Positions 1 through 64,000 of a stretch of 64,000 bases of DNA are shown in pieces. The stretch spans positions 1-64,000 of the forward strand of contig CAJJAK010000011.1 in NCBI GenBank assembly GCA_905182165.1. The letters are read 5' to 3'. A program made the translations under genes and the position numbers. This DNA is from an uncultured Paracoccaceae bacterium. GTDB lineage: Bacteria; Pseudomonadota; Alphaproteobacteria; Rhodobacterales; Rhodobacteraceae. Each line of letters starts with the position of its first letter. Position 1 is the first letter of the stretch. The notes beneath the pieces were generated by a model. That model was not told the origin of the DNA, made no database searches, and saw nothing but the letters and a program-made list of their open reading frames with translations.

Positions 1-6
1 AAAGCT

Positions 7-1908
7 ATGAACTATACGGTTGCTACACTTGCTGACACTGCTAAAATTGAAGCTGAAATGGATGTGTCAAAACGCTGGGAAGAAAAAACAGTGTATGAAC
101 AGCTTCGTAAGACAGCAAAAAAGTTTCCAAATAGGCCGGCAGTAAGTTTCCAATTAAAGTCTGGATTCAAAGATAAAGCAACGACGTTAAATTGGGATAA
201 TTTAGTAAAAAAAGTAACTCAAGCTGCAAATCTTTTTAGATCTTTGGGCATCGAGCAAAACGATGTGGTTGCTTATTTGCTTCCAACAAGTCACGAGACA
301 TTGATAACTCTAATGGGTGGGATGACTGCGGGTATTGTTGCGCCAATAAATCCAACGCTAGAACCTTCTCAGATTGCTGCATTGTTGCGTGAAACTGGGG
401 CAAAGGTCTTGGTAACAATACGCGCATTTCCAAAGTCAGATGTTGCCCAGTTAGCAGCTGAAGCAGTTTTGCAAGCTCCTAATGTAAAAACTGTGGTTGA
501 AATTGATTTGCTTCCTCATTTAAGCCCGCCGCTATCATGGATAGTTCCATTAATAAGACCGAAAAATCCAATTAACCATTCTGCAAATATAATAGAATTT
601 AATTCTGCACTAAGTAGCATGAGATCAGATGAATTGGATTTTAAAGAGGGCCAAGAAGACCATTATTGTGCATATTTTCATACTGGTGGCACTACTGGAA
701 TGCCAAAAATTGCGCAACACCGACATTCTGGTGTTTTGTACAATGGGTGGTTGGGAGACGCCGTATTGTACACAGAAAAAGATGTATTACTCTGTCCTTT
801 GCCACTATTTCACGTTTTTGCAGCTTACCCAATATGGGCTGGATGTTTAGTATCAGGAGCCCATATGGTTTTACCCACACCAGCAGGATATCGTGGAGAT
901 GGGGTGTTTGATGATTTCTGGAAACTAATAGAGCGTTGGGAAGCCACATTCATGGTTACTGTTCCAACGGCTGCTTCTCAGTTACTACAAAGACCAGTCA
1001 ACGCGGATATTTCATCCTTAAATGCAGCTTTTTGTGGGTCTGCTCCAATGCCAGTAGAATTATTTAAACGTTTCCAAGAGGTGACAGGTGTTGAGATAAT
1101 CGAAGGCTATGGCCTTACAGAAGCAACGTGCTTAGTTAGCTGTAATCCTAAAGATGGCCTACGTAAGGTGGGCTCAATCGGTATTCCTTTACCATACACT
1201 AAAGTGCGTATCCTTGATTGTCAGGAAAATGGGGAAATAATACGTGAAATGGAAATAGATGAGATTGGTGAGATTTGTATTTCCAATGCTGGCATCAATG
1301 TCGGTGAAACTTATACAGAAAAAGCAAAAAATGCTGGGCTTTATGCTGATAAGGTATTTTTCAGAACGGGTGACTTAGGTAGAATTGATGAAGATGGTTA
1401 CCTTTGGATTACAGGGAGAGCCAAGGATTTGATTATTCGTAGTGGCCACAATATTGACCCAGCGTTAATCGAAGAGGCGTTAGCTGGACATCCCTCGATT
1501 GCGATGGCTGGAGCGATAGGGCAGCCTGACGAAAAAACTGGAGAAATGCCGTGTGCTTATGTAGAATTAAATGCTGGTGCTTCCGTAACGATAGAAGAAC
1601 TATTTGAATTTTCGAATAAGCATGTTCCAGAACGAGCGGCACGTCCAAAATATATTGAGATTATAGATGAGCTTCCTAAAACAGCGGTTGGTAAAATATT
1701 CAAACCTCAGTTAAGAAAACTTGCAATCAAGAGAGTATATGATGAAAAACTTCTTGAGGATGGTCTAGATGTAACTGTTAAGGAAGTGCTTGAAGATAAA
1801 AAGCTTGGTTTAACAGCGCATTTGAACAAAGCAACATATGATATTGATGATATGCTAATAAAAAAATCTTTAGGAAACTTAATAAGGCCTTGGACTTGGT
1901 CTGAATAA
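7..1908 (+). CDS. AMP-forming acyl-CoA synthetase
   Basis: This 633-residue protein is an ANL-superfamily ligase that activates a carboxylic acid as acyl-AMP and then as acyl-CoA in the cytoplasm. The phosphate-binding loop (residues 225-234, HTGGTTGMPK) is a variant of the usual S/T-GTTGxPK motif. The hinge region carries RTGDLG at 453-458, and a C-terminal GKIFK lysine motif is present. The length and N-terminal layout resemble the ~630-residue FadD-like synthetases of proteobacteria. The substrate cannot be read from the sequence; medium-chain or aromatic acids are both possible. The start lies six bases from the window edge, so an upstream start cannot be excluded. The frame is intact. 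Confidence 0.9.
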   Translation: MNYTVATLADTAKIEAEMDVSKRWEEKTVYEQLRKTAKKFPNRPAVSFQLKSGFKDKATTLNWDNLVKKVTQAANLFRSLGIEQNDVVAYLLPTSHETLITLMGGMTAGIVAPINPTLEPSQIAALLRETGAKVLVTIRAFPKSDVAQLAAEAVLQAPNVKTVVEIDLLPHLSPPLSWIVPLIRPKNPINHSANIIEFNSALSSMRSDELDFKEGQEDHYCAYFHTGGTTGMPKIAQHRHSGVLYNGWLGDAVLYTEKDVLLCPLPLFHVFAAYPIWAGCLVSGAHMVLPTPAGYRGDGVFDDFWKLIERWEATFMVTVPTAASQLLQRPVNADISSLNAAFCGSAPMPVELFKRFQEVTGVEIIEGYGLTEATCLVSCNPKDGLRKVGSIGIPLPYTKVRILDCQENGEIIREMEIDEIGEICISNAGINVGETYTEKAKNAGLYADKVFFRTGDLGRIDEDGYLWITGRAKDLIIRSGHNIDPALIEEALAGHPSIAMAGAIGQPDEKTGEMPCAYVELNAGASVTIEELFEFSNKHVPERAARPKYIEIIDELPKTAVGKIFKPQLRKLAIKRVYDEKLLEDGLDVTVKEVLEDKKLGLTAHLNKATYDIDDMLIKKSLGNLIRPWTWSE

Positions 1909-2143
1909 TTGACGTAGCTTTATTCACTCTTTGTTTTGTACATTCTTAGTTTGAAACTGGGGTTTAATGCCTCCATTTTTTGTGATACGTGATTGTTTAA
2001 AGCAGAAAGAGTGACATTAATAATTTAGGCAAATATGAATTAAAATAATAATCTGTATTAAAAAATAATATGATGCCAACTTTTAAAAATTAAATTAATT
2101 TGTAACTATTAAACCTTCATGGTTTGTTTAAGGAATGGGAAAT

Positions 2144-2644
2144 ATGAGTAGTAATGATTTTGTTGTAGATCAGTTTGTTGTGTACCCTTCTCACGGAGTC
2201 GGGAAAATTACGGCAATAGAGGAGCAAGAAATTGCTGGTATATCTATGGAGTTATTTGTAATTGATTTTGCAAAAGATAAAATGACCTTACGCGTTCCTA
2301 CTGCCAAAGGCAGCTCTGTTGGGATGCGAAGTTTGGCTAGCCCAGAATTAGTTTCTAAGGTAAAAGCTAGGGTTAGAGGTCGAGCTAGGGTCAAACGAGC
2401 AATGTGGTCACGTCGAGCGCAAGAGTACGAGCAGAAAATAAATTCAGGAGATTTGATTGCAATAGCAGAAGTAGTACGCGATTTGCATCGCAAGGACGAT
2501 CAACGAGAGCAATCCTATTCAGAAAGACAACTTTATGAAGCTGCACTTGAAAGATTAACACGTGAGATCGCGGCAGTTGATCGAGCTGAGGAGGGTGTGG
2601 CTCAAACAAAGATAGAGGAGGTTTTGACTTCTCGAGGAGGTTAA
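2144..2644 (+). CDS. carD: CarD/CdnL-family transcription regulator
   Basis: A 166-residue protein with the N-terminal CarD/RID Tudor-like domain (hydrophobic strands with YPSHGVGKI near residue 15) that binds the RNA polymerase beta subunit, followed by a basic helical C-terminal half (repeated R/K around residues 75-95). In alphaproteobacteria CarD stabilises open complexes at growth-related promoters. I prefer the ATG at 2144 over the one at 2135. An AAGGA box at 2130-2134 sits nine bases upstream of 2144 but directly abuts 2135. It stands alone and converges on cobS. Confidence 0.9.
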   Translation: MSSNDFVVDQFVVYPSHGVGKITAIEEQEIAGISMELFVIDFAKDKMTLRVPTAKGSSVGMRSLASPELVSKVKARVRGRARVKRAMWSRRAQEYEQKINSGDLIAIAEVVRDLHRKDDQREQSYSERQLYEAALERLTREIAAVDRAEEGVAQTKIEEVLTSRGG

Positions 2645-2666
2645 TAAACTGAAATTTAGTTTATTA
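2642..2666. terminator. Bidirectional AT-rich hairpin between carD and cobS
   Basis: A perfect nine-base inverted repeat (TAATAAACT / AGTTTATTA, loop of seven) lies across the ends of the convergent carD and cobS genes and overlaps the carD stop codon. Its position suggests a shared terminator. The low GC of the stem makes this less certain than a classic Rho-independent site. Confidence 0.45.
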
Positions 2667-3438
2667 TTAAAATCCCGGCTAATGAAGCTAAAGCCATCAA
2701 TTCTGCAGCTTGTTGAGAAGCTCCTAATATATCGCCAGTTTGACCACCAATCTTTTTATATGCTGTAAAAAAGATTGGGAATGCCCCTAGACATGCGCAA
2801 AGTACTACTAATAATCCTAAAATACCTACACTTACTAAGCACGCCAATGTACCAATTACAGCAGCAACGATTAAAGAAAATTGCGGTGGCTTTCCAACAG
2901 AAACGGATAACCCATCACTTCGGGCGTGTTGCATAAAAACCATTGCTCCTACCATTGGAACTCTACTTATAGCTCCTGCGGCAACTAAGGGCCAGAAAAG
3001 TGTCTCTATTTTTATGAGATCATTTATTGATGCATAACGGCCAATTATAACTAAAATTAATGCTATTGCCCCAAAACTACCTATTCGACTGTCTTTCATT
3101 ATAGTAAGGATGCTATCTTTGTTTTTACCACCCCAAAGACCGTCAGCAGCATCACTTAGTCCATCTTCATGCATTCCACCTGTTATGATTGCCATGGTTA
3201 TTAGAGATAATATTGCACAAATCGAAAATGGTAACCCAAAGAAATTAGCAATATTTGCTATTAAAGCTGCAAATGCCCCAATTAACGCACCAACCAAAGG
3301 GTATGCCCAAGTAGCTTGCTTTGCCCTTTCATCGACGTCTTGATGGTCTAAGTTTACAGGAATTCTTGTTAATAAACTAAGTGCTATTAAGATGTCACTT
3401 AATCTCAGGTCAAAAATATTATTGTTGTATTTATTCAT
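2656..3438 (-). CDS. cobS: Adenosylcobinamide-GDP ribazoletransferase (cobalamin-5'-phosphate synthase)
   Basis: An integral membrane enzyme that joins adenosylcobinamide-GDP to alpha-ribazole(-5'-phosphate) in the last step of the cobalamin nucleotide loop. The family signature is near residue 90 (GGMHEDGLSDAADG, metal/substrate-binding acidic residues), followed by DSRIGSFG. Several hydrophobic segments follow. The ATG at 3438 gives 260 residues, normal for CobS; a TTG twelve bases upstream is a less likely start. It is divergent from cobT, which works on the same loop. The frame is intact. Confidence 0.93.
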   Translation of the reverse strand: MNKYNNNIFDLRLSDILIALSLLTRIPVNLDHQDVDERAKQATWAYPLVGALIGAFAALIANIANFFGLPFSICAILSLITMAIITGGMHEDGLSDAADGLWGGKNKDSILTIMKDSRIGSFGAIALILVIIGRYASINDLIKIETLFWPLVAAGAISRVPMVGAMVFMQHARSDGLSVSVGKPPQFSLIVAAVIGTLACLVSVGILGLLVVLCACLGAFPIFFTAYKKIGGQTGDILGASQQAAELMALASLAGILIIN

Positions 3439-3525
3439 TTCAAAGTCCAAAAACGTAGTTTATTATCCGCTAATTTATATGTAATACGTATTGAATTTAA
3501 CAATCAAGTAATCTGGATATAATAT

Positions 3526-4546
3526 ATGATCAACAAAACAAACAACTCTATAAGTAAACAAGATATTTTAGAATTGATAGGTTCGGCTCCTAATCTAGAT
3601 GAAGAGACTGTTAAAAGTGCAAGCGATAGAAATTCTTTACTCACTAAACCCCCTGGAGCTCTTGGGCGTTTAGAAGAAATAGCAATATGGTATTGTGGCT
3701 GGAGGCAAGATGATAAAGCATCGATAAATAACCCACAGGTGATAGTTTTTGCTGGAAATCATGGGGTTGCATCTCTGGGAGTTTCTGCTTTTCCGCAAGA
3801 GGTTACATCACAAATGGTTTTGAATTTCAAACATGAAGGTGCTGCTATTAATCAATTATGCAAAGTAGCTGGTGCTACCTTAAATGTGTATTCTTTGGAA
3901 CTGGATAAACCAACTAACGATTTTACAAAAGAGGCTGCACTTTCATCAGATGAATTTGAAACAGCGTCTCGACGTGCTCTTCAATAACTCAACTGACTTA
4001 TTAGTTGTTGGTGAAATGGGAATTGGAAACTCGACCTCTGCTGCTGCAGTGGCTTGTTGCTTATTTGGTGGTGGTTCTGAAGATTGGGTTGGTCGAGGAA
4101 CTGGGGTGACTGATGAAGGTCTATCCCTTAAGGCAAAAGTTGTGAGAGAGGGTATGAAAGCTAATGCGAGTGCCTTGTCTGATCCACTGGAAATTTTGAG
4201 ATGTTTGGGGGGTAGGGAGATGGTCGCAATGGTGGGTGCTATCTCTAGAGCTCGCTCTTTAAGAATCCCTGTGATTTTGGATGGTTTTATTTGTAGTGCT
4301 TCGGCGGCTGTGCTGGAGAAATATAAATTTGGTTCGTTGGATCATTGTGTTGCTGGCCATCTGTCTTCTGAAGGTGCTCACTCAAAAATTTTAGAACAAC
4401 TAAATAAGAAACCTTTGTTAGATTTGAATTTAAGGCTGGGTGAGGCGTCTGGTGGAGCATTAGCAATTAACATTATCAAATCTGCGCTTGCCTGTCATAG
4501 TGGAATGGCTACCTTCGAAGAAGCAGCTGTTTCAGAGAAAAGCTAG
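3526..4546 (+). CDS. cobT: Nicotinate-nucleotide--dimethylbenzimidazole phosphoribosyltransferase (one frameshift)
   Basis: CobT makes alpha-ribazole phosphate from dimethylbenzimidazole and nicotinate mononucleotide. The N-terminal half ([20 protein letters not shown]) ends at a TAA at 3985. Homology continues in the +1 frame with the family motifs GEMGIGNST and WVGRGTGV and ends with the catalytic-glutamate segment HLSSEGAH. Joined, the two parts give about 340 residues, the normal length. A one-base indel near 3980-3990 explains the break. Since both halves are perfectly conserved, a sequence error is more likely than a pseudogene. It sits divergently from cobS with a 90-base gap holding the promoters. 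Confidence 0.9.
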
Positions 4547-4613
4547 AATATCATGAGTAATCAGTTGATATGGATAAGTACCTAAAGGCGCATTTATTTA
4601 AAATAAATTTTTA

Positions 4614-5279
4614 TTATTTACTTTTATGAAGACCTTGAAGTTGAAGGTCAAAACCTTCTTCAATATGTTTTGTAAAAACTTCTAAGGTCTCTGTTTTATC
4701 TCCAGTTTCTATAACATCGACTAACTCCATATGATCACCGAGAGATTGCTTTAAATCCACATTCTCAATCGCTGCAAATATTGGGAACACATTGGCTTTG
4801 CCCCAAATCATATTGAACATTTGAATAAGAAATCTATTGTCCGCAAGTTCAACAAACTTAAAATGAATGTTTCTATTAGCTTCGAAATAAGCTCTTGCCG
4901 TATGAACTTTTAAATCTTCTTCTTTAATGATTGTTTGCCGTAGTGCCTCTATATCCAGTGGGTTATTTTTACTGGCAAGTATACGAGCACACTGCCCTTC
5001 TATAGCGGCTCTAGATTGATAGAGTTCGCGGACTTCTTTATCGCCCATTTCATAAATTTTGAAACTTCCACGATTGGTAACTTCCAAAACACCTTCTTGT
5101 TCTAAACGCATTAGTGCTTCTCGAACAGGGGTTCGGCTAATTTGCAATTCTGCCGCAAGTTTTTCTTGAATTAATCTATCTTCAGCTACTATATCTCTAT
5201 TAACGATAGCATTTATGATTTGATCGTAGACTTGGTCTGCCAATCGCCGCCTTGCTGGTTGAATGCTTTTAAGTGCCAA
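4614..5279 (-). CDS. GntR-family regulator with FCD domain
   Basis: A 221-residue regulator of the FadR/VanR branch. The winged helix-turn-helix is at residues 12-75 (LAAELQISRTPVREALMRLEQEG is the recognition region) and an all-helical FCD effector domain fills the remainder. FCD domains usually bind small organic acids with a metal ion. It is divergent from the GlxBCD-like operon. The gap holds a palindrome centred on GTATAC, the kind of core this family uses, and a second copy lies at 10595-10610. I infer that it is the local repressor of the amine/microcompartment locus. The ATG at 5279 is preceded by the AGGTTTACC segment. The frame is intact. Confidence 0.9.
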   Translation of the reverse strand: MALKSIQPARRRLADQVYDQIINAIVNRDIVAEDRLIQEKLAAELQISRTPVREALMRLEQEGVLEVTNRGSFKIYEMGDKEVRELYQSRAAIEGQCARILASKNNPLDIEALRQTIIKEEDLKVHTARAYFEANRNIHFKFVELADNRFLIQMFNMIWGKANVFPIFAAIENVDLKQSLGDHMELVDVIETGDKTETLEVFTKHIEEGFDLQLQGLHKSK

Positions 5280-5357
5280 GGTAAACCTCTATTTTTTTGT
5301 TCGTACTTGATTTATGTAGCGCCAAGTATACTTATTACAAATCGTATATCTTAATTC

Positions 5358-5394
5358 TTGTCATTGTACAATGCATACTGTATACAGTATACAT
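5358..5394 (+). promoter_or_regulatory. Promoter and GntR operator of the GlxBCD-like operon
   Basis: A perfect 16-base palindrome, ATACTGTATACAGTAT, occupies 5375-5390. It extends to 24 bases (5371-5394) with a single mismatched pair. A candidate sigma-70 promoter overlaps it: TTGTCA at 5358-5363, a 17-base spacer, and TATACA at 5381-5386, so a bound repressor would cover the -10 box. A further ten-base palindrome, ATTGTACAAT, is at 5363-5372. A 15/16 copy of the main palindrome recurs at 10595. That it binds the adjacent GntR protein is inference. Confidence 0.72.
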
Positions 5395-5440
5395 AAATGA
5401 ATAAGTGAATTAATTTTTCTTACATTAAAGGGAGCAATTT

Positions 5441-6386
5441 ATGTGCGGGATCGCTGGTAGAATTTTGGGAGCTCCTGGGACGGTGGGAAAAGATCTAGTG
5501 GATCTAATGGATGCCCAAGCACACAGAGGTGCTGATAGTACTGGATTTGCTATCTATGGTATACCACGTGAAACTGGTTATGTCTCTAAGAGGTATGGGA
5601 TTTTCACGTGAAAAAGTGGATTCTGATCTCTCAAATTTTACTAATATTTTGCGTGATAATGGGTCTGATTTTTTAAAAGATCCAGAAATTTTAATAGATT
5701 CTAATAAGCATTATTGTTTTAGGATGGAAATTTCTGATCCAAAAGATTTGTCAGCATGGATTGCTGATGCTGATTCTTTGGCGAATAGTATAGAAATCCA
5801 ATCTTGCGGCCGGTCTCTCGAAATTATAAAAGATACTGGTGGAGCATCAGCTGTAGCAGATAAACACAATGTCAGGGACATGATAGGTACACACGGCCTT
5901 GGGCATGCAAGGTTAGCTACTGAAAGTTCTGTTTTACCAAACGCAAGCCATCCCTTTTGGGCGAGACCATTTTCTGATGTTGCAATTGTTCATAATGGGC
6001 AAATAACAGATTACTTTACCTGGAAAGAAAAGCTGAAAAGAAAGGGTTATCGATTTTTGACTGAAAACGATAGCGAGCTTATTGCTATTTGGGTTTCTGA
6101 CCAAATGAAATCCGGTCTTTCGATGGAACAAGCTTTAAAAAAATCACTAACGTCTATTGATGGGTGTTTTACTTATATGATTGCGAGTACAAATGAAATT
6201 GGGTTTGCTAAAGACAGGTTTGCACTAAAACCTTTGGTGGTTATTGATGAAAGTGGTAATCTGGCTGCTGCAACTGAAGAGCAAGCTGTAAGACGGATCT
6301 TTAAAGGTGAAAATGATGTTATTAATTATGATGGCCCAAGTCTCACGGGTATTTGGGGTATCGGAAATAGGAGCCTTGCAGCATGA
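5441..6386 (+). CDS. Class II glutamine amidotransferase subunit, GlxB/MgsA-like (one frameshift)
   Basis: An Ntn-type glutaminase domain equivalent to the N-terminal domain of glutamate synthase. It starts with MCGIAG, so the nucleophile is Cys2 after Met removal, and a strong AAGGGAG box precedes the ATG. AHRGADSTGFAIYG follows, as expected for this fold. The frame breaks near 5585; the rest (HNGQITDYFTWKEKL, NDSELIAIW) runs on in the next frame. Total length is about 314 residues. With the next two genes it forms a three-polypeptide split glutamate-synthase-like enzyme, as in N-methylglutamate synthase (MgsABC) and rhizobial GlxBCD. It overlaps the next gene by four bases (ATGA). Confidence 0.85.
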
Positions 6387-7075
6387 GCGAAGTAATCGTT
6401 GAGGTTGGGGATCGTCACATTCGTGAAATCAATGAAGAAATTCAAGATCTTTGTCGAAAAAATAAGAAAATTCGAATTATAAATACATTATCACGGCATA
6501 ATCTAGGTATTGGTTTACCGCCTAATTGTGAATTATCTTTTGAAGGAAGTGTTGGGTATTTTTGTGGAGGTTTAAATACAGGTGCAAAACTATCAATTGA
6601 ACGTAACGCTGGCTGGGCCTGTGGAGAGGGAATGTCTGATGGCATGATTACAGTTGGAGGTTATGCAGGTATGTCTGTCGGTGCAGCAATGATAGGTGGA
6701 ACAATTCATGTTAAGGGTAACTCTGGGCCACGTTGTGGAGTAGCAATGAAAGGCGGTAATATCATTGTTGAAGGTAAGATCGGCTATCAATCTGGTTTTA
6801 TGGCGCATTCTGGTAAAATAATAGCGCTAGGAGGAGCAGGAGATAGCTGTGCTGATGCGCTTTGGGCTGGAGAAGTATGGGTTGCTGGTCCTATCGATGG
6901 TTTGGGTGTGGATGTGAATGTTGTGGAGCCAACTGCGGAGGAGGTTTCGGAAGTTGACGATATTTTGAAACCTTTGGGTTTGCAAGATTCGTCGAGAGAT
7001 TGGCGTAAGATGGTATCAGGCCAGCGCTTATGGTATTTTGAAAGTAGGGATGCAAATGCATGGCTCATGATTTAG
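6383..7075 (+). CDS. GXGXG-domain subunit, GlxC/MgsB-like
   Basis: A 230-residue protein made almost entirely of the right-handed beta-helix repeat found in the C-terminal domain of glutamate synthase large subunit. Repeated G-x-x-x-G units run from about residue 50 to 170 (GGYAGMSVGAAMIGGTIHVKG and similar). The role is structural, linking the glutaminase and FMN modules. It is translationally coupled on both sides: ATGA with the upstream gene, and a 16-base overlap with the downstream one. The frame is intact. In MgsABC-type enzymes this is the beta-like subunit. Confidence 0.87.
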   Translation: MSEVIVEVGDRHIREINEEIQDLCRKNKKIRIINTLSRHNLGIGLPPNCELSFEGSVGYFCGGLNTGAKLSIERNAGWACGEGMSDGMITVGGYAGMSVGAAMIGGTIHVKGNSGPRCGVAMKGGNIIVEGKIGYQSGFMAHSGKIIALGGAGDSCADALWAGEVWVAGPIDGLGVDVNVVEPTAEEVSEVDDILKPLGLQDSSRDWRKMVSGQRLWYFESRDANAWLMI

Positions 7076-8466
7076 ATAAACCTTATGAATATCCTTTTGA
7101 GGTAGCTTCAGAAGATGAAATAAAATTTTCCAAAGGTGCAATTAAAGGACGTCCTGCGGGGGTCCCCTCTTCTTATGATGAGGGTGGTTCAACGCGTTGG
7201 ACTCCGGACGCTATAGCGGAAGTTCACTCCAGGCAAAGGAAGTGCTGTGTTTATTCATTTAACAAACAATTACCCACATTTGATGATCTAACTTTTGTGC
7301 CAGCAACTATGACACGTTTGCCTTTAGAGGGTTATCGCGAAAGTTGTGATTCCACTACGGTTTTAGGTGCTGGAAGAGGGTTAGTAGAGAAACCTTTAAA
7401 ATTAAAAATCCCTATTTATATTGCTTCAATGTCCTTTGGTGCATTGTCAGCGAATGCGAAAGCCTCTCTTGGCTACGGTGCTTCTAAAGTGGGCACAATG
7501 ACATGCACTGGGGAGGGTGGAATGCTAGAGGAAGAGCGTGCAGCCTCTCAAAGACTTTTGTATCAAATGTCTCCAGCAAGATATGGTGTTGATTTAGACC
7601 ACCTTCGACGGGCTGATGCTTTAGAGATTGTTGTTGGTCAGGGAGCAAAGCCAGGTACAGGAGGGCTATTGCTTGGCATGAAAGTGAGCCCAAGAGTTTC
7701 TAAAATGCGAACTTTACCTGAAGGTGTTGATCAAAGATCTACAATTAGGCATCCAGATTTTATGGGTGCAGATGATTTGTCGGTAAAAATAGAAGAATTA
7801 AGAATTGCCACTAATTACCAAGTTCCAATTTTTATTAAAATGGGTGCTACTAGACCTCGTTTTGATGTTGCTGTTGCCGCAAAAGCTGGTGCAGATGTTG
7901 TTGTTGTAGATGGTGCTGAAGGTGGCACTGGCGCGTCACCTGAAATGCTATTGAACCATACTGGAATTCCAACAATGAGTGCTATCCGTGCTGCAAGAGA
8001 AGCACTTGACGAATGTGGCATGTCTGGAAAAGTTGATTTAGTTGCTGCTGGAGGTATCAGAACAGGTGTAGATGCTGCAAAATGTTTAGCACTGGGCGCT
8101 GATGCTGTGATGATTGGCAATGGTGCGATGATTGCAATGGGTTGTAATTCACCAAGGTATGAAGATGATTATTCGGCACTTGGAACTTCACCGGGTGCAT
8201 GTCATCATTGCCACACGGGCCTTTGTCCAGTTGGTATCGCGACGCAAGATGCTGAGCTTGAGAAAAGAATGAATCCTCACGCTGGAGCGGAGCGAGTTGC
8301 TCGCTACTTAACGGCCATGACTATGGAGATAACTGCTTTGGCGAAGGCCTGTGGTAAATCATCTGTTCACAATTTAGAAGTTGAGGATTTACGAGCTCTC
8401 TCTTTTCAAGCGTCCGCTTTTACTGGAGTAAAGATGGCTGGGATAGATAGGGCATTTGACTGGTAG
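7060..8466 (+). CDS. FMN-binding glutamate-synthase-like subunit, GlxD/MgsC-like
   Basis: A 468-residue TIM-barrel protein equivalent to the FMN/synthase domain of GltB. Visible hallmarks are the YIASMSFGALS strand, GEGGM, the KPGTGG loop, the VVVDGAEGGTGASP phosphate-binding segment, and a C-x2-C-x4-C cluster (C381, C384, C389) that fits the iron-sulfur site of the family. In N-methylglutamate synthase this subunit transfers an amine onto glutamate to give an N-alkylglutamate. In glutamate synthase it aminates 2-oxoglutarate. The lack of a GltD-like subunit favours the GlxBCD/Mgs type. The frame is intact, although a short C-terminal tail follows the core. Confidence 0.88.
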   Translation: MAHDLDKPYEYPFEVASEDEIKFSKGAIKGRPAGVPSSYDEGGSTRWTPDAIAEVHSRQRKCCVYSFNKQLPTFDDLTFVPATMTRLPLEGYRESCDSTTVLGAGRGLVEKPLKLKIPIYIASMSFGALSANAKASLGYGASKVGTMTCTGEGGMLEEERAASQRLLYQMSPARYGVDLDHLRRADALEIVVGQGAKPGTGGLLLGMKVSPRVSKMRTLPEGVDQRSTIRHPDFMGADDLSVKIEELRIATNYQVPIFIKMGATRPRFDVAVAAKAGADVVVVDGAEGGTGASPEMLLNHTGIPTMSAIRAAREALDECGMSGKVDLVAAGGIRTGVDAAKCLALGADAVMIGNGAMIAMGCNSPRYEDDYSALGTSPGACHHCHTGLCPVGIATQDAELEKRMNPHAGAERVARYLTAMTMEITALAKACGKSSVHNLEVEDLRALSFQASAFTGVKMAGIDRAFDW

Positions 8467-8522
8467 ATAATATAAAAAATATTCTAAATTTTGAAGTATA
8501 AATTTTAAAACCTAAAAATAAA

Positions 8523-9360
8523 CTATAATACATATCCTTCTCCAGACGCCCTCACTGTTAGGTCAGCTATTGCAACCCCTAAAGGTTGATTTATTGTGTA
8601 CACAATCTGTTCGGCAAGATGTTCTGGGCTTAAAGCATAGTATTCGATATCGTTTGCATCACTATTTTTGGGCGGTAAAATTCCAGCATCGTAATCATCC
8701 ATCATCTTTATGTAATTCAGCGCATTTTGACCTAAGATGCCAACAATTGCATCCTCATTTATTATTCCTGCACCCAATCCAGTTCCACGTACACCAGTTG
8801 GCTTGATTATTGTGACTTTTATTTTGCCTTGAGATTCTACTCTAAGAGATTCTGAAAGAAAGTTTACAGCAGCTTTTGTCGCTCCGTATACACCTGCCCC
8901 TGCCACTGGATAGTTTCCGTATATAGAGGATATATTTACTACGTGCCCACTTCCTTGCAAAATCATTTGATCGTATGCTGAAACAATCCCATTTAGCACA
9001 CCTTTTATATTAATATCGATACAGTTATCCCAAGGTTTTGTTGCTTTTATGTGGTCTGCATAAAAAGCTAAAGGCATTGTGCCTGCATTATTTATTAATA
9101 CATCAATTCGGCCAAATTTATTTTTTGTTTTAACCATTTAAAAATTTCATTTGGGTTAAACTAGTAACATCAGCTTCAACATTTACTAATATGATGTTTC
9201 TAGTTTGTACATAATCTTTGGTATTCTTTAATTCAATTTTATTGATGTCACATCTTACAACCATTGCCTCCAATTCCAAGCATTTTAGAGCCACAAGTCG
9301 TCCAAATCCACTTGCTGCACCTGTAACAACAACTACTTTGTTTCTTAAGTGATTTTGCAT
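8523..9360 (-). CDS. Short-chain dehydrogenase/reductase (one frameshift)
   Basis: A classical SDR with the nucleotide-binding motif TGAASGFG, NNAG, the catalytic Ser region (NISSIYG) and the YGATK tetrad. The start is taken at MQNHLRNK (9360). The frame breaks near 9130, close to an A/T run, and continues in the adjacent frame. It lies downstream of the flavin oxidase on the same strand, so the two probably share a transcript driven from the 10595 operator. An NAD(P)H-dependent reductase here could clear aldehyde or ketone products of the locus; the substrate is unknown. Confidence 0.83.
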
Positions 9361-9422
9361 TTTTAAAATATAACTCCTAAAAATAGTTAATTCAGCGAGC
9401 ACTTCTTACAGTTTTAAAGACT

Positions 9423-10562
9423 TTACCTACCAGATGGGCTTTCTTTCGGGCTGAGTTTTTTACGTCCTGCCACCTTAAACCGATCTGCTGTTCCATAATC
9501 ACCCATTGCTACACCAGAAACGAATTCACCAAAAATGGGGCCATGTTTGAACAAGTGTCCTGAGCAACCGCCTGCAAAAAGAACATTTTGATGTTCAGGA
9601 TGCCAATCAACTACAAAGTGGGTATCTGGCGTCATAATAATTTGATTAAATTTTGAATCTACCACCTTTTCCCCCTCTAATAACGGAAATCTATGTTTTA
9701 TATAACTTTGGGTCCTTGCAAGTGCTTCTCGCCTGATTAATCTCTCATCATTATCCAAATCAATTTTTTCAGGAATTGCTATCATCGCTTTTATTCCTGA
9801 ACCTTCACTAGAAGGAATACCAAAAGAGTTTTGCCCATGATCAATCCAGCATGGCATCTTTTCTTTATCAAAGGCATCACTTCCATTAGGGGTTGATGTG
9901 TAAAAAACAGGTAACCCTATTATTGACGAAATTGGTTTAATTGTTTTTGGAAACATTTCTGACATCCAGGCTCCTGTTGAGATGACTATTACATCAGCCT
10001 CTAGGGGCTTGCCGTCTAGCAGAGGCTTTTCTGAAGCATCAGTAGTTACGTGACCCCGTTTAACAATACCTCCTGATTTTTTAAATAAATCAATGCCAGT
10101 AATTACGCATCTGTGGGCCATGAGCATTCCTGCCTCAGGTTCGTAAAGAGCATACTTAATCTCAGGGACTCTAAATTGCGGAAACCTTGCCGCAATATCA
10201 GCTTTATCGAATTTGTAGTAGGGTACGCCAACTTTATCAAATGTGGCTGCTGTAGCATCTTCCCAATCAGAGTGCCCTTCAGTTGCCAGAATGAGGGCCC
10301 CACATTCATACATCAGGTTTTGCCCTGTTTCTGCCTGCATCTCTAGCCAACGTAGTCGACTTTCCCGTGCCCAGCGCGTGTAAAACTCATCATTACCAGA
10401 AATTGCCCGAATTACTCTATTATAATCTGAGGAAGCTGCTCTTGCGTGGCCGGGTTCCCATCGATCGATAAGAGTCACTTGATTGCCGCGTCTTTGCAGA
10501 TCCAAAGCTGTCATTGTGCCAGCTATTCCGCCTCCCACTACAATAATATTGCTCATTGCCAT
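9423..10562 (-). CDS. FAD-dependent amine oxidase/dehydrogenase of the monomeric sarcosine oxidase (SolA/MSOX) family
   Basis: A DAO-fold flavoprotein of 379 residues. The GxGxxG dinucleotide-binding motif is at the extreme N-terminus (VVGGGIAG), followed by the LIDR acidic end and, near the C-terminus, MTPDTHFVVD and GGCSGHLFKHGP. These match the sarcosine oxidase/N-methyltryptophan oxidase family, which oxidises secondary amines or imino acids. The cysteine that carries covalent FAD in that family (six residues before the Pro of TPD) is replaced by Asn, so FAD is probably non-covalent. The start at 10562 has an AAGG box. It is divergent from the glutamine-synthetase-like gene with a GntR-type operator between them. 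The frame is intact. Confidence 0.85.
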   Translation of the reverse strand: MAMSNIIVVGGGIAGTMTALDLQRRGNQVTLIDRWEPGHARAASSDYNRVIRAISGNDEFYTRWARESRLRWLEMQAETGQNLMYECGALILATEGHSDWEDATAATFDKVGVPYYKFDKADIAARFPQFRVPEIKYALYEPEAGMLMAHRCVITGIDLFKKSGGIVKRGHVTTDASEKPLLDGKPLEADVIVISTGAWMSEMFPKTIKPISSIIGLPVFYTSTPNGSDAFDKEKMPCWIDHGQNSFGIPSSEGSGIKAMIAIPEKIDLDNDERLIRREALARTQSYIKHRFPLLEGEKVVDSKFNQIIMTPDTHFVVDWHPEHQNVLFAGGCSGHLFKHGPIFGEFVSGVAMGDYGTADRFKVAGRKKLSPKESPSGR

Positions 10563-10594
10563 TAAAAAAACCTTGCTATCCGTTGTACTTATGA

Positions 10595-10610
10595 ATACTG
10601 TATACAGAAT
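10595..10610. promoter_or_regulatory. Second copy of the GntR operator palindrome
   Basis: ATACTGTATACAGAAT matches the perfect palindrome at 5375-5390 in 15 of 16 bases, and both sites have a TTGTAC motif a few bases upstream. It lies in the divergent gap between the flavin oxidase and the synthetase/microcompartment operon. One regulator could therefore control both directions and the upstream GlxBCD-like operon. Confidence 0.7.
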
Positions 10611-10651
10611 ACAGATAACTAGCAACAGAAACTTGTTACAAGGATAGCTAC

Positions 10652-11948
10652 ATGTCTTTAGAAGATTTTTCACTTCCAGAAGGTACTCATACCGTTGTTT
10701 TAGGGTTGGGTGATTTGAATGGAATTATGCGTGGCAAGCGTATTCCTGCAAGTAATTGGGAAAATATATGTAAGAATGGAAACGCCTTATCTGCAGCACT
10801 CTTTGCATTAGATATGGTGTGTGATGTTTGGGATACGCCTTATGTCAACATGGATAATGGGTATCCAGATTTTCATATGTTCCCAATCACTAAACCAGTT
10901 AGTTTGCCTTGGGAACCAGGTGTTGCATTAGCATTTGCCCGAGCAGAGGGAATGGATCACAAGCCTGTGCCCATAGATCCTCGGCAGGTATTGATTCGGC
11001 AACTTGAGCGAGCCCAGAAGATGGGAATTGATATCCAAGTTGGAGCAGAGCTTGAATTTTATTTACTAGATCCGGAAACTGGCCTTCCAAAAGAAAAAGG
11101 CAATGGGGTTTACAGCTTGGAGAGAGCTGCGGAGTTGGAACATGTTCTAGGGCCAATTAGAAACAACCTTAATGAGATGGGTATACCTGTTGAACAGTCA
11201 AATCCAGAATATGCAGAGGGCCAGGTAGAAGTTAATATTCGTTATGATGGAGCCTTGTTAGCAGCTGATCGTGTGATTACTTTTCGTAACTTAGTGAAGC
11301 AATTAGCATTCAGTCATGGGTATAAAGCAACATTTATGGCTAAACCATTTTTTGAACAATCTGGAAGCGGTTTTCATTAATTTTTCAATGGTAGATAAAA
11401 ATGGAAAGAATATTTTTGCAAAAGATGGAAAGCTTAGTCAAATAGGAAGATATTTTGTCGGTGGCTTGCAGAAGCGAATGGCAGAATCTTCAATATGTGG
11501 AAGTGCCACGGTAAATGGTTTTAGACGTAGGCAGCCATACACATTTTGCCCCATTAATACTGCTTGGGGTGTGGATAATAGAACGGTAGGATTAAGAATA
11601 ATTGAAGGTTCTGAGAGCGCTACCCGAGTTGAGAAGCGAGATGCGGGAGCTGATTGTAATCCATACTTTCTTATCGCAACTGATATTGCCGCTGGTCTTG
11701 ATGGTATCGAAGGAAAAATTGAGCCAGATGAAATGACAACTGGCAATGCTTATGAATCTAAAACAGCAGAACCAATACCTACAGACTTGAGAGATGCAAT
11801 CGAACTTGCGCGTGGTTCAGATTGGCTTCGTAAAGTGATTGGTGATGATTTATGTGAAATAGCATTGCAACAAAGCGAACGTGAATTGGAATTATTCTCA
11901 CAGCAGGTGACCGCATTTGAATTAGATCGGTATAGGGATGTTTTTTAA
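10652..11948 (+). CDS. Glutamine-synthetase-like gamma-glutamyl-amine ligase (one frameshift)
   Basis: A GS-fold enzyme of about 432 residues, of the GlnT/GmaS/PuuA type, not the housekeeping GlnA type. Recognisable metal and nucleotide motifs are GAELEFYLLD, EGQVEVN, GSGFH, and the C-terminal block RVEKRDAGADCNPY. The frame breaks at about 11378, right after GSGFH, and continues as INFSMVDKNG in the next frame. Such enzymes join the glutamate gamma-carboxyl to an amine using ATP. The divergent flavin oxidase and the downstream shell genes suggest that it captures the substrate of the microcompartment pathway. Its stop overlaps the BMC-P start by one base. Confidence 0.85.
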
Positions 11949-12130
11949 TGAAAATTGGTAAAATTACTGGGCATGTAAATGCCACTGCGAAGGATCCAAA
12001 GCTAGTTGGATTGAAAACCCTTATAGCTGATATTGTGGATAGTGACGGTGTGACTTTATCACCTGCAATGGTTCAAGGTGACACTGCTCCTCAAGCAATT
12101 ATTAAAGCTTTAGATTTAATATTACTATAA
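11948..12130 (+). CDS. Short EutN/CcmL-family shell pentamer protein (BMC-P)
   Basis: Only 60 residues, against the usual 80-100. The N-terminal half (KIGKITGHVNATAKDPKLVG, then LIADIVDSDG) is a clear BMC-P strand pattern. After VQGDT the expected VGAGVGE-V-x-GSSAR section is missing, and the protein jumps to APQAIIKALDLI, which resembles the family's final P-x-D-A-x-I strand. This suggests an internal loss of about 20-25 codons, either real or an assembly error. BMC-P pentamers cap the vertices of microcompartments. It is start-coupled to the synthetase upstream. Confidence 0.75.
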   Translation: MKIGKITGHVNATAKDPKLVGLKTLIADIVDSDGVTLSPAMVQGDTAPQAIIKALDLILL

Positions 12131-12223
12131 AAATACAATAAATTTGGGATACGAGGAAGATCCGATGTCCTTATTAAATTTATAATTCAAAACAAATAAA
12201 CAACCAAAAGAAGGAAAAATAAA

Positions 12224-12532
12224 ATGGCTAAATCAATTCAGAGTCAAATGGCGCTTGGTATGATTGAAACACGAGGGTTAGTAGCATCAATTGAAGCTGC
12301 TGATGCAATGGTAAAAGCGGCTAGCGTTACAATAGTTGGGCAAACCAAAAATGGTGGAGGACTGATTTCGACACTTGTACGGGGTGAAGTTGGGGCTGTG
12401 AAGGCTGCGACTGATGCCGGTGCTACTTCAGCAAATAAGGTAGGAGAAGTTGTGTCAGTTCATGTTATTGCGCGGCCACATGATGAGCTAGAAGCTTTAA
12501 TTGATGCTTTAGGTAGCGGTGGTGCAGAATAG
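12224..12532 (+). CDS. BMC-domain shell hexamer protein (BMC-H, PduA/EutM/CcmK type)
   Basis: A single 102-residue BMC domain. It opens with [24 protein letters not shown] and contains the conserved K-x-G-G-G loop around residue 43 (the central pore loop region) and [14 protein letters not shown] near the end. Six copies form the flat facet tiles of a microcompartment. A strong AAGAAGGA ribosome site precedes it after a 90-base gap, as expected for the most abundant shell protein. The frame is intact. It is the only BMC-H gene in the window, so the shell gene set is minimal. Confidence 0.95.
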
Positions 12533-12582
12533 AGTTTTGCAAACTGTTTTTCTATACTCTTTAAGTCTGAAAGGTTTGTAAA

Positions 12583-13782
12583 ATGAGCTCTGGTTTTGAT
12601 GAATTTACTGAGGCGGTATCTAAATCCACAACCAAAAAGCCAGTTATTGAAAGTAAATCATTTTCTCGTATAGCTGTTTTAGGTGGTGGAGCTGATGCTA
12701 GGTTAATTGCGGCTCTATGCTTGTCAGAGGGTGCAGAAGTAAAATTATTTTCCGCTTATGGAGAGGAATTGTCGGCATTAAGATCTTCAAGTGGCGTAAC
12801 GCTTAGAGGAGCTGGCCCAGTTGGAACATATCATGTTGATAGAGAAGACGGCCCGTCCATACGCACTACTGCAGAATTAGATGGAGCAGTTACTGACGCA
12901 GAATTAATATTTCTAACAGGTCCGGTGCACAAGCAGAGGACTTATTCAATGGTTCTTGCTGACCATTTAAAAGATGGTCAAGTTTTAGTGGTTGCACCTG
13001 GAAGATCTTTGGGGGCGTTAGAGACTGCTTGGTTGTTAAGGATTGGTGGCTGCACTGCTGACGTTACTATCGTTGAGGCGCAAGGGTTGCCCTATTGGTA
13101 TGATGAGGCAGGTTCTATTTTAACTTTATCTCAAGTGGCACCCATGCCAGCAGCAACATTGCCAAGTGGTCGTCCTGAAATTTTAAGTGCTCTTAAGAAA
13201 TATTTCCCAAATTTGGTTATGTTTGATAGTGTTTTGGGTTCTGGGTTTTCAGATGGGTCAGCTTTGGTTGAAGTGCCTACATTGTTGATGGGGGGACCAT
13301 CGCTTCAAAGTGGCGCTGCTTCGATTCCAATGGGCGGTCAGTATCTTGAAAATAACCGTACTTTTGCCTCTCTTATAGGTCCTGCACACAAAGCAGTTAT
13401 TTCGAAGTTAACTGAAGAACGTCATTTGGTTGCGAAATCATTTGGTATTCGTAATTTACCTTCTTCTGACGAAATGATTGATACTTATGGTGGTAGTTTG
13501 AGAGGTGATTATAGTCGTCCCATTCCATCACACAAAATGTCTAAATCTTTATTGAGATGTGGTGTTATTGGATCATTAGTTCCACTAAAATCTGCTGGAA
13601 ATATTGCTAATGTCCAAGTTCCAGTCACAACCGCTATAATTACTTTGGCTTCTAGTGTTCTAGGTGCTGACGTCTCGGCCGCTGGTAGGCGATTGGAGGC
13701 GATTGGAATAGACTCGGGTGATATTGATACGGCTCGACGTGCAATGGACGCAATCGCAACAGGGGAAAAATATGGACGCTGA
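12583..13782 (+). CDS. Opine dehydrogenase-like NAD(P)-binding protein in the microcompartment operon
   Basis: A 399-residue two-domain dehydrogenase. A Rossmann motif is at residues 30-40 (IAVLGGGADAR), TGPVHK follows at the end of the nucleotide domain, and a C-terminal helical domain of the octopine/nopaline dehydrogenase type completes it. Opine dehydrogenases reversibly reduce the imine of an amino acid and a keto acid to an N-(carboxyalkyl) amino acid. Residues 1-20 form an extra amphipathic segment (SSGFDEFTEAVSKS) ahead of the Rossmann fold that could be an encapsulation peptide. The reading frame overlaps the aldehyde dehydrogenase start by eleven bases. The true substrate is unknown; the family assignment is moderately sure. 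Confidence 0.72.
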   Translation: MSSGFDEFTEAVSKSTTKKPVIESKSFSRIAVLGGGADARLIAALCLSEGAEVKLFSAYGEELSALRSSSGVTLRGAGPVGTYHVDREDGPSIRTTAELDGAVTDAELIFLTGPVHKQRTYSMVLADHLKDGQVLVVAPGRSLGALETAWLLRIGGCTADVTIVEAQGLPYWYDEAGSILTLSQVAPMPAATLPSGRPEILSALKKYFPNLVMFDSVLGSGFSDGSALVEVPTLLMGGPSLQSGAASIPMGGQYLENNRTFASLIGPAHKAVISKLTEERHLVAKSFGIRNLPSSDEMIDTYGGSLRGDYSRPIPSHKMSKSLLRCGVIGSLVPLKSAGNIANVQVPVTTAIITLASSVLGADVSAAGRRLEAIGIDSGDIDTARRAMDAIATGEKYGR

Positions 13783-15144
13783 TTTAAAATCAATCGCTGC
13801 AGCTCGACGTTGTGCTGAAACTGCATTTGAGGCTTACCGCCAGTTTTTGGGTACAGACCCAAGCAGAGTAGATGCTATTGTTGATGCTGTAAGTGGTGTT
13901 ACTCGTGATAGACATTATGGGAAGTCTGAGTGAAAGATTTCAAAATGGCAGCGAAGAGCTATAAACGAATAAAAGATATGTTTAATGCTGTGTCTGTGGC
14001 AGATTATTTGCGAGATGTAACTACTTTAGGCATGCTTTGGAAAGATGATGCTACTAAGGTTGCTGCATTTGGAGAACCTATGGGACTTGTAGCAGCGCTA
14101 ATCCCTGTCACTAATCCTACGTCTACAATTATTTATAAAGTTTTATCCGCAGTAAAAGCTGGTAATGCAATAGTATGTGCGCCACATCCAAGAGCATTAC
14201 GTTGTGGTTTAGAGGTAACTAGACTTTTAGCTAATGTTGCTGAGCAAATGGGAGCACCTAAAGGCTTAATTCAATGTTTAGAACACGTCACAATTCAGGG
14301 AACAGCTGAATTGATGAGTCATAAAAGAACTTCAGTAGTAATGGCCACAGGTGGCCCAGCCATGGTTAAAGCAGCGTATTCTTCTGGAAAACCTACTTTG
14401 GCAGTAGGGGCTGGTAATGTACCGTGTTATGTTAATAAGTCGAAAGCAAATGATATTGCAGAAGTTGCTGAGCAAATTGTTGTTTCCAAGAGCTTTGATT
14501 ACGGCACAGCTTGTGTCTCAGAGCAAGCAGTGGTTGTTGATAAGGAAATAGCGCGAGAATTGCGTAATGAGTTAAAACTTAAGGGTGCTTATTTTTGTAC
14601 TCCAGCTGAATCTGATCGATTGGCGAAGGTTATCTTTCTTGGGAAGCAACGAATGAATCCTGATAGAGTTGGTCAGTCACCAGAAGTTTTAGCAGAATTA
14701 GCTCAATTCTCAATTCCGCCAAAAACAAGAATTTTAGTTTCGGAAGAAACCGAAATAGGATGGCATAGGCCCCTATCTGCTGAGAAGTTGAATCCAGTGT
14801 TGGCATTTTATGTAGCGAATAATGAGGAACATGCACTGGAATTATCGAACAATATCGCAAAATTTGAAGGTTGGGGCCATTCTTCTGTTGTTCATTCTAA
14901 TGATCCTCAGGTTGTGGCGAAGTTTGCTAGTATTCCTACGGGTAGGGTCTTGGTAAACACACCAGCTATTTTAGGGGGTATGGGATACTCTACTGACTTA
15001 GAACCAAGCTTCATGCTGGGTACTGGAACTTGGTCTGGTTCAATAACATCAGATAATGTTACTGCCCTTCATTTGATTAACATAAAGCGTGTTGCATACG
15101 AAAGTCGGCCATGGCGTGATATTTATGAAGAGTATGGAGAATAA
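13772..15144 (+). CDS. CoA-acylating aldehyde dehydrogenase, EutE/PduP type (one frameshift)
   Basis: The signature cargo enzyme of metabolosomes: aldehyde + CoA + NAD+ gives acyl-CoA + NADH. Start [13 protein letters not shown] at 13772. The frame breaks at 13928 and resumes as [16 protein letters not shown] single missing base restores a 458-residue protein, matching EutE/PduP length. Motifs: [29 protein letters not shown], and the catalytic-cysteine segment GTACVSEQ (Cys near residue 247). It lies between the opine-dehydrogenase-like gene and BMC-T. The aldehyde substrate cannot be read, but short aliphatic aldehydes are typical. Confidence 0.92.
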
Positions 15145-15146
15145 AG

Positions 15147-15770
15147 ATGAGCGATATAACAATACGTGCATTAATACAGATAGATAATTTACAACCTAAG
15201 TTTGCTGCTTACAATGGCGCGACTGTTCAAGGATCAGTTCCGCTATCTGGTGACACAGTCTTAATTGGTGAGTTTGCACCTGGAAACGGTGTGTTCACCT
15301 TAATAGATAGAGCTTTAAAAGCTAGTTCCGTTGAGGCAACGAGCCAGTTAGTTGAAAGAGAATTTGGTTTTTTTATTTTACGTTCACCGTCGAATGCTGA
15401 AATCAGTGCTGCTAGAGATTCAATTCTGTCTGAACTAGGTGCATCAATGACAGATCGGGTTAAGCCGAAAGTAGCAACCACTCAAATAATAACATCTGTT
15501 GAGCCTTATCAAGCACAATTACTTAATAAATGGCGTAAAGGTTCACTTTTGGTGCCTGGTCAAACCTTGGGAATTATCGAATGTGAGCCTGCAGCATATA
15601 TTTCTATTGCTGCTAATGAAGCTGAAAAAGCGGCTGATATAGATATTGTTGAAGTAAGAGCAGTCGGTCGGTTTGGTCGTTTATTTATTTCAGGTTCAGA
15701 GAATTCTGTCCAAACAGGAATTGATGCTGCGATTGAAGCAATTGAATCGGTTGATGGTAAGGTTATTTAA
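15147..15770 (+). CDS. Tandem BMC-domain shell trimer protein (BMC-T)
   Basis: A 207-residue protein with two consecutive BMC domains (about residues 3-95 and 105-205). The second begins GQTLGIIECEPAAYISIAANEAEKAADI and ends with the VGRFGRLFISG strand pair. BMC-T trimers form pseudohexamers with larger, sometimes gated pores that admit cofactors or substrates. The start is three bases after the aldehyde dehydrogenase stop, with GGAGA upstream, and its stop overlaps the next ATG (TAATG). The frame is intact. Confidence 0.92.
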   Translation: MSDITIRALIQIDNLQPKFAAYNGATVQGSVPLSGDTVLIGEFAPGNGVFTLIDRALKASSVEATSQLVEREFGFFILRSPSNAEISAARDSILSELGASMTDRVKPKVATTQIITSVEPYQAQLLNKWRKGSLLVPGQTLGIIECEPAAYISIAANEAEKAADIDIVEVRAVGRFGRLFISGSENSVQTGIDAAIEAIESVDGKVI

Positions 15771-16957
15771 TGTCTGAAAATCGAGTAATCGGGTCTGAGC
15801 ATATTGAAGACGCGCGACAGCGTGGACGCTTGGTTTTTGAGATCTTACCTGGTGATATTGTAACAAGTTTAGCGAAAGAAACAGCAAGCCGAGTAGGGAT
15901 AGAATTAATTGATGGCCCAATTGAAAAGCCAACAATCGCTAGAACAGATGGTAAAACATCAATGGGACGTAGCCTTTATCGCCGGTCGCCAAAATGGATA
16001 GCTCCAGAAAAAAAAATTTCGACTAGAGCTTTAAGGTTTTCAAAAATCTCAATTGTAGGTGCTGGAGGCGTGGGTGCGAATATTTCACATTTGGCCGCGA
16101 ATATGGATTTATCTGATGAAATTGCGATTATTGATATTGTACCAGGATTAGCTGCCGCGACTGCATTGGACTTAAATCATGCCAGTGGCATAACTCGATC
16201 AAGCGCTAGAATTTTGGGTGGTGAAACTTTAGACTTAATTAATGGGTCGGAGGTGGTGATTGTAACAGCAGGCCGTGCTCGAACGCCTGGGATGACGAGA
16301 AGTGACTTAATTAACATAAATAAGCGAGTTATCCAATCTACGGCGGAAACAATAAAACAGCAGTCACCAGAGGCTATTGTGATTGTTGTAACAAATCCAT
16401 TGGATGAAATGACGATGGAAATGTTAACAGCCACTGGTTTTCCTCGTGAACGTGTTTTGGGAATGGCAGGAACACTTGATAGCAGTAGGTTTAGAAGATC
16501 TTTAGCAATGGCAGCTGGTGTAAAAACAGCTGATGTTGAAGCAATTACCCTTGGAAGTCATGGAGATGAAATGGCGCCAATTATATCTCATGCAAAAATA
16601 AAGGGCCGATCATTGGAGAGATTTCTATCTAGTGAGGAGATAGCAGCATGTTCGAAAGATGCAATTACTGGTGGTGGGCAAGTCGTTGCATTGAAAAAAA
16701 TGGGCTCTGCTACGATTGCGCCAGCGCATGCCTCGATTGAAATACTCAATCATATTAGGGGAGCAAAGAGCGGTTCAGTGCCAGTATCAGTTATGTTAGA
16801 TGGTGAGTTTGGGTTAAATAATGTAGTTTTGGGAGTGCCAGCTTTTCTTGGCTTCAAAGGATTGGTATCAGTTGAAGAGATTAAATTATCGCCAATTGAG
16901 ATGAAGGCGTTGCATGATTCAGCAGACGCAATACGAAAGCGCCTAGGTTTGAAATGA
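15770..16957 (+). CDS. Malate/lactate dehydrogenase with EutQ-like N-terminal extension
   Basis: The C-terminal 310 residues are an LDH-like malate dehydrogenase: GAGGVG at 97-102, RARTPGMTR (R169, R171, R177; the Arg-rich loop typical of malate rather than lactate enzymes), TNPLDEM, and catalytic LGSHGDE (H264). Residues 10-47 (EHIEDARQRGRLVFEILPGD, then VTSLAKETASRVGIEL) resemble the N-terminal segment of EutQ and related microcompartment proteins. A linker ending in MGRSLYRRSPKWIAPEKK joins the parts. I infer that the extension targets the enzyme to the shell, where it would regenerate NAD+ for the aldehyde dehydrogenase. No alcohol dehydrogenase is present in this operon. Confidence 0.88.
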   Translation: MSENRVIGSEHIEDARQRGRLVFEILPGDIVTSLAKETASRVGIELIDGPIEKPTIARTDGKTSMGRSLYRRSPKWIAPEKKISTRALRFSKISIVGAGGVGANISHLAANMDLSDEIAIIDIVPGLAAATALDLNHASGITRSSARILGGETLDLINGSEVVIVTAGRARTPGMTRSDLININKRVIQSTAETIKQQSPEAIVIVVTNPLDEMTMEMLTATGFPRERVLGMAGTLDSSRFRRSLAMAAGVKTADVEAITLGSHGDEMAPIISHAKIKGRSLERFLSSEEIAACSKDAITGGGQVVALKKMGSATIAPAHASIEILNHIRGAKSGSVPVSVMLDGEFGLNNVVLGVPAFLGFKGLVSVEEIKLSPIEMKALHDSADAIRKRLGLK

Positions 16958-17372
16958 GTGTAAAGACATTTAAATCAGGTGGGCGTTTAGAAGGAGTTGG
17001 AAGTTATTCGCGTGCGAAAAGAATTGGGCCATTTGTATATGTCGCCGGTACAACAGCAATTGAGCCAAGTGGAAAATTACACGCACCCAATGATACTTAT
17101 GCGCAATCAATATATATATTCCGAAGAATCGAAGAGGCTTTGAAAGCTGTTGGCGCCGATATGAAACATGTCGTTCGCACAACGGCTTATATGACTGATA
17201 TGAAGCTCTTGGTGGTGCTGAATTTGTAAAGGCTCATGGTGAGGTTTTTAAAAATATTAATCCTGTAACTGCTGGTGTTGAGGCGGGGTTAACAACTCCT
17301 GGGATGATGGTTGAAATTTCAGTTGACGCAGTAGTACATGATAGCGATGGAAACATCGAAATGAACAAATGA
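16954..17372 (+). CDS. RidA-family enamine/imine deaminase (one frameshift)
   Basis: A YjgF/YER057c/UK114 protein of about 139 residues. It overlaps the dehydrogenase stop (ATGA). The N-terminal part (GPFVYVAGTTAI, VGADMKHVVRTTAYMTDM) breaks near 17200. The next frame continues EALGGAEFVKAHGEVFKNIN, PVTAGVEAGL and MVEISVDAV to a TGA at 17370. RidA proteins hydrolyse reactive imines released by flavin amine oxidases and PLP enzymes. That fits a pathway with an amine-oxidising flavoenzyme. Also annotated elsewhere as 2-iminobutanoate/2-iminopropanoate deaminase. Confidence 0.85.
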
Positions 17373-17395
17373 GGAATAACATGAAAGGATTTATT

Positions 17396-18184
17396 ATGAG
17401 TATTAATATAAAAGATAAAATAGCTATAGTGACGGGTGCTAGCCGTGGTATTGGTGAAGGAATTGCTAAAATTTTTGCAAATGAAGGTGCTACAGTTATT
17501 TGTGCAGCGCGGACAATTGATGATGGCGAACGAGTCGTGAAATCAATAAATGAAAATGGTGGATCTGCAATTTTTATTCAAGCTGACATACGCTTAGAGG
17601 AGGACTGTCACTAGACTAGTACATACTGTTGTTAGAAAAATATGGTCGATTGGATGTTATGTGCCATAATGCTGGCATTTATCCTGACGAGCTTATGGAA
17701 GAAATGTCCATAGAAACATGGGATAATACAATTAATACAAATTTAAGATCGTGTTTTTTATTAACCAAACCTTGTATTAATATTATGCGCACTCAAAAAT
17801 CTGGACGTATATTATTCACATCTTCTATAACTGGCCCAAATGTTGCGCAGGCCCGTCTTTCAGCGTATTCCTCAAGTAAAGGTGGGGTAAATGCATTTAT
17901 AAAGGCTGCGTCGTTAGAATTGGCAAAAGATGGAATAACAGTAAATGCTGTAAGCCCTGGTAACATAGTTACCGAAAGTATGAAGAATTTATACGGTGAA
18001 GAGGGTGCTAAAAGAAATAGCTAAAGTTGTGCCAACTGGTGAACTTGGTGATGCAGATGATATTGGTTACGCTATGGTTTATCTTGCTTCTGATCAGGCG
18101 AAATTCATTACTGGCCAAGCCATCGTGGTCGATGGTGGGCAAATTTTACCTGAAGATCCAGTCTCATTTTTTCGAATGCAGTAA
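17396..18184 (+). CDS. Short-chain dehydrogenase/reductase (several frameshifts)
   Basis: A classical SDR with GASRGIG near the start, HNAG, SSITG, YSSSK and the C-terminal ITGQAIVVDGG. Two breaks surround RLVHTVV at about 17610-17640 and one falls near 18000. Repairing them gives about 260 residues, the usual length. The start is ambiguous between 17381 (GAGGA box) and 17396 (AAAGGA box). It is the last gene of the microcompartment operon. A role in NADH recycling or alcohol/aldehyde interconversion is possible but unproven. Confidence 0.82.
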
Positions 18185-18372
18185 TTTGCACATTGCAAGT
18201 TTGAGGTCCATTATTTATAAATGTTGTCTATCAAGTAATATTATCTCATTTATATTTTATTATGTATTTCAATAATATTACATTACATGTCAGCTTTAAA
18301 TCCAGCATATGAATTTTCAACTCTTTATGAAATTGAAACTTATATAAAGAAAAATCATCATTTACCTAAGTG

Positions 18373-19612
18373 ATGCTTGCTTCAACAGCTGTAGCTGACA
18401 TTAAGGTTGGCTTTATTGGTTCATTATCAAGTGATACTGGACTAAGCATCTGAATGGGTGGAGCAAATGAGAGATGAATTGAATGCAAAAGGTGGCATTT
18501 TGGGACAGCAAATTACACTTGTAACTGCTGATACCCGTCAAGATGTTACTGAAGGTATAAAGGCTTATGAATATTTAGCTGAAACAGCAGAAGTTGATTT
18601 TATAATTTCTGGATCTATTGATGATGTTTCTTTAGGTTGGTTGCCTCGTATGCAAGAATACCAAATCCCAACTTTAGATACTTGGACATCCTATGTTGGT
18701 ATTATAGATATGTTGGTTGAAGACTATGATAGTATGAAACCTTATTTTATGAATATTGCTTCTGATGAAGCATTAGCAACACTTTATATAGACTTTGGTA
18801 AAGATGTTTTGGTTGATAAAATGGGTTGGACTTCCACTGTTATCTTGCAAGAAGATACAGCATTTGGAGGTGCTATCCATGGATTAATAAGTCAAGCTAT
18901 GGCTCCAGTTGCTGGTATTGATGTGGTTGAAACCATAGTCTACGACGTTGCAACTGTTGATTTTGCACCTTTGTACAGTAGGGCAGTGGCATCAGGCGCT
19001 GACTTTATTTACTTGATTAGTTCAGTCAACTCACAAGTTGTTTCATCTCAATATGTTAAGCTTCAAGTGCCCTTGGGTATGACAGGGGTTAATGTCGCAC
19101 CAATGGGTCAAGATTATTGGGCTGATACTGGTGGTATGGGTGGTGGCATGTCCACTTTAACTCCCATTCCAGCAGTAGGCATGAAGCTTGATCCTGCGTC
19201 TCAGGAGTTTGTTGATACGTATAAAGCAAGATACTCTTCACGCCCAATTATTCCTCATTTCAATGGCTTCAATGCTTATCATGGATTAAAGCAAGCAATG
19301 GCTGCTGCTGAAGAAGCAGGTGGTTTTAATAATACTACTTGGGTTACTGCAATGGAAAAACAAGATCTGATACTTGAGTTAGATGGTGAATTGTGGTTGC
19401 GCTACGGTTGGTGGGGTAATGATGAGATTGAACCTAGAACGGGAAGAACATACCCTCATAATTTGAGATTTGATATTACTGACGGTGTAGGTATAAATGA
19501 ATTATTAGAAAAAGTATTATTAGAAGCTGAATTACTTGAACTTACTGCAAATCCTAAAAAATATGCAAATGGTACTGTGGTGGAAGCATTTTTAGATAAA
19601 GGAAGAAAATAA
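18373..19612 (+). CDS. Branched-chain-amino-acid-type ABC transporter substrate-binding protein (frameshift, damaged signal peptide)
   Basis: A type I periplasmic binding protein of the LivJ family. The mature part begins ADIKVGFIGSLSSDTG, breaks near 18448, and continues EWVEQMRDELNAKGGILGQ, with VTADTRQD following, to a normal C-terminus. Only the end of a signal peptide (LASTAVA) is visible before the ADIK mature end; the hydrophobic core is not in frame, so the 5' end also carries damage. It heads a complete livJHMGF-like cluster. The ligand is not predictable; uptake of the substrate of the neighbouring catabolic locus is plausible. Confidence 0.85.
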
Positions 19613-19615
19613 AAC

Positions 19616-19649
19616 TTACTGGCAACAGGTGATAATTTGTTGCCAGTAA
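19616..19649 (+). promoter_or_regulatory. Intercistronic stem-loop after the binding-protein gene
   Basis: A perfect 12-base inverted repeat (TTACTGGCAACA / TGTTGCCAGTAA, loop of ten) starts four bases after the binding-protein stop and ends about 20 bases before the permease ATG. It has no U-run. Such hairpins commonly stabilise the upstream mRNA or partly attenuate transcription, so that binding protein exceeds membrane components. Confidence 0.75.
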
Positions 19650-19671
19650 ATTTAAAATTAGGTTTCATTAT

Positions 19672-20504
19672 ATGTTAGAGATTATAATACAAGGCATTTT
19701 GCTAAGTGGACTTTACGCATTAATAGCCGTTGGATTTACATTAATATTTAGTGTTGGGCGTGTTCTTAATTTAGCTTATGGCTCGTACATTATGGTTGCA
19801 GGCTATATTTATTTTTATTTTAGCCAACTTTTAGGTTTGCCCCCAATTGCAGGTTTACTTTTAGCCGGTATCCTTGGTTCCTGTATGGGGCTTTTAAAAT
19901 ACAATTTAATTGTAAAGCCACTAAAAGGGGATCATATCGCGGTAGAAATTTCAACATTGATCCTTGCTGTTGTTTTACAATCAGCTGTAATTCTGTTTTT
20001 TGGCAATAGTGCCAAAATACTCCTCCCTATTATTCCTGGAGTGATTCACATAGGAAATGCGACAGTGACTTTTAATGTTTTAGCAGCCACGGTAGCGAGC
20101 TGGCTAATTTTAATAGGTCTCTATTTATTCATTAAAAAAACTCATATTGGTCGAGCTATGATGGCAGTATCAATGGATGCTAAACAGCCAGGAACAGCAG
20201 TGGATATAATAATATGATTACTTGGGGCATTGTTGGCAATAGCCATGACGCAAGCATAGCAGTATTTAAAAACGATAACCTCAACATGTGGGTTGCACCA
20301 TTAATCATAGCAATTGCAATCGTTATTGTCGGTGGTATCGGATCAATAATTGGTACTTTGGTGGTTGCTCATATAATTGGGTTTATGGAAATTATTTCTG
20401 TTGCACTTATTTCTCCTCAACTTCGAGGTGTTTTTACAATGCTTTTGATTATTTTAGTATTAGTTATTCGGCCTAAAGGACTTTTTGGGCGGGAGGAGCT
20501 TTAA
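19672..20504 (+). CDS. ABC transporter permease, LivH type (one frameshift)
   Basis: A hydrophobic inner-membrane permease. The LivH N-terminus (GILLSGLYALIAVGFTLIFSVG, then NLAYG) and the loop IGRAMMAVSMD are clear. The frame breaks near 20208 and resumes MITWGIVG, then WVAPLIIAIAIVIVGGIGSIIG to IRPKGLFG, the family's C-terminal signature. Joined length is about 277 residues, slightly short of the usual 290-300. It abuts livM directly. Confidence 0.87.
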
Positions 20505-21461
20505 ATGGGTTTAGGCTTGCGATGGTATCATTTTGTCCTTTGGGCAGGTTTTATTGCTATTATGGCCTTGATGCCAGAATTTGTTAGTAAGGGAACACTT
20601 AGAACAATAATATTTGCGAATTTTTTAGCAATATTTGCCATTAGTTGGGATGTGTTGTCTGGGCGCACTGGTTACATTAGTTTTGGGCATCCTTTTCTAA
20701 TTGGAATTGGCGCATATACCACTGCAATTTTAACAAAAAGATTTGATGTGCCCGTCGAGTACGCAATACCGACAGCTGTCATAATGACAATGGTAGGCGG
20801 CACTATAATGTTTTTACCGGCTTTAAGGATTAAAGGTAGTTATTTTGCTTTAGTCTCTTTAGCATTCATGGAGCTAATATATCAATTGGTACAAGTCATT
20901 CGTCCTGATTTGACGGGAGGAACTAGAGGTATGTCTGGACTAGTGACCCTGACGAGAGGAGCTGTAAACGGTTACTATTTATCAGTAACATTAATGATAA
21001 TTGTAGCGTTATGTATGTGGTTGCTGATGAGAACCCGGCTGGGTACAGTAAATAGTGCTATTGGAATGAATGAAGAGTCAGTAAAGGGCAGTGGTCTAAG
21101 TCCTACCAAACTAAAATTATTTGCATTTATGACTAGTGCTTTTGTTGCGGGGTTAGGAGGTGCATTCTATGTTCACTATTTGGGTTCAATAGCTCCGCGA
21201 GCGTTATTTGATATTAATTTCGTATTCACAATAATTGTAGCAACCCTGATAGGTGGTGCATCCACAATTGTTGGTCCAATGTTTGGAGCTTTTTTCTTAA
21301 CATTTTTACTTGAGTATCTACGACCTTACTTACCGGGCGCAGAGCGATACCTAATATATGGCGTAATTGCACTTCTTTTGTATATGTATCAGCCTAAGGG
21401 ATTATATCACATTGTTATGACTCAATTAGATCGTTTTAAAAAGAGAGCTGATGATGACTAA
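20505..21461 (+). CDS. ABC transporter permease, LivM type
   Basis: A 318-residue permease with about eight to ten hydrophobic segments. It has the LivM loop around SGRTGYISFGHPFLIGIGAY and ends with the family motif IYGVIALLLYMYQPKGLYH. The frame is intact. The start codon follows the livH stop directly, with GGGAGGAG as ribosome site, and its end overlaps the ATPase gene by eleven bases. Confidence 0.9.
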   Translation: MGLGLRWYHFVLWAGFIAIMALMPEFVSKGTLRTIIFANFLAIFAISWDVLSGRTGYISFGHPFLIGIGAYTTAILTKRFDVPVEYAIPTAVIMTMVGGTIMFLPALRIKGSYFALVSLAFMELIYQLVQVIRPDLTGGTRGMSGLVTLTRGAVNGYYLSVTLMIIVALCMWLLMRTRLGTVNSAIGMNEESVKGSGLSPTKLKLFAFMTSAFVAGLGGAFYVHYLGSIAPRALFDINFVFTIIVATLIGGASTIVGPMFGAFFLTFLLEYLRPYLPGAERYLIYGVIALLLYMYQPKGLYHIVMTQLDRFKKRADDD

Positions 21462-22175
21462 ACCTTTGACAATAAAAAATTTAGTTAAAAAATTTGGTGG
21501 ATTAACAGCAACCGATGATATCTCGTTTGACTTGAATGAAGGTCAATCAACCGGATTATTGGGCCTAATGGAGCAGGTAAAACCACAATTTTCTCTCAAA
21601 TTATGGGTGAGTATCGCCAAACATCGGGAAAAATTGAATTATATGGTTCAGAAATTTCTAAATTATCGACACCAGCTCGAATAAGACTGGGTGTGAGTAG
21701 AACGTATCAGGTGCCTCGACCGTTTGCTGAATTTACTGTTTTAGAAAATGTTCGTGTTGGTTTGATGCCAGATAGTATTTGGAAAATGATTACAGAAGGT
21801 CCAAACAAGATAGAGAAATTGAATTAGCTTTAAGTGTTGGGTTTTCAGAAAATGATTTACGCCGTACACCGGATGAACTTTCCATGGGTGATCTAAGAAA
21901 GTTGGAAATGGCAAGAACGATGGCTACAAATCCAAGTATCATGTTACTTGATGAGGTGTTTGCGGGACTTACTGTGGGTGAAATTGATCAGATCGCAAAA
22001 CTAATACAAAAAATGCGGTCAGAAAATATGACCTTTTTAATTGTTAGTCATGATTTAAAGGCTCTTGAGAGAATGATATTGATGCATTAAAAAATTATGG
22101 AAAAATAATTGCTAGGGTTCTTTTGCTTCAGTAATTTCTGACAAAGCTGTTAGAACCTCATACTTGGGAACATAA
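21451..22175 (+). CDS. ABC transporter ATPase, LivG type (multiple frameshifts)
   Basis: The Walker A motif GPNGAGKTT is interrupted at 21565, where GGGCCTAAT needs one more C to read Gly-Pro-Asn. Downstream, the signature SMGDLRKLEMARTMA and Walker B (IMLLDEVFAGL) are intact after a second break near 21800. A third break near 22080 precedes the normal LivG tail (KNYGKIIA, GSFASVISDKAV). These repairs give about 240 residues. This is the clearest case where a single base restores a universally conserved motif. Confidence 0.86.
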
Positions 22176-22177
22176 TA

Positions 22178-22881
22178 ATGGATTTTCTTGAAATAGACAA
22201 ACTTTCCGCTTTTTACGGTAAAGCTGAGGCCTTGCATGAAGTAAGTCTAAGTGTAAAGCAAGGAGAAATTATTGCAATGTTGGCGCGAATGGTGCTGGAA
22301 AATCTACTTTTCTTGATAGCATAATGGGACTTACTAAAACGGAAGGTGATATTCGATTAGAGGGGAAATCTTTAATTGGAAATTCCACGCCAAAAATTGT
22401 TCAAAGTGGAGTAGGTTACGCGCCAGAGAGATTTAATCTATTTCCATATATGAGTGTATATGACAATTTATTGGTTGGTGCTTTTACTGCTCGGGATGAT
22501 ATTGACAATAATCTTAAGGTTGTGGAGAATTTATTCCCAAGATTAAAAGAAAGAAGAGATCAAGAGACGCATACCCAATCAGGTGGAGAACGCCAAATGG
22601 TGTCATTAGGTAGGGCTTTGATGTCTAGTCCGCGCCTTTTACTCGTGGATGAACCCACTATAGGTCTAGCACCAAAAATTTGTCTTGAAATAGCGTCAGT
22701 TTTACGACGGTTGAGAGAGGAATTTAACACTACAATTGTGATTACAGAACAGAATGCTAATTTTGCTATGACTTTGGCTGAACGCTTATACGTATTAGAA
22801 TCTGGGTCAATTAAAATTCAAGGTTCTGTTGAGGAGTTGAAAAATGATCCTCAGTTAACAGAAGCTTACTTTGGTCATTGA
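22178..22881 (+). CDS. ABC transporter ATPase, LivF type (one frameshift)
   Basis: Starts MDFLEIDKLSAFYGKAEALH two bases after livG. The frame breaks near 22280 just before Walker A; the adjacent frame reads GANGAGKSTFLDSIMG. Then follow the LivF-type signature QSGGERQMVSLGRALM, Walker B LLLVDEP and the H-loop-equivalent VITEQN. About 234 residues, the normal length. It completes the importer. Confidence 0.88.
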
Positions 22882-22904
22882 AAAGTCGAGTGTGTATCAT
22901 TCAA

Positions 22905-23925
22905 TCACTCAATTAATGTTTTTATCTGTTTCCAGGTTTGTATAGGTACAGCAATTTTTTCTTTAGAATATAAAAAGGCGTTTCAGGTTCTATTTCGGGA
23001 CTTTTTTGATATGCTTTAGAGGTGGAGAATTTCGTATTTCATTTAATATCTCTTCAGCTGTATTTTTTAATATAGATGTGGATCTCCACTGATTTGCCTT
23101 CATAGTAATTAATAACCAATTACATTCCGTTGTGGCAGGTCCCAAGAGAGCTTCGCCAATCAATTCTGCTATGAGTGCAAGGCCATAACCTTTTTGTTCA
23201 CCCATAGGTAATATAGCTCCATCATTAAAATAGGCGTCAGGATCACGTGATGGCTTACCCTTTTTGTCAATAATACAATCTTCAGGGAGCAAGGCTCCCG
23301 CACTTTTAGCAGCATAAACCCAGCCACCAGATATTTTTGAGGTAGCAAAATCTAAAATAACTGGGCCTAAATCACCACCTGGAATACCAATACAGTAAGG
23401 GTTTGTGGGTAAAATAGCCTTTGACCCACCAAAAGGAGCGACTTGACGCCATTTTTTTCGATTTCCACCACCCATCATAATAGTTAAAAAGCCCTGTGAT
23501 GCGGCAATATCTGCAAAAAAACCATGCCGGCCAGTGTGACCAACGTTGCGAATGCTCAATGCTGAAATACCAGTTTTCTTTGCTAAAGACATGCCTTTTT
23601 TATATGCAACAGTCATGGTAGGAATGCCTATCCCCCCATTCCCATTAACTTCTACCCCTCCGTATTTATTTATTTGGATTGTAGCAGTACGATTGGGTTG
23701 CATATAGCCTTTATTATATTGTTTTACATATTCCAGTATCCGCATTAATCCATGGCTTTCCATACCGCAAAGGCTTGTGTCCACTAGATGCTCTGAGACG
23801 CTAACAATTTCTTTTTTATTACAGCCAACTGTTAATAAAATTTGTTGCAAGACTTTTTTTGCTTCATGGGTGGATATAATTACTCGGCCAGACTTTAGAT
23901 CTAATTTTGTATTTGGCTTGATCAT
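22905..23925 (-). CDS. Ldh_2-family malate/L-lactate/ureidoglycolate dehydrogenase (C-terminal frameshifts)
   Basis: An NAD(P)-dependent oxidoreductase of the non-Rossmann Ldh_2 (YlbC/ComC/AllD) fold. Family motifs include VDTSLCGMESHGLMRI, RNVGHTGRHGFFAD, TNPYCIGIP and GYGLALIAELI. The first frame stops at 22990. Two further shifts extend it through PEIEPETPF and KIAVPIQTWKQIKTL to a stop at 22905, giving about 340 residues as usual. Substrates in the family are 2-hydroxy acids. It converges on livF and is otherwise isolated. Confidence 0.82.
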
Positions 23926-24160
23926 TGTTTTAATAAATCCTTTCTTGTTTTTTTTCGACAGGTAGATTGGCTTTTCAATGAATTTATTGAATTGAATTTA
24001 AATTATTATCTGTAATTTTTACGACTATAATTTGACGGAAACAGAGTCCCTAATTGCGACTAGTTATTTGCAATTAATTTGTAGTATCAATTAATTAGAT
24101 TACATTAATTTTGTTATATAAATAATTTATTAATATAAAACTTTAAGTAATAGTTTCAAA

Positions 24161-24784
24161 CTATTGTTTTTTAATATTTATTTCATTTATATTCTTCACA
24201 CCTAATTCGATTAATTGCTCGTCCATAGGTCCATAGGCGTCATTTTTAAAATAACCAATAGTGTCCTCAATAAGGAATACTTCGTATCCTAAGTTAATGC
24301 CATCAATCGCCGAAAATCCAACGCAATATTCAAATACTAAACCAGACAAGAATATTCTTTTTACGTTAAGTTTATCAAGGTACCCCGCTAAGCCAGTTGG
24401 GCTTCTTCGATCATTTTCATAAAATGTAGAATACGAGTCAATATTTGGATCATAGCCTTTTCTAATAATTGCATTAGCCTTTGTAGTATCTAGCAAAGGA
24501 TGAAATTCTGCTCCTTTTGATCCTGCAATGCAGTGATCAGGCCAAAGGATCTGCTCTCAGTAAGACTTCTTTGGGCAACATTTTTTATTTTTGTGATTTG
24601 ATGCAAATGACTTGTGCGTAGTTGGGTGCCAATCTTGGCTTAATACTATAATGTCAAATAAAAATAACTGTTTAATGGATCTAATCCAGAAGATTTTCCG
24701 TGAAAAAAAGATTCCATTTGGGCAAAAATCATTTTGGACATCAATTACGATTAATGCGCGCATTAAAAGGATATCTTTAGTCAT
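24161..24784 (-). CDS. pncA: Nicotinamidase / isochorismatase-family hydrolase (frameshifts)
   Basis: PncA-type amidase that deaminates nicotinamide to nicotinate in NAD salvage. ALIVIDVQNDFCP carries the catalytic Asp, followed by SQDWHP and HKSFASNH. After breaks around 24500-24570 the chain continues ILWPDHCIAGSKGAEFHP, then LDTTKANAIIRKG, NIDSYSTFYEN, and the nucleophile region (GLVFEYCVGFSAIDG, active Cys). About 205 residues when joined. The ATG at 24784 has a GAGG box. Related amidases of the superfamily cannot be fully excluded. Confidence 0.82.
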
Positions 24785-24994
24785 CAAGGCCTCACTTGCT
24801 TAATAAGCATATTAACACAAATTTTTATAATTTTTGCAAGATTAAGAATTTTGCAAAATAAGCTTTTCCGATAATAACAACTTTTATGGTTTATAAATAA
24901 AAAATTGGTTTAGTTATAAAAAATTCAGTTCTATAGTCAATTTGTAAACAAAATGATTTTAAATAAACGTAGATTTAACGTTTAAGGGGTTAAA

Positions 24995-26153
24995 ATGAGT
25001 ATAATTTCACGTATCGCCGAATTTTCTGAAGATCTGGTTGCTCTTAGGAGGGATTTCCACGAACATCCAGAGCTTGGTATGGAGGAATTTAGAACTTCTA
25101 AGATTGTTGCCAAACTATTGATTGAGTGGGGTATTGAAACACATACTGAAATTGGAAAAACGGGTGTTGTTGGCGTTTTGAAAGGTAATAAGCCTGGTCG
25201 AAGTATTGGTTTAAGGGCTGATTTTGATGCTTTGCCTATTATTGAGGATAATGAAGTTGACTATTGTTCGGTAAATAATGGGGTAATGCACGCCTGTGGA
25301 CATGATGCACACACAACAATGTTGCTTGGTGCCGCCAAATATCTTTCCGATAAACAACGATTTTGATGGAACTGTATATTTTATATTTCAACCTGCTGAG
25401 GAAGGTTTGGGAGGTGCAAGGGCCATGCTTGCAGATAAGTTGTTTGAGCGGTTTCCTTGTGATGAAGTATATGGAATGCATAATTGGCCAACAGGTGAGC
25501 TTGGTAAGGTTTCTATCAAGCCTGGGATTGCAATGGCGGGTGCAGATTTTTTTGATATTCACATTCGAGCTTATGGGTCACATGCAGCAATGCCTCATAT
25601 TTCAAAGGATCCAATTGTAATAGCCTCTTCTTTGGTTACTCAGTTACAAACAATTGTTAGTAGAAATGTTCCCCCAATTGAGCCGTTGGTTTTGTCGGTA
25701 ACAAAAATCCATGCTGGGTACTGCATATAATGTAATACCATCTGATTGCGTTGTTTCTGGTACAATGCGTTATTTTAGTAAGGAAATGGCCAACATGGTA
25801 AGACAGAGAATGAAAGATTTAGCTGATGGATTAGCAAAGTCTTATGGAGTGGAAATTGATATTGAAAATCAAAAAAAATTGATGTTTTAATAAATAATGA
25901 AGATTTAAGTCATGAAATGCTGGATATTGCTTCTGAAATTGTTGGTACTGACAATGTAGCACTTAGACCAAATGTAATAGCCGGATCAGAAGATTTTGCT
26001 GATATGTTGAAAGTTGTTCCCGGAGCTTATTGCAACTTAGGTCATGGTGGCACTGTACCACTTCATAATGATGGGTTTATATTAGATGAGGATATTCTAC
26101 CAATTGGCGCTTCAATTTATGCAAAGATAATAGAAAAAAGAACTGCTGTTTAA
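24995..26153 (+). CDS. M20-family amidohydrolase, hippurate-hydrolase-like (three frameshifts)
   Basis: A metal-dependent aminoacylase/amidohydrolase. It has RRDFHEHPELG at the N-terminus, metal-binding HACGHDAHT and FQPAEEG (catalytic and ligand Glu), and MHNWP and GSHAAMPH in the dimerisation/catalytic region. The frame changes near 25350, 25725 and 25880. The joined protein is about 385 residues with the usual C-terminal SEDFADML. These enzymes cleave N-acyl or amide-linked amino acids. It precedes the molybdoenzyme by 16 bases on the same strand. Confidence 0.84.
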
Positions 26154-26169
26154 ATAAATGGAATAAATA

Positions 26170-28404
26170 ATGAACAAATCATCTAGAGAGCTTTTGACAA
26201 GTACGCATTGGGGTACTTATGAGGTTAAAGTCTTAAATGGAAAAGTAACGGCTTTCAAATGCTTTTAGTGAAGATGAAGATCCATCTCCCATTGGTCCTG
26301 GTATAGTAGACGTAATAGAGGGCCCAACTCGTATTACTGCACCAATGGTTAGAAAAAGCTGGTTAGAAAATGGACCAGGCTCAAATACTAAAAAACGGGG
26401 TTCAGATGAATTTGTTCAAGTAACCTGGGAACAAGTTGGTAAATTAGTTGCAAATGAACTGACCCGCGTAAGCAAAGACTATGGAAATGATACTATTTTT
26501 GCTGGATCTTATGGTTGGGCAAGTGCAGGACGTTTTCATCATGCGCAAAGTCAATTAAAAAGATTTTTGAACTGTATTGGAGGTTATACTAGCTCTGTTA
26601 ATACCTATAGTTTTGCAGCAGCGGAGGTGGTGGTTCCACATGTCCTTGGAAGCTTTTATGAACACCTAGATGGCTGTACAAGTTGGGATTCGATTGCTGA
26701 ACACTGTGAATTATTTGTTGCGCTAGGTGGTACTCCGCTAAAGAATGGCCAGATATCGGCAGGTGGAACAGGTAACCATATTCAACGCAGTAGTCTTTTT
26801 AAAGCGCATGAGGCAGGTGTGAAATTTGTAAATATTTCTCCTTTGAGATCAGATATTGATAATAAAATTGACGCTGATTGGATTGCATTAAGACCATCTA
26901 CTGATACGGCCTTTTTACTTGCATTAGCCCATACTTTGATTGTTGAAGATCTCGTAAACTTGCCTTTCGTTGAAAAATATACAGTTGGGTTTGAAAAATT
27001 TTCTAAATATTTAAATCAATGAGGATAGTACACCAAAATCAGCTAACTGGGCCGCGAAAATTTGCGACATATCTGAAAGTAAAATTATTGAGTTGGCGCG
27101 TGCGATGGCGACTAAAAAAACGATGATTTCAGTGAGCTGGTCGTTGACGCGGCAAGATCATGGTGAACAACCCTTCTGGGCTGCAATAGTGCTGGCGTCA
27201 ATGTTGGGTCAGATTGGAAAGCCTGGGACTGGGATAGGTTTTGGTTACTCTGCAATGAACCATATTGGATTAAACCGGCGACAAATGCATTATCCAGCAT
27301 TTCCACAAGGTTTGAATAAAGTTAAATCATTTATACCAGTGGCTCGCATAACAGACTTGTTAGAAAATCCAGGCGACAAGTTTAACTACAATGGTCAGGA
27401 GTATACTTATCCAGAAACTAAAATTGTTTGGTGGGCAGGTGGAAATCCTTTTCATCATCATCAAGACTTGAATAGGTTGTTAAAAGCTTGGGAGAAGCCG
27501 GATACTATTATATCGAATGAATGGTGTTGGAATGCTTTAGAAAAGATCAGATATTGTTTTACCTTGCACAACTCCACTTGAAAGATCTGATCTATCTCTA
27601 ACGCAAAAGGATCCTTATTTGGTTGTAATGGATAAGGCTGTGGAGCCAGTTGGGCAATCTATGGATGACCATGGTATCTTTAAATTACTTGCAAAAGAAA
27701 TGGGTGTTGAAGAACAGTTTACTGAAAAAAAATCTCCTGAAGAATGGCAGAAATGGATGTATAATATTTCTCGCCAATCTGCAGCCAAAGAGGGGGTTGA
27801 ATTGCCAAGCTGGGATGATTTCAATAAAGCTGGTTGGTTTAAGGTTCCTACTCTCAACGAGGAAATAGTTATGATGAAGAGATTTGTTGAGGATCCAGTA
27901 AGCTATCCCCTCTCAACACCAAGTGGTAAGATTGAAATTTTTTCTGAAACTATTTCAAAATTTGATTATGATGACTGCCCTGGACATCCATGTTGGATGG
28001 AACCACTTGAATGGTTAGGCAATGCGTCTAAAGATACGCAGTTACATATGATATCCAATCAACCTAAGAACAAATTACATTCTCAGTTAGATCATGGCCC
28101 AGTTAGTCAAGCTGACAAAGTTAATGGTTGTGAGCAATTATTAATGCATCCTATCGATGCTGAAGTGAGAGGTTTGAAAGAAGGGCAATTAGTTCGAATT
28201 ACTAATTTTCGTGGTTCATGCTTATCGGCTGTAAAAATTGATTCAGATGTTATGGAGAAGGTAATACAAATAAGCACTGGTGCATGGATGAAATTGGAAG
28301 ATGGTGTTTGTAAAAACGGCAATCCAAATATGTTAACTCCTGACAAGGGCACTTCTAGTTTAGCGCAAGGCCCTATTGCACATACATGTATTAATAGAAG
28401 ATGA
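26170..28404 (+). CDS. BisC/TorZ-type molybdopterin oxidoreductase (three frameshifts)
   Basis: A DMSO-reductase-family enzyme of the cytoplasmic biotin sulfoxide reductase type. GSYGWASAGRFHHAQSQLKR contains the serine Mo ligand, and there is no N-terminal [4Fe-4S] cysteine cluster and no Tat signal. Other landmarks are WWAGGNPFHHHQDLNRL, SNQPKNKLHSQLDHG and the C-terminal dihydropterin-binding domain. Breaks lie near 26258, 27020 and 27545; the repaired length is about 745 residues. Likely substrates are methionine, biotin, dimethyl or amine S/N-oxides. The downstream small gene overlaps by four bases. Confidence 0.88.
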
Positions 28405-28868
28405 AAAACTTTCTATTAATAAAAACATTACTTCTTTATTACGAAGAAGAAATTATGGGTGAAGGTTATTTCTACGCATTGTCGAGTTACTTTGGTGAAA
28501 AACATCAACAAGATAAAATGATCCTGATGGCTGAGGTGGAGAATTATGCTGCAAATGCTGTTTTGCCTCTTTTAAAAAAATATAATTTAAAAGCCCGGGC
28601 CTCAAATGATCTGAGATTAATGGGAAAACGAGGTGTGGCAAAAGTGCAGGGGCTTAACTGGCAAGAATTTATGTTTCAAATTTGTAATAAATATCCAGGC
28701 TACTTAACTGACTTTGCAAATTTAGAAAATATGGCTCCAAAAACTGACCTGCCATTATTGAAAATTCTAACAGATCACGAGGTGGCTGCGATTGAATTCG
28801 CTAAACTTGAAATTGATGGAAATAGAGAAAGTATAAAGCCGCTGACCAAATACCTAGGCTTGAGTTAA
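28401..28868 (+). CDS. Ferritin-like helical protein coupled to the molybdoenzyme
   Basis: A 155-residue, mostly helical protein that I cannot name. Glu-rich helices (EEEIMGEGYF, ILMAEVENYAANAV, DHEVAAIEFAKLEIDG) have the spacing of E-x-x-H/E ligands in ferritin/rubrerythrin-like diiron bundles, but a full ligand set cannot be confirmed by eye. The ATG at 28401 overlaps the upstream TGA, so translation is coupled to the molybdoenzyme. An internal Met at 28455 is an alternative start that would remove the first Glu helix. The role is unknown. Confidence 0.6.
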   Translation: MKNFLLIKTLLLYYEEEIMGEGYFYALSSYFGEKHQQDKMILMAEVENYAANAVLPLLKKYNLKARASNDLRLMGKRGVAKVQGLNWQEFMFQICNKYPGYLTDFANLENMAPKTDLPLLKILTDHEVAAIEFAKLEIDGNRESIKPLTKYLGLS

Positions 28869-29012
28869 GTTTCAAATATTAAGGTTCAACCAAAAATAAT
28901 TGGAAGATAAAACATGAGAACAAAGCGCCATGGTCTTGTTTTAATGTTCATCTATTCGATATTAGTATAGTTGTAATAAAAATCTTAACTGTAAAACTTA
29001 GGAGAGTATAAA

Positions 29013-30404
29013 GTGGAATTAGAAGATTATAAAAATTGGTCAAATAGAGCCACTGAGTGGAGTAACGAGTATCTTCTTAACTTAAAAGATAGACCTGTTC
29101 GTCCAAATATTAAACCTGGCTCTATCATGTCATTACTTCCAAAAAACCCACCTGAAAATGCTGAAGACCCTGAAGTAATTTTTTCAGACTTTGAAAAGAT
29201 AGTTCCAGATGCAATGACACATTGGCAACATCCAAGGTTTTTCGCATATTTTCCTTCAAATGCTTCAGTTGCCTCGATTGTTGCAGAGCAATTGGTGAAT
29301 ACAATAGCGGCTCAGTGTATGTTATGGCAAACCTCACCTGCAGCAACTGAGATTGAGCAAGTCATGGTTCAATGGTTAGCTTCAGCATTAGGATTACCTG
29401 AGCACTTCACAGGGACAATACATGATGCTGCTACAACAGCTACTCTTTCTGCTGTTTTGACTATGCGTGAATTAGCTTTGGGCCACAGTGGTCTAGAAAC
29501 AGGTTTATTCCAGCAAAAACCATTAAGGATATATTCTTCTGCTCAAACACATTCCTCAATTGATAAGGCAGTTAGGTTGTCTGGTATTGGTCAAAATAAT
29601 TTAATAAAGATCAAAACTGATGATAATTTTTCAATGAAACCTGATCTACTTGAAAAAGCTATTTTAGATGATATCTCAAATGGTCTTCAACCAGCTGGTA
29701 TCGTGATTTGTGTTGGTGGTACCTCAATTGGGGCATTTGATGATGTCAAATCAATTATTTCGGTCGCAAAAAAATATAAACTTTATACCCACGTTGATGC
29801 TGCTTGGGCTGGATCGGCAATGATCTGTCCAGAATACCGCACTCTTTGGGCAGGTATTGAGGATGCTGATAGCATTGTTTTTAATCCACATAAATGGCTA
29901 GGAGCTCAATCTGATTGTTCAATACAGTTTCTGGCAGACCCAACTGCACAAATTAATACTTTGGGGTTACGACCAGATTACCTTCAAACATTGGAGCAAG
30001 ATGAAGTAACTAACTTCAATGAGTGGACTATTGCAGGGCGCAGATTTAGAGCATTGAAATTATGGTTTCTCTTAAGAGCATACGGTTTAAATGGCTTAAG
30101 AGAAAGAATTAGAAATCATATTAAATGGGTTGAGGAACTAGAGAAAAAACTCGATTCTAATCCTAAATTTTCAATTGTTACGAGCAGTAGATTAGCATTA
30201 TTCACTTTTCAGTATACTCCTGTTGATCAAGATCCAAATCATGCCACAGAAGAATTATTAAAGAACATCAACAATGATGGAACAATTTATTTAACCCAAA
30301 CAATACACGAAGGTAAATTTGTTATAAGGATGACGGCAGGACAATTCTATTGCACGCGTGAAGATGTAATGACAGTTTATGAAGTATTGAAAAAGTTAAC
30401 ATAA
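29013..30404 (+). CDS. PLP-dependent group II (aromatic-L-amino-acid type) decarboxylase
   Basis: A 463-residue fold-type I PLP enzyme. Conserved features: WQHPRFFAYFPSN near residue 70, the PLP-face segment HVDAAWAGSA, and the Schiff-base lysine K294 in FNPHKWLG. This matches DOPA/tryptophan/phenylalanine decarboxylases, which turn amino acids into amines. The start is a GTG with an AGGAGAG box. The frame is intact. Amines made here could feed the amine oxidases nearby, but that link is speculative. Confidence 0.9.
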   Translation: MELEDYKNWSNRATEWSNEYLLNLKDRPVRPNIKPGSIMSLLPKNPPENAEDPEVIFSDFEKIVPDAMTHWQHPRFFAYFPSNASVASIVAEQLVNTIAAQCMLWQTSPAATEIEQVMVQWLASALGLPEHFTGTIHDAATTATLSAVLTMRELALGHSGLETGLFQQKPLRIYSSAQTHSSIDKAVRLSGIGQNNLIKIKTDDNFSMKPDLLEKAILDDISNGLQPAGIVICVGGTSIGAFDDVKSIISVAKKYKLYTHVDAAWAGSAMICPEYRTLWAGIEDADSIVFNPHKWLGAQSDCSIQFLADPTAQINTLGLRPDYLQTLEQDEVTNFNEWTIAGRRFRALKLWFLLRAYGLNGLRERIRNHIKWVEELEKKLDSNPKFSIVTSSRLALFTFQYTPVDQDPNHATEELLKNINNDGTIYLTQTIHEGKFVIRMTAGQFYCTREDVMTVYEVLKKLT

Positions 30405-30424
30405 TTACAAAGTTGGAATAATTA

Positions 30425-32007
30425 ATGGTTAGTAAAGCTGTATATGATTATGTGGTGGTTGGTGCTCGTATATCTTTTGATTGTTATACCAGGCACCTGC
30501 ATAGTCTATATGTGATGTAAGTAAGGGTTTTAGTTTTCCGTAGTAACCTGCTGCTTTTGCTATGGCTGCGAGGCACAAAGATCTTGATTGGGGTTATTTA
30601 AGTGAACCAGAATCTAATTGTGGTGATCGTCAAATTTTAGAGCACCGAGGCCGTGTAATAGGGGGATCGTCTTCTGTTAACGGGATGGTAGCAAATAGAG
30701 GTAATCCAAGAGATTACGACGATTGGGCGGCAGGAGGATTGAAGGATTGGTCTTTTAAAGATTGCCTTCCATATTTTCGAAAAATGGAAACATCTGATAA
30801 AGGAGTTAATGAGTGGCGAGGTGGAAATGGTCCACAGTCAATAGAAACGGCAAAGGCTAATCACCCATTAAACCGTGCATTTCTTTTAGCTGGAAAACAA
30901 GCTGGCTATGACTATACTGAAGATCAAAATGGTAAAAAACATGAAGGATTTCATGTGGCTCAGAGTTTTACGCGTAATGGTAAGCGTTGTAGTGCAGCGC
31001 GAGCATATTTATATCCTGCGCTGAAACGTCCTAACTTGAAGGTAGAAACAAATTGTATGGTTAATCAAGTTCAATTTGATGGTCGAAGAGCCGTTAAAGT
31101 TGTGGCTGAGCAGCGAGGCAATAGGGTTATTTTTGAAGCTAACCGGGAGATTATACTTTGTGGAGGAGCTATTAACTCTCCTCAGCTGCTGATGCTATCT
31201 GGAGTAGGGCAACCAAATCACTTAAAAGAGCATGGAATAACTAATATCGCAGATGTGCCTGCTGTCGGTAAAAACCTAGAGAACCATGTGATAGCCGCCG
31301 TTACGTATGGTTCACCAGCTGGAGTATCTCTTGCTGAAAAACTAAATGGATGGAGAAAATATCAAGTTGGTCTTCAATGGCTGTTATTTAAAAATGGAAT
31401 TGGAGCATCCACTATGTGTGAAACAGGATCTTTTTTTAAGAGTTCTGATACGGTTGAATATGCTGATATTCAGCATGAGTTTTATGCACTCACATCATTG
31501 ATTGGTGGAGAGAAATCAAATTTTGGTGGAGGCTTTATGTTTTCTATGGGGTTAATGAGACCTAAAAGTAGAGGTTCAATCAAGTTAAAGTCTGCTGATC
31601 CAAAAATGCACCCTGAGCTTCGATATAACTTTTTTTCCAAAGTATGTGATGAATTAGCAATGATTAAAGGCGTGCGGAAAACTCGAATAATCGCAGCTCA
31701 GGCAGCTTTTGATAATTTGAGGACAAAAGAGGTTTCCCCTGGCATTTCGGTACAGTCTGACAAGGAAATAAGTAACTGGTTACGGGCCAATGCATCTACT
31801 GAATATCATCCATGCTCTACCTGTAGAATGGGTCTTGATAACAATTCAGTCACAAATGGGGATGGGTTGGTTTATGAAACAGAAGGTTTAAGAGTAGTAG
31901 ATGCATCAATTATGCCTTACAATGTTACAGCAAATTTGAATGCTCCTGTTTTGATGATTGCAGAGAAGATAGCAGATTCTATTAAGGCTAATATTCAAAG
32001 CTTGTAA
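30425..32007 (+). CDS. GMC oxidoreductase, choline-dehydrogenase-like (damaged 5' end)
   Basis: A BetA-type flavoprotein. From residue ~40 onward it is intact: the GMC signature RGRVIGGSSSVNGMV, IILCGGAINSPQLLMLSG, catalytic HPCSTCRMG and the NLNAPVLMIAEKIAD end. The first 130 bases read MVSKAVYDYVVVGA and then lose frame more than once before PAAFAMAARHKDLDWGYLS. The FAD glycine motif is therefore partly destroyed in this sequence. Substrate class is alcohols such as choline; this fits the osmolyte-rich gene content but is not proven. Confidence 0.85.
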
Positions 32008-32008
32008 A

Positions 32009-32695
32009 ATGATTATTAAATTATTTAATTTTAAAAAGAAACTTTTCAAATATCAGTTGTTTAGTCAAAAAAATTCATTACAAGAGGTTCGAGATTGGTT
32101 CGATGTGAAAGCAATCGATCCATCAGCAGGAAATTTACCGGAACAAAAAGCGATATTTCCCGCTTATAATGCTCCAGTGGTGTATTTGGAAAGTAATGAT
32201 CGTAAAATTACTATGATGAAATGGGGTTTTGTTTTGCAGCAGTCAGGTAAGGCAATAAAGCATGTTAATAATTGTCGTGATGATAAAGTTATGACGTCTC
32301 AATTTTGGAAGAGTTCTTTTTTTAATAGAAGGTGCCTTGTTCCAGCAAGTAAGTTTTCTGAATATCATCCAAATATAAGAAATGAAAAGGACCATAAAGC
32401 GAGTGTATGGTTTGAATTAAATGAAGAGCCAATATTTGCATTTGCGGGAATTTGGACGAAATTTGCAGGACATTATAAAGGAGAGTTTGGTTCTTTTGAA
32501 ACGTATTCAATTATAACAACTACTCCTAATGAGTTGGTTAAGCCAATTCACCAATCGAGAATGCCTGTAATTATTGAGCATGCTGACTATGGCTCCTGGT
32601 TAAGTGGGAGCTTAGAAAGAGCAGGTGGTCTTATGAAAAAATACCCAGCCAATCAAATGAAAATTGCTAATATAGGTTTAAATACTGATGATTAG
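32009..32695 (+). CDS. SRAP (HMCES/YedK) family protein lacking the N-terminal cysteine
   Basis: SRAP proteins cross-link abasic sites in single-stranded DNA through Cys2. Supporting motifs are present: VNNCRDDK (catalytic Asn), CLVPASKFSEYH (catalytic Glu), the ITTTPNELVKPIHQSRMPVI block with the catalytic His, and PIFAFAGIWT. The protein starts MIIKLFNFKKK, where the family has M-C-N-L. Either Cys2 is truly absent or a small indel has altered the first codons. It begins one base after the GMC gene stop and meets the K+ channel gene end to end. Confidence 0.8.
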   Translation: MIIKLFNFKKKLFKYQLFSQKNSLQEVRDWFDVKAIDPSAGNLPEQKAIFPAYNAPVVYLESNDRKITMMKWGFVLQQSGKAIKHVNNCRDDKVMTSQFWKSSFFNRRCLVPASKFSEYHPNIRNEKDHKASVWFELNEEPIFAFAGIWTKFAGHYKGEFGSFETYSIITTTPNELVKPIHQSRMPVIIEHADYGSWLSGSLERAGGLMKKYPANQMKIANIGLNTDD

Positions 32696-33727
32696 TTAAC
32701 GATTATCTCCAGATCTGGTGGCGCTACTATGTGCTAATGCTTTGAATAAATCTTCGTGTTCACTCATTAATTCAAGAAGATCATTTTTCTTTAATTTTAA
32801 TAACTTAAGGTCATTTTTTGAAGTAACAGTTGCATTTCTTTTTTCATTTAATAATAACCCACGTTCTCCAAAATAATCTCCAGCAGTTAAAATCACAGGA
32901 TTTTGAAGTTGAACCTCAACGGAACCAAACTCGATGATGTACATTGCGTCTGAAACCTCTCCCTTTGCGATGATTGTTTTATGGGGTGGCGCAAGAACTG
33001 CATGCAATTTAGAGTTAATTTTTCCAATAGCGCCAACAGGTAATTTTTCAAAAAGTGGTATTTTCGAAATTGTTTCGAGGGAAATTAAGTAATTTCTTTT
33101 TTGTATTTCTTCATAGTATGCAGACGCTAATATGGCAGCTGGTAGTGCAAACATACCAATACCTAAAAACATAGTAAGTGCTGCTAAAACCTTACCTGCA
33201 GCAGTTACGGGAGTTATATCTCCATACCCGACTGTTGTTAATGTCGTTATGCCAAACCACATAGAAGAAATAATACTCCCAAATGCCTCTGGGTAGACGT
33301 CCTTTTCTATGAAGTGTATCAAAGTTGAGAAAATTAATAAGACTGAAAAAACCATAATTTGTGAGCCTAGTAAGGCGAATCTTTGGTGATAAACTGTTTT
33401 TAAAAGTGTATTTGCTGGAAATAATATGCTATGCTGATTAAAGGTGGAATACGCTCGAAAAATTCGAATTACCCGTAGGTCTAGAGCTCCAATTAAAAAG
33501 TAATTAATTAGCACTGCTGCATCAATAATGGTTAAAACTGTGATTTTTTTTTCTGAAGCAATACGAAGAAATAGCTCTAAGATAAATAAAACCATTGATA
33601 TGGCATAAAATATTTCTAGAAAAAGATTTTCGGGTATAAGACTTCCAGAAAGTAAAATTTGATCGAGTATAATTAATTTTTCATCTTTAAACTCAGAAAA
33701 GGAATCAATAAGTGCTAAATTTTCCAT
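32696..33727 (-). CDS. Six-TM potassium channel with cyclic-nucleotide-binding domain (MloK1-like)
   Basis: A 343-residue channel with a voltage-sensor-like domain: helices at about 38-58, 62-80 and an S4-like LRVIRIFRAYS at 84-94. The pore region has the selectivity filter TTVGYGD at 164-170. A C-terminal cNMP-binding domain spans about 222-330, with the phosphate-binding cassette FGERGLL (286-292) and Arg297. This layout matches the prokaryotic cyclic-nucleotide-gated channel of Mesorhizobium. It probably gates K+ flux in response to cAMP. The gene is single and convergent with the SRAP gene, with no gap. Confidence 0.92.
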   Translation of the reverse strand: MENLALIDSFSEFKDEKLIILDQILLSGSLIPENLFLEIFYAISMVLFILELFLRIASEKKITVLTIIDAAVLINYFLIGALDLRVIRIFRAYSTFNQHSILFPANTLLKTVYHQRFALLGSQIMVFSVLLIFSTLIHFIEKDVYPEAFGSIISSMWFGITTLTTVGYGDITPVTAAGKVLAALTMFLGIGMFALPAAILASAYYEEIQKRNYLISLETISKIPLFEKLPVGAIGKINSKLHAVLAPPHKTIIAKGEVSDAMYIIEFGSVEVQLQNPVILTAGDYFGERGLLLNEKRNATVTSKNDLKLLKLKKNDLLELMSEHEDLFKALAHSSATRSGDNR

Positions 33728-33818
33728 TTTTTTACCTACCCCTGTGGTCCAAATAAAGTTTAATTCTTTTATTGTTTTTATTTATTAATATATTATTTTT
33801 TATTAAAAGGAACATTTT

Positions 33819-34754
33819 ATGCGCCCTAACGCATTTTCTAATCCAGGTAAATTCTTTCGTGGAAATATTCATACACATTCTAACCTTTCTGATGGGGCGT
33901 TAAGCGCTGAGGAAGTGTGTAGGCGTTACAAAAATAATGGATATGATTTTTTATCATTAACTGAGCATTTTTTGGGTCAATATAACTATCCAATTGCCGA
34001 TACCATACCCTTCTGTGATAAAGACTTTATGACGATCCTGGGAGCTGAGTTACATTCCGGTTCTATGGAAAATGGGGAGTTATGGCACATTTTAGCTGTG
34101 GGCCTACCAAAGACTTTTAAACCATCTAATTCACCAGAATTTCATCCCATAATTGATCAGGAAACAGGACCTCAGATTGCAAAAAGGGCATTTGATGCAG
34201 GCGCTTTCGTGGCTATTGCACACCCAGAGTGGTCGATGATGAGTGAGGCTGATGCTGCGTCTATAACCTCTGCACATGCAGTTGAAGTTTATAATCATGG
34301 TAGTGAAGTTGAATGTGACAGGGGTCGTGGCTTGCATACCGCAGACATTCTTCTAAGCAAAGGACGGAACTTAAGCTTTATTGCGACTGATGATGCCCAC
34401 TTTAGAACGGGAAACTCGGATGCATTTGGTGGATGGGTAATGGTTAAGTCGGAGGATAATACTACTGAATCAATACTTGAGGCTCTTAAGGTTGGTGCAA
34501 ATTACTCATCAACTGGACCAGATTTTTACGATCTAACTGTTGAGGATCATCAAATTTGTATCAAATCAAGCCCAGTTTCTGCTATCATCATTCAGGGAGC
34601 TGGATGTCGTACTTTAACTGAATTCGGCGAAAATTTAACTGATGTGATAATGCCATTTCGTTGGCCAGATGATGCAAAGTGGTTAAGAGTAACCCTGATC
34701 GATGAAAATGGAAAAAAAGCTTGGTCAAATCCTATTTGGAGGGATGTTTCTTGA
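33819..34754 (+). CDS. PHP-domain metal-dependent phosphoesterase
   Basis: A 311-residue protein with PHP motif I NIHTHSNLSDG (H18, H20), motif II LTEHF, AIAHPEWS (motif III) and ATDDAH (motif IV). It lacks polymerase or histidinol phosphatase context. Members hydrolyse phosphodiesters or small phosphate esters using a trinuclear metal site. The specific substrate is unknown. A short AAAAGGAAC box precedes the ATG. The frame is intact. Confidence 0.85.
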   Translation: MRPNAFSNPGKFFRGNIHTHSNLSDGALSAEEVCRRYKNNGYDFLSLTEHFLGQYNYPIADTIPFCDKDFMTILGAELHSGSMENGELWHILAVGLPKTFKPSNSPEFHPIIDQETGPQIAKRAFDAGAFVAIAHPEWSMMSEADAASITSAHAVEVYNHGSEVECDRGRGLHTADILLSKGRNLSFIATDDAHFRTGNSDAFGGWVMVKSEDNTTESILEALKVGANYSSTGPDFYDLTVEDHQICIKSSPVSAIIIQGAGCRTLTEFGENLTDVIMPFRWPDDAKWLRVTLIDENGKKAWSNPIWRDVS

Positions 34755-34779
34755 GAGTTTTGTTTAATGGACTAGAGTT

Positions 34780-35680
34780 TTGAGTAATTCTATTGAATTA
34801 AAACGGGCAAAATCTCCATTAGAATTTCTTGAAAAAATGGAGAAATTTTTAAAAGATATTTTAAATCAAAACTTGTAGAAGTTTTAAACCAAATCCCTCT
34901 GATATTATAATTACAACATTCCCTAAAAGTGGAACTACTTGGATGCAACAAATCACACATTGTTTAAGAAGTAATGGTGACATGACATTTGATGAGATTT
35001 CAATTGCTGTGCCATGGTTGGAAGTGTCTTACGATATGGGCATTGATCTTGATGAACAGCAGAACTTTTCACCAAGATTGTTTAAAAGCCACTTAACGTC
35101 AGAAGAAGTTCCAAAAGGAGCAAAATATATAGTTATTTTTAGAGATCCAGGTGATGTTTTATTGTCTTACTATAACTTTATGGAGGGTTGGTTTTTTGAA
35201 CCAGGTACTATTTCATTAGAAGATTTTGCGAACGTTGCATTTTTTGAGACAGATGGTTTTGAAAATTATTGGTATCATCTAAGAACCTGGTGGGCAAAAA
35301 AAGATGACCCGAACGTATTATTTTTTTGCTATGAGGACATGAAGTTAAATATTGAATATGTGATTAGTTCAGTTGCTAAGTTTGTAAATATACCAATTTC
35401 AAGATCATTACTCAGTCTAACTAAGGAGAATTCCTCTCATTCATTCATGAAAAAAAATGAGGAGAAATTTGATGAGCATAGAACCCAACAAGCTTTGAAC
35501 TTAAAATGTGGATTGCCAGAGGGTGGAAATAGCTCAAAAGTTAATTCACGGCTTGCTGGAATGCCTTTGCTAACTTTGACAAATCAAATAGAAGATAATT
35601 TAGCTTTGTTTTGGGAAAAAGAGATTTTTAATAAATTAGGGTTTCGTACATATTCAGATTTTAGGAAAAATGTAACTTGA
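34780..35680 (+). CDS. PAPS-dependent sulfotransferase (5' frameshifts)
   Basis: A Sulfotransfer_1 family enzyme. The 5'-phosphosulfate-binding loop TTFPKSGTTWMQQ is encoded at 34910-34950, with IVIFRDPGDVLLSYYNF (3'-phosphate-binding Arg/Ser region) further on. The ATG at 34943 lies inside the loop, so it cannot be the real start. The N-terminus (SNSIELKRAKSPLEFLEKM, from a TTG at 34780) reaches the loop only through two frame changes near 34860-34900. It transfers sulfate from PAPS to an unknown hydroxyl or amine acceptor. Confidence 0.82.
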
Positions 35681-35689
35681 GGGACTGTA

Positions 35690-36988
35690 ATGATAGCTTC
35701 TGACACCTTTCAGACTTCGCTTTGGATGAGTACAGCCGTATCTCCTCCACGAACTAAAATGTTGGCTGCTAACTTAAAAACTCAAGTTGCGATTATAGGT
35801 GCTGGCTTTACTGGCCTGTCCACAGCTCTACATTTGAGAGAATTAGGCTATGATGTTGTCGTCCTGGAGGCAAAAGAGATTGGGTTTGGTGCGTCAGGTC
35901 GTAATGGTGGGCAAGTGAACCCAGGTTTAAAGATTGCACCGGATCAGTTAGCTAAGAAATTTGGAACAGAAAAGGCACTACAAATTTTTAAAGCCACTGA
36001 AAAAAGTGCTGATTTTGTATTTGATTTAGTAAAAAAATATAAATTAAATTGTGAGCTAGAGCGGACTGGATTTTTATACGCTTCTGAAAATAAAAATATG
36101 CTTACAAAAACACGATCACGGTTTTCGTGGTTGAAAAGCCAAGGTATAAAAGCAGAAATGTTGGACGCAAAAGAAACTGCTGATCGGGTTGGCCATAACA
36201 TTTATTGTGGAAGCTTGTTTGATCCTCGTGGTGGTGCGGTACATCCACTATCATATGTTCGGGAGTTGGGATCTGCCGTATTGTCGAATGGTGGGGAAAT
36301 CTATACGGATAGTCCTGTTACATCAGTCAAAAAAATTAATGAAAATTGGTGCTTAACAACCTCTAACGGTTTGGTAGAGGCTGAACAGGTTTTGTTTTGC
36401 ACAAATGCTTATACTGATATGTTAAAAGGTATAACTTTGTGGCCAAAGTTGGCTCAATCGATTGTACCTTTATATAGTTTTCAGGTAGCCACAAAACCAC
36501 TCAGTGATAATCTTCGAAAAACTATTCTACCAGCGGGACACACAGTTTCAAATACGCGGAGGTTAATGTTGTACTATAGGTTTGATAAGCAGGGTCGCTT
36601 TATGGTTGGTGGCCGTGGAAGTGGTGAAGATAAGCAAGATATAACTGGGTTTAAACATTTAATAAGTAAAGTGGGGGAGTTGTTTCCAACTTTAAAAAAT
36701 CACGAAATCGATTTTTACTGGGGTGGAAGAGTTGCAATTACAACTGACGGTTTACCACATATCCATAATCCTGCGGTAGGGATATTTGCTGGCTTAGGGC
36801 TAAATGGCAGAGGGGTCGCGATGGGTACGCTACTAGGTAAGTGGTTAGCGTCAGCAGTTGCAGGTTCCTTGCCAAATGAAGCGTTGCCGTTTTCAGATAT
36901 AAAAACTATTCCGTTTCATCGTTGGCGGGCAACTGGTGTAAGCATCGTCACTCAGTTCAAATCGATACAAGATCAATTTAAAATCTAA
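35690..36988 (+). CDS. DAO-family FAD-dependent oxidase, PuuB-like
   Basis: A 432-residue flavoprotein similar to gamma-glutamylputrescine oxidase (PuuB/OrdL). It has VAIIGAGFTGLSTALHL, the GFGASGRNGGQVNPG loop after the Rossmann unit, MLYYRFDKQGRFMVGGRG and the C-terminal GIFAGLGLNGRGVAMGT FAD-binding segment. Such enzymes oxidise the free amine of a gamma-glutamylated diamine or a related substrate. GAGGG lies just before the ATG. The frame is intact. Confidence 0.85.
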   Translation: MIASDTFQTSLWMSTAVSPPRTKMLAANLKTQVAIIGAGFTGLSTALHLRELGYDVVVLEAKEIGFGASGRNGGQVNPGLKIAPDQLAKKFGTEKALQIFKATEKSADFVFDLVKKYKLNCELERTGFLYASENKNMLTKTRSRFSWLKSQGIKAEMLDAKETADRVGHNIYCGSLFDPRGGAVHPLSYVRELGSAVLSNGGEIYTDSPVTSVKKINENWCLTTSNGLVEAEQVLFCTNAYTDMLKGITLWPKLAQSIVPLYSFQVATKPLSDNLRKTILPAGHTVSNTRRLMLYYRFDKQGRFMVGGRGSGEDKQDITGFKHLISKVGELFPTLKNHEIDFYWGGRVAITTDGLPHIHNPAVGIFAGLGLNGRGVAMGTLLGKWLASAVAGSLPNEALPFSDIKTIPFHRWRATGVSIVTQFKSIQDQFKI

Positions 36989-37003
36989 AATATGATATTT
37001 TAG
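36985..37003. terminator. Hairpin between convergent oxidase and deaminase genes
   Basis: An eight-base inverted repeat (CTAAAATA / TATTTTAG, three-base loop) overlaps the PuuB-like stop codon and precedes the end of the convergent deaminase gene. T-rich flanks on both sides suit a bidirectional terminator, although the stem is AT-rich. Confidence 0.4.
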
Positions 37004-37008
37004 TTTAT

Positions 37009-38349
37009 TTACATCAAAGCTTTTGCTAGTTGGTTTTGCTGACTTATTAGATTGGCAAGATCAACAGTTAAGAGTTGACCATCTTCAATGATTTGTCTTC
37101 CCTCAATTAGCAAATGTTTAACGCGAGTGGGACCAGTCAATAAAATAGCAGCTGGGTCCCAACTTCCTGCACTTTCGAGCTGAGAGATGTCCCATATTGC
37201 GATATCAGCTCTTTTCCCCACAGCCAATCTTCCACATTCTGGCCGACCAAGAACATCCGCACCCCCTCGGGTGGCTATTTCAAGTGCTTCCCGAGAACTC
37301 ATAGCGTCTGCGCCCTGAGAAACTCTTTGCATTAACATCGCCTGTCGGGCTTCCAAAATAAGGTTTCCAGAGTCATTACTAGCTGATCCATCGACCCCTA
37401 AACCCACTGAAACTCCAGCATCTCGCATCTGTCTTATTGGGGCTATGCCAGAACCAAGCCTACAATTTGAACATGGGCAGTGAGAGATACCAGTTTGTGT
37501 GCGAGCAAAAAGTTCTTGTTCTTCTGTATTTAATTTTACGCAATGAGCGTGCCAAACATCAGAACCTGTCCAACCCAAGTCTTCGGCATACTGTCCTGGC
37601 CTACATCCAAACTTTTCGAGTGAATACGCTATATCCTCATCGTTTTCTGCAAGATGGGTGTGTAGGTAAACTCCTTTTTCTCTACCTAATAAGGCAGAGT
37701 CTCGCATTAGTTCTCTCGTAACTGAAAATGGAGAACAAGGAGCTATGCCGACTTGTATCATTGAGGATGGTTTTGGATTGTGGAACTTATCAATTACCCG
37801 AATACAATCTTGCAATATATAGTTCTCATCTTCGACTAAACTATCTGGTGGTAAACCACCATCACTCTCCCCGATGCTCATTGAACCACGAGTGGGCGAA
37901 AACCTTATTCCGATCTCAGTAGCAGCATCAATTGTGTCGTCTAAACGTGATCCATTTGGATATAAATACAGGTGATCAGAACTTAAAGAACATCCAGATA
38001 AGGCGAGTTCTGCAAGGCCAGTCATCGCTGAAATCCTCATTTCATCTGGCCCAAACTTGCTCCATATGGGGTAGAGAGTTTTTAACCAACCAAACAATAA
38101 TGCATCTTGTCCGCCAGGAACAGCTCGAGTTAACGTTTGAAATAGATGATGGTGGGTATTTACAAGTCCTGGAGTAATTAGGCATCCATGCGCGTTTATC
38201 ACATTTTTCTCACCTATGGATACAAGATTTTGCCCTATTTCTGTTATTTGACCTTCTGAAATTCTTATATCATAGCCAGTCAACTCCCTACGCTCATCAT
38301 CCATAGTTAAAATAGAATCTGCTTGGCGAATAAGTATTCCATCTTTCAT
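37009..38349 (-). CDS. 8-oxoguanine deaminase-type amidohydrolase
   Basis: A 446-residue amidohydrolase of the TrzN/AtzB/cytosine deaminase group. The metal site is GLVNTHHHLFQT (H66-H68), with HTHLAEN, HAHCV, and VGLGVDGSASND (catalytic Asp). Long identical-looking stretches such as RAVPGGQDALLFGWL and HCPCSNCRLGSGIAPI match the bacterial 8-oxoguanine deaminase subgroup. That group hydrolyses 8-oxoguanine to urate, a purine-salvage and oxidative-damage clearing reaction. It precedes the sit operon on the same strand but is a separate function. The frame is intact. Confidence 0.88.
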   Translation of the reverse strand: MKDGILIRQADSILTMDDERRELTGYDIRISEGQITEIGQNLVSIGEKNVINAHGCLITPGLVNTHHHLFQTLTRAVPGGQDALLFGWLKTLYPIWSKFGPDEMRISAMTGLAELALSGCSLSSDHLYLYPNGSRLDDTIDAATEIGIRFSPTRGSMSIGESDGGLPPDSLVEDENYILQDCIRVIDKFHNPKPSSMIQVGIAPCSPFSVTRELMRDSALLGREKGVYLHTHLAENDEDIAYSLEKFGCRPGQYAEDLGWTGSDVWHAHCVKLNTEEQELFARTQTGISHCPCSNCRLGSGIAPIRQMRDAGVSVGLGVDGSASNDSGNLILEARQAMLMQRVSQGADAMSSREALEIATRGGADVLGRPECGRLAVGKRADIAIWDISQLESAGSWDPAAILLTGPTRVKHLLIEGRQIIEDGQLLTVDLANLISQQNQLAKALM

Positions 38350-38356
38350 AGATTCC

Positions 38357-39208
38357 TTACCTTTCTTTTTGATACTTTATCTGGTTGGAAATCTGCCGAG
38401 CAATTAATGATTGCTTAATAAAGGCAACTATGAAGAAGCTAGTTAATATAAGTATGATTGTTGGAGCGGGCGCACTATCAATAAAAAAGCTAAGATAAAT
38501 GCCCAAGAAACCTGAAATAATGGTTACAATTACTGCGATTATTAACATTTTTTCAAACCGGTTGGTAAGTAAGAATGCAATTGCTCCAGGTGCAATTAAG
38601 AGGCCAATTGATAGGATGATGCCGACAGCTGAAAGAGTGGCGACTATCGTAAGTGATATCATTGCAAGTAAACTGTAGTGGATCAACTTTACAGGTAAAC
38701 CTGCCGCCTGCGCTTGAATTGGATCGAAAGAGTGCAACAAAAAATCTTTACGTTTTGCTATTAATATCAATGAGATAGATAATGAAACTAAACCTGAAGT
38801 CCACAAATTGCTTTTGCTGATACCAAGCATATTTCCAAATAAAATATGATCAAGATGCACGTCAGTTGTTATTTTTGTATATAACACTATCCCAATGCCA
38901 AACATTCCTGAGAATACAATACCCATTACTGTGTCTTGCTTAATGCGGCTATTCTCACTAAGAAAACCTGTAGCTAAAGCGCAAACCATTCCAGCGCAAA
39001 ACGCGCCAATAATTAATGGGATATTTAGTAAATAAGCAATTACTACACCTGGTAAAACGGAATGGCTTATAGCGTCGCCCATAAGTGACCATCCTTTTAA
39101 GACTAAGTAACATGATAATAAGGCTGTTGGGATGGAAATGATCAGCATGATGTAAAATGCTTTAGTCATAAAACTAAATTGAAATGGCAGGAACAGCGCC
39201 TCTATCAT
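38357..39208 (-). CDS. sitD: Manganese/iron/zinc ABC transporter permease, SitD
   Basis: A 283-residue ABC-3 family permease with at least eight hydrophobic helices and the conserved GWSLMGDAISHSVLPGVV cytoplasmic loop near residue 40. It is paralogous to the next gene; the two form a heterodimer in the Sit/Mnt system. It overlaps sitC by four bases. The frame is intact. Confidence 0.88.
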   Translation of the reverse strand: MIEALFLPFQFSFMTKAFYIMLIISIPTALLSCYLVLKGWSLMGDAISHSVLPGVVIAYLLNIPLIIGAFCAGMVCALATGFLSENSRIKQDTVMGIVFSGMFGIGIVLYTKITTDVHLDHILFGNMLGISKSNLWTSGLVSLSISLILIAKRKDFLLHSFDPIQAQAAGLPVKLIHYSLLAMISLTIVATLSAVGIILSIGLLIAPGAIAFLLTNRFEKMLIIAVIVTIISGFLGIYLSFFIDSAPAPTIILILTSFFIVAFIKQSLIARQISNQIKYQKER

Positions 39209-40051
39209 ATTTGCACCTCTAAGGCATACTTTGCTCTCCGTTTTGCTGCAATAAAACCATGTTTGGGTGCGAATAAGAAAACCAAAATGAAGATTAATGT
39301 TTGTAAAGAAACAATTAATCCACCAGTGGCCCCATCAACAAAAAAGCTAAGGTAAGCTCCCGTGAAGCTCGTAATTGAACCTATTAAGACACTTAAGACT
39401 AGCAATCGTGGAAATCTATCTGTCAGTAAGTAGGCAGTGGCGCCAGGTGTAACTACCATAGCAATAACGAGGAAGGCGCCAACTGTCTGCAACGCAGCTA
39501 CACAGGAAGCTGAAAGCAAGGTAAAAAATAGCAGTTTCAATCGGTCAGGATTTAAACCAATAGAACGTGCATGGTTTTCATCAAAAAATGTGACCATCAG
39601 ATCTTTCCACTTAGCGATTAAGATTATTAATGAAACAAAACCAATTATAGCTAGTTGTAGGGTATCATATGGTGTGATGGCTAAAATATTTCCCATTGTT
39701 ATAGTTTGAATACTTACTGACATGGGATAAAGAGAAACCATAAAGAGACCCAACCCAAAGAATGATGTAAAAATTAGTCCAATAATCGCATCCTCTTTCA
39801 GGCCAGTACGCTGATTTAGAAAAAGCATCTTTCTCTTGGGGAGAATAACCTAAATCAAAAGGCAATCCAAGCATGTAAGCTCCTGCTACACCAGGAACAA
39901 TTGAGTGGCTTAGGGCATCTCCAATTAGCGACCAACCTTTCAACATTAAATATGCTGATAAAAAAGCACATACTCCACCAACTAAGGAGCTTACCCACAT
40001 GGCGTTAAACATGTAAGTATAGGAAAATGGCAAGAGTAGAATCTCAAACAT
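39205..40051 (-). CDS. sitC: Manganese/iron/zinc ABC transporter permease, SitC (frameshift and short internal gap)
   Basis: An ABC-3 permease starting [19 protein letters not shown], with [17 protein letters not shown]. After LGLPFDLG the expected glycine/alanine-rich helix is missing: the sequence passes directly, through a frame change near 39830, to [17 protein letters not shown]. About 15 residues appear to be lost there, so this is more than a simple one-base error. The rest ([20 protein letters not shown]) is normal. Its start overlaps the sitB end. Confidence 0.85.
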
Positions 40052-40903
40052 CATCTTTTGTCTTTTTATCATTGTCATAGAGTACGAATGGGCGTTCATC
40101 GTCAGTTATAACGGTGATTTCACGCTTATCATCATCGTCATGTAGATCTGACCCACCCAAAACGAAGTGGCGTAGAACACCACCAAATGCTAATTCTAGA
40201 TTTTCTCTGGTGAATGTTGTATCTGTTGGACCATGTGCAAGCACTGTTTGCTTAACTAGAATGGATCTGTCACAGAACTCTGGAACTGATCCTAAATTAT
40301 GAGTTGAAACCAACATTACCCGACCTTCATCCCTCATTTCGCGCAATAATCTTATAATTGCATCTTCCGTCTGAACATCAACACCAGTAAATGGTTCATC
40401 TAATAAAATAACCTTACCATTTTGTGCTAACGCGCGGGCAAGGAATACACGTTTGCGTTGGCCGCCTGATAATTCACCAATTTGATGTTTGCGAAACTCA
40501 ACCATATTGACGCGTTCTAGTGCAATTGTTACCGCCTGGTGATCCGTTATTTTTGGATTTCTTAGAAATCCCATATAGCCATATCGCCCCATCATAACTA
40601 CATCTTCAACTAAAACTGGAAAGCTCCAATCTACCTCTTCCGCCTGTGGCACGTAGGCTACTATATTTTTCTTTAATGCGGCCTTTACTGACAGTCCCAA
40701 GATACTGATCTCACCTGTCGCAGCAGGTATAAAACCCATTAATGATTAAATAAAGTTGACTTTCCCGCACCATTTACTCCAACTAATGCAGTAATTGTTC
40801 CCGTTGGTATCTCAAAACTTGCATTCCGTAATGCAGTGTGTCCGTTACGGTAAGTTACAGTCACATTTTTTACAATTATTCCTGAACTTAAGTTATTTTC
40901 CAC
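40044..40903 (-). CDS. sitB: Manganese/iron/zinc ABC transporter ATPase, SitB (one frameshift)
   Basis: An ATPase partner of SitCD. The Walker A motif [12 protein letters not shown] lies in the 5' segment and is followed by a break near 40737. [11 protein letters not shown], the signature [15 protein letters not shown], Walker [13 protein letters not shown] and the STHNL switch His follow. The best in-frame start is a GTG at 40903. The C-terminus has an acidic tail ([11 protein letters not shown]). Length is about 286 residues. Confidence 0.87.
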
Positions 40904-40939
40904 ATTAAAAATTTTGATACCCCTAAATTAAGTTTAACT

Positions 40940-41849
40940 TCATTGATTGGTTAAAGCATTCGCAATGGTCTCAGTTGTTACCCTTAAAAGGTCTAGATAA
41001 GTAGGAACAGGGCCATCTGATTCAGTTAAGCTATCAACATATAGCATCCCACCATAAGTAGCTCCAGTTTCGCGAGCTACCTGTTTTGCTGGCGCCTGTG
41101 ATACAGTGCTTTCACAAAATACAGCTGAGATTTTATTTTCACGGATGCTATCAATGACTTTACGCACTTGTTGTGGGGTACCTTGAGCATCTGCATTTAT
41201 TGGCCAGAGATAAAGCTCTTTCATTTTAAAATCGCGAATTAAGTAACTAAAGGCTCCCTCACAGGTTACGAGCCAACGCTGCTCTTCTGGGATAGCCATA
41301 ATTTTAGTTTTTAATGGTAAAATTGTTTCTGAAATTTTCTTTTTATAGATTTTCAGAATTTGTGCGATAAGTTGCTGCATTTTTTGGATCATGCGTTATG
41401 AATGCATCTCGTATATTATCTATGTATATTAGGGCACTCGTAATGCTCATCCAGGCGTGAGGATTTGGCTTTCCTGTATACTCACCTTCCGTAATGCTCA
41501 TAGGTGAAATACCATTGCTTAGAGTGACGCTAGGGACTTCTGATAGATTTGAAAAAAATTGTTTGAACCATAATTCTAAATTCAATCCATTCCATAAAAT
41601 TAAATCGGCATCTTGAGCTTTGATAATATCGCGAGGAGTGGGCTGGTAACCATGTATTTCGGCGCCTGCTTTTGTAATTGATTCTACTATAGCAACGTCT
41701 CCTGCAACATTTTTTGCCATATCTGCAATGACAGTGAATATAGTGACGGCTTTAAATTTTTTCGCGTTTGTAATTGATGATCCGCTTATTAATAAAAAAA
41801 GAGTGAAGAAAGTAATTAAAATTCGATTATTTGGAAAAAATTTGTTCAT
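40940..41849 (-). CDS. sitA: Metal-ABC transporter substrate-binding protein, SitA (one frameshift)
   Basis: A ZnuA/PsaA-like periplasmic protein with a Sec signal peptide (NNRILITFFTLFLLISGSS). Metal ligands are recognisable: AEIHGYQPTPRD (His), PHAWMS (His), CESTVSQ (Glu) and the C-terminal VDSLTESDGP (Asp). The frame breaks near 41350; joined length is about 303 residues. There is no His-rich loop, which favours Mn/Fe over Zn. The ATG at 41849 has an AAGGA box nine bases upstream, and a Fur/Mur-like box lies 70 bases before it. Confidence 0.88.
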
Positions 41850-41918
41850 TAACAGATCATCCTTCAGGCAGTTAGTTTTACTTAATTTTAGATATAAGAC
41901 ACTATAATTATTGTCAAT

Positions 41919-41937
41919 GAAAATGATAATCATTCTC
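41919..41937. promoter_or_regulatory. Fur/Mur-type box upstream of sitABCD
   Basis: GAAAATGATAATCATTCTC matches the classical 19-base Fur consensus (GATAATGATAATCATTATC) at 17 of 19 positions. It is placed to control sitA. It could also influence the divergent amine dehydrogenase gene, whose start is 115 bases away. In alphaproteobacteria the Fur homologue Mur senses manganese and represses sit operons, so metal-responsive repression is expected. Confidence 0.8.
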
Positions 41938-42051
41938 AACTAGATAATTTTATTTAATAAAATTGGTTATTTAATATCTGTATTATTGTTTGTTAATTTA
42001 AAAATATCCGTTTATTAGAATATGTTAATACTTTATCTTTAAGGAGACTAA

Positions 42052-44115
42052 TTGGCCCGTGATCCAAAATACGATATTTTGTTTGAACCAGTTAAAATTG
42101 GACCAGTCCAAACTCGCAACAGATTTTATCAAGTTCCTCATTGTAGTGGTATGGGATATCGCTATCCAAATGCTGAGGCCAGAATGCGTGGAATAAAAGC
42201 GGAGGGTGGATGGGGCGTTGTTTCAACTCAAGAAACTGAAATTCATCCAACATCTGATCTTTCTCCGGCAAATGAGGCGCGTCTTTGGGATGACAGTGAT
42301 ATCCCCAATTTAAAACTTATGTCAGATGCTGTTCATGCTCATGATAGCTTGGCTGCGATTCAATTGGTACACGGAGGAATTAATGCGCCTAACCGGTATT
42401 CACGCCTCTCGCCGATGTCACCGTCCCATGCCGCTTTGTCAAATAATGATCCTTATCAAGCACGTGAAATGGACAAAGCGGATATAAAAGCTTTTCGAGG
42501 CTGGCACGTAGATGCAGCGAAACGTGCAAAAAAAGCAGGTTTTGATATAATTTATGTTTATGCTGGGCATGATATGACGTTGTTGCAGCGGTATTGAGTT
42601 GCGGTTCATAGAGCTGATGAATATGGTGGTTCTTTTGAAAATCGTCTTAGATTATTCAGAGAAGTTATTGAGGATACTAAATTGGCAGTTGGTGACACTT
42701 GTGCAGTTGCTGTTCGCTTGGCTGTGGATGAATTGATGGGCGCTAAAGGCTTTCGTCACGAAATCGAGGGCAAAGATATCATCGAGGCGCTTGCTGAAGA
42801 ACCTGACTTATGGGACGTGAATTTGGCTGATTGGTCTAACGATAGTCAAACATCAAGATTTGCTAAAGAAGGCTATCAAGAACCTTATACTGCTTTTGTA
42901 AAATCGGTCACGACTAAGCCAGTGGTTGGGGTAGGGCGTTATACCTCTCCCGATAAAATGGTAGATTTAATTAAAAAAAACCATATGGACCTGATAGGAG
43001 CTGCTAGACCCTCAATAGCAGATCCATTCTTACCATTAAAAATTAGAGAAGGTCGTCTTGAAGAAATTAGGGAGTGCATTGGGTGCAATATTTGTGTGAG
43101 TGGCGACAATACGAATAGTCCAATGCGGTGCACACAAAATCCAACTGTTGGCGAGGAGTGGAGGCGTAACTGGCATCCAGAAATATTACCAAATACGCCT
43201 TCATCGAAGAAATATCTTATTATTGGTGGAGGACCGTCGGGTTTGGAGGCGGCAACTTCATTAATTAAGAGTGGAAATGATGTCGTTTTAGCAGATGGAG
43301 CTAATTACTGGGGCGGTAGAGTGACACTTGAAAGCAAATTGCCCGGTTTGGCGGAATGGGCAAGAGTTAGGGATTGGCGAATGTGGCAACTCCAACAAGT
43401 ATCAAACGCAAATCTATATCTTAACAGTCAACTATCTTCAGAAGATATTTTAAGTTATGGAATAGAAAATATTGTTTTAGCAACAGGTGCTAGTTGGCGT
43501 TCTGATGGCGTTGGACGAGTGCACAGGCAATCCCTAAAATATCTTAATAATGATAGAAACTTCACTCCAGATGACATCATGATGGGTAAGCTTTCGAACG
43601 ATAAATCGACTGGTCCTATAGTGATATTTGATGATGATCGATTTTACATGGGAAGTATTGTTGCAGAAGTGGCAATAAATACAGGTCGTAAAGTAGTTTT
43701 TGTGACCTCAACACCCAATGTTGCAGCCTGGTCTGAAAATACTTTAGAACAAGGACGCATCCAAAGCCGATTAATTAAATTGGGTGTTGAGATAATAGCC
43801 TCACACGAACTTTTTGATCAGCAAAATGATAGGTTACATATCGCTTGTTCTTATTCAGGTAATACTCGGGAAATTCATTGTGATACGTTAATATTGGTAA
43901 CTTCACGTCTACCAAATGATCTATTATGGAAAGAGTTACTGGCCAAAAAAGAAGATTGGAGTGATGCGGGAATTAACACTGTAACACGTATCGGTGATTG
44001 TTTACAGCCGGGATTAATCGCAATGGCCGTTCAATCAGGTCATAATTATGTAAGAGAAATTATTGATAACAACTCGAACGCATTTAGACGCGAAGACCAA
44101 AACTTTGCTAGGTAA
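42052..44115 (+). CDS. Dimethylamine/trimethylamine dehydrogenase-family flavoprotein with in-frame stop
   Basis: An Old-Yellow-Enzyme barrel fused to a 4Fe-4S and ADP-binding domain, 687 residues. Start TTG with an AAGGAGA box. TRNRFYQVPHCSGMGYRYP holds Cys31, the expected site of 6-S-cysteinyl FMN. ECIGCNIC with a distal Cys (C342, C345, C348, C360) is the cluster, and IIGGGPSGLEAA starts the ADP-binding unit. The enzyme demethylates di- or trimethylamine, or deaminates a related amine such as histamine. A TGA at 42595 interrupts the frame where the family has the L-S-x-R-Y-N segment; about six bases are also missing there. Reading frame and homology continue directly afterwards. Confidence 0.87.
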
Positions 44116-44124
44116 TTATATAAG

Positions 44125-44742
44125 TTATTTTGTTTTTAACCTAAACCAACAGTAGATAAATTGCTGAGAAGTTTCAAAAGGTGTTTGGTGTAGGTTAATT
44201 TCACTTCCAAGAAGTTGAAAATCATTGCCTAACTCTTCTGCCAGGCTCTGTTCACTATATTTCACCGTATCTAAGCCACTGCATTTATCTGGCCCATTTT
44301 TACTGTAATGCCTAATAATCTCACTTGCAATAGGCTGCAGTTTTTCCCAGTTGTCTTTATATTTTTTACTCAAAGAACTTTTATAAAGAAAATGTAATAC
44401 TGGACCATCATGCCATAAATCAAATTGATTTTCTCTGGTTGTGATTGTTGAAATATCACCAATTTCTATAAAAATTGTACGTCCCAGCTTTCCAAGTCTT
44501 TTTAACGTTTGTTTAATTGCCTCATCAGAAATATCGAGTAAAGTTAAATTGCTGTAATCTAAAGAAACAAGGTCATCCACTAATGTTGACCTTCCAGCAC
44601 CAATATCAACTAGTGCTTGGTCTTTTCTGGGACAATACTTCTTAATTAGTTCTAAGGAAATTTCTAAGTGGTTGCTGTACCAACTTACAGCATCAATCTT
44701 TTTGGTTTTATAAACATTATTCCAGAATGTATCTCTACTCAT
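44125..44742 (-). CDS. Class I SAM-dependent methyltransferase
   Basis: A 205-residue methyltransferase. Motif I is VDIGAGRSTLVDDLV near residue 45, with LTLLDIS (SAM ribose Asp) next, and FDLWHDGPVLHFL. The segment KNGPDKCSGLDTVKYS is typical of a small proteobacterial family often annotated as thiopurine/tellurite-like methyltransferase. The substrate is unknown. Its ATG overlaps the last codons of the upstream membrane hydroxylase, so the two are co-translated and may act on the same molecule. Confidence 0.82.
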   Translation of the reverse strand: MSRDTFWNNVYKTKKIDAVSWYSNHLEISLELIKKYCPRKDQALVDIGAGRSTLVDDLVSLDYSNLTLLDISDEAIKQTLKRLGKLGRTIFIEIGDISTITTRENQFDLWHDGPVLHFLYKSSLSKKYKDNWEKLQPIASEIIRHYSKNGPDKCSGLDTVKYSEQSLAEELGNDFQLLGSEINLHQTPFETSQQFIYCWFRLKTK

Positions 44743-45707
44743 TATTTTTACTCATTTTCTTTTTTCTTGCCCGAGTGTCTTCGGTAGCCTTTACAGAGCC
44801 GTTGTGAAAAGTTCCAAACCAGCGATCCCAGGGCATTTCTTGATTTCCATAATTACATTCATAATATCTATGATGGAGCTGATGATAAAAAGTTCCAAGA
44901 GCCAATTTTTTCTTATCTTTTATCAGTAAATCTTCATAGCCTGCATGTGTCATAGCGGCACCAGGACCATTATAAATGACATGATAAATAACATGTATTG
45001 GATGGGAAGCGATTACCCAATGAATGCAGATGGAGGATAGGTAAAAAAGGTGCTCTACTGGATGCATTGATAGGCCTGACCACGGACCAATATTAATATT
45101 TCTATGATGCAAAGAGTGGTACCGCTTATAAAAAAATGGAAAATGAATTAAGATTATCCAGTAGAAATGAAACGCTGACCAAACTGGTAAAAGTATTAAC
45201 ATGCCAACAAACCATAAAGGATTATTGCTAAAACTATTTACAGGAGTATACTCGTTAGCCATTAACCAAATTGTTACCACATGAAAGGCAGTAATGAGAA
45301 ATACACCACTTGTGAGAGACCAAAACATGTTATCTTTTACTTGGTCTGAAAATAAAAAATTCCTATTATTTTTGGTCAAACCTCGTTTATCAAATTTTAG
45401 CTTGTTGCCTTGATTTTTTCAAGATTGAGTTGCCCTTCTTCCAACTGATAAGACTCTATTAATTTATAAAATAAGTTTTTAGAATCCAACTATAATGAAA
45501 ATTCTTAGCTTCCTCCAAAGAGGGGTAAACGAAGAACCATAATGCGGTTGCTGCAATAACCATAAGCACTCGCTCTGATAATGAAAGCCAGTTTTTATGA
45601 AACCATTTTAATAGAAATATTGGTTCATTAAGGTGAGTGAATGGTGATGGATCTGCCAAGGGCAAATCTGGATGATAATTCCATTCTTTTGATTTATTTT
45701 CATTCAT
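44735..45707 (-). CDS. Fatty acid hydroxylase/sterol desaturase-family membrane protein (two frameshifts)
   Basis: A non-heme diiron membrane hydroxylase of about 320 residues. The histidine clusters are HFYWIILIH, RYHSLHHRN, HPVEH and YHQLHHRYYECNYGN. The N-terminal part (YHPDLPLADPSPF, SERVLMVIAA) sits in a different frame and reaches the body through a short bridge (YKLIESYQLEEGQLNLE) after breaks near 45460 and 45385. Family members hydroxylate lipids or sterol-like molecules. It is coupled to the downstream methyltransferase. Confidence 0.84.
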
Positions 45708-45838
45708 AATGGTACCAGTAAAAAAGCTAGATACTTAAGAGTATATTTTGCGTTAACTTATTTTATTTAATACTAGCGACAAGATATGTCGTTATTTATA
45801 ATTTAACACCTTATTTTGAACCTTTGCTAATACAAATT

Positions 45839-46342
45839 TTAATCATGAGAGATTTTGTCTTGCCCATCGATCCGGACATAATCCTCACTAGCTCCAAACT
45901 GCTCACCTTTTTTAAGCAAACCCGCACCAGGTATGAAATTGACTTCTAAGCGTATGCCATCAGGATCCTCAAATAAAACATAATAATAACCTGGCGCCCA
46001 ATCTCTTTCCTCTGGTCCACGAATGATTTTAGCACCCAACTCAGCTGCTAATATTGCTGTCTTATCAACGTCATTCTGTGATCTTGCTCGGAGGCATAGG
46101 TGATGTAATCCAACACGATATTGCTCGAAGCGTTCATCCAAGAATTCAGGATCACATTTGCGAATACCAATCGCTGTTCGGGCGCCGACATGATAGCAAA
46201 AGTCGGCTCCATCATGAACTAAAGACATACCAAATTGAGGTAAAAGGCCACTGTAGAAACTACGTGCTTTTTCAAATTGGCTGACCGTCAAAATTACGTG
46301 CGCCATTCCATTTATTCCAATTTGATTATTTTCCTCAGTCAT
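45839..46342 (-). CDS. VOC-family (glyoxalase/dioxygenase fold) protein
   Basis: A 167-residue vicinal-oxygen-chelate protein with two paired beta-alpha-beta-beta-beta units. HVILTVSQFEKARSFYSGLL starts the first and HHLCLRARSQNDVDK the second. The closing motif YYYVLFEDPDGIRLEV carries the metal-ligand Glu. His14, a His in HHLC and that Glu could bind a metal. The reaction is unknown. It overlaps the glutathione transferase gene by four bases, so they form an operon, which suits a thiol-linked detoxification role. Confidence 0.82.
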   Translation of the reverse strand: MTEENNQIGINGMAHVILTVSQFEKARSFYSGLLPQFGMSLVHDGADFCYHVGARTAIGIRKCDPEFLDERFEQYRVGLHHLCLRARSQNDVDKTAILAAELGAKIIRGPEERDWAPGYYYVLFEDPDGIRLEVNFIPGAGLLKKGEQFGASEDYVRIDGQDKISHD

Positions 46343-46999
46343 GTTGTTGTCATCGCACTACCAAAAGACTTAACGGCATCTGCACGACCTGGTGAAGGAG
46401 GGATATTTAAACCCCGATCACAGGCGGGTCGAGTGCGCATTTGCTCCATCCATCGTTCAAGTTCCTTTAAACCATCAGTTGGAACGCGCGCCCAGCGATG
46501 GCTTCGTATCCACGACCAATTAGAAATATCAGCAATGGAGAAATCATCTGTTAACCAAGTTCGTCCTTCTAGCCTGATATTTAAGACCTCATATAAACGG
46601 CGAGTTTCATTGTGATAACGGGCTCGGGCATCTGGTACATCAGTGGAAAAGTATCGCTCAAACACTACAGCTTGACCCTGCATCGGTCCAATACCGCTGG
46701 CTTGAAACATAAGCCACTGCATAACTTCTTGGCGCTGGACACCCTTTTTGGGAAGTAGTTCGCCTGTTTTCTCAGCTAAATAAAATAGAATAGCATTTGA
46801 ATCAAAAATAATGATTAACACCATCATGATCTACGATAACGGGGATGCGTCCATTCGGATTCATTTTAAGAAAAGGAGGTTTGTGCTGATCACCGGCAGC
46901 TAAGTCAACATTTTTAACTGTGTAATCCAGTGAGAGTTCTTCAAGAACCATTGCGGCTTTCCAGCCATTTGGCGTTGGGGAAGTATATAAGTCTATCAT
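46339..46999 (-). CDS. Glutathione S-transferase (one frameshift)
   Basis: A GST of about 220 residues. The thioredoxin-like N-domain (MIDLYTSPTPNGWKAAMVLEE, then NPNGRIPVIVDHDG) breaks near 46810. The expected E/D-S motif, DSNAILFYLAEKTG, opens the next frame, followed by the all-helical C-domain (FSIADISNWSWI). It resembles the YfcG/Ure2p-like nu-class. The gene is more GC-rich than much of the window. It is coupled to the VOC protein. Confidence 0.87.
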
Positions 47000-47092
47000 T
47001 ATAATTACCTACCTTTTTTAACTGGACAAAATCTTAAGTAACATGACACATTTGGAGAAATGATCAACGATCAAATATTGGAGGTTTTCACC

Positions 47093-47725
47093 ATGACTGA
47101 AATCAAATGGTATTTTGATTTTATATCGCCTTTTGCATATTTACAGATGGCGCAATTTTCTAAATTACCTAACAGTATCAAGATTAAACCAATTCCGGTT
47201 GTTTTTGGGGGATTGTTAGCTAGCTGGGGTCAGCTCGGACCAGCTGAAATCCCTCCAAAGCGGCAATTTGTTTATCGTTTCTTTCAATGGAATGCTGATC
47301 GTTTAGGTGTTCCATTTAAAATGCCAGCACGTCATCCATTTAATCCACTCTCGTCACTTAGACTTTGTATTGCGTCGGGAGGAAAAATAGAACAAGTGCG
47401 CGCGGTTTATGATTTAATATATGGGCAAGGCATTCAACCGGATACTCCAGAAGGTCTTCAAAAAATGGCACAGGTATTAGAAGTTGCAAATCCAGAATTA
47501 ATTATAAAGAATTCTGAGATAAAGGAGATACTTCGTAGTAACACTGAAAATGCAGTGAAGGACGGTGTTTTTGGTGTACCTAGCTTTGTAGTAAACGGGG
47601 AAGTATTTTGGGGTGGTGACTCGACTGATATGATGCTTGATTTTTTTAACAACCCTAACCTTTTCCAGACACCTGAAATGAAGAGAATTTCTGAAATGCC
47701 AATGGGTGTAATACGAAATAAATAA
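47093..47725 (+). CDS. DsbA-family 2-hydroxychromene-2-carboxylate isomerase-like protein
   Basis: A 210-residue thioredoxin-fold protein. WYFDFISPFAYLQMAQ carries the Ser of the kappa-GST-like active site, KMPARHPFNPLSSLRL follows, and GVFGVPSFVVNGEVFWGGD is the C-terminal thioredoxin half with the cis-Pro. This pattern is typical of 2-hydroxychromene-2-carboxylate isomerases, glutathione-dependent enzymes of aromatic degradation. The start is set at 47093 by a GGAGG box. It is divergent from the GST gene, which also uses glutathione. The frame is intact. Confidence 0.88.
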   Translation: MTEIKWYFDFISPFAYLQMAQFSKLPNSIKIKPIPVVFGGLLASWGQLGPAEIPPKRQFVYRFFQWNADRLGVPFKMPARHPFNPLSSLRLCIASGGKIEQVRAVYDLIYGQGIQPDTPEGLQKMAQVLEVANPELIIKNSEIKEILRSNTENAVKDGVFGVPSFVVNGEVFWGGDSTDMMLDFFNNPNLFQTPEMKRISEMPMGVIRNK

Positions 47726-47898
47726 TTAATAATCTTGTAATATGTATTTTCTCCCTCTGTGAGTTTGATTTGTTACCAATGCATATTTAGTGAGGGCTCA
47801 AGGTTTTAACTTACCATTTGTCCTCTAAACTTAGATTGTAAGAAAAGTCCTTTAATATTTGTTGATTTATCAAAAGTATTATATTTGCCCACCGATTT

Positions 47899-47975
47899 GG
47901 CGAGGTAGCTCAGTTGGTTAGAGCAGCGGAATCATAATCCGGAGGTCGGTGGTTCAAGTCCACTTCTCGCTACCA
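47899..47975 (+). tRNA. tRNA-Met (anticodon CAT)
   Basis: A 77-base cloverleaf. The acceptor stem GGCGAGG pairs with TCTCGCT (G1-U72 wobble, as usual for this tRNA). The D arm is AGCTCAGTTGGTTAGAGC, the anticodon loop holds CAT in GGAATCATAATCC, the T arm contains GGTTCAAGTCC, and CCA is encoded. The layout matches the elongator methionine type rather than the initiator, which normally lacks the 1-72 pair and has three G-C pairs in the anticodon stem. A tRNA-Ile2 (lysidine-modified CAT) is a remote alternative. Confidence 0.93.
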
Positions 47976-48304
47976 AACCGCCTTACCTCTCGTTTTATAA
48001 CGCTCTATACAAAGACTGCCTAGAACAGCCAACCTGTTGAGCTATGAAGTAGCACCCAAACCCTCTGAATGTAGGGTTTTTATTGTGTCTGTATTGATTG
48101 CTTTCTTACTAACGTTATAAACTCGCTAAATTAAGGTTTGACCACAAAATTTTATAATCATTCTTTGAACATTACTTTGTAAACTGTTGCATAATTGACC
48201 GCTGCTGTTGAGTTAGTTAATTAAGCAATTATCCGATATTAACAACAGCTATTATGATTAATATAATTGTAAATAAAACATTAATTATCAGAAGGATGAG
48301 CATC
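47976..48304. other. Gene-free stretch after tRNA-Met
   Basis: About 330 bases with no supportable coding sequence. It contains the tRNA terminator at 48058-48084. A short segment near 48025-48055 has a D-arm-like look on the minus strand but does not fold as a tRNA. The rest is AT-rich and lies downstream of the convergent phzF-like gene. I see no integrase or attachment-site repeat next to the tRNA. Confidence 0.6.
48058..48084 (+). terminator. Rho-independent terminator downstream of tRNA-Met
   Basis: A perfect seven-base stem (AAACCCT / AGGGTTT) with an eight-base loop is followed by TTATT. It is 80 bases after the tRNA CCA end and correctly oriented to end its transcript. The A-run on the other side would also serve the convergent minus-strand gene. 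Confidence 0.75.
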
Positions 48305-49080
48305 TTATATTGATATTGTACCTTTTAAATAGAATTTAGATTTACCTCCAATTTCAACTCTCTGAGGCATTAATTTACAGGATAGTTCTCCTCCTCTTTC
48401 TGAGCACTGATACGTTAAACTGAATTTTATCTAACTGCTTTGCCCAATATGGAATGAGCATAGTATGAGCGGAACCAGTTACAGGATCTTCATTTATAAC
48501 GATTTGAGGCGCAAAGAAACGAGAAACAAAATCCACTTTATCACCGACTGCGCTTATAATCACACCCCTACACTTTAGTTTTGAGATTTTACTAAAGTCA
48601 GGCTTTATAGATTTGATTACAGTTTCACTTTTAAAAATAGCTAAATAGTCATCTTTTCCTTTGAATAAACCTTCAGGTTTTAGAGTTAAGGCTTCATTGA
48701 TTAATTTAGTTATCTTGACAGGTTTTGGTACATCTCTTGGGAAATCAAGAAATATTTTATCGTGATGCTTATAGGATCTTCAAGCCCTATATGCAATCTA
48801 ACAAGATGTTCATCTTTTGCTAAATATTCGTCAAAAAGAACTCGAGACGTTGCAAGAGTTGCGTGTCCACACAAATCAACTTCGGTCATTGGAGTAAACC
48901 ACCTTAATTCATAAGGATATGTATTTAAGTTTACAAAAGCAGTTTCTGCAAGGTTATTTTCCATCGCAATTGATTGCATTTTCTCGTCAGGTAACCATTC
49001 ATATAAAGGGCAAACTGCAGCTGGATTTCCTGTGAATACTTAATCTAATGAAGATGGTGGTAAATCTTTATTTGGTTCAT
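48305..49080 (-). CDS. PhzF-family isomerase/epimerase (multiple frameshifts)
   Basis: A diaminopimelate-epimerase-fold protein of about 258 residues. Visible pieces in order: FTGNPAAVCPLYEWLPDEKM, NNLAETAFVNL (catalytic Glu), TPMTEVDLCGHATLA, then RFFAPQIVINEDPVTGSAHT, and finally ERGGELSCKLMPQRVEIGG. They occupy at least three frames, with an extra in-frame TAA before VFTGNP. The ATG at 49080 is the best start. Family members isomerise small metabolites; the substrate is unknown. This is one of the most fragmented genes in the window, so real decay is possible. Confidence 0.78.
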
Positions 49081-49187
49081 AGATCTCTAGCCCCTCTAGT
49101 TTTATTCGTTCTTATCAATCTTCATCTTCATGTCGAAAGATAAGTGCCGCACCCATCAATTGTTTGGGTTGATTTATTATTTATTTT

Positions 49188-49493
49188 TTAAATTAATTCT
49201 ATCCAAGTTTCGCTAGTTTCTCCGTCAAGACATTCTATTACGGTATTCATGAATTTACTACCTTCGGCTCGGGGTGGTTTTAACATGTAATTTTCATAGT
49301 CCTCTTTATATCTCCACTTTTCCCAAAGATGCCAGACTACCGTTCCAACGTCGCTTTCAGAAAACCCATGTTCTGCTGAAATAAATCCATTCATAGTTTT
49401 TGTATATGGTAATCCTAATTCAGATTTAAGTAACGAAGCCCACGTATCTTTTTTCTCCTTCCTGATAGGAAATTGAATAAGTAATTGAGGCAT
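49188..49493 (-). CDS. Small dimeric alpha/beta-barrel protein, monooxygenase-like
   Basis: A 101-residue protein with alternating strands and helices that resembles antibiotic-biosynthesis-monooxygenase (ABM) and related stress-responsive ferredoxin-like folds. Landmarks are an aromatic-rich middle (VGTVVWHLWEKWRYKEDYENYM) and a closing ETWIELI strand. The exact family is unsure. AAGGAG nine bases before the ATG supports the start. The frame is intact and the gene stands alone. Confidence 0.6.
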   Translation of the reverse strand: MPQLLIQFPIRKEKKDTWASLLKSELGLPYTKTMNGFISAEHGFSESDVGTVVWHLWEKWRYKEDYENYMLKPPRAEGSKFMNTVIECLDGETSETWIELI

Positions 49494-49743
49494 GAGTAGT
49501 ACTCCTTAATTGGTTGTTTTAATAAATACAGGCGCAAAAATACTTGCAAGTATTTTTTCCTACTCGAAGATAACTGTTTAAATCTCAGTTTAATAATTAT
49601 TTTTAGAGGAGCTCATTTGAAAAGTGTTTGTTAAAATCTCTGATCTATTATTAACATTGACGGGAAATGATATATCAATAATACACTTTTTGAATTCAAA
49701 CAAAATAGAAACATAAGTACGGCTAAGATGAAATGGATGTGGC

Positions 49744-50910
49744 ATGACTAATTTACAAGAAGAATCTGATTTTGAAAATACTGTTGAGATTAGTGCACGG
49801 CGTTTTGAAGAATCTCCTTTTATTGAATGCCATGACACCTCCAAAATGATACGAGGTGTTTATGCCGGGAGGTTTTTTGCTGTTCATAATGGTGAAGATT
49901 ACTTGGCAAAATATTGGACTTTAAGACGAAAAGCTTTGATTTTTGATGTTCCTGAAAAGCCAGTAGAAATTTCTGGCCCCGATGCAATCCCATTTTTAGA
50001 AAAGGTTTTAACTCGTAAAGTATCGAATATGAGGGAGGGTCGGGGGTACTATGCTCTTGCATGTACGCCAAAGGGTGGCATTTTTATGGATGGAGTTGTT
50101 TTTAAGCTTGCCGAAAATAAGTATTGGTATGTTCAGGCGGATGGTCCCTTTGAAACGTGGCTCTTGGCTCATACTACTGGGTTTGATGTTGAAATTTCTG
50201 ATCCTCATTCGCGTGTTTTGCAAATACAAGGACCGGCTTCGATCGATATCATGCATAATGCTTCTGATGGAAAAGTTGGTGAGGAGATGGGTTATTTTAA
50301 ATCAGGATACTTTGATATCGGTGGGCAAAACCTTTACGTATCACGAACTGGATTTACAAATGAATTGGGTTTTGAGATTTATTCTGATGGTCCAAACACA
50401 GACCATATTGCTCTTTGGAACCATCTTATGGAGGCTGGCAAACCACATGGTTTGGAATTCTCTTCAACGCGTGCGATGACAATCAGAAGAATAGAAGGTG
50501 GAATGCTTGGTAATACTATAGATATGGATGAAACGATGACCCCATATGAGGCTGGTCTTGGTTTGTTTGTTGATATGGAAAAAGGTGATTTTGTGGGGCG
50601 TGATGCTTTAGTTGGCAAAGATAAACGCCCATTATTATTTGGTTTGACTTGTGAAGGCGCAACGCCAACCTCGAGTAGCGAAATTATGGATGGAACAAAG
50701 GTTGTTGGAAATATCACCGCTGGTGTGCCATCGCCAACTCTTCGAGTAGGAATCGGATACGCTAGATTCCATTATCAAGATGAGTGGGTGGGTCGCAAAA
50801 TGGTTCTCCGTCTCCCTGATGGAGCCTGCCATTCATGCGATATTGTAAAGCTGCCATTTTTCGATAGAGAAAGACACATTGTTAGGGGAATAGATCGTAA
50901 AATTCCGTAA
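49744..50910 (+). CDS. GcvT/DmdA-family tetrahydrofolate-dependent methyl/aminomethyl transferase
   Basis: A 388-residue protein of the glycine-cleavage T fold: YWTLRRKALIFDV, VEISGPDAIPFLEKVLTR, VLQIQGPASIDIM, SRTGFTNELGFEIYS, RRIEGGMLGNTIDM and the C-terminal barrel ending RLPDGACHSCDIVKLPFFD. It is closer in layout to the DMSP demethylase DmdA and to demethylating GcvT relatives than to true GcvT. It sits beside a Rieske oxygenase, an MttB-like protein and a dimethylglycine-dehydrogenase-like enzyme. A role in moving methyl groups from methylated N or S compounds to folate is likely. The substrate is not assigned. The frame is intact. Confidence 0.8.
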   Translation: MTNLQEESDFENTVEISARRFEESPFIECHDTSKMIRGVYAGRFFAVHNGEDYLAKYWTLRRKALIFDVPEKPVEISGPDAIPFLEKVLTRKVSNMREGRGYYALACTPKGGIFMDGVVFKLAENKYWYVQADGPFETWLLAHTTGFDVEISDPHSRVLQIQGPASIDIMHNASDGKVGEEMGYFKSGYFDIGGQNLYVSRTGFTNELGFEIYSDGPNTDHIALWNHLMEAGKPHGLEFSSTRAMTIRRIEGGMLGNTIDMDETMTPYEAGLGLFVDMEKGDFVGRDALVGKDKRPLLFGLTCEGATPTSSSEIMDGTKVVGNITAGVPSPTLRVGIGYARFHYQDEWVGRKMVLRLPDGACHSCDIVKLPFFDRERHIVRGIDRKIP

Positions 50911-50996
50911 TTTTCCATTTTTATTATTTAATTCTGCTACAAGAGTATTATTATAAATACTTGCTAAATACTAAAAATTATATTTATCGTTAATTT

Positions 50997-52178
50997 ATGA
51001 AAAATAATGGACTTTTTAGCGGACACACTGATTTAAAGCTCAACGAAGTTTTGGCAAAGCTGCAGTTGGTTGCAGAAACACCTTTCGAAAATGCAATTCC
51101 TATTCCTGCGGCTGTTAATCATTCTCAAGAGTTTTTTAATCACGAACAAAAATCTATTTTTATGAAGGAATGGATTTGTGTTGGCCGTAATGACGAACTT
51201 TCGAGGCCTGGTGATTTTCTAACACATGAAATTGCAGGGATATCAGTATTAGTTGTGCGTCAGGAAGATGGTTCCATTCGTGCTTTTATTAATGCATGTG
51301 CACATCGCTTTGCGCGCCTTCTTCAAGAAGAGAAAGGCACTAGCAAGCGGTTTACCTGCCCCTATCACTCCTGGACATACAATATTGCAGGTGATCTAGT
51401 CCGTGCTCCATATATGGAGATGAAAGATGATTTTGATAAGACAAAAAATGGTCTTCGAAGATTATATTTAGAACTGTGGGAGGGTTTTATTTATGTGAAT
51501 CTTTCAAAAAAACAACCAAAAAAAGTATCTTCTTGTTTAAACTCTTTGCGTGAAAATGTTGTTGGTAGATACGACATGGCATCTTATAAAACAATCATGC
51601 GAAAGACGATGGTTTGGGACGCAAATTGGAAAAATCTTATTGAAAACTTTACTGAAAGCTATCATGTACCTATGGCGCATAAAAAAACCTTTGCGTTACA
51701 TAAAAAACCCCTTGAAGATTATTATTGTGGTGAGGATGATGACCATTATGGATACCATCAAGCCGTGCAAGAAGCTGATACAGGTGGCGGTGCCGCACAC
51801 CCCAAAAATAATAAATTAAAGGGTGATTGGCGACGCACGATGGTAGATTTTTGCGTATTTCCGTGTCAATTAATTACACTTATGCCTGATTTCCTTTGGT
51901 ACATCACTGTTTTACCTCAAGGTATTGGACAATTTAAAGCTACTTGGGGTGTCGCAATACCTCTGGAGATACTTGATGATATTAAACCTTCTGAATATGA
52001 AAAATGGTTATCTGATTTGTCAGATTATATGGATGTCGCCAATGAGGAGGATAAGATTTTGGTTCAAGCTTTAAATCAGGGGTCAGCTTCAACAATTTTA
52101 CCCAATGGGACTTTGCACCCCATTGAAAAAAATCTTTGGCAATTTACCCGATATTTATCAAGAATATGCCAAATATGA
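50997..52178 (+). CDS. Rieske non-heme iron oxygenase, alpha subunit
   Basis: A 393-residue oxygenase with a Rieske [2Fe-2S] site, C101-x-H103 and C121-x2-H124 (NACAHRFARLL, FTCPYHSWTYN). The mononuclear iron site is NFTESYHVPMAH (E220, H223, H228). Related enzymes include glycine betaine, stachydrine and carnitine monooxygenases, as well as aromatic dioxygenases. With the osmolyte genes around it, N-demethylation of a quaternary amine is my preferred guess. A separate reductase is needed; the ferredoxin reductase at 59231 is a candidate. The frame is intact, and it converges on the MttB-like gene. Confidence 0.85.
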   Translation: MKNNGLFSGHTDLKLNEVLAKLQLVAETPFENAIPIPAAVNHSQEFFNHEQKSIFMKEWICVGRNDELSRPGDFLTHEIAGISVLVVRQEDGSIRAFINACAHRFARLLQEEKGTSKRFTCPYHSWTYNIAGDLVRAPYMEMKDDFDKTKNGLRRLYLELWEGFIYVNLSKKQPKKVSSCLNSLRENVVGRYDMASYKTIMRKTMVWDANWKNLIENFTESYHVPMAHKKTFALHKKPLEDYYCGEDDDHYGYHQAVQEADTGGGAAHPKNNKLKGDWRRTMVDFCVFPCQLITLMPDFLWYITVLPQGIGQFKATWGVAIPLEILDDIKPSEYEKWLSDLSDYMDVANEEDKILVQALNQGSASTILPNGTLHPIEKNLWQFTRYLSRICQI

Positions 52179-52183
52179 TTAAC

Positions 52184-53700
52184 TTAAGTTAATATTTGTT
52201 CTTTTCTTTTCTTAATATATGCTTCTAATTCTTTTTGTATTGCTGGATCAATAGGTGGTTTTTCATATTCATTAAGCAACTCGTTTCTAAATTTTTGAAA
52301 TTCAGGTAGCTGACTTTGCGCCGTCTTCAGTCCAAGATTCAAAATTTCTCCAGTCTGATAAAATAGGCTCATAAAATGCATTTTGATAACGATCTAAAGT
52401 ATGTTGTGTGCCAAAAAAGTGACCGCCACTTCCAACTTCAGCAATTGCCTCATATCCTATAGGCAATGGTTTTTAATCAAACTGGAGAAAGAAATGCTGC
52501 CTGCATTTGTAATAATTCTGCATCTAAAATTAATTTTTCAAATGAACATGTTAGTCCACCTTCCAACCATCCACCGGCATGCATCATAACATTTATATGA
52601 CCCTGAACGCAGGCATTTATAGACATACTACTTTCATAAGTTGCCTGTGCGTCTACAGAGTTAGCTGCAGTTGTGTTTGAAGATCTGATTGGCAAATCAT
52701 AGTACCGCGCCAGTTGCCCAGATATAATGACTGATTGTGCATATTCTGGTGTGCCAAATGCTGGAGAGCCAGTTTTCATATCAACATTTGAGGTGAAATG
52801 TCCATAAAATACCGGTGAATAACGACTTGCAGCTTGACCTAATACAATGCCAGCCAGTGCTTCTGCATTCTGTTGAACGAGTGAGCCTCCAATTGTTGCA
52901 GGGCTCATGGCGCCAGCTAGAGTAAATGGCGTTATATGTACCGGTTGACCAGCTTTAGCGAACTCGATCACAGCTTCGGCTTGTCCATCATCAAAAAGAA
53001 GTGGAGAATTGGTATTTACACCACCTAAGATTCCAGGTGTCATACGTAATTCTTCATCGTTTAATTGTAGAGAAATTTTTGCCATTTCAATACAGTCCCT
53101 TGCCCGCTCGGCTGTGTTCATCCAGCAAGGCTGCCAACCTTTGTCACTTAGAGTTGTTTGAGCTAACATCATATCCAAATGACGCGTCTCTGGTGGTAAA
53201 TCTAGGGGTTCGCAACCACTCCCTCCCTCGTGATGAAAGATGTTAAGTGAAGAAGATAATTTAACAAAATTTCTCATATCTTGTAGTGAACCTGCGCGTC
53301 GCCCTCTATCTAGGTCAGATACAAAAGATGGGCCACAAACAGTTGCAAATATCATGGAATTTCCACCAACTTTTACTGTCTTTTGTGGATTTCGAGCATG
53401 AATTGTAAATTCAGATGGTATGCCTTTTAGCATCTCTTCAACCAAAGCAGGTTCAAACTTTACGTGATTAGTGTTTTTATTAACCTCAGCTCCTGCTTCT
53501 TTGAGTAATTTTAAGGCAACAAGGCTATCCACTCTAATCCCAATTTCACTTAAGACTTTTAAACTGGTTTTATGAATAAATTCTATTTGATCAGTCGAAA
53601 TTAATTCCATGGGTTTAAATGGATTTTGAATTTCCTGAAAGGGCAATTGATTTAACTTGGTGTTTTTCTTACGTCGGTTTGCTTTTATGCGAGGTGGCAT
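52184..53700 (-). CDS. MttB-family (trimethylamine/quaternary amine:corrinoid) methyltransferase, non-pyrrolysine (frameshifts)
   Basis: About 505 residues when repaired. The first 400 are intact from MPPRIKANRR (ATG at 53700, AAGGAA box). After AAFLSPV the frame is lost at 52478. It resumes in GGHFFGTQHTLDRYQNAFYEP, the conserved end of MttB proteins, and finishes with PIDPAIQKELEAYIKKR at 52184. No internal TAG lies within the intact core, so this is an MtgB-like, pyrrolysine-free member, the type that demethylates glycine betaine and similar quaternary amines. The usual partner corrinoid protein is not in the window. Confidence 0.86.
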
Positions 53701-53809
53701 GTTTTGTTTCCTTATAATCATTGAAAAAATATTTGTTCAATAGATTAACAGCCAGCCCATGTCTCCTCGCGGGTAATAGGAAATTTTAAATCAATAAGTA
53801 GGTTTTTAT

Positions 53810-56218
53810 TCACTTTCGCATCCTATGTCCCATGGGATCATATAAAGGTCTTGTAGATAATTTTGCAAGTCGCATTTTTCCCATTATTTCAATAAAATAA
53901 TCATTATTCTCATTGTAACTTTCTATGTTAATATATCCCAAAGCAATATGCTTTTCTGTTACTGGCCCCCAGCCACCAGAAGTTACATAACCAATAGGCT
54001 TTTCTTTAAAAAATATTGCTTCATCGCCCCAAATCACGCAGTCACCTATGTCAACAGTAAATGTTACGAATTTTTCCTGTTGTGGGCTATAGTTGAGAAC
54101 AGCATTACGACCAATAAAATCGCCTTTTTCGGGTTTAACATGAGCCATCATGTTGCAATCTAAGGCAGTGTAATCAGATGATAGTTCTAGCCCCCAAGCT
54201 GCAAAAGATTTTTCCAACCTTGTGTGCATCAGGCTGCGTGTGCCAACTAAACCAAGGCCAAGATCAGACCCTTCATTTCGCAGGATATCAAAGAGTTCGG
54301 CCTGTCGATTACGTGGAAGATACATTTCATATCCGCATTCACCGGTAAATGAGATCCTGAAAACCATTATATTATCGATGCTACCAATACGCATTTTGTC
54401 CGCGGACATAAATTTAAAACTCGTTGTGTCCATATCGCGATCTGCAAGGCGAGAGATTAGCGCCTGAGCATTTGGGCCGCAAATATGCAGCCCCGCTAAA
54501 TCATTGGAGAGGTTTTTGACGCTTACCCCACTTTTTGGAAGATATTGGTTAAAATGCCGCATGAAACTGAGCTGCATGTAATCTGCGCCCAAAACCATGA
54601 ACCGGTCATGTGCTACTCTTGCAATAGAAAAGTCACCGATCACACGGCCCTTTGGGGAAAGCATAGGGCTAAGGGTAATGCGCCCAAGTTTTGGTAATAG
54701 GTTTGTCACTATGAAGTCAAGCCAGGTTTCTGCACCTGGACCTGATATTTCGAATTTTGCCATAGCTGAAAATTCCATCAGACCTAGTTCGTTTCGGATA
54801 CGTTTGCCCTCATCCGCCACTGGTCCCCACCAGTTGGGTTGGCGGTATGTTAGACTATCGCTTTGACCCGGTTGGCTGGCAAACCAGTTAGGGTGTTCAC
54901 CGCCAAATGATGAGCCAAAAACACCACCAGCTTGAGCTAGGCGTTCATAGATTTGAGGTTTGTTAATCGGGCGACCAACATCAAACTCTTGATGGGGAAA
55001 TACCTTCTCAGAGCGTTTCTCATAAAAGTATTTGGTTGTAGCTTCAGTATAAGATGTATCAGCCCAATCTCCAAATCGCGCGATATCCCAGTTAAAAATG
55101 TCCAATTCTGGCTCGCCACCAATTATCCACTCTGATAGAACCCGTCCAATACCCGCGCCTTGATTGAAGCCTGCCATGACACCATTGGCGCAGAAGTAAT
55201 TGCGTAACGCTGGGTGAGGACCAATTAATGGGCTAAGATCTGGTGAAAAGATCATTGGACCATTGATGACGCGTTTTACACCAGCTTCTCCCAAACAAGG
55301 CATAATTTCTACAGATTTATTGAAATTCCACTCCATTCGACTTAGATCGTTAGGTAACAGCTCATGTCCAAAATCCTGCGGTGTTCCGTCTTTAGCCCAA
55401 TGAATGCAGGTATCTTCGTAGGCACCGAGTAGAATGCCCTTTCCCTCCTGGCGCGCATAACAGCCTGTCTCATTATCGTTGATTTGTGGTAATTCAAATT
55501 CGAGATTTTCGATCATTGGGATGGTTTCTGTCACCAGATAATGATGTTCGACTGGCATAAGTGGTAATTCGATACCAGCAAGACGCCCGACTTCGCGTCC
55601 CCAAAGGCCTGCTGCATTTACTAAGTATTCTGCGTGTATGGTCCCTTTGTCTGTCACCACATCCCAAGTTCCATCAGGGCGTTGGGTGGTCGCAGTAACA
55701 GGTGTATGACGGTGAACAGTCGCACCCAATTGACGCGCTGCTGCTGCAAAGGCCTGCGTGGCTGAAGCTGGATCAACATGCCCACCTTCCTCTTCCCAAA
55801 ATGCACCAATCATATGTGAGGTATCCAGAATTGGGGCTTTTTCTTGTACTTCTTTTAGTGAAATAAAATGACCTTCGATACCAAGACGACGACAGGCACT
55901 TTGCATCATTAAATTGCTGTCAATTTCGTCTTGTGTGCGACATATATTCAATCCACCGGTTAAATGAAATCCGCATGGTTGACCGCTTTCCTTTTCTAAT
56001 TCTTTGTAAATCTGGAATGTATAGCGATGCATTTCTGCGGCCGCATTTGGACGTACGACAGTAAAAAGCCCTCCCGCTGCATGCCAACTCGATCCTGATG
56101 TTAGTTCCTGGCGCTCGAGCAGCATGACATCCGACCAGCCATTTTTAGCTAAATGGTAGAGGACTGAACACCCCACAACACCACCACCAATTACAACAAC
56201 TCTAGGAATAGCTCCCAT
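53810..56218 (-). CDS. Dimethylglycine/sarcosine dehydrogenase-like FAD-GcvT fusion
   Basis: An 802-residue two-module enzyme. An N-terminal DAO-type flavin domain starts VVVIGGGVVGCSVLYHL, and the covalent-FAD histidine is at SSWHAAGGL (H46). A C-terminal GcvT-like tetrahydrofolate domain follows from about residue 430 (GLMEFSAMAKFEISGPGAETWLD) to the end. It oxidises N-methyl groups of dimethylglycine or sarcosine and passes the one-carbon unit to folate. The gene is unbroken over 2.4 kb and is clearly GC-richer (roughly 47-55% in sampled lines) than flanking DNA (about 32-38%). It lies 109 bases upstream of mttB-like on the same strand. Confidence 0.9.
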   Translation of the reverse strand: MGAIPRVVVIGGGVVGCSVLYHLAKNGWSDVMLLERQELTSGSSWHAAGGLFTVVRPNAAAEMHRYTFQIYKELEKESGQPCGFHLTGGLNICRTQDEIDSNLMMQSACRRLGIEGHFISLKEVQEKAPILDTSHMIGAFWEEEGGHVDPASATQAFAAAARQLGATVHRHTPVTATTQRPDGTWDVVTDKGTIHAEYLVNAAGLWGREVGRLAGIELPLMPVEHHYLVTETIPMIENLEFELPQINDNETGCYARQEGKGILLGAYEDTCIHWAKDGTPQDFGHELLPNDLSRMEWNFNKSVEIMPCLGEAGVKRVINGPMIFSPDLSPLIGPHPALRNYFCANGVMAGFNQGAGIGRVLSEWIIGGEPELDIFNWDIARFGDWADTSYTEATTKYFYEKRSEKVFPHQEFDVGRPINKPQIYERLAQAGGVFGSSFGGEHPNWFASQPGQSDSLTYRQPNWWGPVADEGKRIRNELGLMEFSAMAKFEISGPGAETWLDFIVTNLLPKLGRITLSPMLSPKGRVIGDFSIARVAHDRFMVLGADYMQLSFMRHFNQYLPKSGVSVKNLSNDLAGLHICGPNAQALISRLADRDMDTTSFKFMSADKMRIGSIDNIMVFRISFTGECGYEMYLPRNRQAELFDILRNEGSDLGLGLVGTRSLMHTRLEKSFAAWGLELSSDYTALDCNMMAHVKPEKGDFIGRNAVLNYSPQQEKFVTFTVDIGDCVIWGDEAIFFKEKPIGYVTSGGWGPVTEKHIALGYINIESYNENNDYFIEIMGKMRLAKLSTRPLYDPMGHRMRK

Positions 56219-56361
56219 TTTTTTGCCTAAATTATTTTTGTAAGATTTAATTTAATTAATTCCAGTTTTTATTAAAAATAAATTTTATATCTTCTTAACT
56301 TTACTTTTGAAAAAAATAGGTAAAATCTTTATACAATTAAGTTCTTAGTTGGGATGGTTAA

Positions 56362-56956
56362 ATGTCAGATTTAGCATTTGAAGAGTTGATAGAGGTCGCG
56401 AGACATGTTCATGAAAGTCATCAAGAAGTAAGTAATTTTTGTAGTTTTCCAGATGATCTTAAGCCTCAGAATGTAATGCACAATCATATAAGCTCTTCCG
56501 ATATTTTACAAAGTGAGAAACATTTATTTACTGATAAATATCATGATTTTAGAGATGCATTGGAATGCGGCGCCGTTTGCACATTGGCGGGAAACTTATA
56601 AGAATACGGACATTGGTAGCGATTTTATGAGCCGTTTTGGCTGTTATTGCTTGATTGGAACTAATGCTCCGTTTTACAGCAAAAAAATGCATGCTTTTGT
56701 TGTCTACATGCCTCAAGAGCTATTCTATCCATGGCATCACCATCCAGGAGAGGAGATGTATTTGACGATTGCCGGTGAGGCAGAATTTATGAAGGATAAG
56801 GAAGAAAATGAGTTCTTACAATCTGGTGGTGTCAGCGAGCATAAAAGTAATCAGCCACATGCGATGAAAACACATACTAATCCCGTTATGGCTTATGTGA
56901 TTTGGCGAAACAAGTTTAATACACCACCAGTTTGGACTGATAGCTTGAATAATTAG
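56362..56956 (+). CDS. dddQ: DMSP lyase, DddQ-like cupin (one frameshift)
   Basis: A cupin of about 198 residues, the size of DddQ. YPWHHHPGEEMYLTIAGEAEF carries the metal-binding His, Glu and catalytic Tyr of the DddL/DddQ/DddW group, with the distal His in SNQPHAM. AHWRETYKNTDIGSDFMSRFG, GTNAPFYSKKMHAFVVY and the closing VMAYVIWR are also DddQ-like. The frame breaks near 56580 between the helical N-domain and this cupin core. DddQ cleaves dimethylsulfoniopropionate to dimethyl sulfide and acrylate. Other substrates cannot be excluded without testing. Confidence 0.82.
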
Positions 56957-56968
56957 AGGCTAGATAAC

Positions 56969-58901
56969 TTAAATAGAAATCATAAATTTATCAAAAAAAT
57001 CACTCAATTGACTGAAGGCGTCTAAAGGCAAAATATTAGCTATATGTTGGTCTGGCCTCACTACAACGATGCAACCATTTTCTCTATTGATTCCGCGCAT
57101 ATCAAAAGATGGTTGTCTTTTTATATCAGCACAAAATATCTTCTCGTAGTCTCTTAGACCTAGCTTACCCTTTTGGGGTAATAGAAATGAGTTTAATCTC
57201 TCAATATTTATATCTCGATGTTCTTCTTGAAATACTACTCTTACATCAAAAGTACTGTCTATATCTGCACCTTTGGATGTGTATTTTAATATAGGCGATA
57301 GTTCAGAATTTTTTAAGAAATTGCATAATTTGTTTATTTGTGAATTTGGATTATCTGCTTTTTCAATTGGTGAAAATGCAAAAATTCGCCATCTACCATC
57401 CGCTTTAACTGTATGGCCCAATTGCACTGGTTTGGCATCCGCAACTCTTATTACTGAGGCAGAATGAAAACGCATCCCTATTTCTAGACCAGTAGCCAAT
57501 TCTTGGTGGATTGGTTTGCCAGAAATAATAGATGGGTAATATTGAATAGCAGTCCCAGCCGTGAAACGACCATGCTTTTCAAAATATTTTTGAAACTCTT
57601 TTGGATCGATGCTATCACTTTCATCGTCTAATGAAGTTTTTGGCCTAGCACTAAACATTTTTGCGAACTCTCTATCAAAGTCGATTAATTCTTTTGCAAC
57701 TGTTCGCCTTTCTGCTGAATAGGTGTGGAGTAACTCTGGGGAACATTTTCCTTTAATAACCGATGCTAATTTCCAACCTAAGTTGAAACTATCGCGCATA
57801 GAGACATTCATACCCTGGCCAGCTTGTGGGCTGTGTGTGTGGCACGAGTTATACAGAATTTAGTAATAAATTTAAATCTATTTTATTTTCGGGTACATTA
57901 TCAAATTTATCGCAAAGCCTTTGGCCAATCTGGTAAACTGACCACCATATTATTTCTTTGATTTCGATACTATAGGGATGCATAATTCTCTGCGCTGCAG
58001 CAATTAGGTGCTCAGATGTGATATTTTTATTTGTTATTCTTTCGTCTTCATTTAGCTTATCAAGCTCAATATATAAACGAATTAGATATCCACCTTCTCT
58101 AGGAATAATTAGTAAATTACCTTCGCTAACTGAATGAATAATCGCTTTAAGTCGAACATCAGGAAAGTCAGTTATGGCGAGAACATCCATGACACCCCAG
58201 GCTTGATTTGCAGAGTCTCCCTTTAATGTTAGATTTAAGCCCTGCCTTACGATGCTACGAGCTCCATCACAGCCTACAATATATTTGGCCTTTATTGTTT
58301 CCATCCTGTTGGGTCCAACGGTATTTGCAGCCTCAAGGGTAGCTGTGACGGGGAAATCATTGGCACCATTCATTTCTGAATTTATCTCCATAGAGACTAA
58401 TCGTCTGGAATAGTCTGGCTCTAACATTGTTGGCGAATTCTTCATAAGATCTAAGTAAAAATCGTGCACTCTTGCTTGGTTTAGAACCATGTGGGGAAAC
58501 TCTGACAAACCGTCTTCTGTATCTTGAATCTTACTACTTCTAATTATATTTTTTGGGTTTTTGTCATCAGGTTTCCAAAAGACAGTTTCATTCACCCAAT
58601 ATCCTTCTTTTAAAACCTTATCGCTAAATCCAAATGCCTCAAACATTTCCATTGTTCTGCAGGCAACTCCATCAGCTTGACCTAATAATAATTTATCTTC
58701 TTTTTGTTCAACGATTACAGTCTTTATATCAGGAAATTTGGAAAGTTGAGCCGCTAATGTCAAACCAGCTGGACCGCATCCAACTATTAAAACATCAGCT
58801 TTTTCTGTTAAATTGCGCATTCTAGGTGGATTTCTAATAGAATTTTTACCATTATTTTCTTCTGGGTTTCCTGTTTGAAAGCCGTTTAGGTGGAATTGCA
58901 T
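56969..58901 (-). CDS. FAD-dependent aromatic hydroxylase, phenol 2-monooxygenase-like (frameshift)
   Basis: A flavin monooxygenase of about 640 residues. The family's N-terminus [15 protein letters not shown] is present. [17 protein letters not shown] binds [17 protein letters not shown] is the DG motif, and [19 protein letters not shown] is the second FAD motif. A C-terminal thioredoxin-like domain follows ([11 protein letters not shown] to the end). The break at 57811-57860 removes the G-D of the GDxCHTHSP block. These enzymes hydroxylate phenols or hydroxybenzoates with NADPH. The gene converges on dddQ. Confidence 0.86.
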
Positions 58902-59230
58902 TATCTAAAACTCTCTTCAATTTGCCTGTTTATTTTATTTAGTTACCAAGTTTATAACATTTTTAGTTTATTGTATGAACATATATTTAACTAATTTTGA
59001 GAGTAAATAGTTTTATTGTATGCCATTATTTTATTTAACTTATAGATCTAAGGTATTTTTTTATTTATTGTTTTTATTATTAAGTTTATGATAAGTTTTC
59101 GAATGAATGGATGATGTTTATTCATCTTTTGTATTCCAACAGTCTGAATAAATTTAAAATTGGTTATAAACTTGAAAGTAGAAAAATAGTTCAGATAATT
59201 TCAGTCGGGCATTAATTAAAAAGGTTTTTT
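58902..59230. other. Gene-free intergenic stretch
   Basis: About 330 very AT-rich bases between two divergent genes, the aromatic hydroxylase and the ferredoxin reductase. No coding potential, tRNA-like fold or clear inverted repeat was found. It presumably holds the promoters of both genes. Confidence 0.6.
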
Positions 59231-60025
59231 ATGAGCAAAATAGTGTTTGAAGCCCCTGCAGGGGTTTTTGCTGAAAAGGTTAAATCTGTTCGGCACTATA
59301 CAGATCGTCTGTTCAAATTTCGAATTTCCAGACCTAGTAGTTTTAGATTTAGGTCAGGAGAATTTGTCATGATTGGATTGCCAAATTCTGAAAAACCTAT
59401 CTTCAGAGCATACTCAATAGCGAGCCCTTCTTGGGATGAAGAATTGGAGTTTTACTCAATTAAAGTTGAGGATGGCCCATTAACTCAACATCTACAAAAG
59501 ATTGAACTTGATGATACTGTTTTGATGCGTCGAAAATCGACTGGTACGCTTGTTAATGACGCATTATTACCTGGCAAACGCTTATACCTATTTTCTACAG
59601 GTACAGGAATAGCACCTTTTGCTAGCCTGATAAGAGATCCTGAAACTTACGAAAAATTTGAAACAATTTTCCTTTGTCACACGTGTCGAAATGTAATCGA
59701 CCTTGAGTATGGTCAGGAACTCGTAAGATCAGTAAGGTTAGATCCGTTAGTCGGTGATTTAGCATCTAAAAATCTTCATCATTATCAAACAATAACCCGT
59801 GATAATTTTAATGTTATAGGAAGAATAACTGACTTAATGACTTCAGGAAAAATATTCAATGATTTGGGTGTACCCCAAATTTCACCTTATGAAGACAGAG
59901 GTATGATATGTGGATCAATAGAAATGATTCGTGATACAAAAATAATTCTTGAAGGCTTTGGCTTGGAAGAGGGTTCTAATAATAATCCAGCTACATTTGT
60001 AGTAGAGAAAGCCTTCGTTGACTAA
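59231..60025 (+). CDS. fpr: Ferredoxin--NADP+ reductase
   Basis: A 264-residue FNR of the bacterial subclass. FRAYSIASP binds FAD (RxYS), GTGIAPFASLIRDPE is the NADP pyrophosphate loop, and GMICGSIEMI is the C-terminal nicotinamide region. It ends VEKAFVD as alphaproteobacterial FprA-type enzymes do. It supplies or takes electrons from ferredoxin or flavodoxin. It could serve the Rieske oxygenase nearby or general redox stress response. An AAAAAGG box precedes the ATG. The frame is intact. Confidence 0.9.
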   Translation: MSKIVFEAPAGVFAEKVKSVRHYTDRLFKFRISRPSSFRFRSGEFVMIGLPNSEKPIFRAYSIASPSWDEELEFYSIKVEDGPLTQHLQKIELDDTVLMRRKSTGTLVNDALLPGKRLYLFSTGTGIAPFASLIRDPETYEKFETIFLCHTCRNVIDLEYGQELVRSVRLDPLVGDLASKNLHHYQTITRDNFNVIGRITDLMTSGKIFNDLGVPQISPYEDRGMICGSIEMIRDTKIILEGFGLEEGSNNNPATFVVEKAFVD

Positions 60026-60086
60026 ATTTTAGTTGACTTTTTAGATATGATTTTTTTATATTTTTGTATAATTTGAAGGGAAATTT

Positions 60087-60985
60087 ATGAGCAGGTATTT
60101 GGAATTTGTCGATAGATTTAAAGATGAAATACCAATTTTAATCGATGGAGCCACTGGGACTGAGGCCGAGCGAAGAGGTGTGCCGCAATTAGCGAATGCT
60201 TGGAATGGTGGAGGTGCTTTAAGTCATCCTGAGATTATAAAAGAAATCCATCTTGACTACATAAGACACGGAGCAGAAATCGTTATCAGCAACTCCTTTG
60301 CAACGTCAAAGCAGGCTCTCAATGACGCCGGATTAGAGCATTTATTTGAAGAATATAATCGTAGATCTGTAGAACTTGCTATTGAGGCTCGTAATATTTC
60401 TAAAAAAACTAATATTTTGGTTGCAGGCAGCATTTGCTATCAAAGATTCCCAACGGGTGAACCAAATAAAAATACCCTATTTGAAGATATTTTTGAACAG
60501 GCAGTTATATTGCGTGATGCAGGTGCAGATTTGCTAATACTCGAAATGATGCTTGATATAGATCTAACTTTAATTACTTTAGATGCAGCACTGAAAACTG
60601 GTTTGCCTGTATGGGTGGGCTTAAGTTGCGAGAAAAATAGTGATGGAAATATTTGTCTATTAGGAGGAGATTTGTTAACTGACTGCCTTAAAGAATTAAA
60701 GAAAAAATCAGTTCCATTAGTTAATATTATGCATACAGAAGTTGATTTAATCTCTGAATGTCTTGACGTGTTAGATGCTAATTGGGAGGGGTTTGTCGGT
60801 GTTTATGCTCATACTGGACTATACAAAAATCCAGAGTGGATTTTTGATGACATTATTTCTCCTGAAGATTATGCAGAAGCATCAAAGGCTTGGATTGAAC
60901 GAAAAATAAAATAATTGGTGGCTGCTGTGGAACCACTTCAGATCACCTTAGGGCGATGCGTACTGCCTTGGAAAAAAATGGGTAA
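60087..60985 (+). CDS. Homocysteine S-methyltransferase family protein (3' frameshift)
   Basis: A TIM-barrel zinc methyltransferase of about 299 residues. ILIDGATGTEAERRG starts the barrel, with NSFATSK and AGSICYQRFPTGE following. The first frame stops at 60912 after AWIERKIK. The next frame continues at once with IIGGCCGTTSDHLRAM, the zinc-binding GGCCG motif, and stops at 60985. The third zinc Cys is expected upstream (GLSCEKN). Members methylate homocysteine using betaine or S-methylmethionine. Given the osmolyte genes around it, a betaine- or DMSP-using enzyme is plausible. Confidence 0.85.
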
Positions 60986-61022
60986 TTTTTTAAGTAAATT
61001 CTTAAATATTAGGTAAATTATA

Positions 61023-61890
61023 ATGCAAATCTTAGCAAATAATATAAATATTGAATATGAAGATTTTGGTAAAAAAACGGATCCAACAATTTTGTTCATT
61101 AGAGGGTTGGGAAGTCAATTAATACATTGGCCATCAAATTTTATTAATGGATTTGTTGAAGTGGGCTATAGAGTGATAATATTTGATAACCGCGATATTG
61201 GTTTATCGGCTAGCTGTCCCAAAAAAATAGAATAAAATAGAATAAAAATATTGTTAATATAATTACCATATAGAAGCTAACTCCTGCTTATTCTTTGGAT
61301 GATATGGCTTTGGATGTTGTTGGATTAATGGATGCTATTGGAATTGAGAAAGCTCATATTTTTGGAATGTCTATGGGCGGAATGATTGCACAAATACTTG
61401 CTATAAATCATCCAGAGAAAATTATAACCATGACAAACTTAATGTCAACTGCAAATTATCAGATCCTTCAAGAATTAAAAAAATCGCTCTTCAGCATAAT
61501 AGTAGAGAGGAATATGTGGAAAATGCTGTTAATGAAAATAAAATTTGGGGTAATTTGAATTTTCCCGTTTCAGAAGCCTATACTCGTGATTTAGCTGGCC
61601 GTGCATTTGATCGAGGTGCGGATAGCGAGGCTGTAAATCGGCAAGCATCAGCAGTTTATTCGTTTGGCGATAGAAGGGCTGCTTTAAAGTTGATAGATTT
61701 GCCGTGTCTGGTGATACATGGCGCAGATGATGTCTTAGTCCCACCTGAAGAAGGAAAGGAAATTGCTTCACTAATAAAAGCTTCAGAAGTAAAGGTTATT
61801 GAAGGTATGGGGCATGAAATAACTCCGCTATTGTCTTCTACGATTGTTAATCTTGTGCATGACTTTTTAAGCCGAAGATGTCATATTTAA
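61023..61890 (+). CDS. Alpha/beta hydrolase (multiple frameshifts)
   Basis: An alpha/beta-hydrolase-fold protein of about 285 residues in three frames. The oxyanion-hole segment FIRGLGSQL comes first, DNRDIGLSA next, then the nucleophile elbow GMSMGGMIAQ, the acid strand VIHGADDVLVP, and the catalytic His in EGMGHEITP. Breaks lie near 61235-61290 and 61540. The substrate is unknown; esterase or proline-iminopeptidase-like functions are common. It is 37 bases downstream of the methyltransferase. Confidence 0.8.
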
Positions 61891-61927
61891 CAAAATAACC
61901 GTTTAATTTAACAATGTTAGGATTTTT

Positions 61928-63109
61928 ATGATGGTTGAGGCATATATATGTGATTATGTTAGAACTGCTATTGGCCGATTTGGTGGTACTCTTTCCTCCA
62001 TAAGAACTGATGATTTAGCTGCAATTCCAATTAAGGCACTAAAAGAACGAAATACTGATGTCGATTGGGAAGGAATAAATGACGTTTACTTAGGCTGTGC
62101 TAATCAGGCTGGTGAAGATAATCGAAATATTGCACGAATGGCATCCTTATTGGCAGGTTTGCCAATTGAAGTTCCAGGCGTAACTATAAATAGATTGTGT
62201 GGATCTGGAAGATTCGTTAGCTCTTGCAATTGAGGCTTCAAAAACTGAAGCTGATATTATTTTAGCTGGTAGGACAACTGATACTGCAATTATTGCAGCC
62301 TTAAAGCTACAACGGCATTTTCACGACAGAGTGAAGTTTTTGATACAACCATCGGTTGGCGCTTCATTAATAAACAAATGAAAAACCTTTATGGAACCGA
62401 TAGTATGCCAGAAACTGGTGAAAACGTAGCAGAGCAATTTAAAGTAAGTCGCGAGGACCAAGACTCTTTCGCTCTTAGAAGCCAAGAAAAGGCAAGAGAA
62501 GCAATAGAAAACGGCCGTTTTAAAAAGGAAATTACACCGGTAGTCATTTCTCAACGGAAAGGCGAGGATATTATCTTCCAGCAAGATGAGCATCCAAGGC
62601 TATCTTCCCTCGATAAATTGGCTAAATTAGCAACACCTTTTAGGAAGGATGGATGTATTACTGCTGGGAATGCTGCTGGAATAAATGATGGTGCTGCCTG
62701 CTTAATTATTGCAAATGAGCAAGCAATAAAAAAATATAATTTAAAACCAATTGTACGTATTGTAGCAGGAACTACTGTGGGAGTTGAGCCAAGGATAATG
62801 GGTATAGGACCATTTTCTGCTACTGATAAGGTATTGAAAATGTCACAATGGGAAAAAGATGATTTAGATGTGATTGAAATAAATGAAGCGTTTGCTTCTC
62901 AGGGCTTAGCTTCTTTAAGGCTCTTGGGAATTAATGATGATGATCCACGAGTTAATCCTAATGGTGGCGCTATAGCGTTAGGCCATCCATTGGGAATGTC
63001 AGGGTCTAGAATAACTGGGACTGCTGCTCTGCAGTTATCTAAAGTAGGACAAAAGGCTCTGGCAACAATGTGTATTGGAGTTGGTCAAGGGTATCGCAAT
63101 AACAATTGA
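61928..63109 (+). CDS. Acetyl-CoA acyltransferase (thiolase), PcaF-like (two frameshifts)
   Basis: A thiolase of about 395 residues. The acyl-accepting Cys is in NRLCGSG, where the frame first breaks (62210). A second break near 62265-62340 passes through DTTIGWRFINKQMK. The remaining 243 residues are intact, with GNAAGINDGAA, EINEAFASQ, GGAIALGHPLG (catalytic His) and CIGVGQG (second Cys). YGTDSMPETGENVAE followed by SREDQD is typical of 3-oxoadipyl-CoA/acetyl-CoA thiolases. It may complete aromatic or short acyl-CoA breakdown. Confidence 0.88.
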
Positions 63110-63274
63110 GAAAGTCTAAATTTCAAATTTATATATAAATAATATTGTTATTTTACAATTGGTTATTATTAATACTGGATGTAATATTAAAGTGAATGTT
63201 AGCGATCGGCATGATCATATTATTATTGTTATTTATCAATAGAGCTTTCTTGAAATTTGATTTATATACAAGTT

Positions 63275-64000
63275 ATGAAAACCAAAGATTCAATAAAAAA
63301 ATATTCCCCACAGCCAACAGTTATTTTGGTTGAACCTCAAATGGGTGAAAACATAGGGGCGGCGGCACGTGCCATGTGGAATTTTGGCTTAGAGCGCCTC
63401 AGGATTGTAAATCCGCGAGACGGTTGGCCAAATCAAAAAGCAGTAGTTATGGCTAGTGGTGCTGGTCGCCTGCTAGATGAGGCTTCCATTTACAATACAA
63501 CAAATGAGTCTATTGCTGATTTAACATATGTTTTTGCCACGACAGCACGGGTCAGGGGACTTAATAAAAATGTTATAACGCCCCTTCAAGCAATGAAAAA
63601 AACTAGAAATTTAATTGAAAGTGGAGAGCGCGTTGGTGTGCTGTTTGGGCCAGAGCGTGCAGGCTTGTCTAATGATGACACTGCATTGGCCCGGGATATC
63701 ATATCAATTCCTGTTAATCCTTCATTTCCCTCTCTCAATTTGGCTCAGTCCGTTCTATTAAATGCTTATGAATGGCGGAATGGTGGAAGAGATCCTATTT
63801 CGAATATAGATCAACCAAAATTAGCCAAAAGTCTAGATATCAAGATTTTAACTGATGCTTATGAAAAGGAGTTGTCTGAGAAAGGTTTCTTTTGGCCAGA
63901 GGAGAAGGCCAGCTCCATGCGCTTACACCTTAAATCTTTATTTTCCCGTTTTACCCTGTCTGAAGCAGACGTTCGCATCCTTCATGGAGTTCGGAAATCT
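63275..64000 (+). CDS. trmJ: tRNA (cytidine/uridine-2'-O)-methyltransferase TrmJ, partial at window end
   Basis: A SPOUT RNA methyltransferase that 2'-O-methylates position 32 of tRNAs. All three knot motifs are visible: LVEPQMGENIGAAARAMWNFG (motif 1), LFGPERAGLSNDD (motif 2) and PSFPSLNLAQSVLLNAYE (motif 3). The frame is open to the last base, so the 3' end lies outside the window. The ATG at 63275 opens MKTKDSIKKYSPQPTV. There is no frame break in the 242 visible codons. Confidence 0.93.
   Translation, partial: MKTKDSIKKYSPQPTVILVEPQMGENIGAAARAMWNFGLERLRIVNPRDGWPNQKAVVMASGAGRLLDEASIYNTTNESIADLTYVFATTARVRGLNKNVITPLQAMKKTRNLIESGERVGVLFGPERAGLSNDDTALARDIISIPVNPSFPSLNLAQSVLLNAYEWRNGGRDPISNIDQPKLAKSLDIKILTDAYEKELSEKGFFWPEEKASSMRLHLKSLFSRFTLSEADVRILHGVRKS

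Follow-up and report, generated by a model that had tools for sequence, protein, structure and literature searches.

What does a minimal bacterial microcompartment (BMC) shell process when its genes lie beside enzymes that resemble those of the N-methylglutamate pathway? The question is raised by a stretch of 64,000 nucleotides from an uncultured Paracoccaceae bacterium (contig CAJJAK010000011.1), referred to here as the window. Positions 4,614-17,372 hold genes for a GntR regulator, a split GlxBCD, an oxidase of the monomeric sarcosine oxidase (MSOX) family, a glutamine synthetase (GS)-like ligase, the shell, an opine-dehydrogenase-fold protein (ODH), an aldehyde dehydrogenase (ALDH), a malate-type dehydrogenase (MDH) and RidA, and Liv transporter genes come after RidA (Table 1).

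Gene content and order of the locus

We compared the window with 67 related loci from alpha- and gammaproteobacteria, mostly of marine groups. The loci were gathered with ODH as the query, so the universality of ODH among them is by construction, and the only independent look at it is within a 149-genome sample of one family. Nine core genes were scored: those found in a locus follow the order and strands of the window in all 67 loci, and all nine occur together in 54 of them. Among loci with DNA at the place concerned, we found MSOX in 63/63, GS in 64/64, BMC-P in 64/64, BMC-H in 65/65, ALDH in 65/65, BMC-T in 62/62, MDH in 59/59 and RidA in 57/57. The GntR/FCD regulator is present in 36 of the 54 loci with enough DNA, and orthologues of the Liv binding protein and of LivF in 48 and 46 of 54 loci, respectively. 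This is a conserved microcompartment locus, whose ordered arrangement is beyond chance.

Pfam matches on pieces of the window agree with the original prediction, made from the sequence alone, as to the split GlxBCD, the MSOX-family enzyme, the BMC-P/BMC-H/BMC-T shell and the aldehyde dehydrogenase, and reading the frames of the window confirmed its glxB start at 5441. MDH, ODH and RidA are conserved core members besides those that it had named. In the window copy, glxB, GS, BMC-P, ALDH and RidA each carry a frame change or a stop. In the relatives, a single open piece spans 85% or more of the query in 34/37 loci for glxB, 63/64 for GS, 64/65 for ALDH and 56/57 for RidA; the corresponding BMC-P count of 3/64 is uninformative, as the query is longer than most BMC-P proteins. 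The neighbouring cobT of the window is also interrupted.

Table 1. Features of the locus in the window, with positions, strand and supporting match or remark.
Feature	Position	Strand	Match or remark
GntR/FCD regulator, divergent from glxBCD	4614..5279	-	Pfam FCD + GntR
glxB/mgsA-like class-II glutamine amidotransferase subunit	5441..6386	+	GATase_6/7; frame changes before 5611
glxC/mgsB-like GXGXG subunit	6383..7075	+	PF01493, 3e-15
glxD/mgsC-like FMN glutamate-synthase subunit with Cys cluster	7060..8466	+	PF01645, 1.4e-98
FAD oxidoreductase of the MSOX family, predicted to oxidise N-alkyl amino acids	9423..10556	-	DAO domain
Glutamine-synthetase-like ligase, predicted gamma-glutamyl-alkylamide synthetase	10652..11948	+	Gln-synt_C in both pieces; two frames
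BMC-P (EutN/CcmL) pentamer protein	11948..12199	+	EutN_CcmL PF03319, 2e-07; in-frame stop 12128-12130
BMC-H hexamer protein	12224..12532	+	PF00936, 3.7e-25
ODH, opine-dehydrogenase-fold protein, encapsulation-peptide-like N-terminus	12583..13782	+	fold match 1bg6
CoA-acylating aldehyde dehydrogenase, acetaldehyde-dehydrogenase type	13772..15144	+	Aldedh PF00171; frame changes near 13930
BMC-T, tandem-domain trimer, CcmP-like	15147..15770	+	PF00936
Malate-type dehydrogenase (MDH) with a long N-terminal extension resembling EutQ; predicted to recycle NAD+ in the lumen	15770..16957	+	Ldh_1_N from residue 92, Ldh_1_C
RidA-type enamine/imine deaminase	16954..17372	+	Ribonuc_L-PSP PF01042, 4.4e-16; frame changes before 17229
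Liv-type ABC transporter: binding protein, LivH, LivM, LivG, LivF	18458..22881	+	ORFs; frames broken in several genes

A ligase/synthase pair distinct from GmaS and its GlxD

Absence of linkage between the shell operon and glxBCD had been named beforehand as a refutation of the original prediction; the linkage was found. The glxD gene lies inside 39 of the 58 loci with enough DNA (82-100% identical to L034), and 64 of 66 genomes with the locus have a close GlxD orthologue (81-100% identical). Where it is missing from the locus, glxD was located elsewhere in the genome in 14/14 of one set and 11/13 of a second set; in 6 of 14 genomes without glxD in the locus, it stands 39-97 kb off or on another contig. 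No GlxD of the locus clade was found in 2 of the 66 genomes, both MAGs. The GlxD of G559 contains an inner stop. GlxB of the window begins with MCGIAGR, the Cys of which is kept in 36/36 aligned rows, and the three Cys of the GlxD cluster CHHCHTG.CPVG are kept in 38/38 rows. In the GlxD tree, the copies of the locus form a clade of their own with those of shell-less relatives (described below), apart from other copies, including some linked to GmaS.

The ligase had been described as GlnT/GmaS-like. It does belong to the GS family (Gln-synt_C), but its family score does not place it in GmaS/GlnT: the L034 protein reaches 244-245 bits against GmaS (TIGR03105, cut-off 469.6) and 203 bits against PuuA (NF045547, cut-off 650), and it is under the cut-off for all five NCBIfam families matched. 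The tree placement that the original prediction had proposed puts the locus relatives and the shell-less copies in their own clade, separate from GmaS. A canonical GmaS over the cut-off was found in 15 of the 19 genomes examined, and in 12 of the 19 it lies elsewhere, within about 350 bases of a different GlxD (51-58% identical), indicating that the locus holds a second, diverged ligase/synthase pair. The portion of PMC7948447 drawn on here describes a marine GmaS that accepts ethylamine (Km 58 µM).

In the 149-genome family sample, with a separate E limit per gene, ODH and ALDH occur in the same 6 genomes, all of which are also among the 9 with GlxD and the 13 with GS. For the co-occurrence of ODH with GlxD, the Fisher test gave 6e-9 (kinship uncorrected). 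Clade GS is found without GlxD in 5 of its 13 genomes (G040, G048, G052, G082 and G121), indicating that the ligase is not tied to GlxBCD everywhere, and GlxD without clade GS in 1 of its 9 (G106).

The oxidase, the shell and the enzymes predicted inside it

The MSOX homologue is present in 6/6 genomes with the microcompartment, versus 0/10 genomes without the locus (E 1e-60). Aligned to monomeric sarcosine oxidase, R49, R52, K258 and K339 (L034 numbering) are kept in 63/63 rows, and we take these residues to be those that hold the carboxylate and activate oxygen in MSOX. No encapsulation peptide is recognisable in its sequence, so the aldehyde may form outside the shell.

The BMC-H, BMC-P and BMC-T genes occur together in the locus. 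Over 84 residues, the BMC-H of L034 and E. coli EutM are 68% identical, and they share a GGG motif; the best match of the L034 BMC-T is CcmP (NF053796; 205 bits, under the cut-off of 340). The ALDH of L034 scores 504 bits for TIGR02518 (cut-off 620) and is 28% identical to E. coli EutE; the catalytic Cys is kept in 65/65 rows, and the C-terminal part of the family model is missing. The MDH homologue of L034 passes the cut-off for PRK06223 malate dehydrogenase, and the profile of its N-terminal extension matches EutQ. As had been stated from the window, the locus has no alcohol dehydrogenase, and its annotated genes include no phosphotransacylase; PduL-type PF06130 turned up in just 2 of 23 genomes, both times on contigs other than that of the locus. 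Phosphotransacylase is also missing from other metabolosome types described in the parts of PMC4207490 used here.

The ODH has an Octopine_DH Pfam score of 29.5, just under the 30-bit cut-off. A structure model (mean pLDDT 80) gave CENDH as the best fold match (PDB 1bg6, E 4.5e-21, TM 0.70 by query length), and a profile hit to the CENDH/octopine dehydrogenase fold reached 1.2e-20. At the N-terminus, a helix (3-12) and a linker both fall in the stretch 1-23, where pLDDT is under 50; F5, F8 and A11 (L034 numbering) are conserved, and the hydrophobic moment is high, not extreme (87th percentile of same-protein windows, 49 sequences). The active site differs from that of CENDH, in which H202 and D297 form the catalytic His/Asp pair. 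The H202 position is Glu in 63 and Asp in 2 of 65 rows, with no conserved His there, and the activity of ODH is unsure because this His is missing. Opposite D297 stands an invariant Gly, preceded in most homologues by Asp (by Cys in the window); hence the apparent loss of the Asp half is alignment-dependent. All six ODH genomes of the family sample also have shell genes. ODH and MDH have targeting-like N-termini and accompany the shell, and the shell-less relatives are without ODH. We predict for ODH a probable role as a further NAD(P)-linked enzyme of the lumen; together with MDH, it probably substitutes for the absent alcohol dehydrogenase.

Relatives without a shell

Five shell-less loci (L104, L106, L107, L119 and L120) all contain glxBCD, RidA, GntR and another DAO-type flavin oxidase. 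A GS of the same clade is present in four of the five, and a non-acylating ALDH in four, the fifth (L106) being incomplete. GntR lies near glxBCD in every one, with RidA and Liv genes between them in L106, L119 and L120. Judged by their gene content, these loci represent the same logic without the shell. The oxidase and the ALDH of L104 are 32% identical to PuuB and PuuC, respectively, and the L034 GS is 32% identical to PuuA. Given the PuuB-like and PuuC-like enzymes in shell-less loci, a gamma-glutamylation route also fits.

A proposed route and its alternatives

From the observed gene content, order, conservation, clades, conserved residues, targeting-like extensions and shell-less version, we infer a route with all of its reactions, enzyme locations and substrate. 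A small primary amine would be taken up, perhaps via the Liv transporter, and coupled to glutamate with ATP by the GS-like enzyme. GlxBCD, which is split and GOGAT-like, would then move the alkylamino group onto 2-oxoglutarate, yielding an N-alkylglutamate. This would be oxidised by the MSOX-family flavoenzyme, with RidA aiding imine breakdown, to give glutamate and an aldehyde. In the shell, the CoA-acylating ALDH would convert the aldehyde to acyl-CoA and NADH, and MDH would reduce oxaloacetate, regenerating NAD+. The acyl-CoA would leave the shell, as suggested by the presence of PduL in only 2 of the 23 genomes. We guess that ethylamine or some other short alkylamine is the substrate, given the acetaldehyde-type dehydrogenase and the EutM-like hexamer. 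We found no tested substrate for any enzyme of the locus or of a close relative.

The logic of the original prediction, in which an N-alkylglutamate yields an aldehyde and then acyl-CoA, is partly supported, by the linkage, by GS and MSOX in all reachable loci and by the shell-less version. The reading that we lean towards, with reserve, is a metabolosome that is fed by a small amine and processes the aldehydes released from N-alkylglutamates. Its full version, in which the alpha-nitrogen of glutamate receives a short alkylamine through the GS-like enzyme and GlxBCD, the freed aldehyde is burnt in the shell, and the enclosed MDH and the ODH-fold enzyme with its rebuilt active site restore NAD+ without an alcohol dehydrogenase or a phosphotransacylase, could equally well prove right or wrong.

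An unlikely but serious alternative is that ODH, and not MSOX, frees the aldehyde in the shell, by NAD+ oxidation of an N-alkyl amino acid in the manner of saccharopine dehydrogenase, MSOX then acting on an earlier or side substrate. The encapsulation-peptide-like N-terminus, a fold associated with secondary-amine chemistry and the shell genes in 6/6 ODH genomes of the family sample would suit this; however, the shell-less relatives use a flavin oxidase and have no ODH, and Glu or Asp stands where CENDH has its catalytic His. It is also improbable, in our view, that the oxidase and the dehydrogenase act on a gamma-glutamyl compound as in the Puu pathway, a class-I amidotransferase removing the glutamyl group and glxBCD serving another step. 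Such a scheme would account for the 32% identities to PuuA, PuuB and PuuC, for the clade GS without GlxD in 5/13 genomes, and for the class-I GATase with an intact Cys-His-Glu found in 30 of the 58 loci with enough DNA. Yet this hydrolase is absent from the other 28 of 58 in a locus-level search, GlxBCD, present in 64/66 genomes, is left without a place, and a CoA-acylating ALDH would be odd on a gamma-glutamyl aldehyde.

The ODH fold and the Liv uptake system could also point to a shell that processes opines or other N-(carboxyalkyl) amino acids from marine animals, ODH splitting them and MDH reducing the 2-oxo acid, but GS, GlxBCD and the acylating ALDH would go unexplained and the catalytic His is missing, which makes this very improbable. 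Finally, the interruption of five conserved genes, and of neighbours such as cobT, might mark a relic or a chance cluster in decay. We give this hardly any credence: the 67 other loci are ordered, their frames are open in nearly all cases for the informative genes, and the interruptions of the window are scattered over unrelated genes, as in indel-rich sequence.

Relation to known systems and significance

The favoured N-alkylglutamate route resembles the N-methylglutamate pathway (GmaS, MgsABC/NMGS, MgdABCD) in pairing a GS-family ligase with a split GlxBCD/MgsABC synthase and in the flavin enzyme that comes after them, predicted here to act on the N-alkylglutamate. It differs in that GS and GlxD fall in clades separate from those of the canonical pair and that a shell and an acylating ALDH are added; no multi-subunit sarcosine-oxidase-type genes (MgdABCD) are among the annotated locus ORFs, only the MSOX-like gene. 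The Puu pathway (PuuABCD) likewise combines a GS-like ligase, a flavin oxidase and an ALDH on an amine, whereas here GlxBCD, the acylating ALDH and the shell are added and GS is far below the PuuA cut-off.

Among metabolosomes, the EUT type shares the EutM-like BMC-H, the acetaldehyde-type acylating ALDH, the EutN-type pentamer and the EutQ-like MDH extension; in contrast, ethanolamine ammonia-lyase (EutBC), EutD and EutG are absent from the annotated locus genes, and the aldehyde source is another. To our knowledge, the aldehydes of known metabolosomes come from dehydratases, lyases, aldolases or aminotransferases. In the sections of PMC4207490 considered here, a lactate/malate dehydrogenase is proposed in the place of alcohol dehydrogenase in the PVM and MIC1 types, the PVM type uses a class-II aldolase on fucose/rhamnose, and the RMM type (Rhodococcus/Mycobacterium) has an incomplete core proposed for amino alcohols. 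The locus resembles PVM and MIC1 in that dehydrogenase but is without the class-II aldolase of PVM; it resembles RMM in its incomplete core, but the aminotransferase and phosphotransferase genes of RMM were not found in it. Genome G033 also carries an RMM-like locus (L158, judged by eye) besides the amine locus. The literature that we searched contains no description of an amine-glutamylation route for a microcompartment, and main-text sections 6, 7, 8 and 11 of the 2021 BMC catalogue, which has the types MIC2-7 and MUF2-3, name no such gene set.

If the proposed route is true, amine N-glutamylation would be a new way into a metabolosome, and a BMC locus spread over alpha- and gammaproteobacteria, mostly of marine groups, would gain a predicted function. 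With the shell-less sister module, one front end could be compared in the presence and absence of a shell, making the benefit of the shell directly testable. Microcompartment shells would then also be linked to the marine turnover of short alkylamines.

Gene content and state of the window copy

The genes of the locus, as read from the open reading frames and domain matches of the window, are listed in the table below together with related features of other loci. The original prediction of a metabolosome fed by N-alkylglutamate had named its genes and their coordinates correctly, but the opine-dehydrogenase-fold protein (ODH), MDH and RidA were missing from its list.

Features of the window and of related loci (L034, reference locus; L157 and L158, loci with a second shell type)
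Feature	Sequence	Position	Strand	Remark
GntR	window	4614-5279	-	
glxB	window	5441-6386		followed by glxC and glxD (to 8466)
SDR	window	8523-9402	opposite to glxBCD	between glxD and MSOX
MSOX-family oxidase	window	9423-10556	-	
C-terminus of MSOX	window	9426-9440	-	SPSGR
GS-like ligase	window	10652-11948		followed by BMC-P, BMC-H, ODH, ALDH, BMC-T and MDH
RidA	window	ends 17372		after MDH
Second SDR	window	17369-18024		between RidA and the Liv transporter
Split or stop-bearing genes	window	3526-4546, 5441-6386, 10652-11948, 11948-12199, 13772-15144, 16954-17372, 19672-20504		
YlbC/LDH2-type dehydrogenase, isochorismatase-like hydrolase, M20 peptidase	window	22990-25730		after the Liv genes; assigned by eye
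Class-I glutamine amidotransferase	L034	5697-6392		between glxD and MSOX
134-aa protein	L034	6435-6836		adjoining MSOX
RMM-like set (genome G048)	L157	8959-13991		BMC-H, BMC-T-like genes, ALDH
RMM-like set (genome G033)	L158	8516-13866		BMC-H, BMC-T-like genes, ALDH

Five conserved genes are interrupted in the window by frame changes or a stop, as is cobT upstream, while the copies of relatives are open where counted. Since the breaks are spread across genes with no relation to each other and the relatives are open, they look like the product of an indel-rich sequence; a decaying locus was set aside on the conservation of the locus and the open frames in relatives. Both SDR genes lie outside the conserved core, with close orthologues only in the three nearest of 67 loci (L001-L003). 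Among the same 67 loci, the YlbC/LDH2-type dehydrogenase gene has a close match in L001 and a weak one in L031, and the isochorismatase-like hydrolase gene has matches only in L002 and L003.

Conservation of the locus

Scanning one genome per species with an aligned set of 20 ODH sequences yielded 67 loci; since ODH served as the query, all of them carry it by design. According to record titles, the carriers belong to Rhodobacteraceae/Paracoccaceae, Rhizobiales families, Geminicoccaceae, Granulosicoccaceae, Chromatiales, Arenicellales, Thiotrichaceae and Thioalkalivibrio, groups that are mostly marine, and many are MAGs. Cultured carriers include Ruegeria sp. ANG-R (L034) and Falsiruegeria mediterranea CECT 7615 (L037). 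Presence of the other genes was counted, within bit-score and distance limits that we set, only in loci whose DNA extends far enough, with the BMC-P of L113 as the query for that protein. All such loci carry the MSOX-family oxidase (63/63), the GS-like ligase (64/64), BMC-P (64), BMC-H (65), the CoA-acylating aldehyde dehydrogenase (ALDH, 65), BMC-T (62), MDH (59) and RidA (57), and the Liv binding protein is found in 48 of 54. Moreover, the core genes present keep the order and strands of the window in 67/67 loci; in one (L067), MSOX begins 6 kb before GS. A search with ALDH, independent of ODH, in 149 genomes of one family recovered exactly the six genomes that carry ODH.

A divergent member, L113/L114 in genome G033, has an ODH 46%, a GS 61% and an MSOX 58% identical to those of L034, and about 14 kb of one contig separate its glxBCD from MSOX. 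Among the 58 loci with enough DNA, 30 encode a class-I glutamine amidotransferase with an intact Cys-His-Glu, perhaps a gamma-glutamyl hydrolase; in the window, no such ORF was seen in the interval from glxD to MSOX. The 134-aa protein adjoining MSOX is encoded by 17 of the 61 loci that cover its position, and Pfam and NCBIfam searches gave no match for it.

Linkage of glxBCD to the shell genes

GlxD lies within the locus in 39 of 58 loci with enough DNA, at 82-100% identity to the L034 copy. Where the fetched DNA lacked glxD (28 loci), whole genomes were searched, 27 in all, L063 and L064 sharing one MAG. One search, which also took in five genomes carrying an in-locus GlxD, found a copy with 81% or higher identity to that of L034 in 14/14 genomes, and the other found one in 11/13; the two of the 27 genomes in which none was found are both MAGs, and the copy in genome G559 has an inner stop. 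In total, 64 of 66 genomes have this GlxD (39 in the locus and 25 elsewhere). Of the 14 genomes, eight have it on the contig of the locus, no more than 16 kb from where the fetched DNA ends; in two it is 39 and 97 kb away and in four on another contig. The next best GlxD copies in the genomes searched are at most 58% identical.

In the 149-genome family sample, GlxD at E 1e-200 occurs in nine genomes, including all six with ODH (Fisher 6e-9, uncorrected for kinship). A class-wide scan returned GlxD in 3/385 genomes, namely the query's own and two new loci without a shell. Against strict coupling, however, the GS of this clade (E 1e-150) occurs in 13 of the 149 genomes, five of which have no GlxD at E 1e-200, and one GlxD genome (G106) has no clade GS.

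A second, diverged ligase/synthase pair

A canonical GmaS (TIGR03105 above cut-off) is present in 15 of 19 carrier genomes, and in 12 of them (G001, G002, G003, G004, G006, G008, G011, G012, G014, G016, G017 and G019) it lies within ~350 bases of a GlxD copy 51-58% identical to that of L034. The L034 ligase reaches 244 bits against TIGR03105, for a cut-off of 469.6. Trees of GS (54 rows) and GlxD (37 rows), both built under a long-branch warning, place the shell-linked and shell-less copies in one clade apart, with support of 99/99 and 100/99, respectively. Given the sub-cut-off family score and the separate clade, the ligase being GmaS was set aside. The separate clades in both trees indicate divergence of ligase and synthase alike from the canonical pair, consistent with the same logic acting on another amine. 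The names of the ligase homologues are uninformative ("glutamine synthetase family protein" and similar, among the 120 matches listed).

GlxBCD of this clade also occurs without shell genes, in L104, L106, L107, L119 and L120. GntR, RidA and an oxidase of the DAO type occur in all five. The oxidase of L104 is 32% identical to PuuB; those of L106 (cut by the contig end), L119 and L120 share 57-71% identity with it, and that of L107 has the same best NCBIfam match as the L104 copy, L-pipecolate oxidase, under cut-off. GS is present in all but L107, Liv-type genes in L104, L106, L119 and L120, and a non-acylating ALDH (32% identical to PuuC in L104) in L104, L107, L119 and L120, the contig of L106 ending before that position. 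L104 also carries two acyl-CoA ligases. None of the five genomes yielded a PF00936 protein, or MSOX at E 1e-60. From this make-up, the front end can stand alone, and shell, acylating ALDH, ODH, MDH and MSOX come jointly. As the shell-less copies are interspersed among the shell-linked ones in the trees, the shell has probably been acquired or lost repeatedly, or has moved.

Of ten examined genomes without the locus, one (G048) has shell genes, by eye of another, RMM-like set. A further set of this second type coexists with the studied locus in G033. In G083, which carries the shell-less module, a second clade GS (L105) adjoins a Liv binding protein with 86% identity to the L034 protein; no GlxBCD was found in the 15 kb fetched around it.

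Enzyme and shell proteins

Residues were counted against a reference row that is itself one of the loci, so that one sequence is counted twice in each count. The amidotransferase Cys of GlxB (36/36 rows), the Cys cluster of GlxD (38/38) and the catalytic Cys of ALDH (65/65) are all kept. In sarcosine oxidase, residues 49, 52, 265, 315 and 348 are the carboxylate-holding, oxygen-activating and covalent-flavin sites. The MSOX residues aligned to the first two kinds of site are kept in 63/63, an indication that the enzyme oxidises an N-substituted amino acid; the site aligned to the covalent-flavin Cys is Asn in 59 of 63 and Cys in 2. SPSGR forms the C-terminus of the protein in all but one of 63 loci (62), that one being unreadable at one residue, even at 52-57% identity to the window MSOX (L060, L061); this end is perhaps a docking tail.

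MDH has Arg in 56/56 at the position equivalent to LDH 102, the mark of malate dehydrogenases. When its N-terminal extension (about 90 residues), as a profile built from 57 sequences, is compared with a small test set of 11 E. coli proteins, the best match is the N-terminus of EutQ (E 2e-6, 16.9 bits; next best 0.17). Pfam gave no match for this extension or for the N-terminus of ODH. The latter, about 20 residues long, opens with a short helix in which two Phe and one Ala are conserved, amphipathic if not extremely so, and continues with a variable linker, both of low confidence in the model; encapsulation peptides are built in the same way. In a structure search with the model, ODH has the fold of CENDH, whose catalytic residues are H202 and D297. 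The His aligns with Glu or Asp in ODH, and the Asp with Gly, an assignment that depends on the alignment, the neighbouring residue being Asp in most homologues.

ALDH is closest to acetaldehyde dehydrogenases (TIGR02518; PDB 5j78) and ends where the last 35 positions of the TIGR02518 model, presumably a targeting peptide, would start. Taurine/sulfoacetaldehyde as substrate was set aside, ALDH scoring 504 bits for the acetaldehyde family vs 309 for SauS, both below cut-off. BMC-H is 68% identical to EutM; an unusual pore was dropped from consideration because EutM carries the same GGG motif. PduL is absent in 21 of 23 genomes.

Comparison with known systems and proposed mechanism

By its shell genes and ALDH the locus classes as a metabolosome; it differs from EUT, PVM and RMM in its enzymes; its gene content rules out membership of any of the three. 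It differs from the N-methylglutamate pathway in ligase and dehydrogenase, and from the Puu pathway by having GlxBCD. No description of such a locus was found among the titles and abstracts listed in searches of open-licence PMC articles. In the 2021 catalogue of microcompartment loci, the aldehyde source is not known for several metabolosome types, MIC2-7 and MUF2-3 (PMC8217296). The locus may be one of these and so already catalogued, its proposed chemistry not having been found in the literature searched.

The proposed reactions follow from the published N-methylglutamate pathway. In that pathway, GmaS forms the gamma-glutamyl amide, and NMGS (MgsABC), likened to GS/GOGAT, is proposed to transfer the methylamino group to 2-oxoglutarate (PMC6237917). 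Kinetic values for a marine GmaS show ethylamine (Km 58 µM) to be nearly as good as methylamine (27 µM), in contrast to propylamine, which is poor (1.8 mM) (PMC7948447). For PVM, it has been proposed that a lactate/malate dehydrogenase does the work of the alcohol dehydrogenase (PMC4207490). Our mechanism is weakest on the substrate, on where MSOX sits with respect to the shell, and on ODH. By analogy with these systems, it is likely that an N-alkylglutamate longer than the methyl form would release an aldehyde that the acylating dehydrogenase would convert to acyl-CoA, with MDH recycling the NADH.
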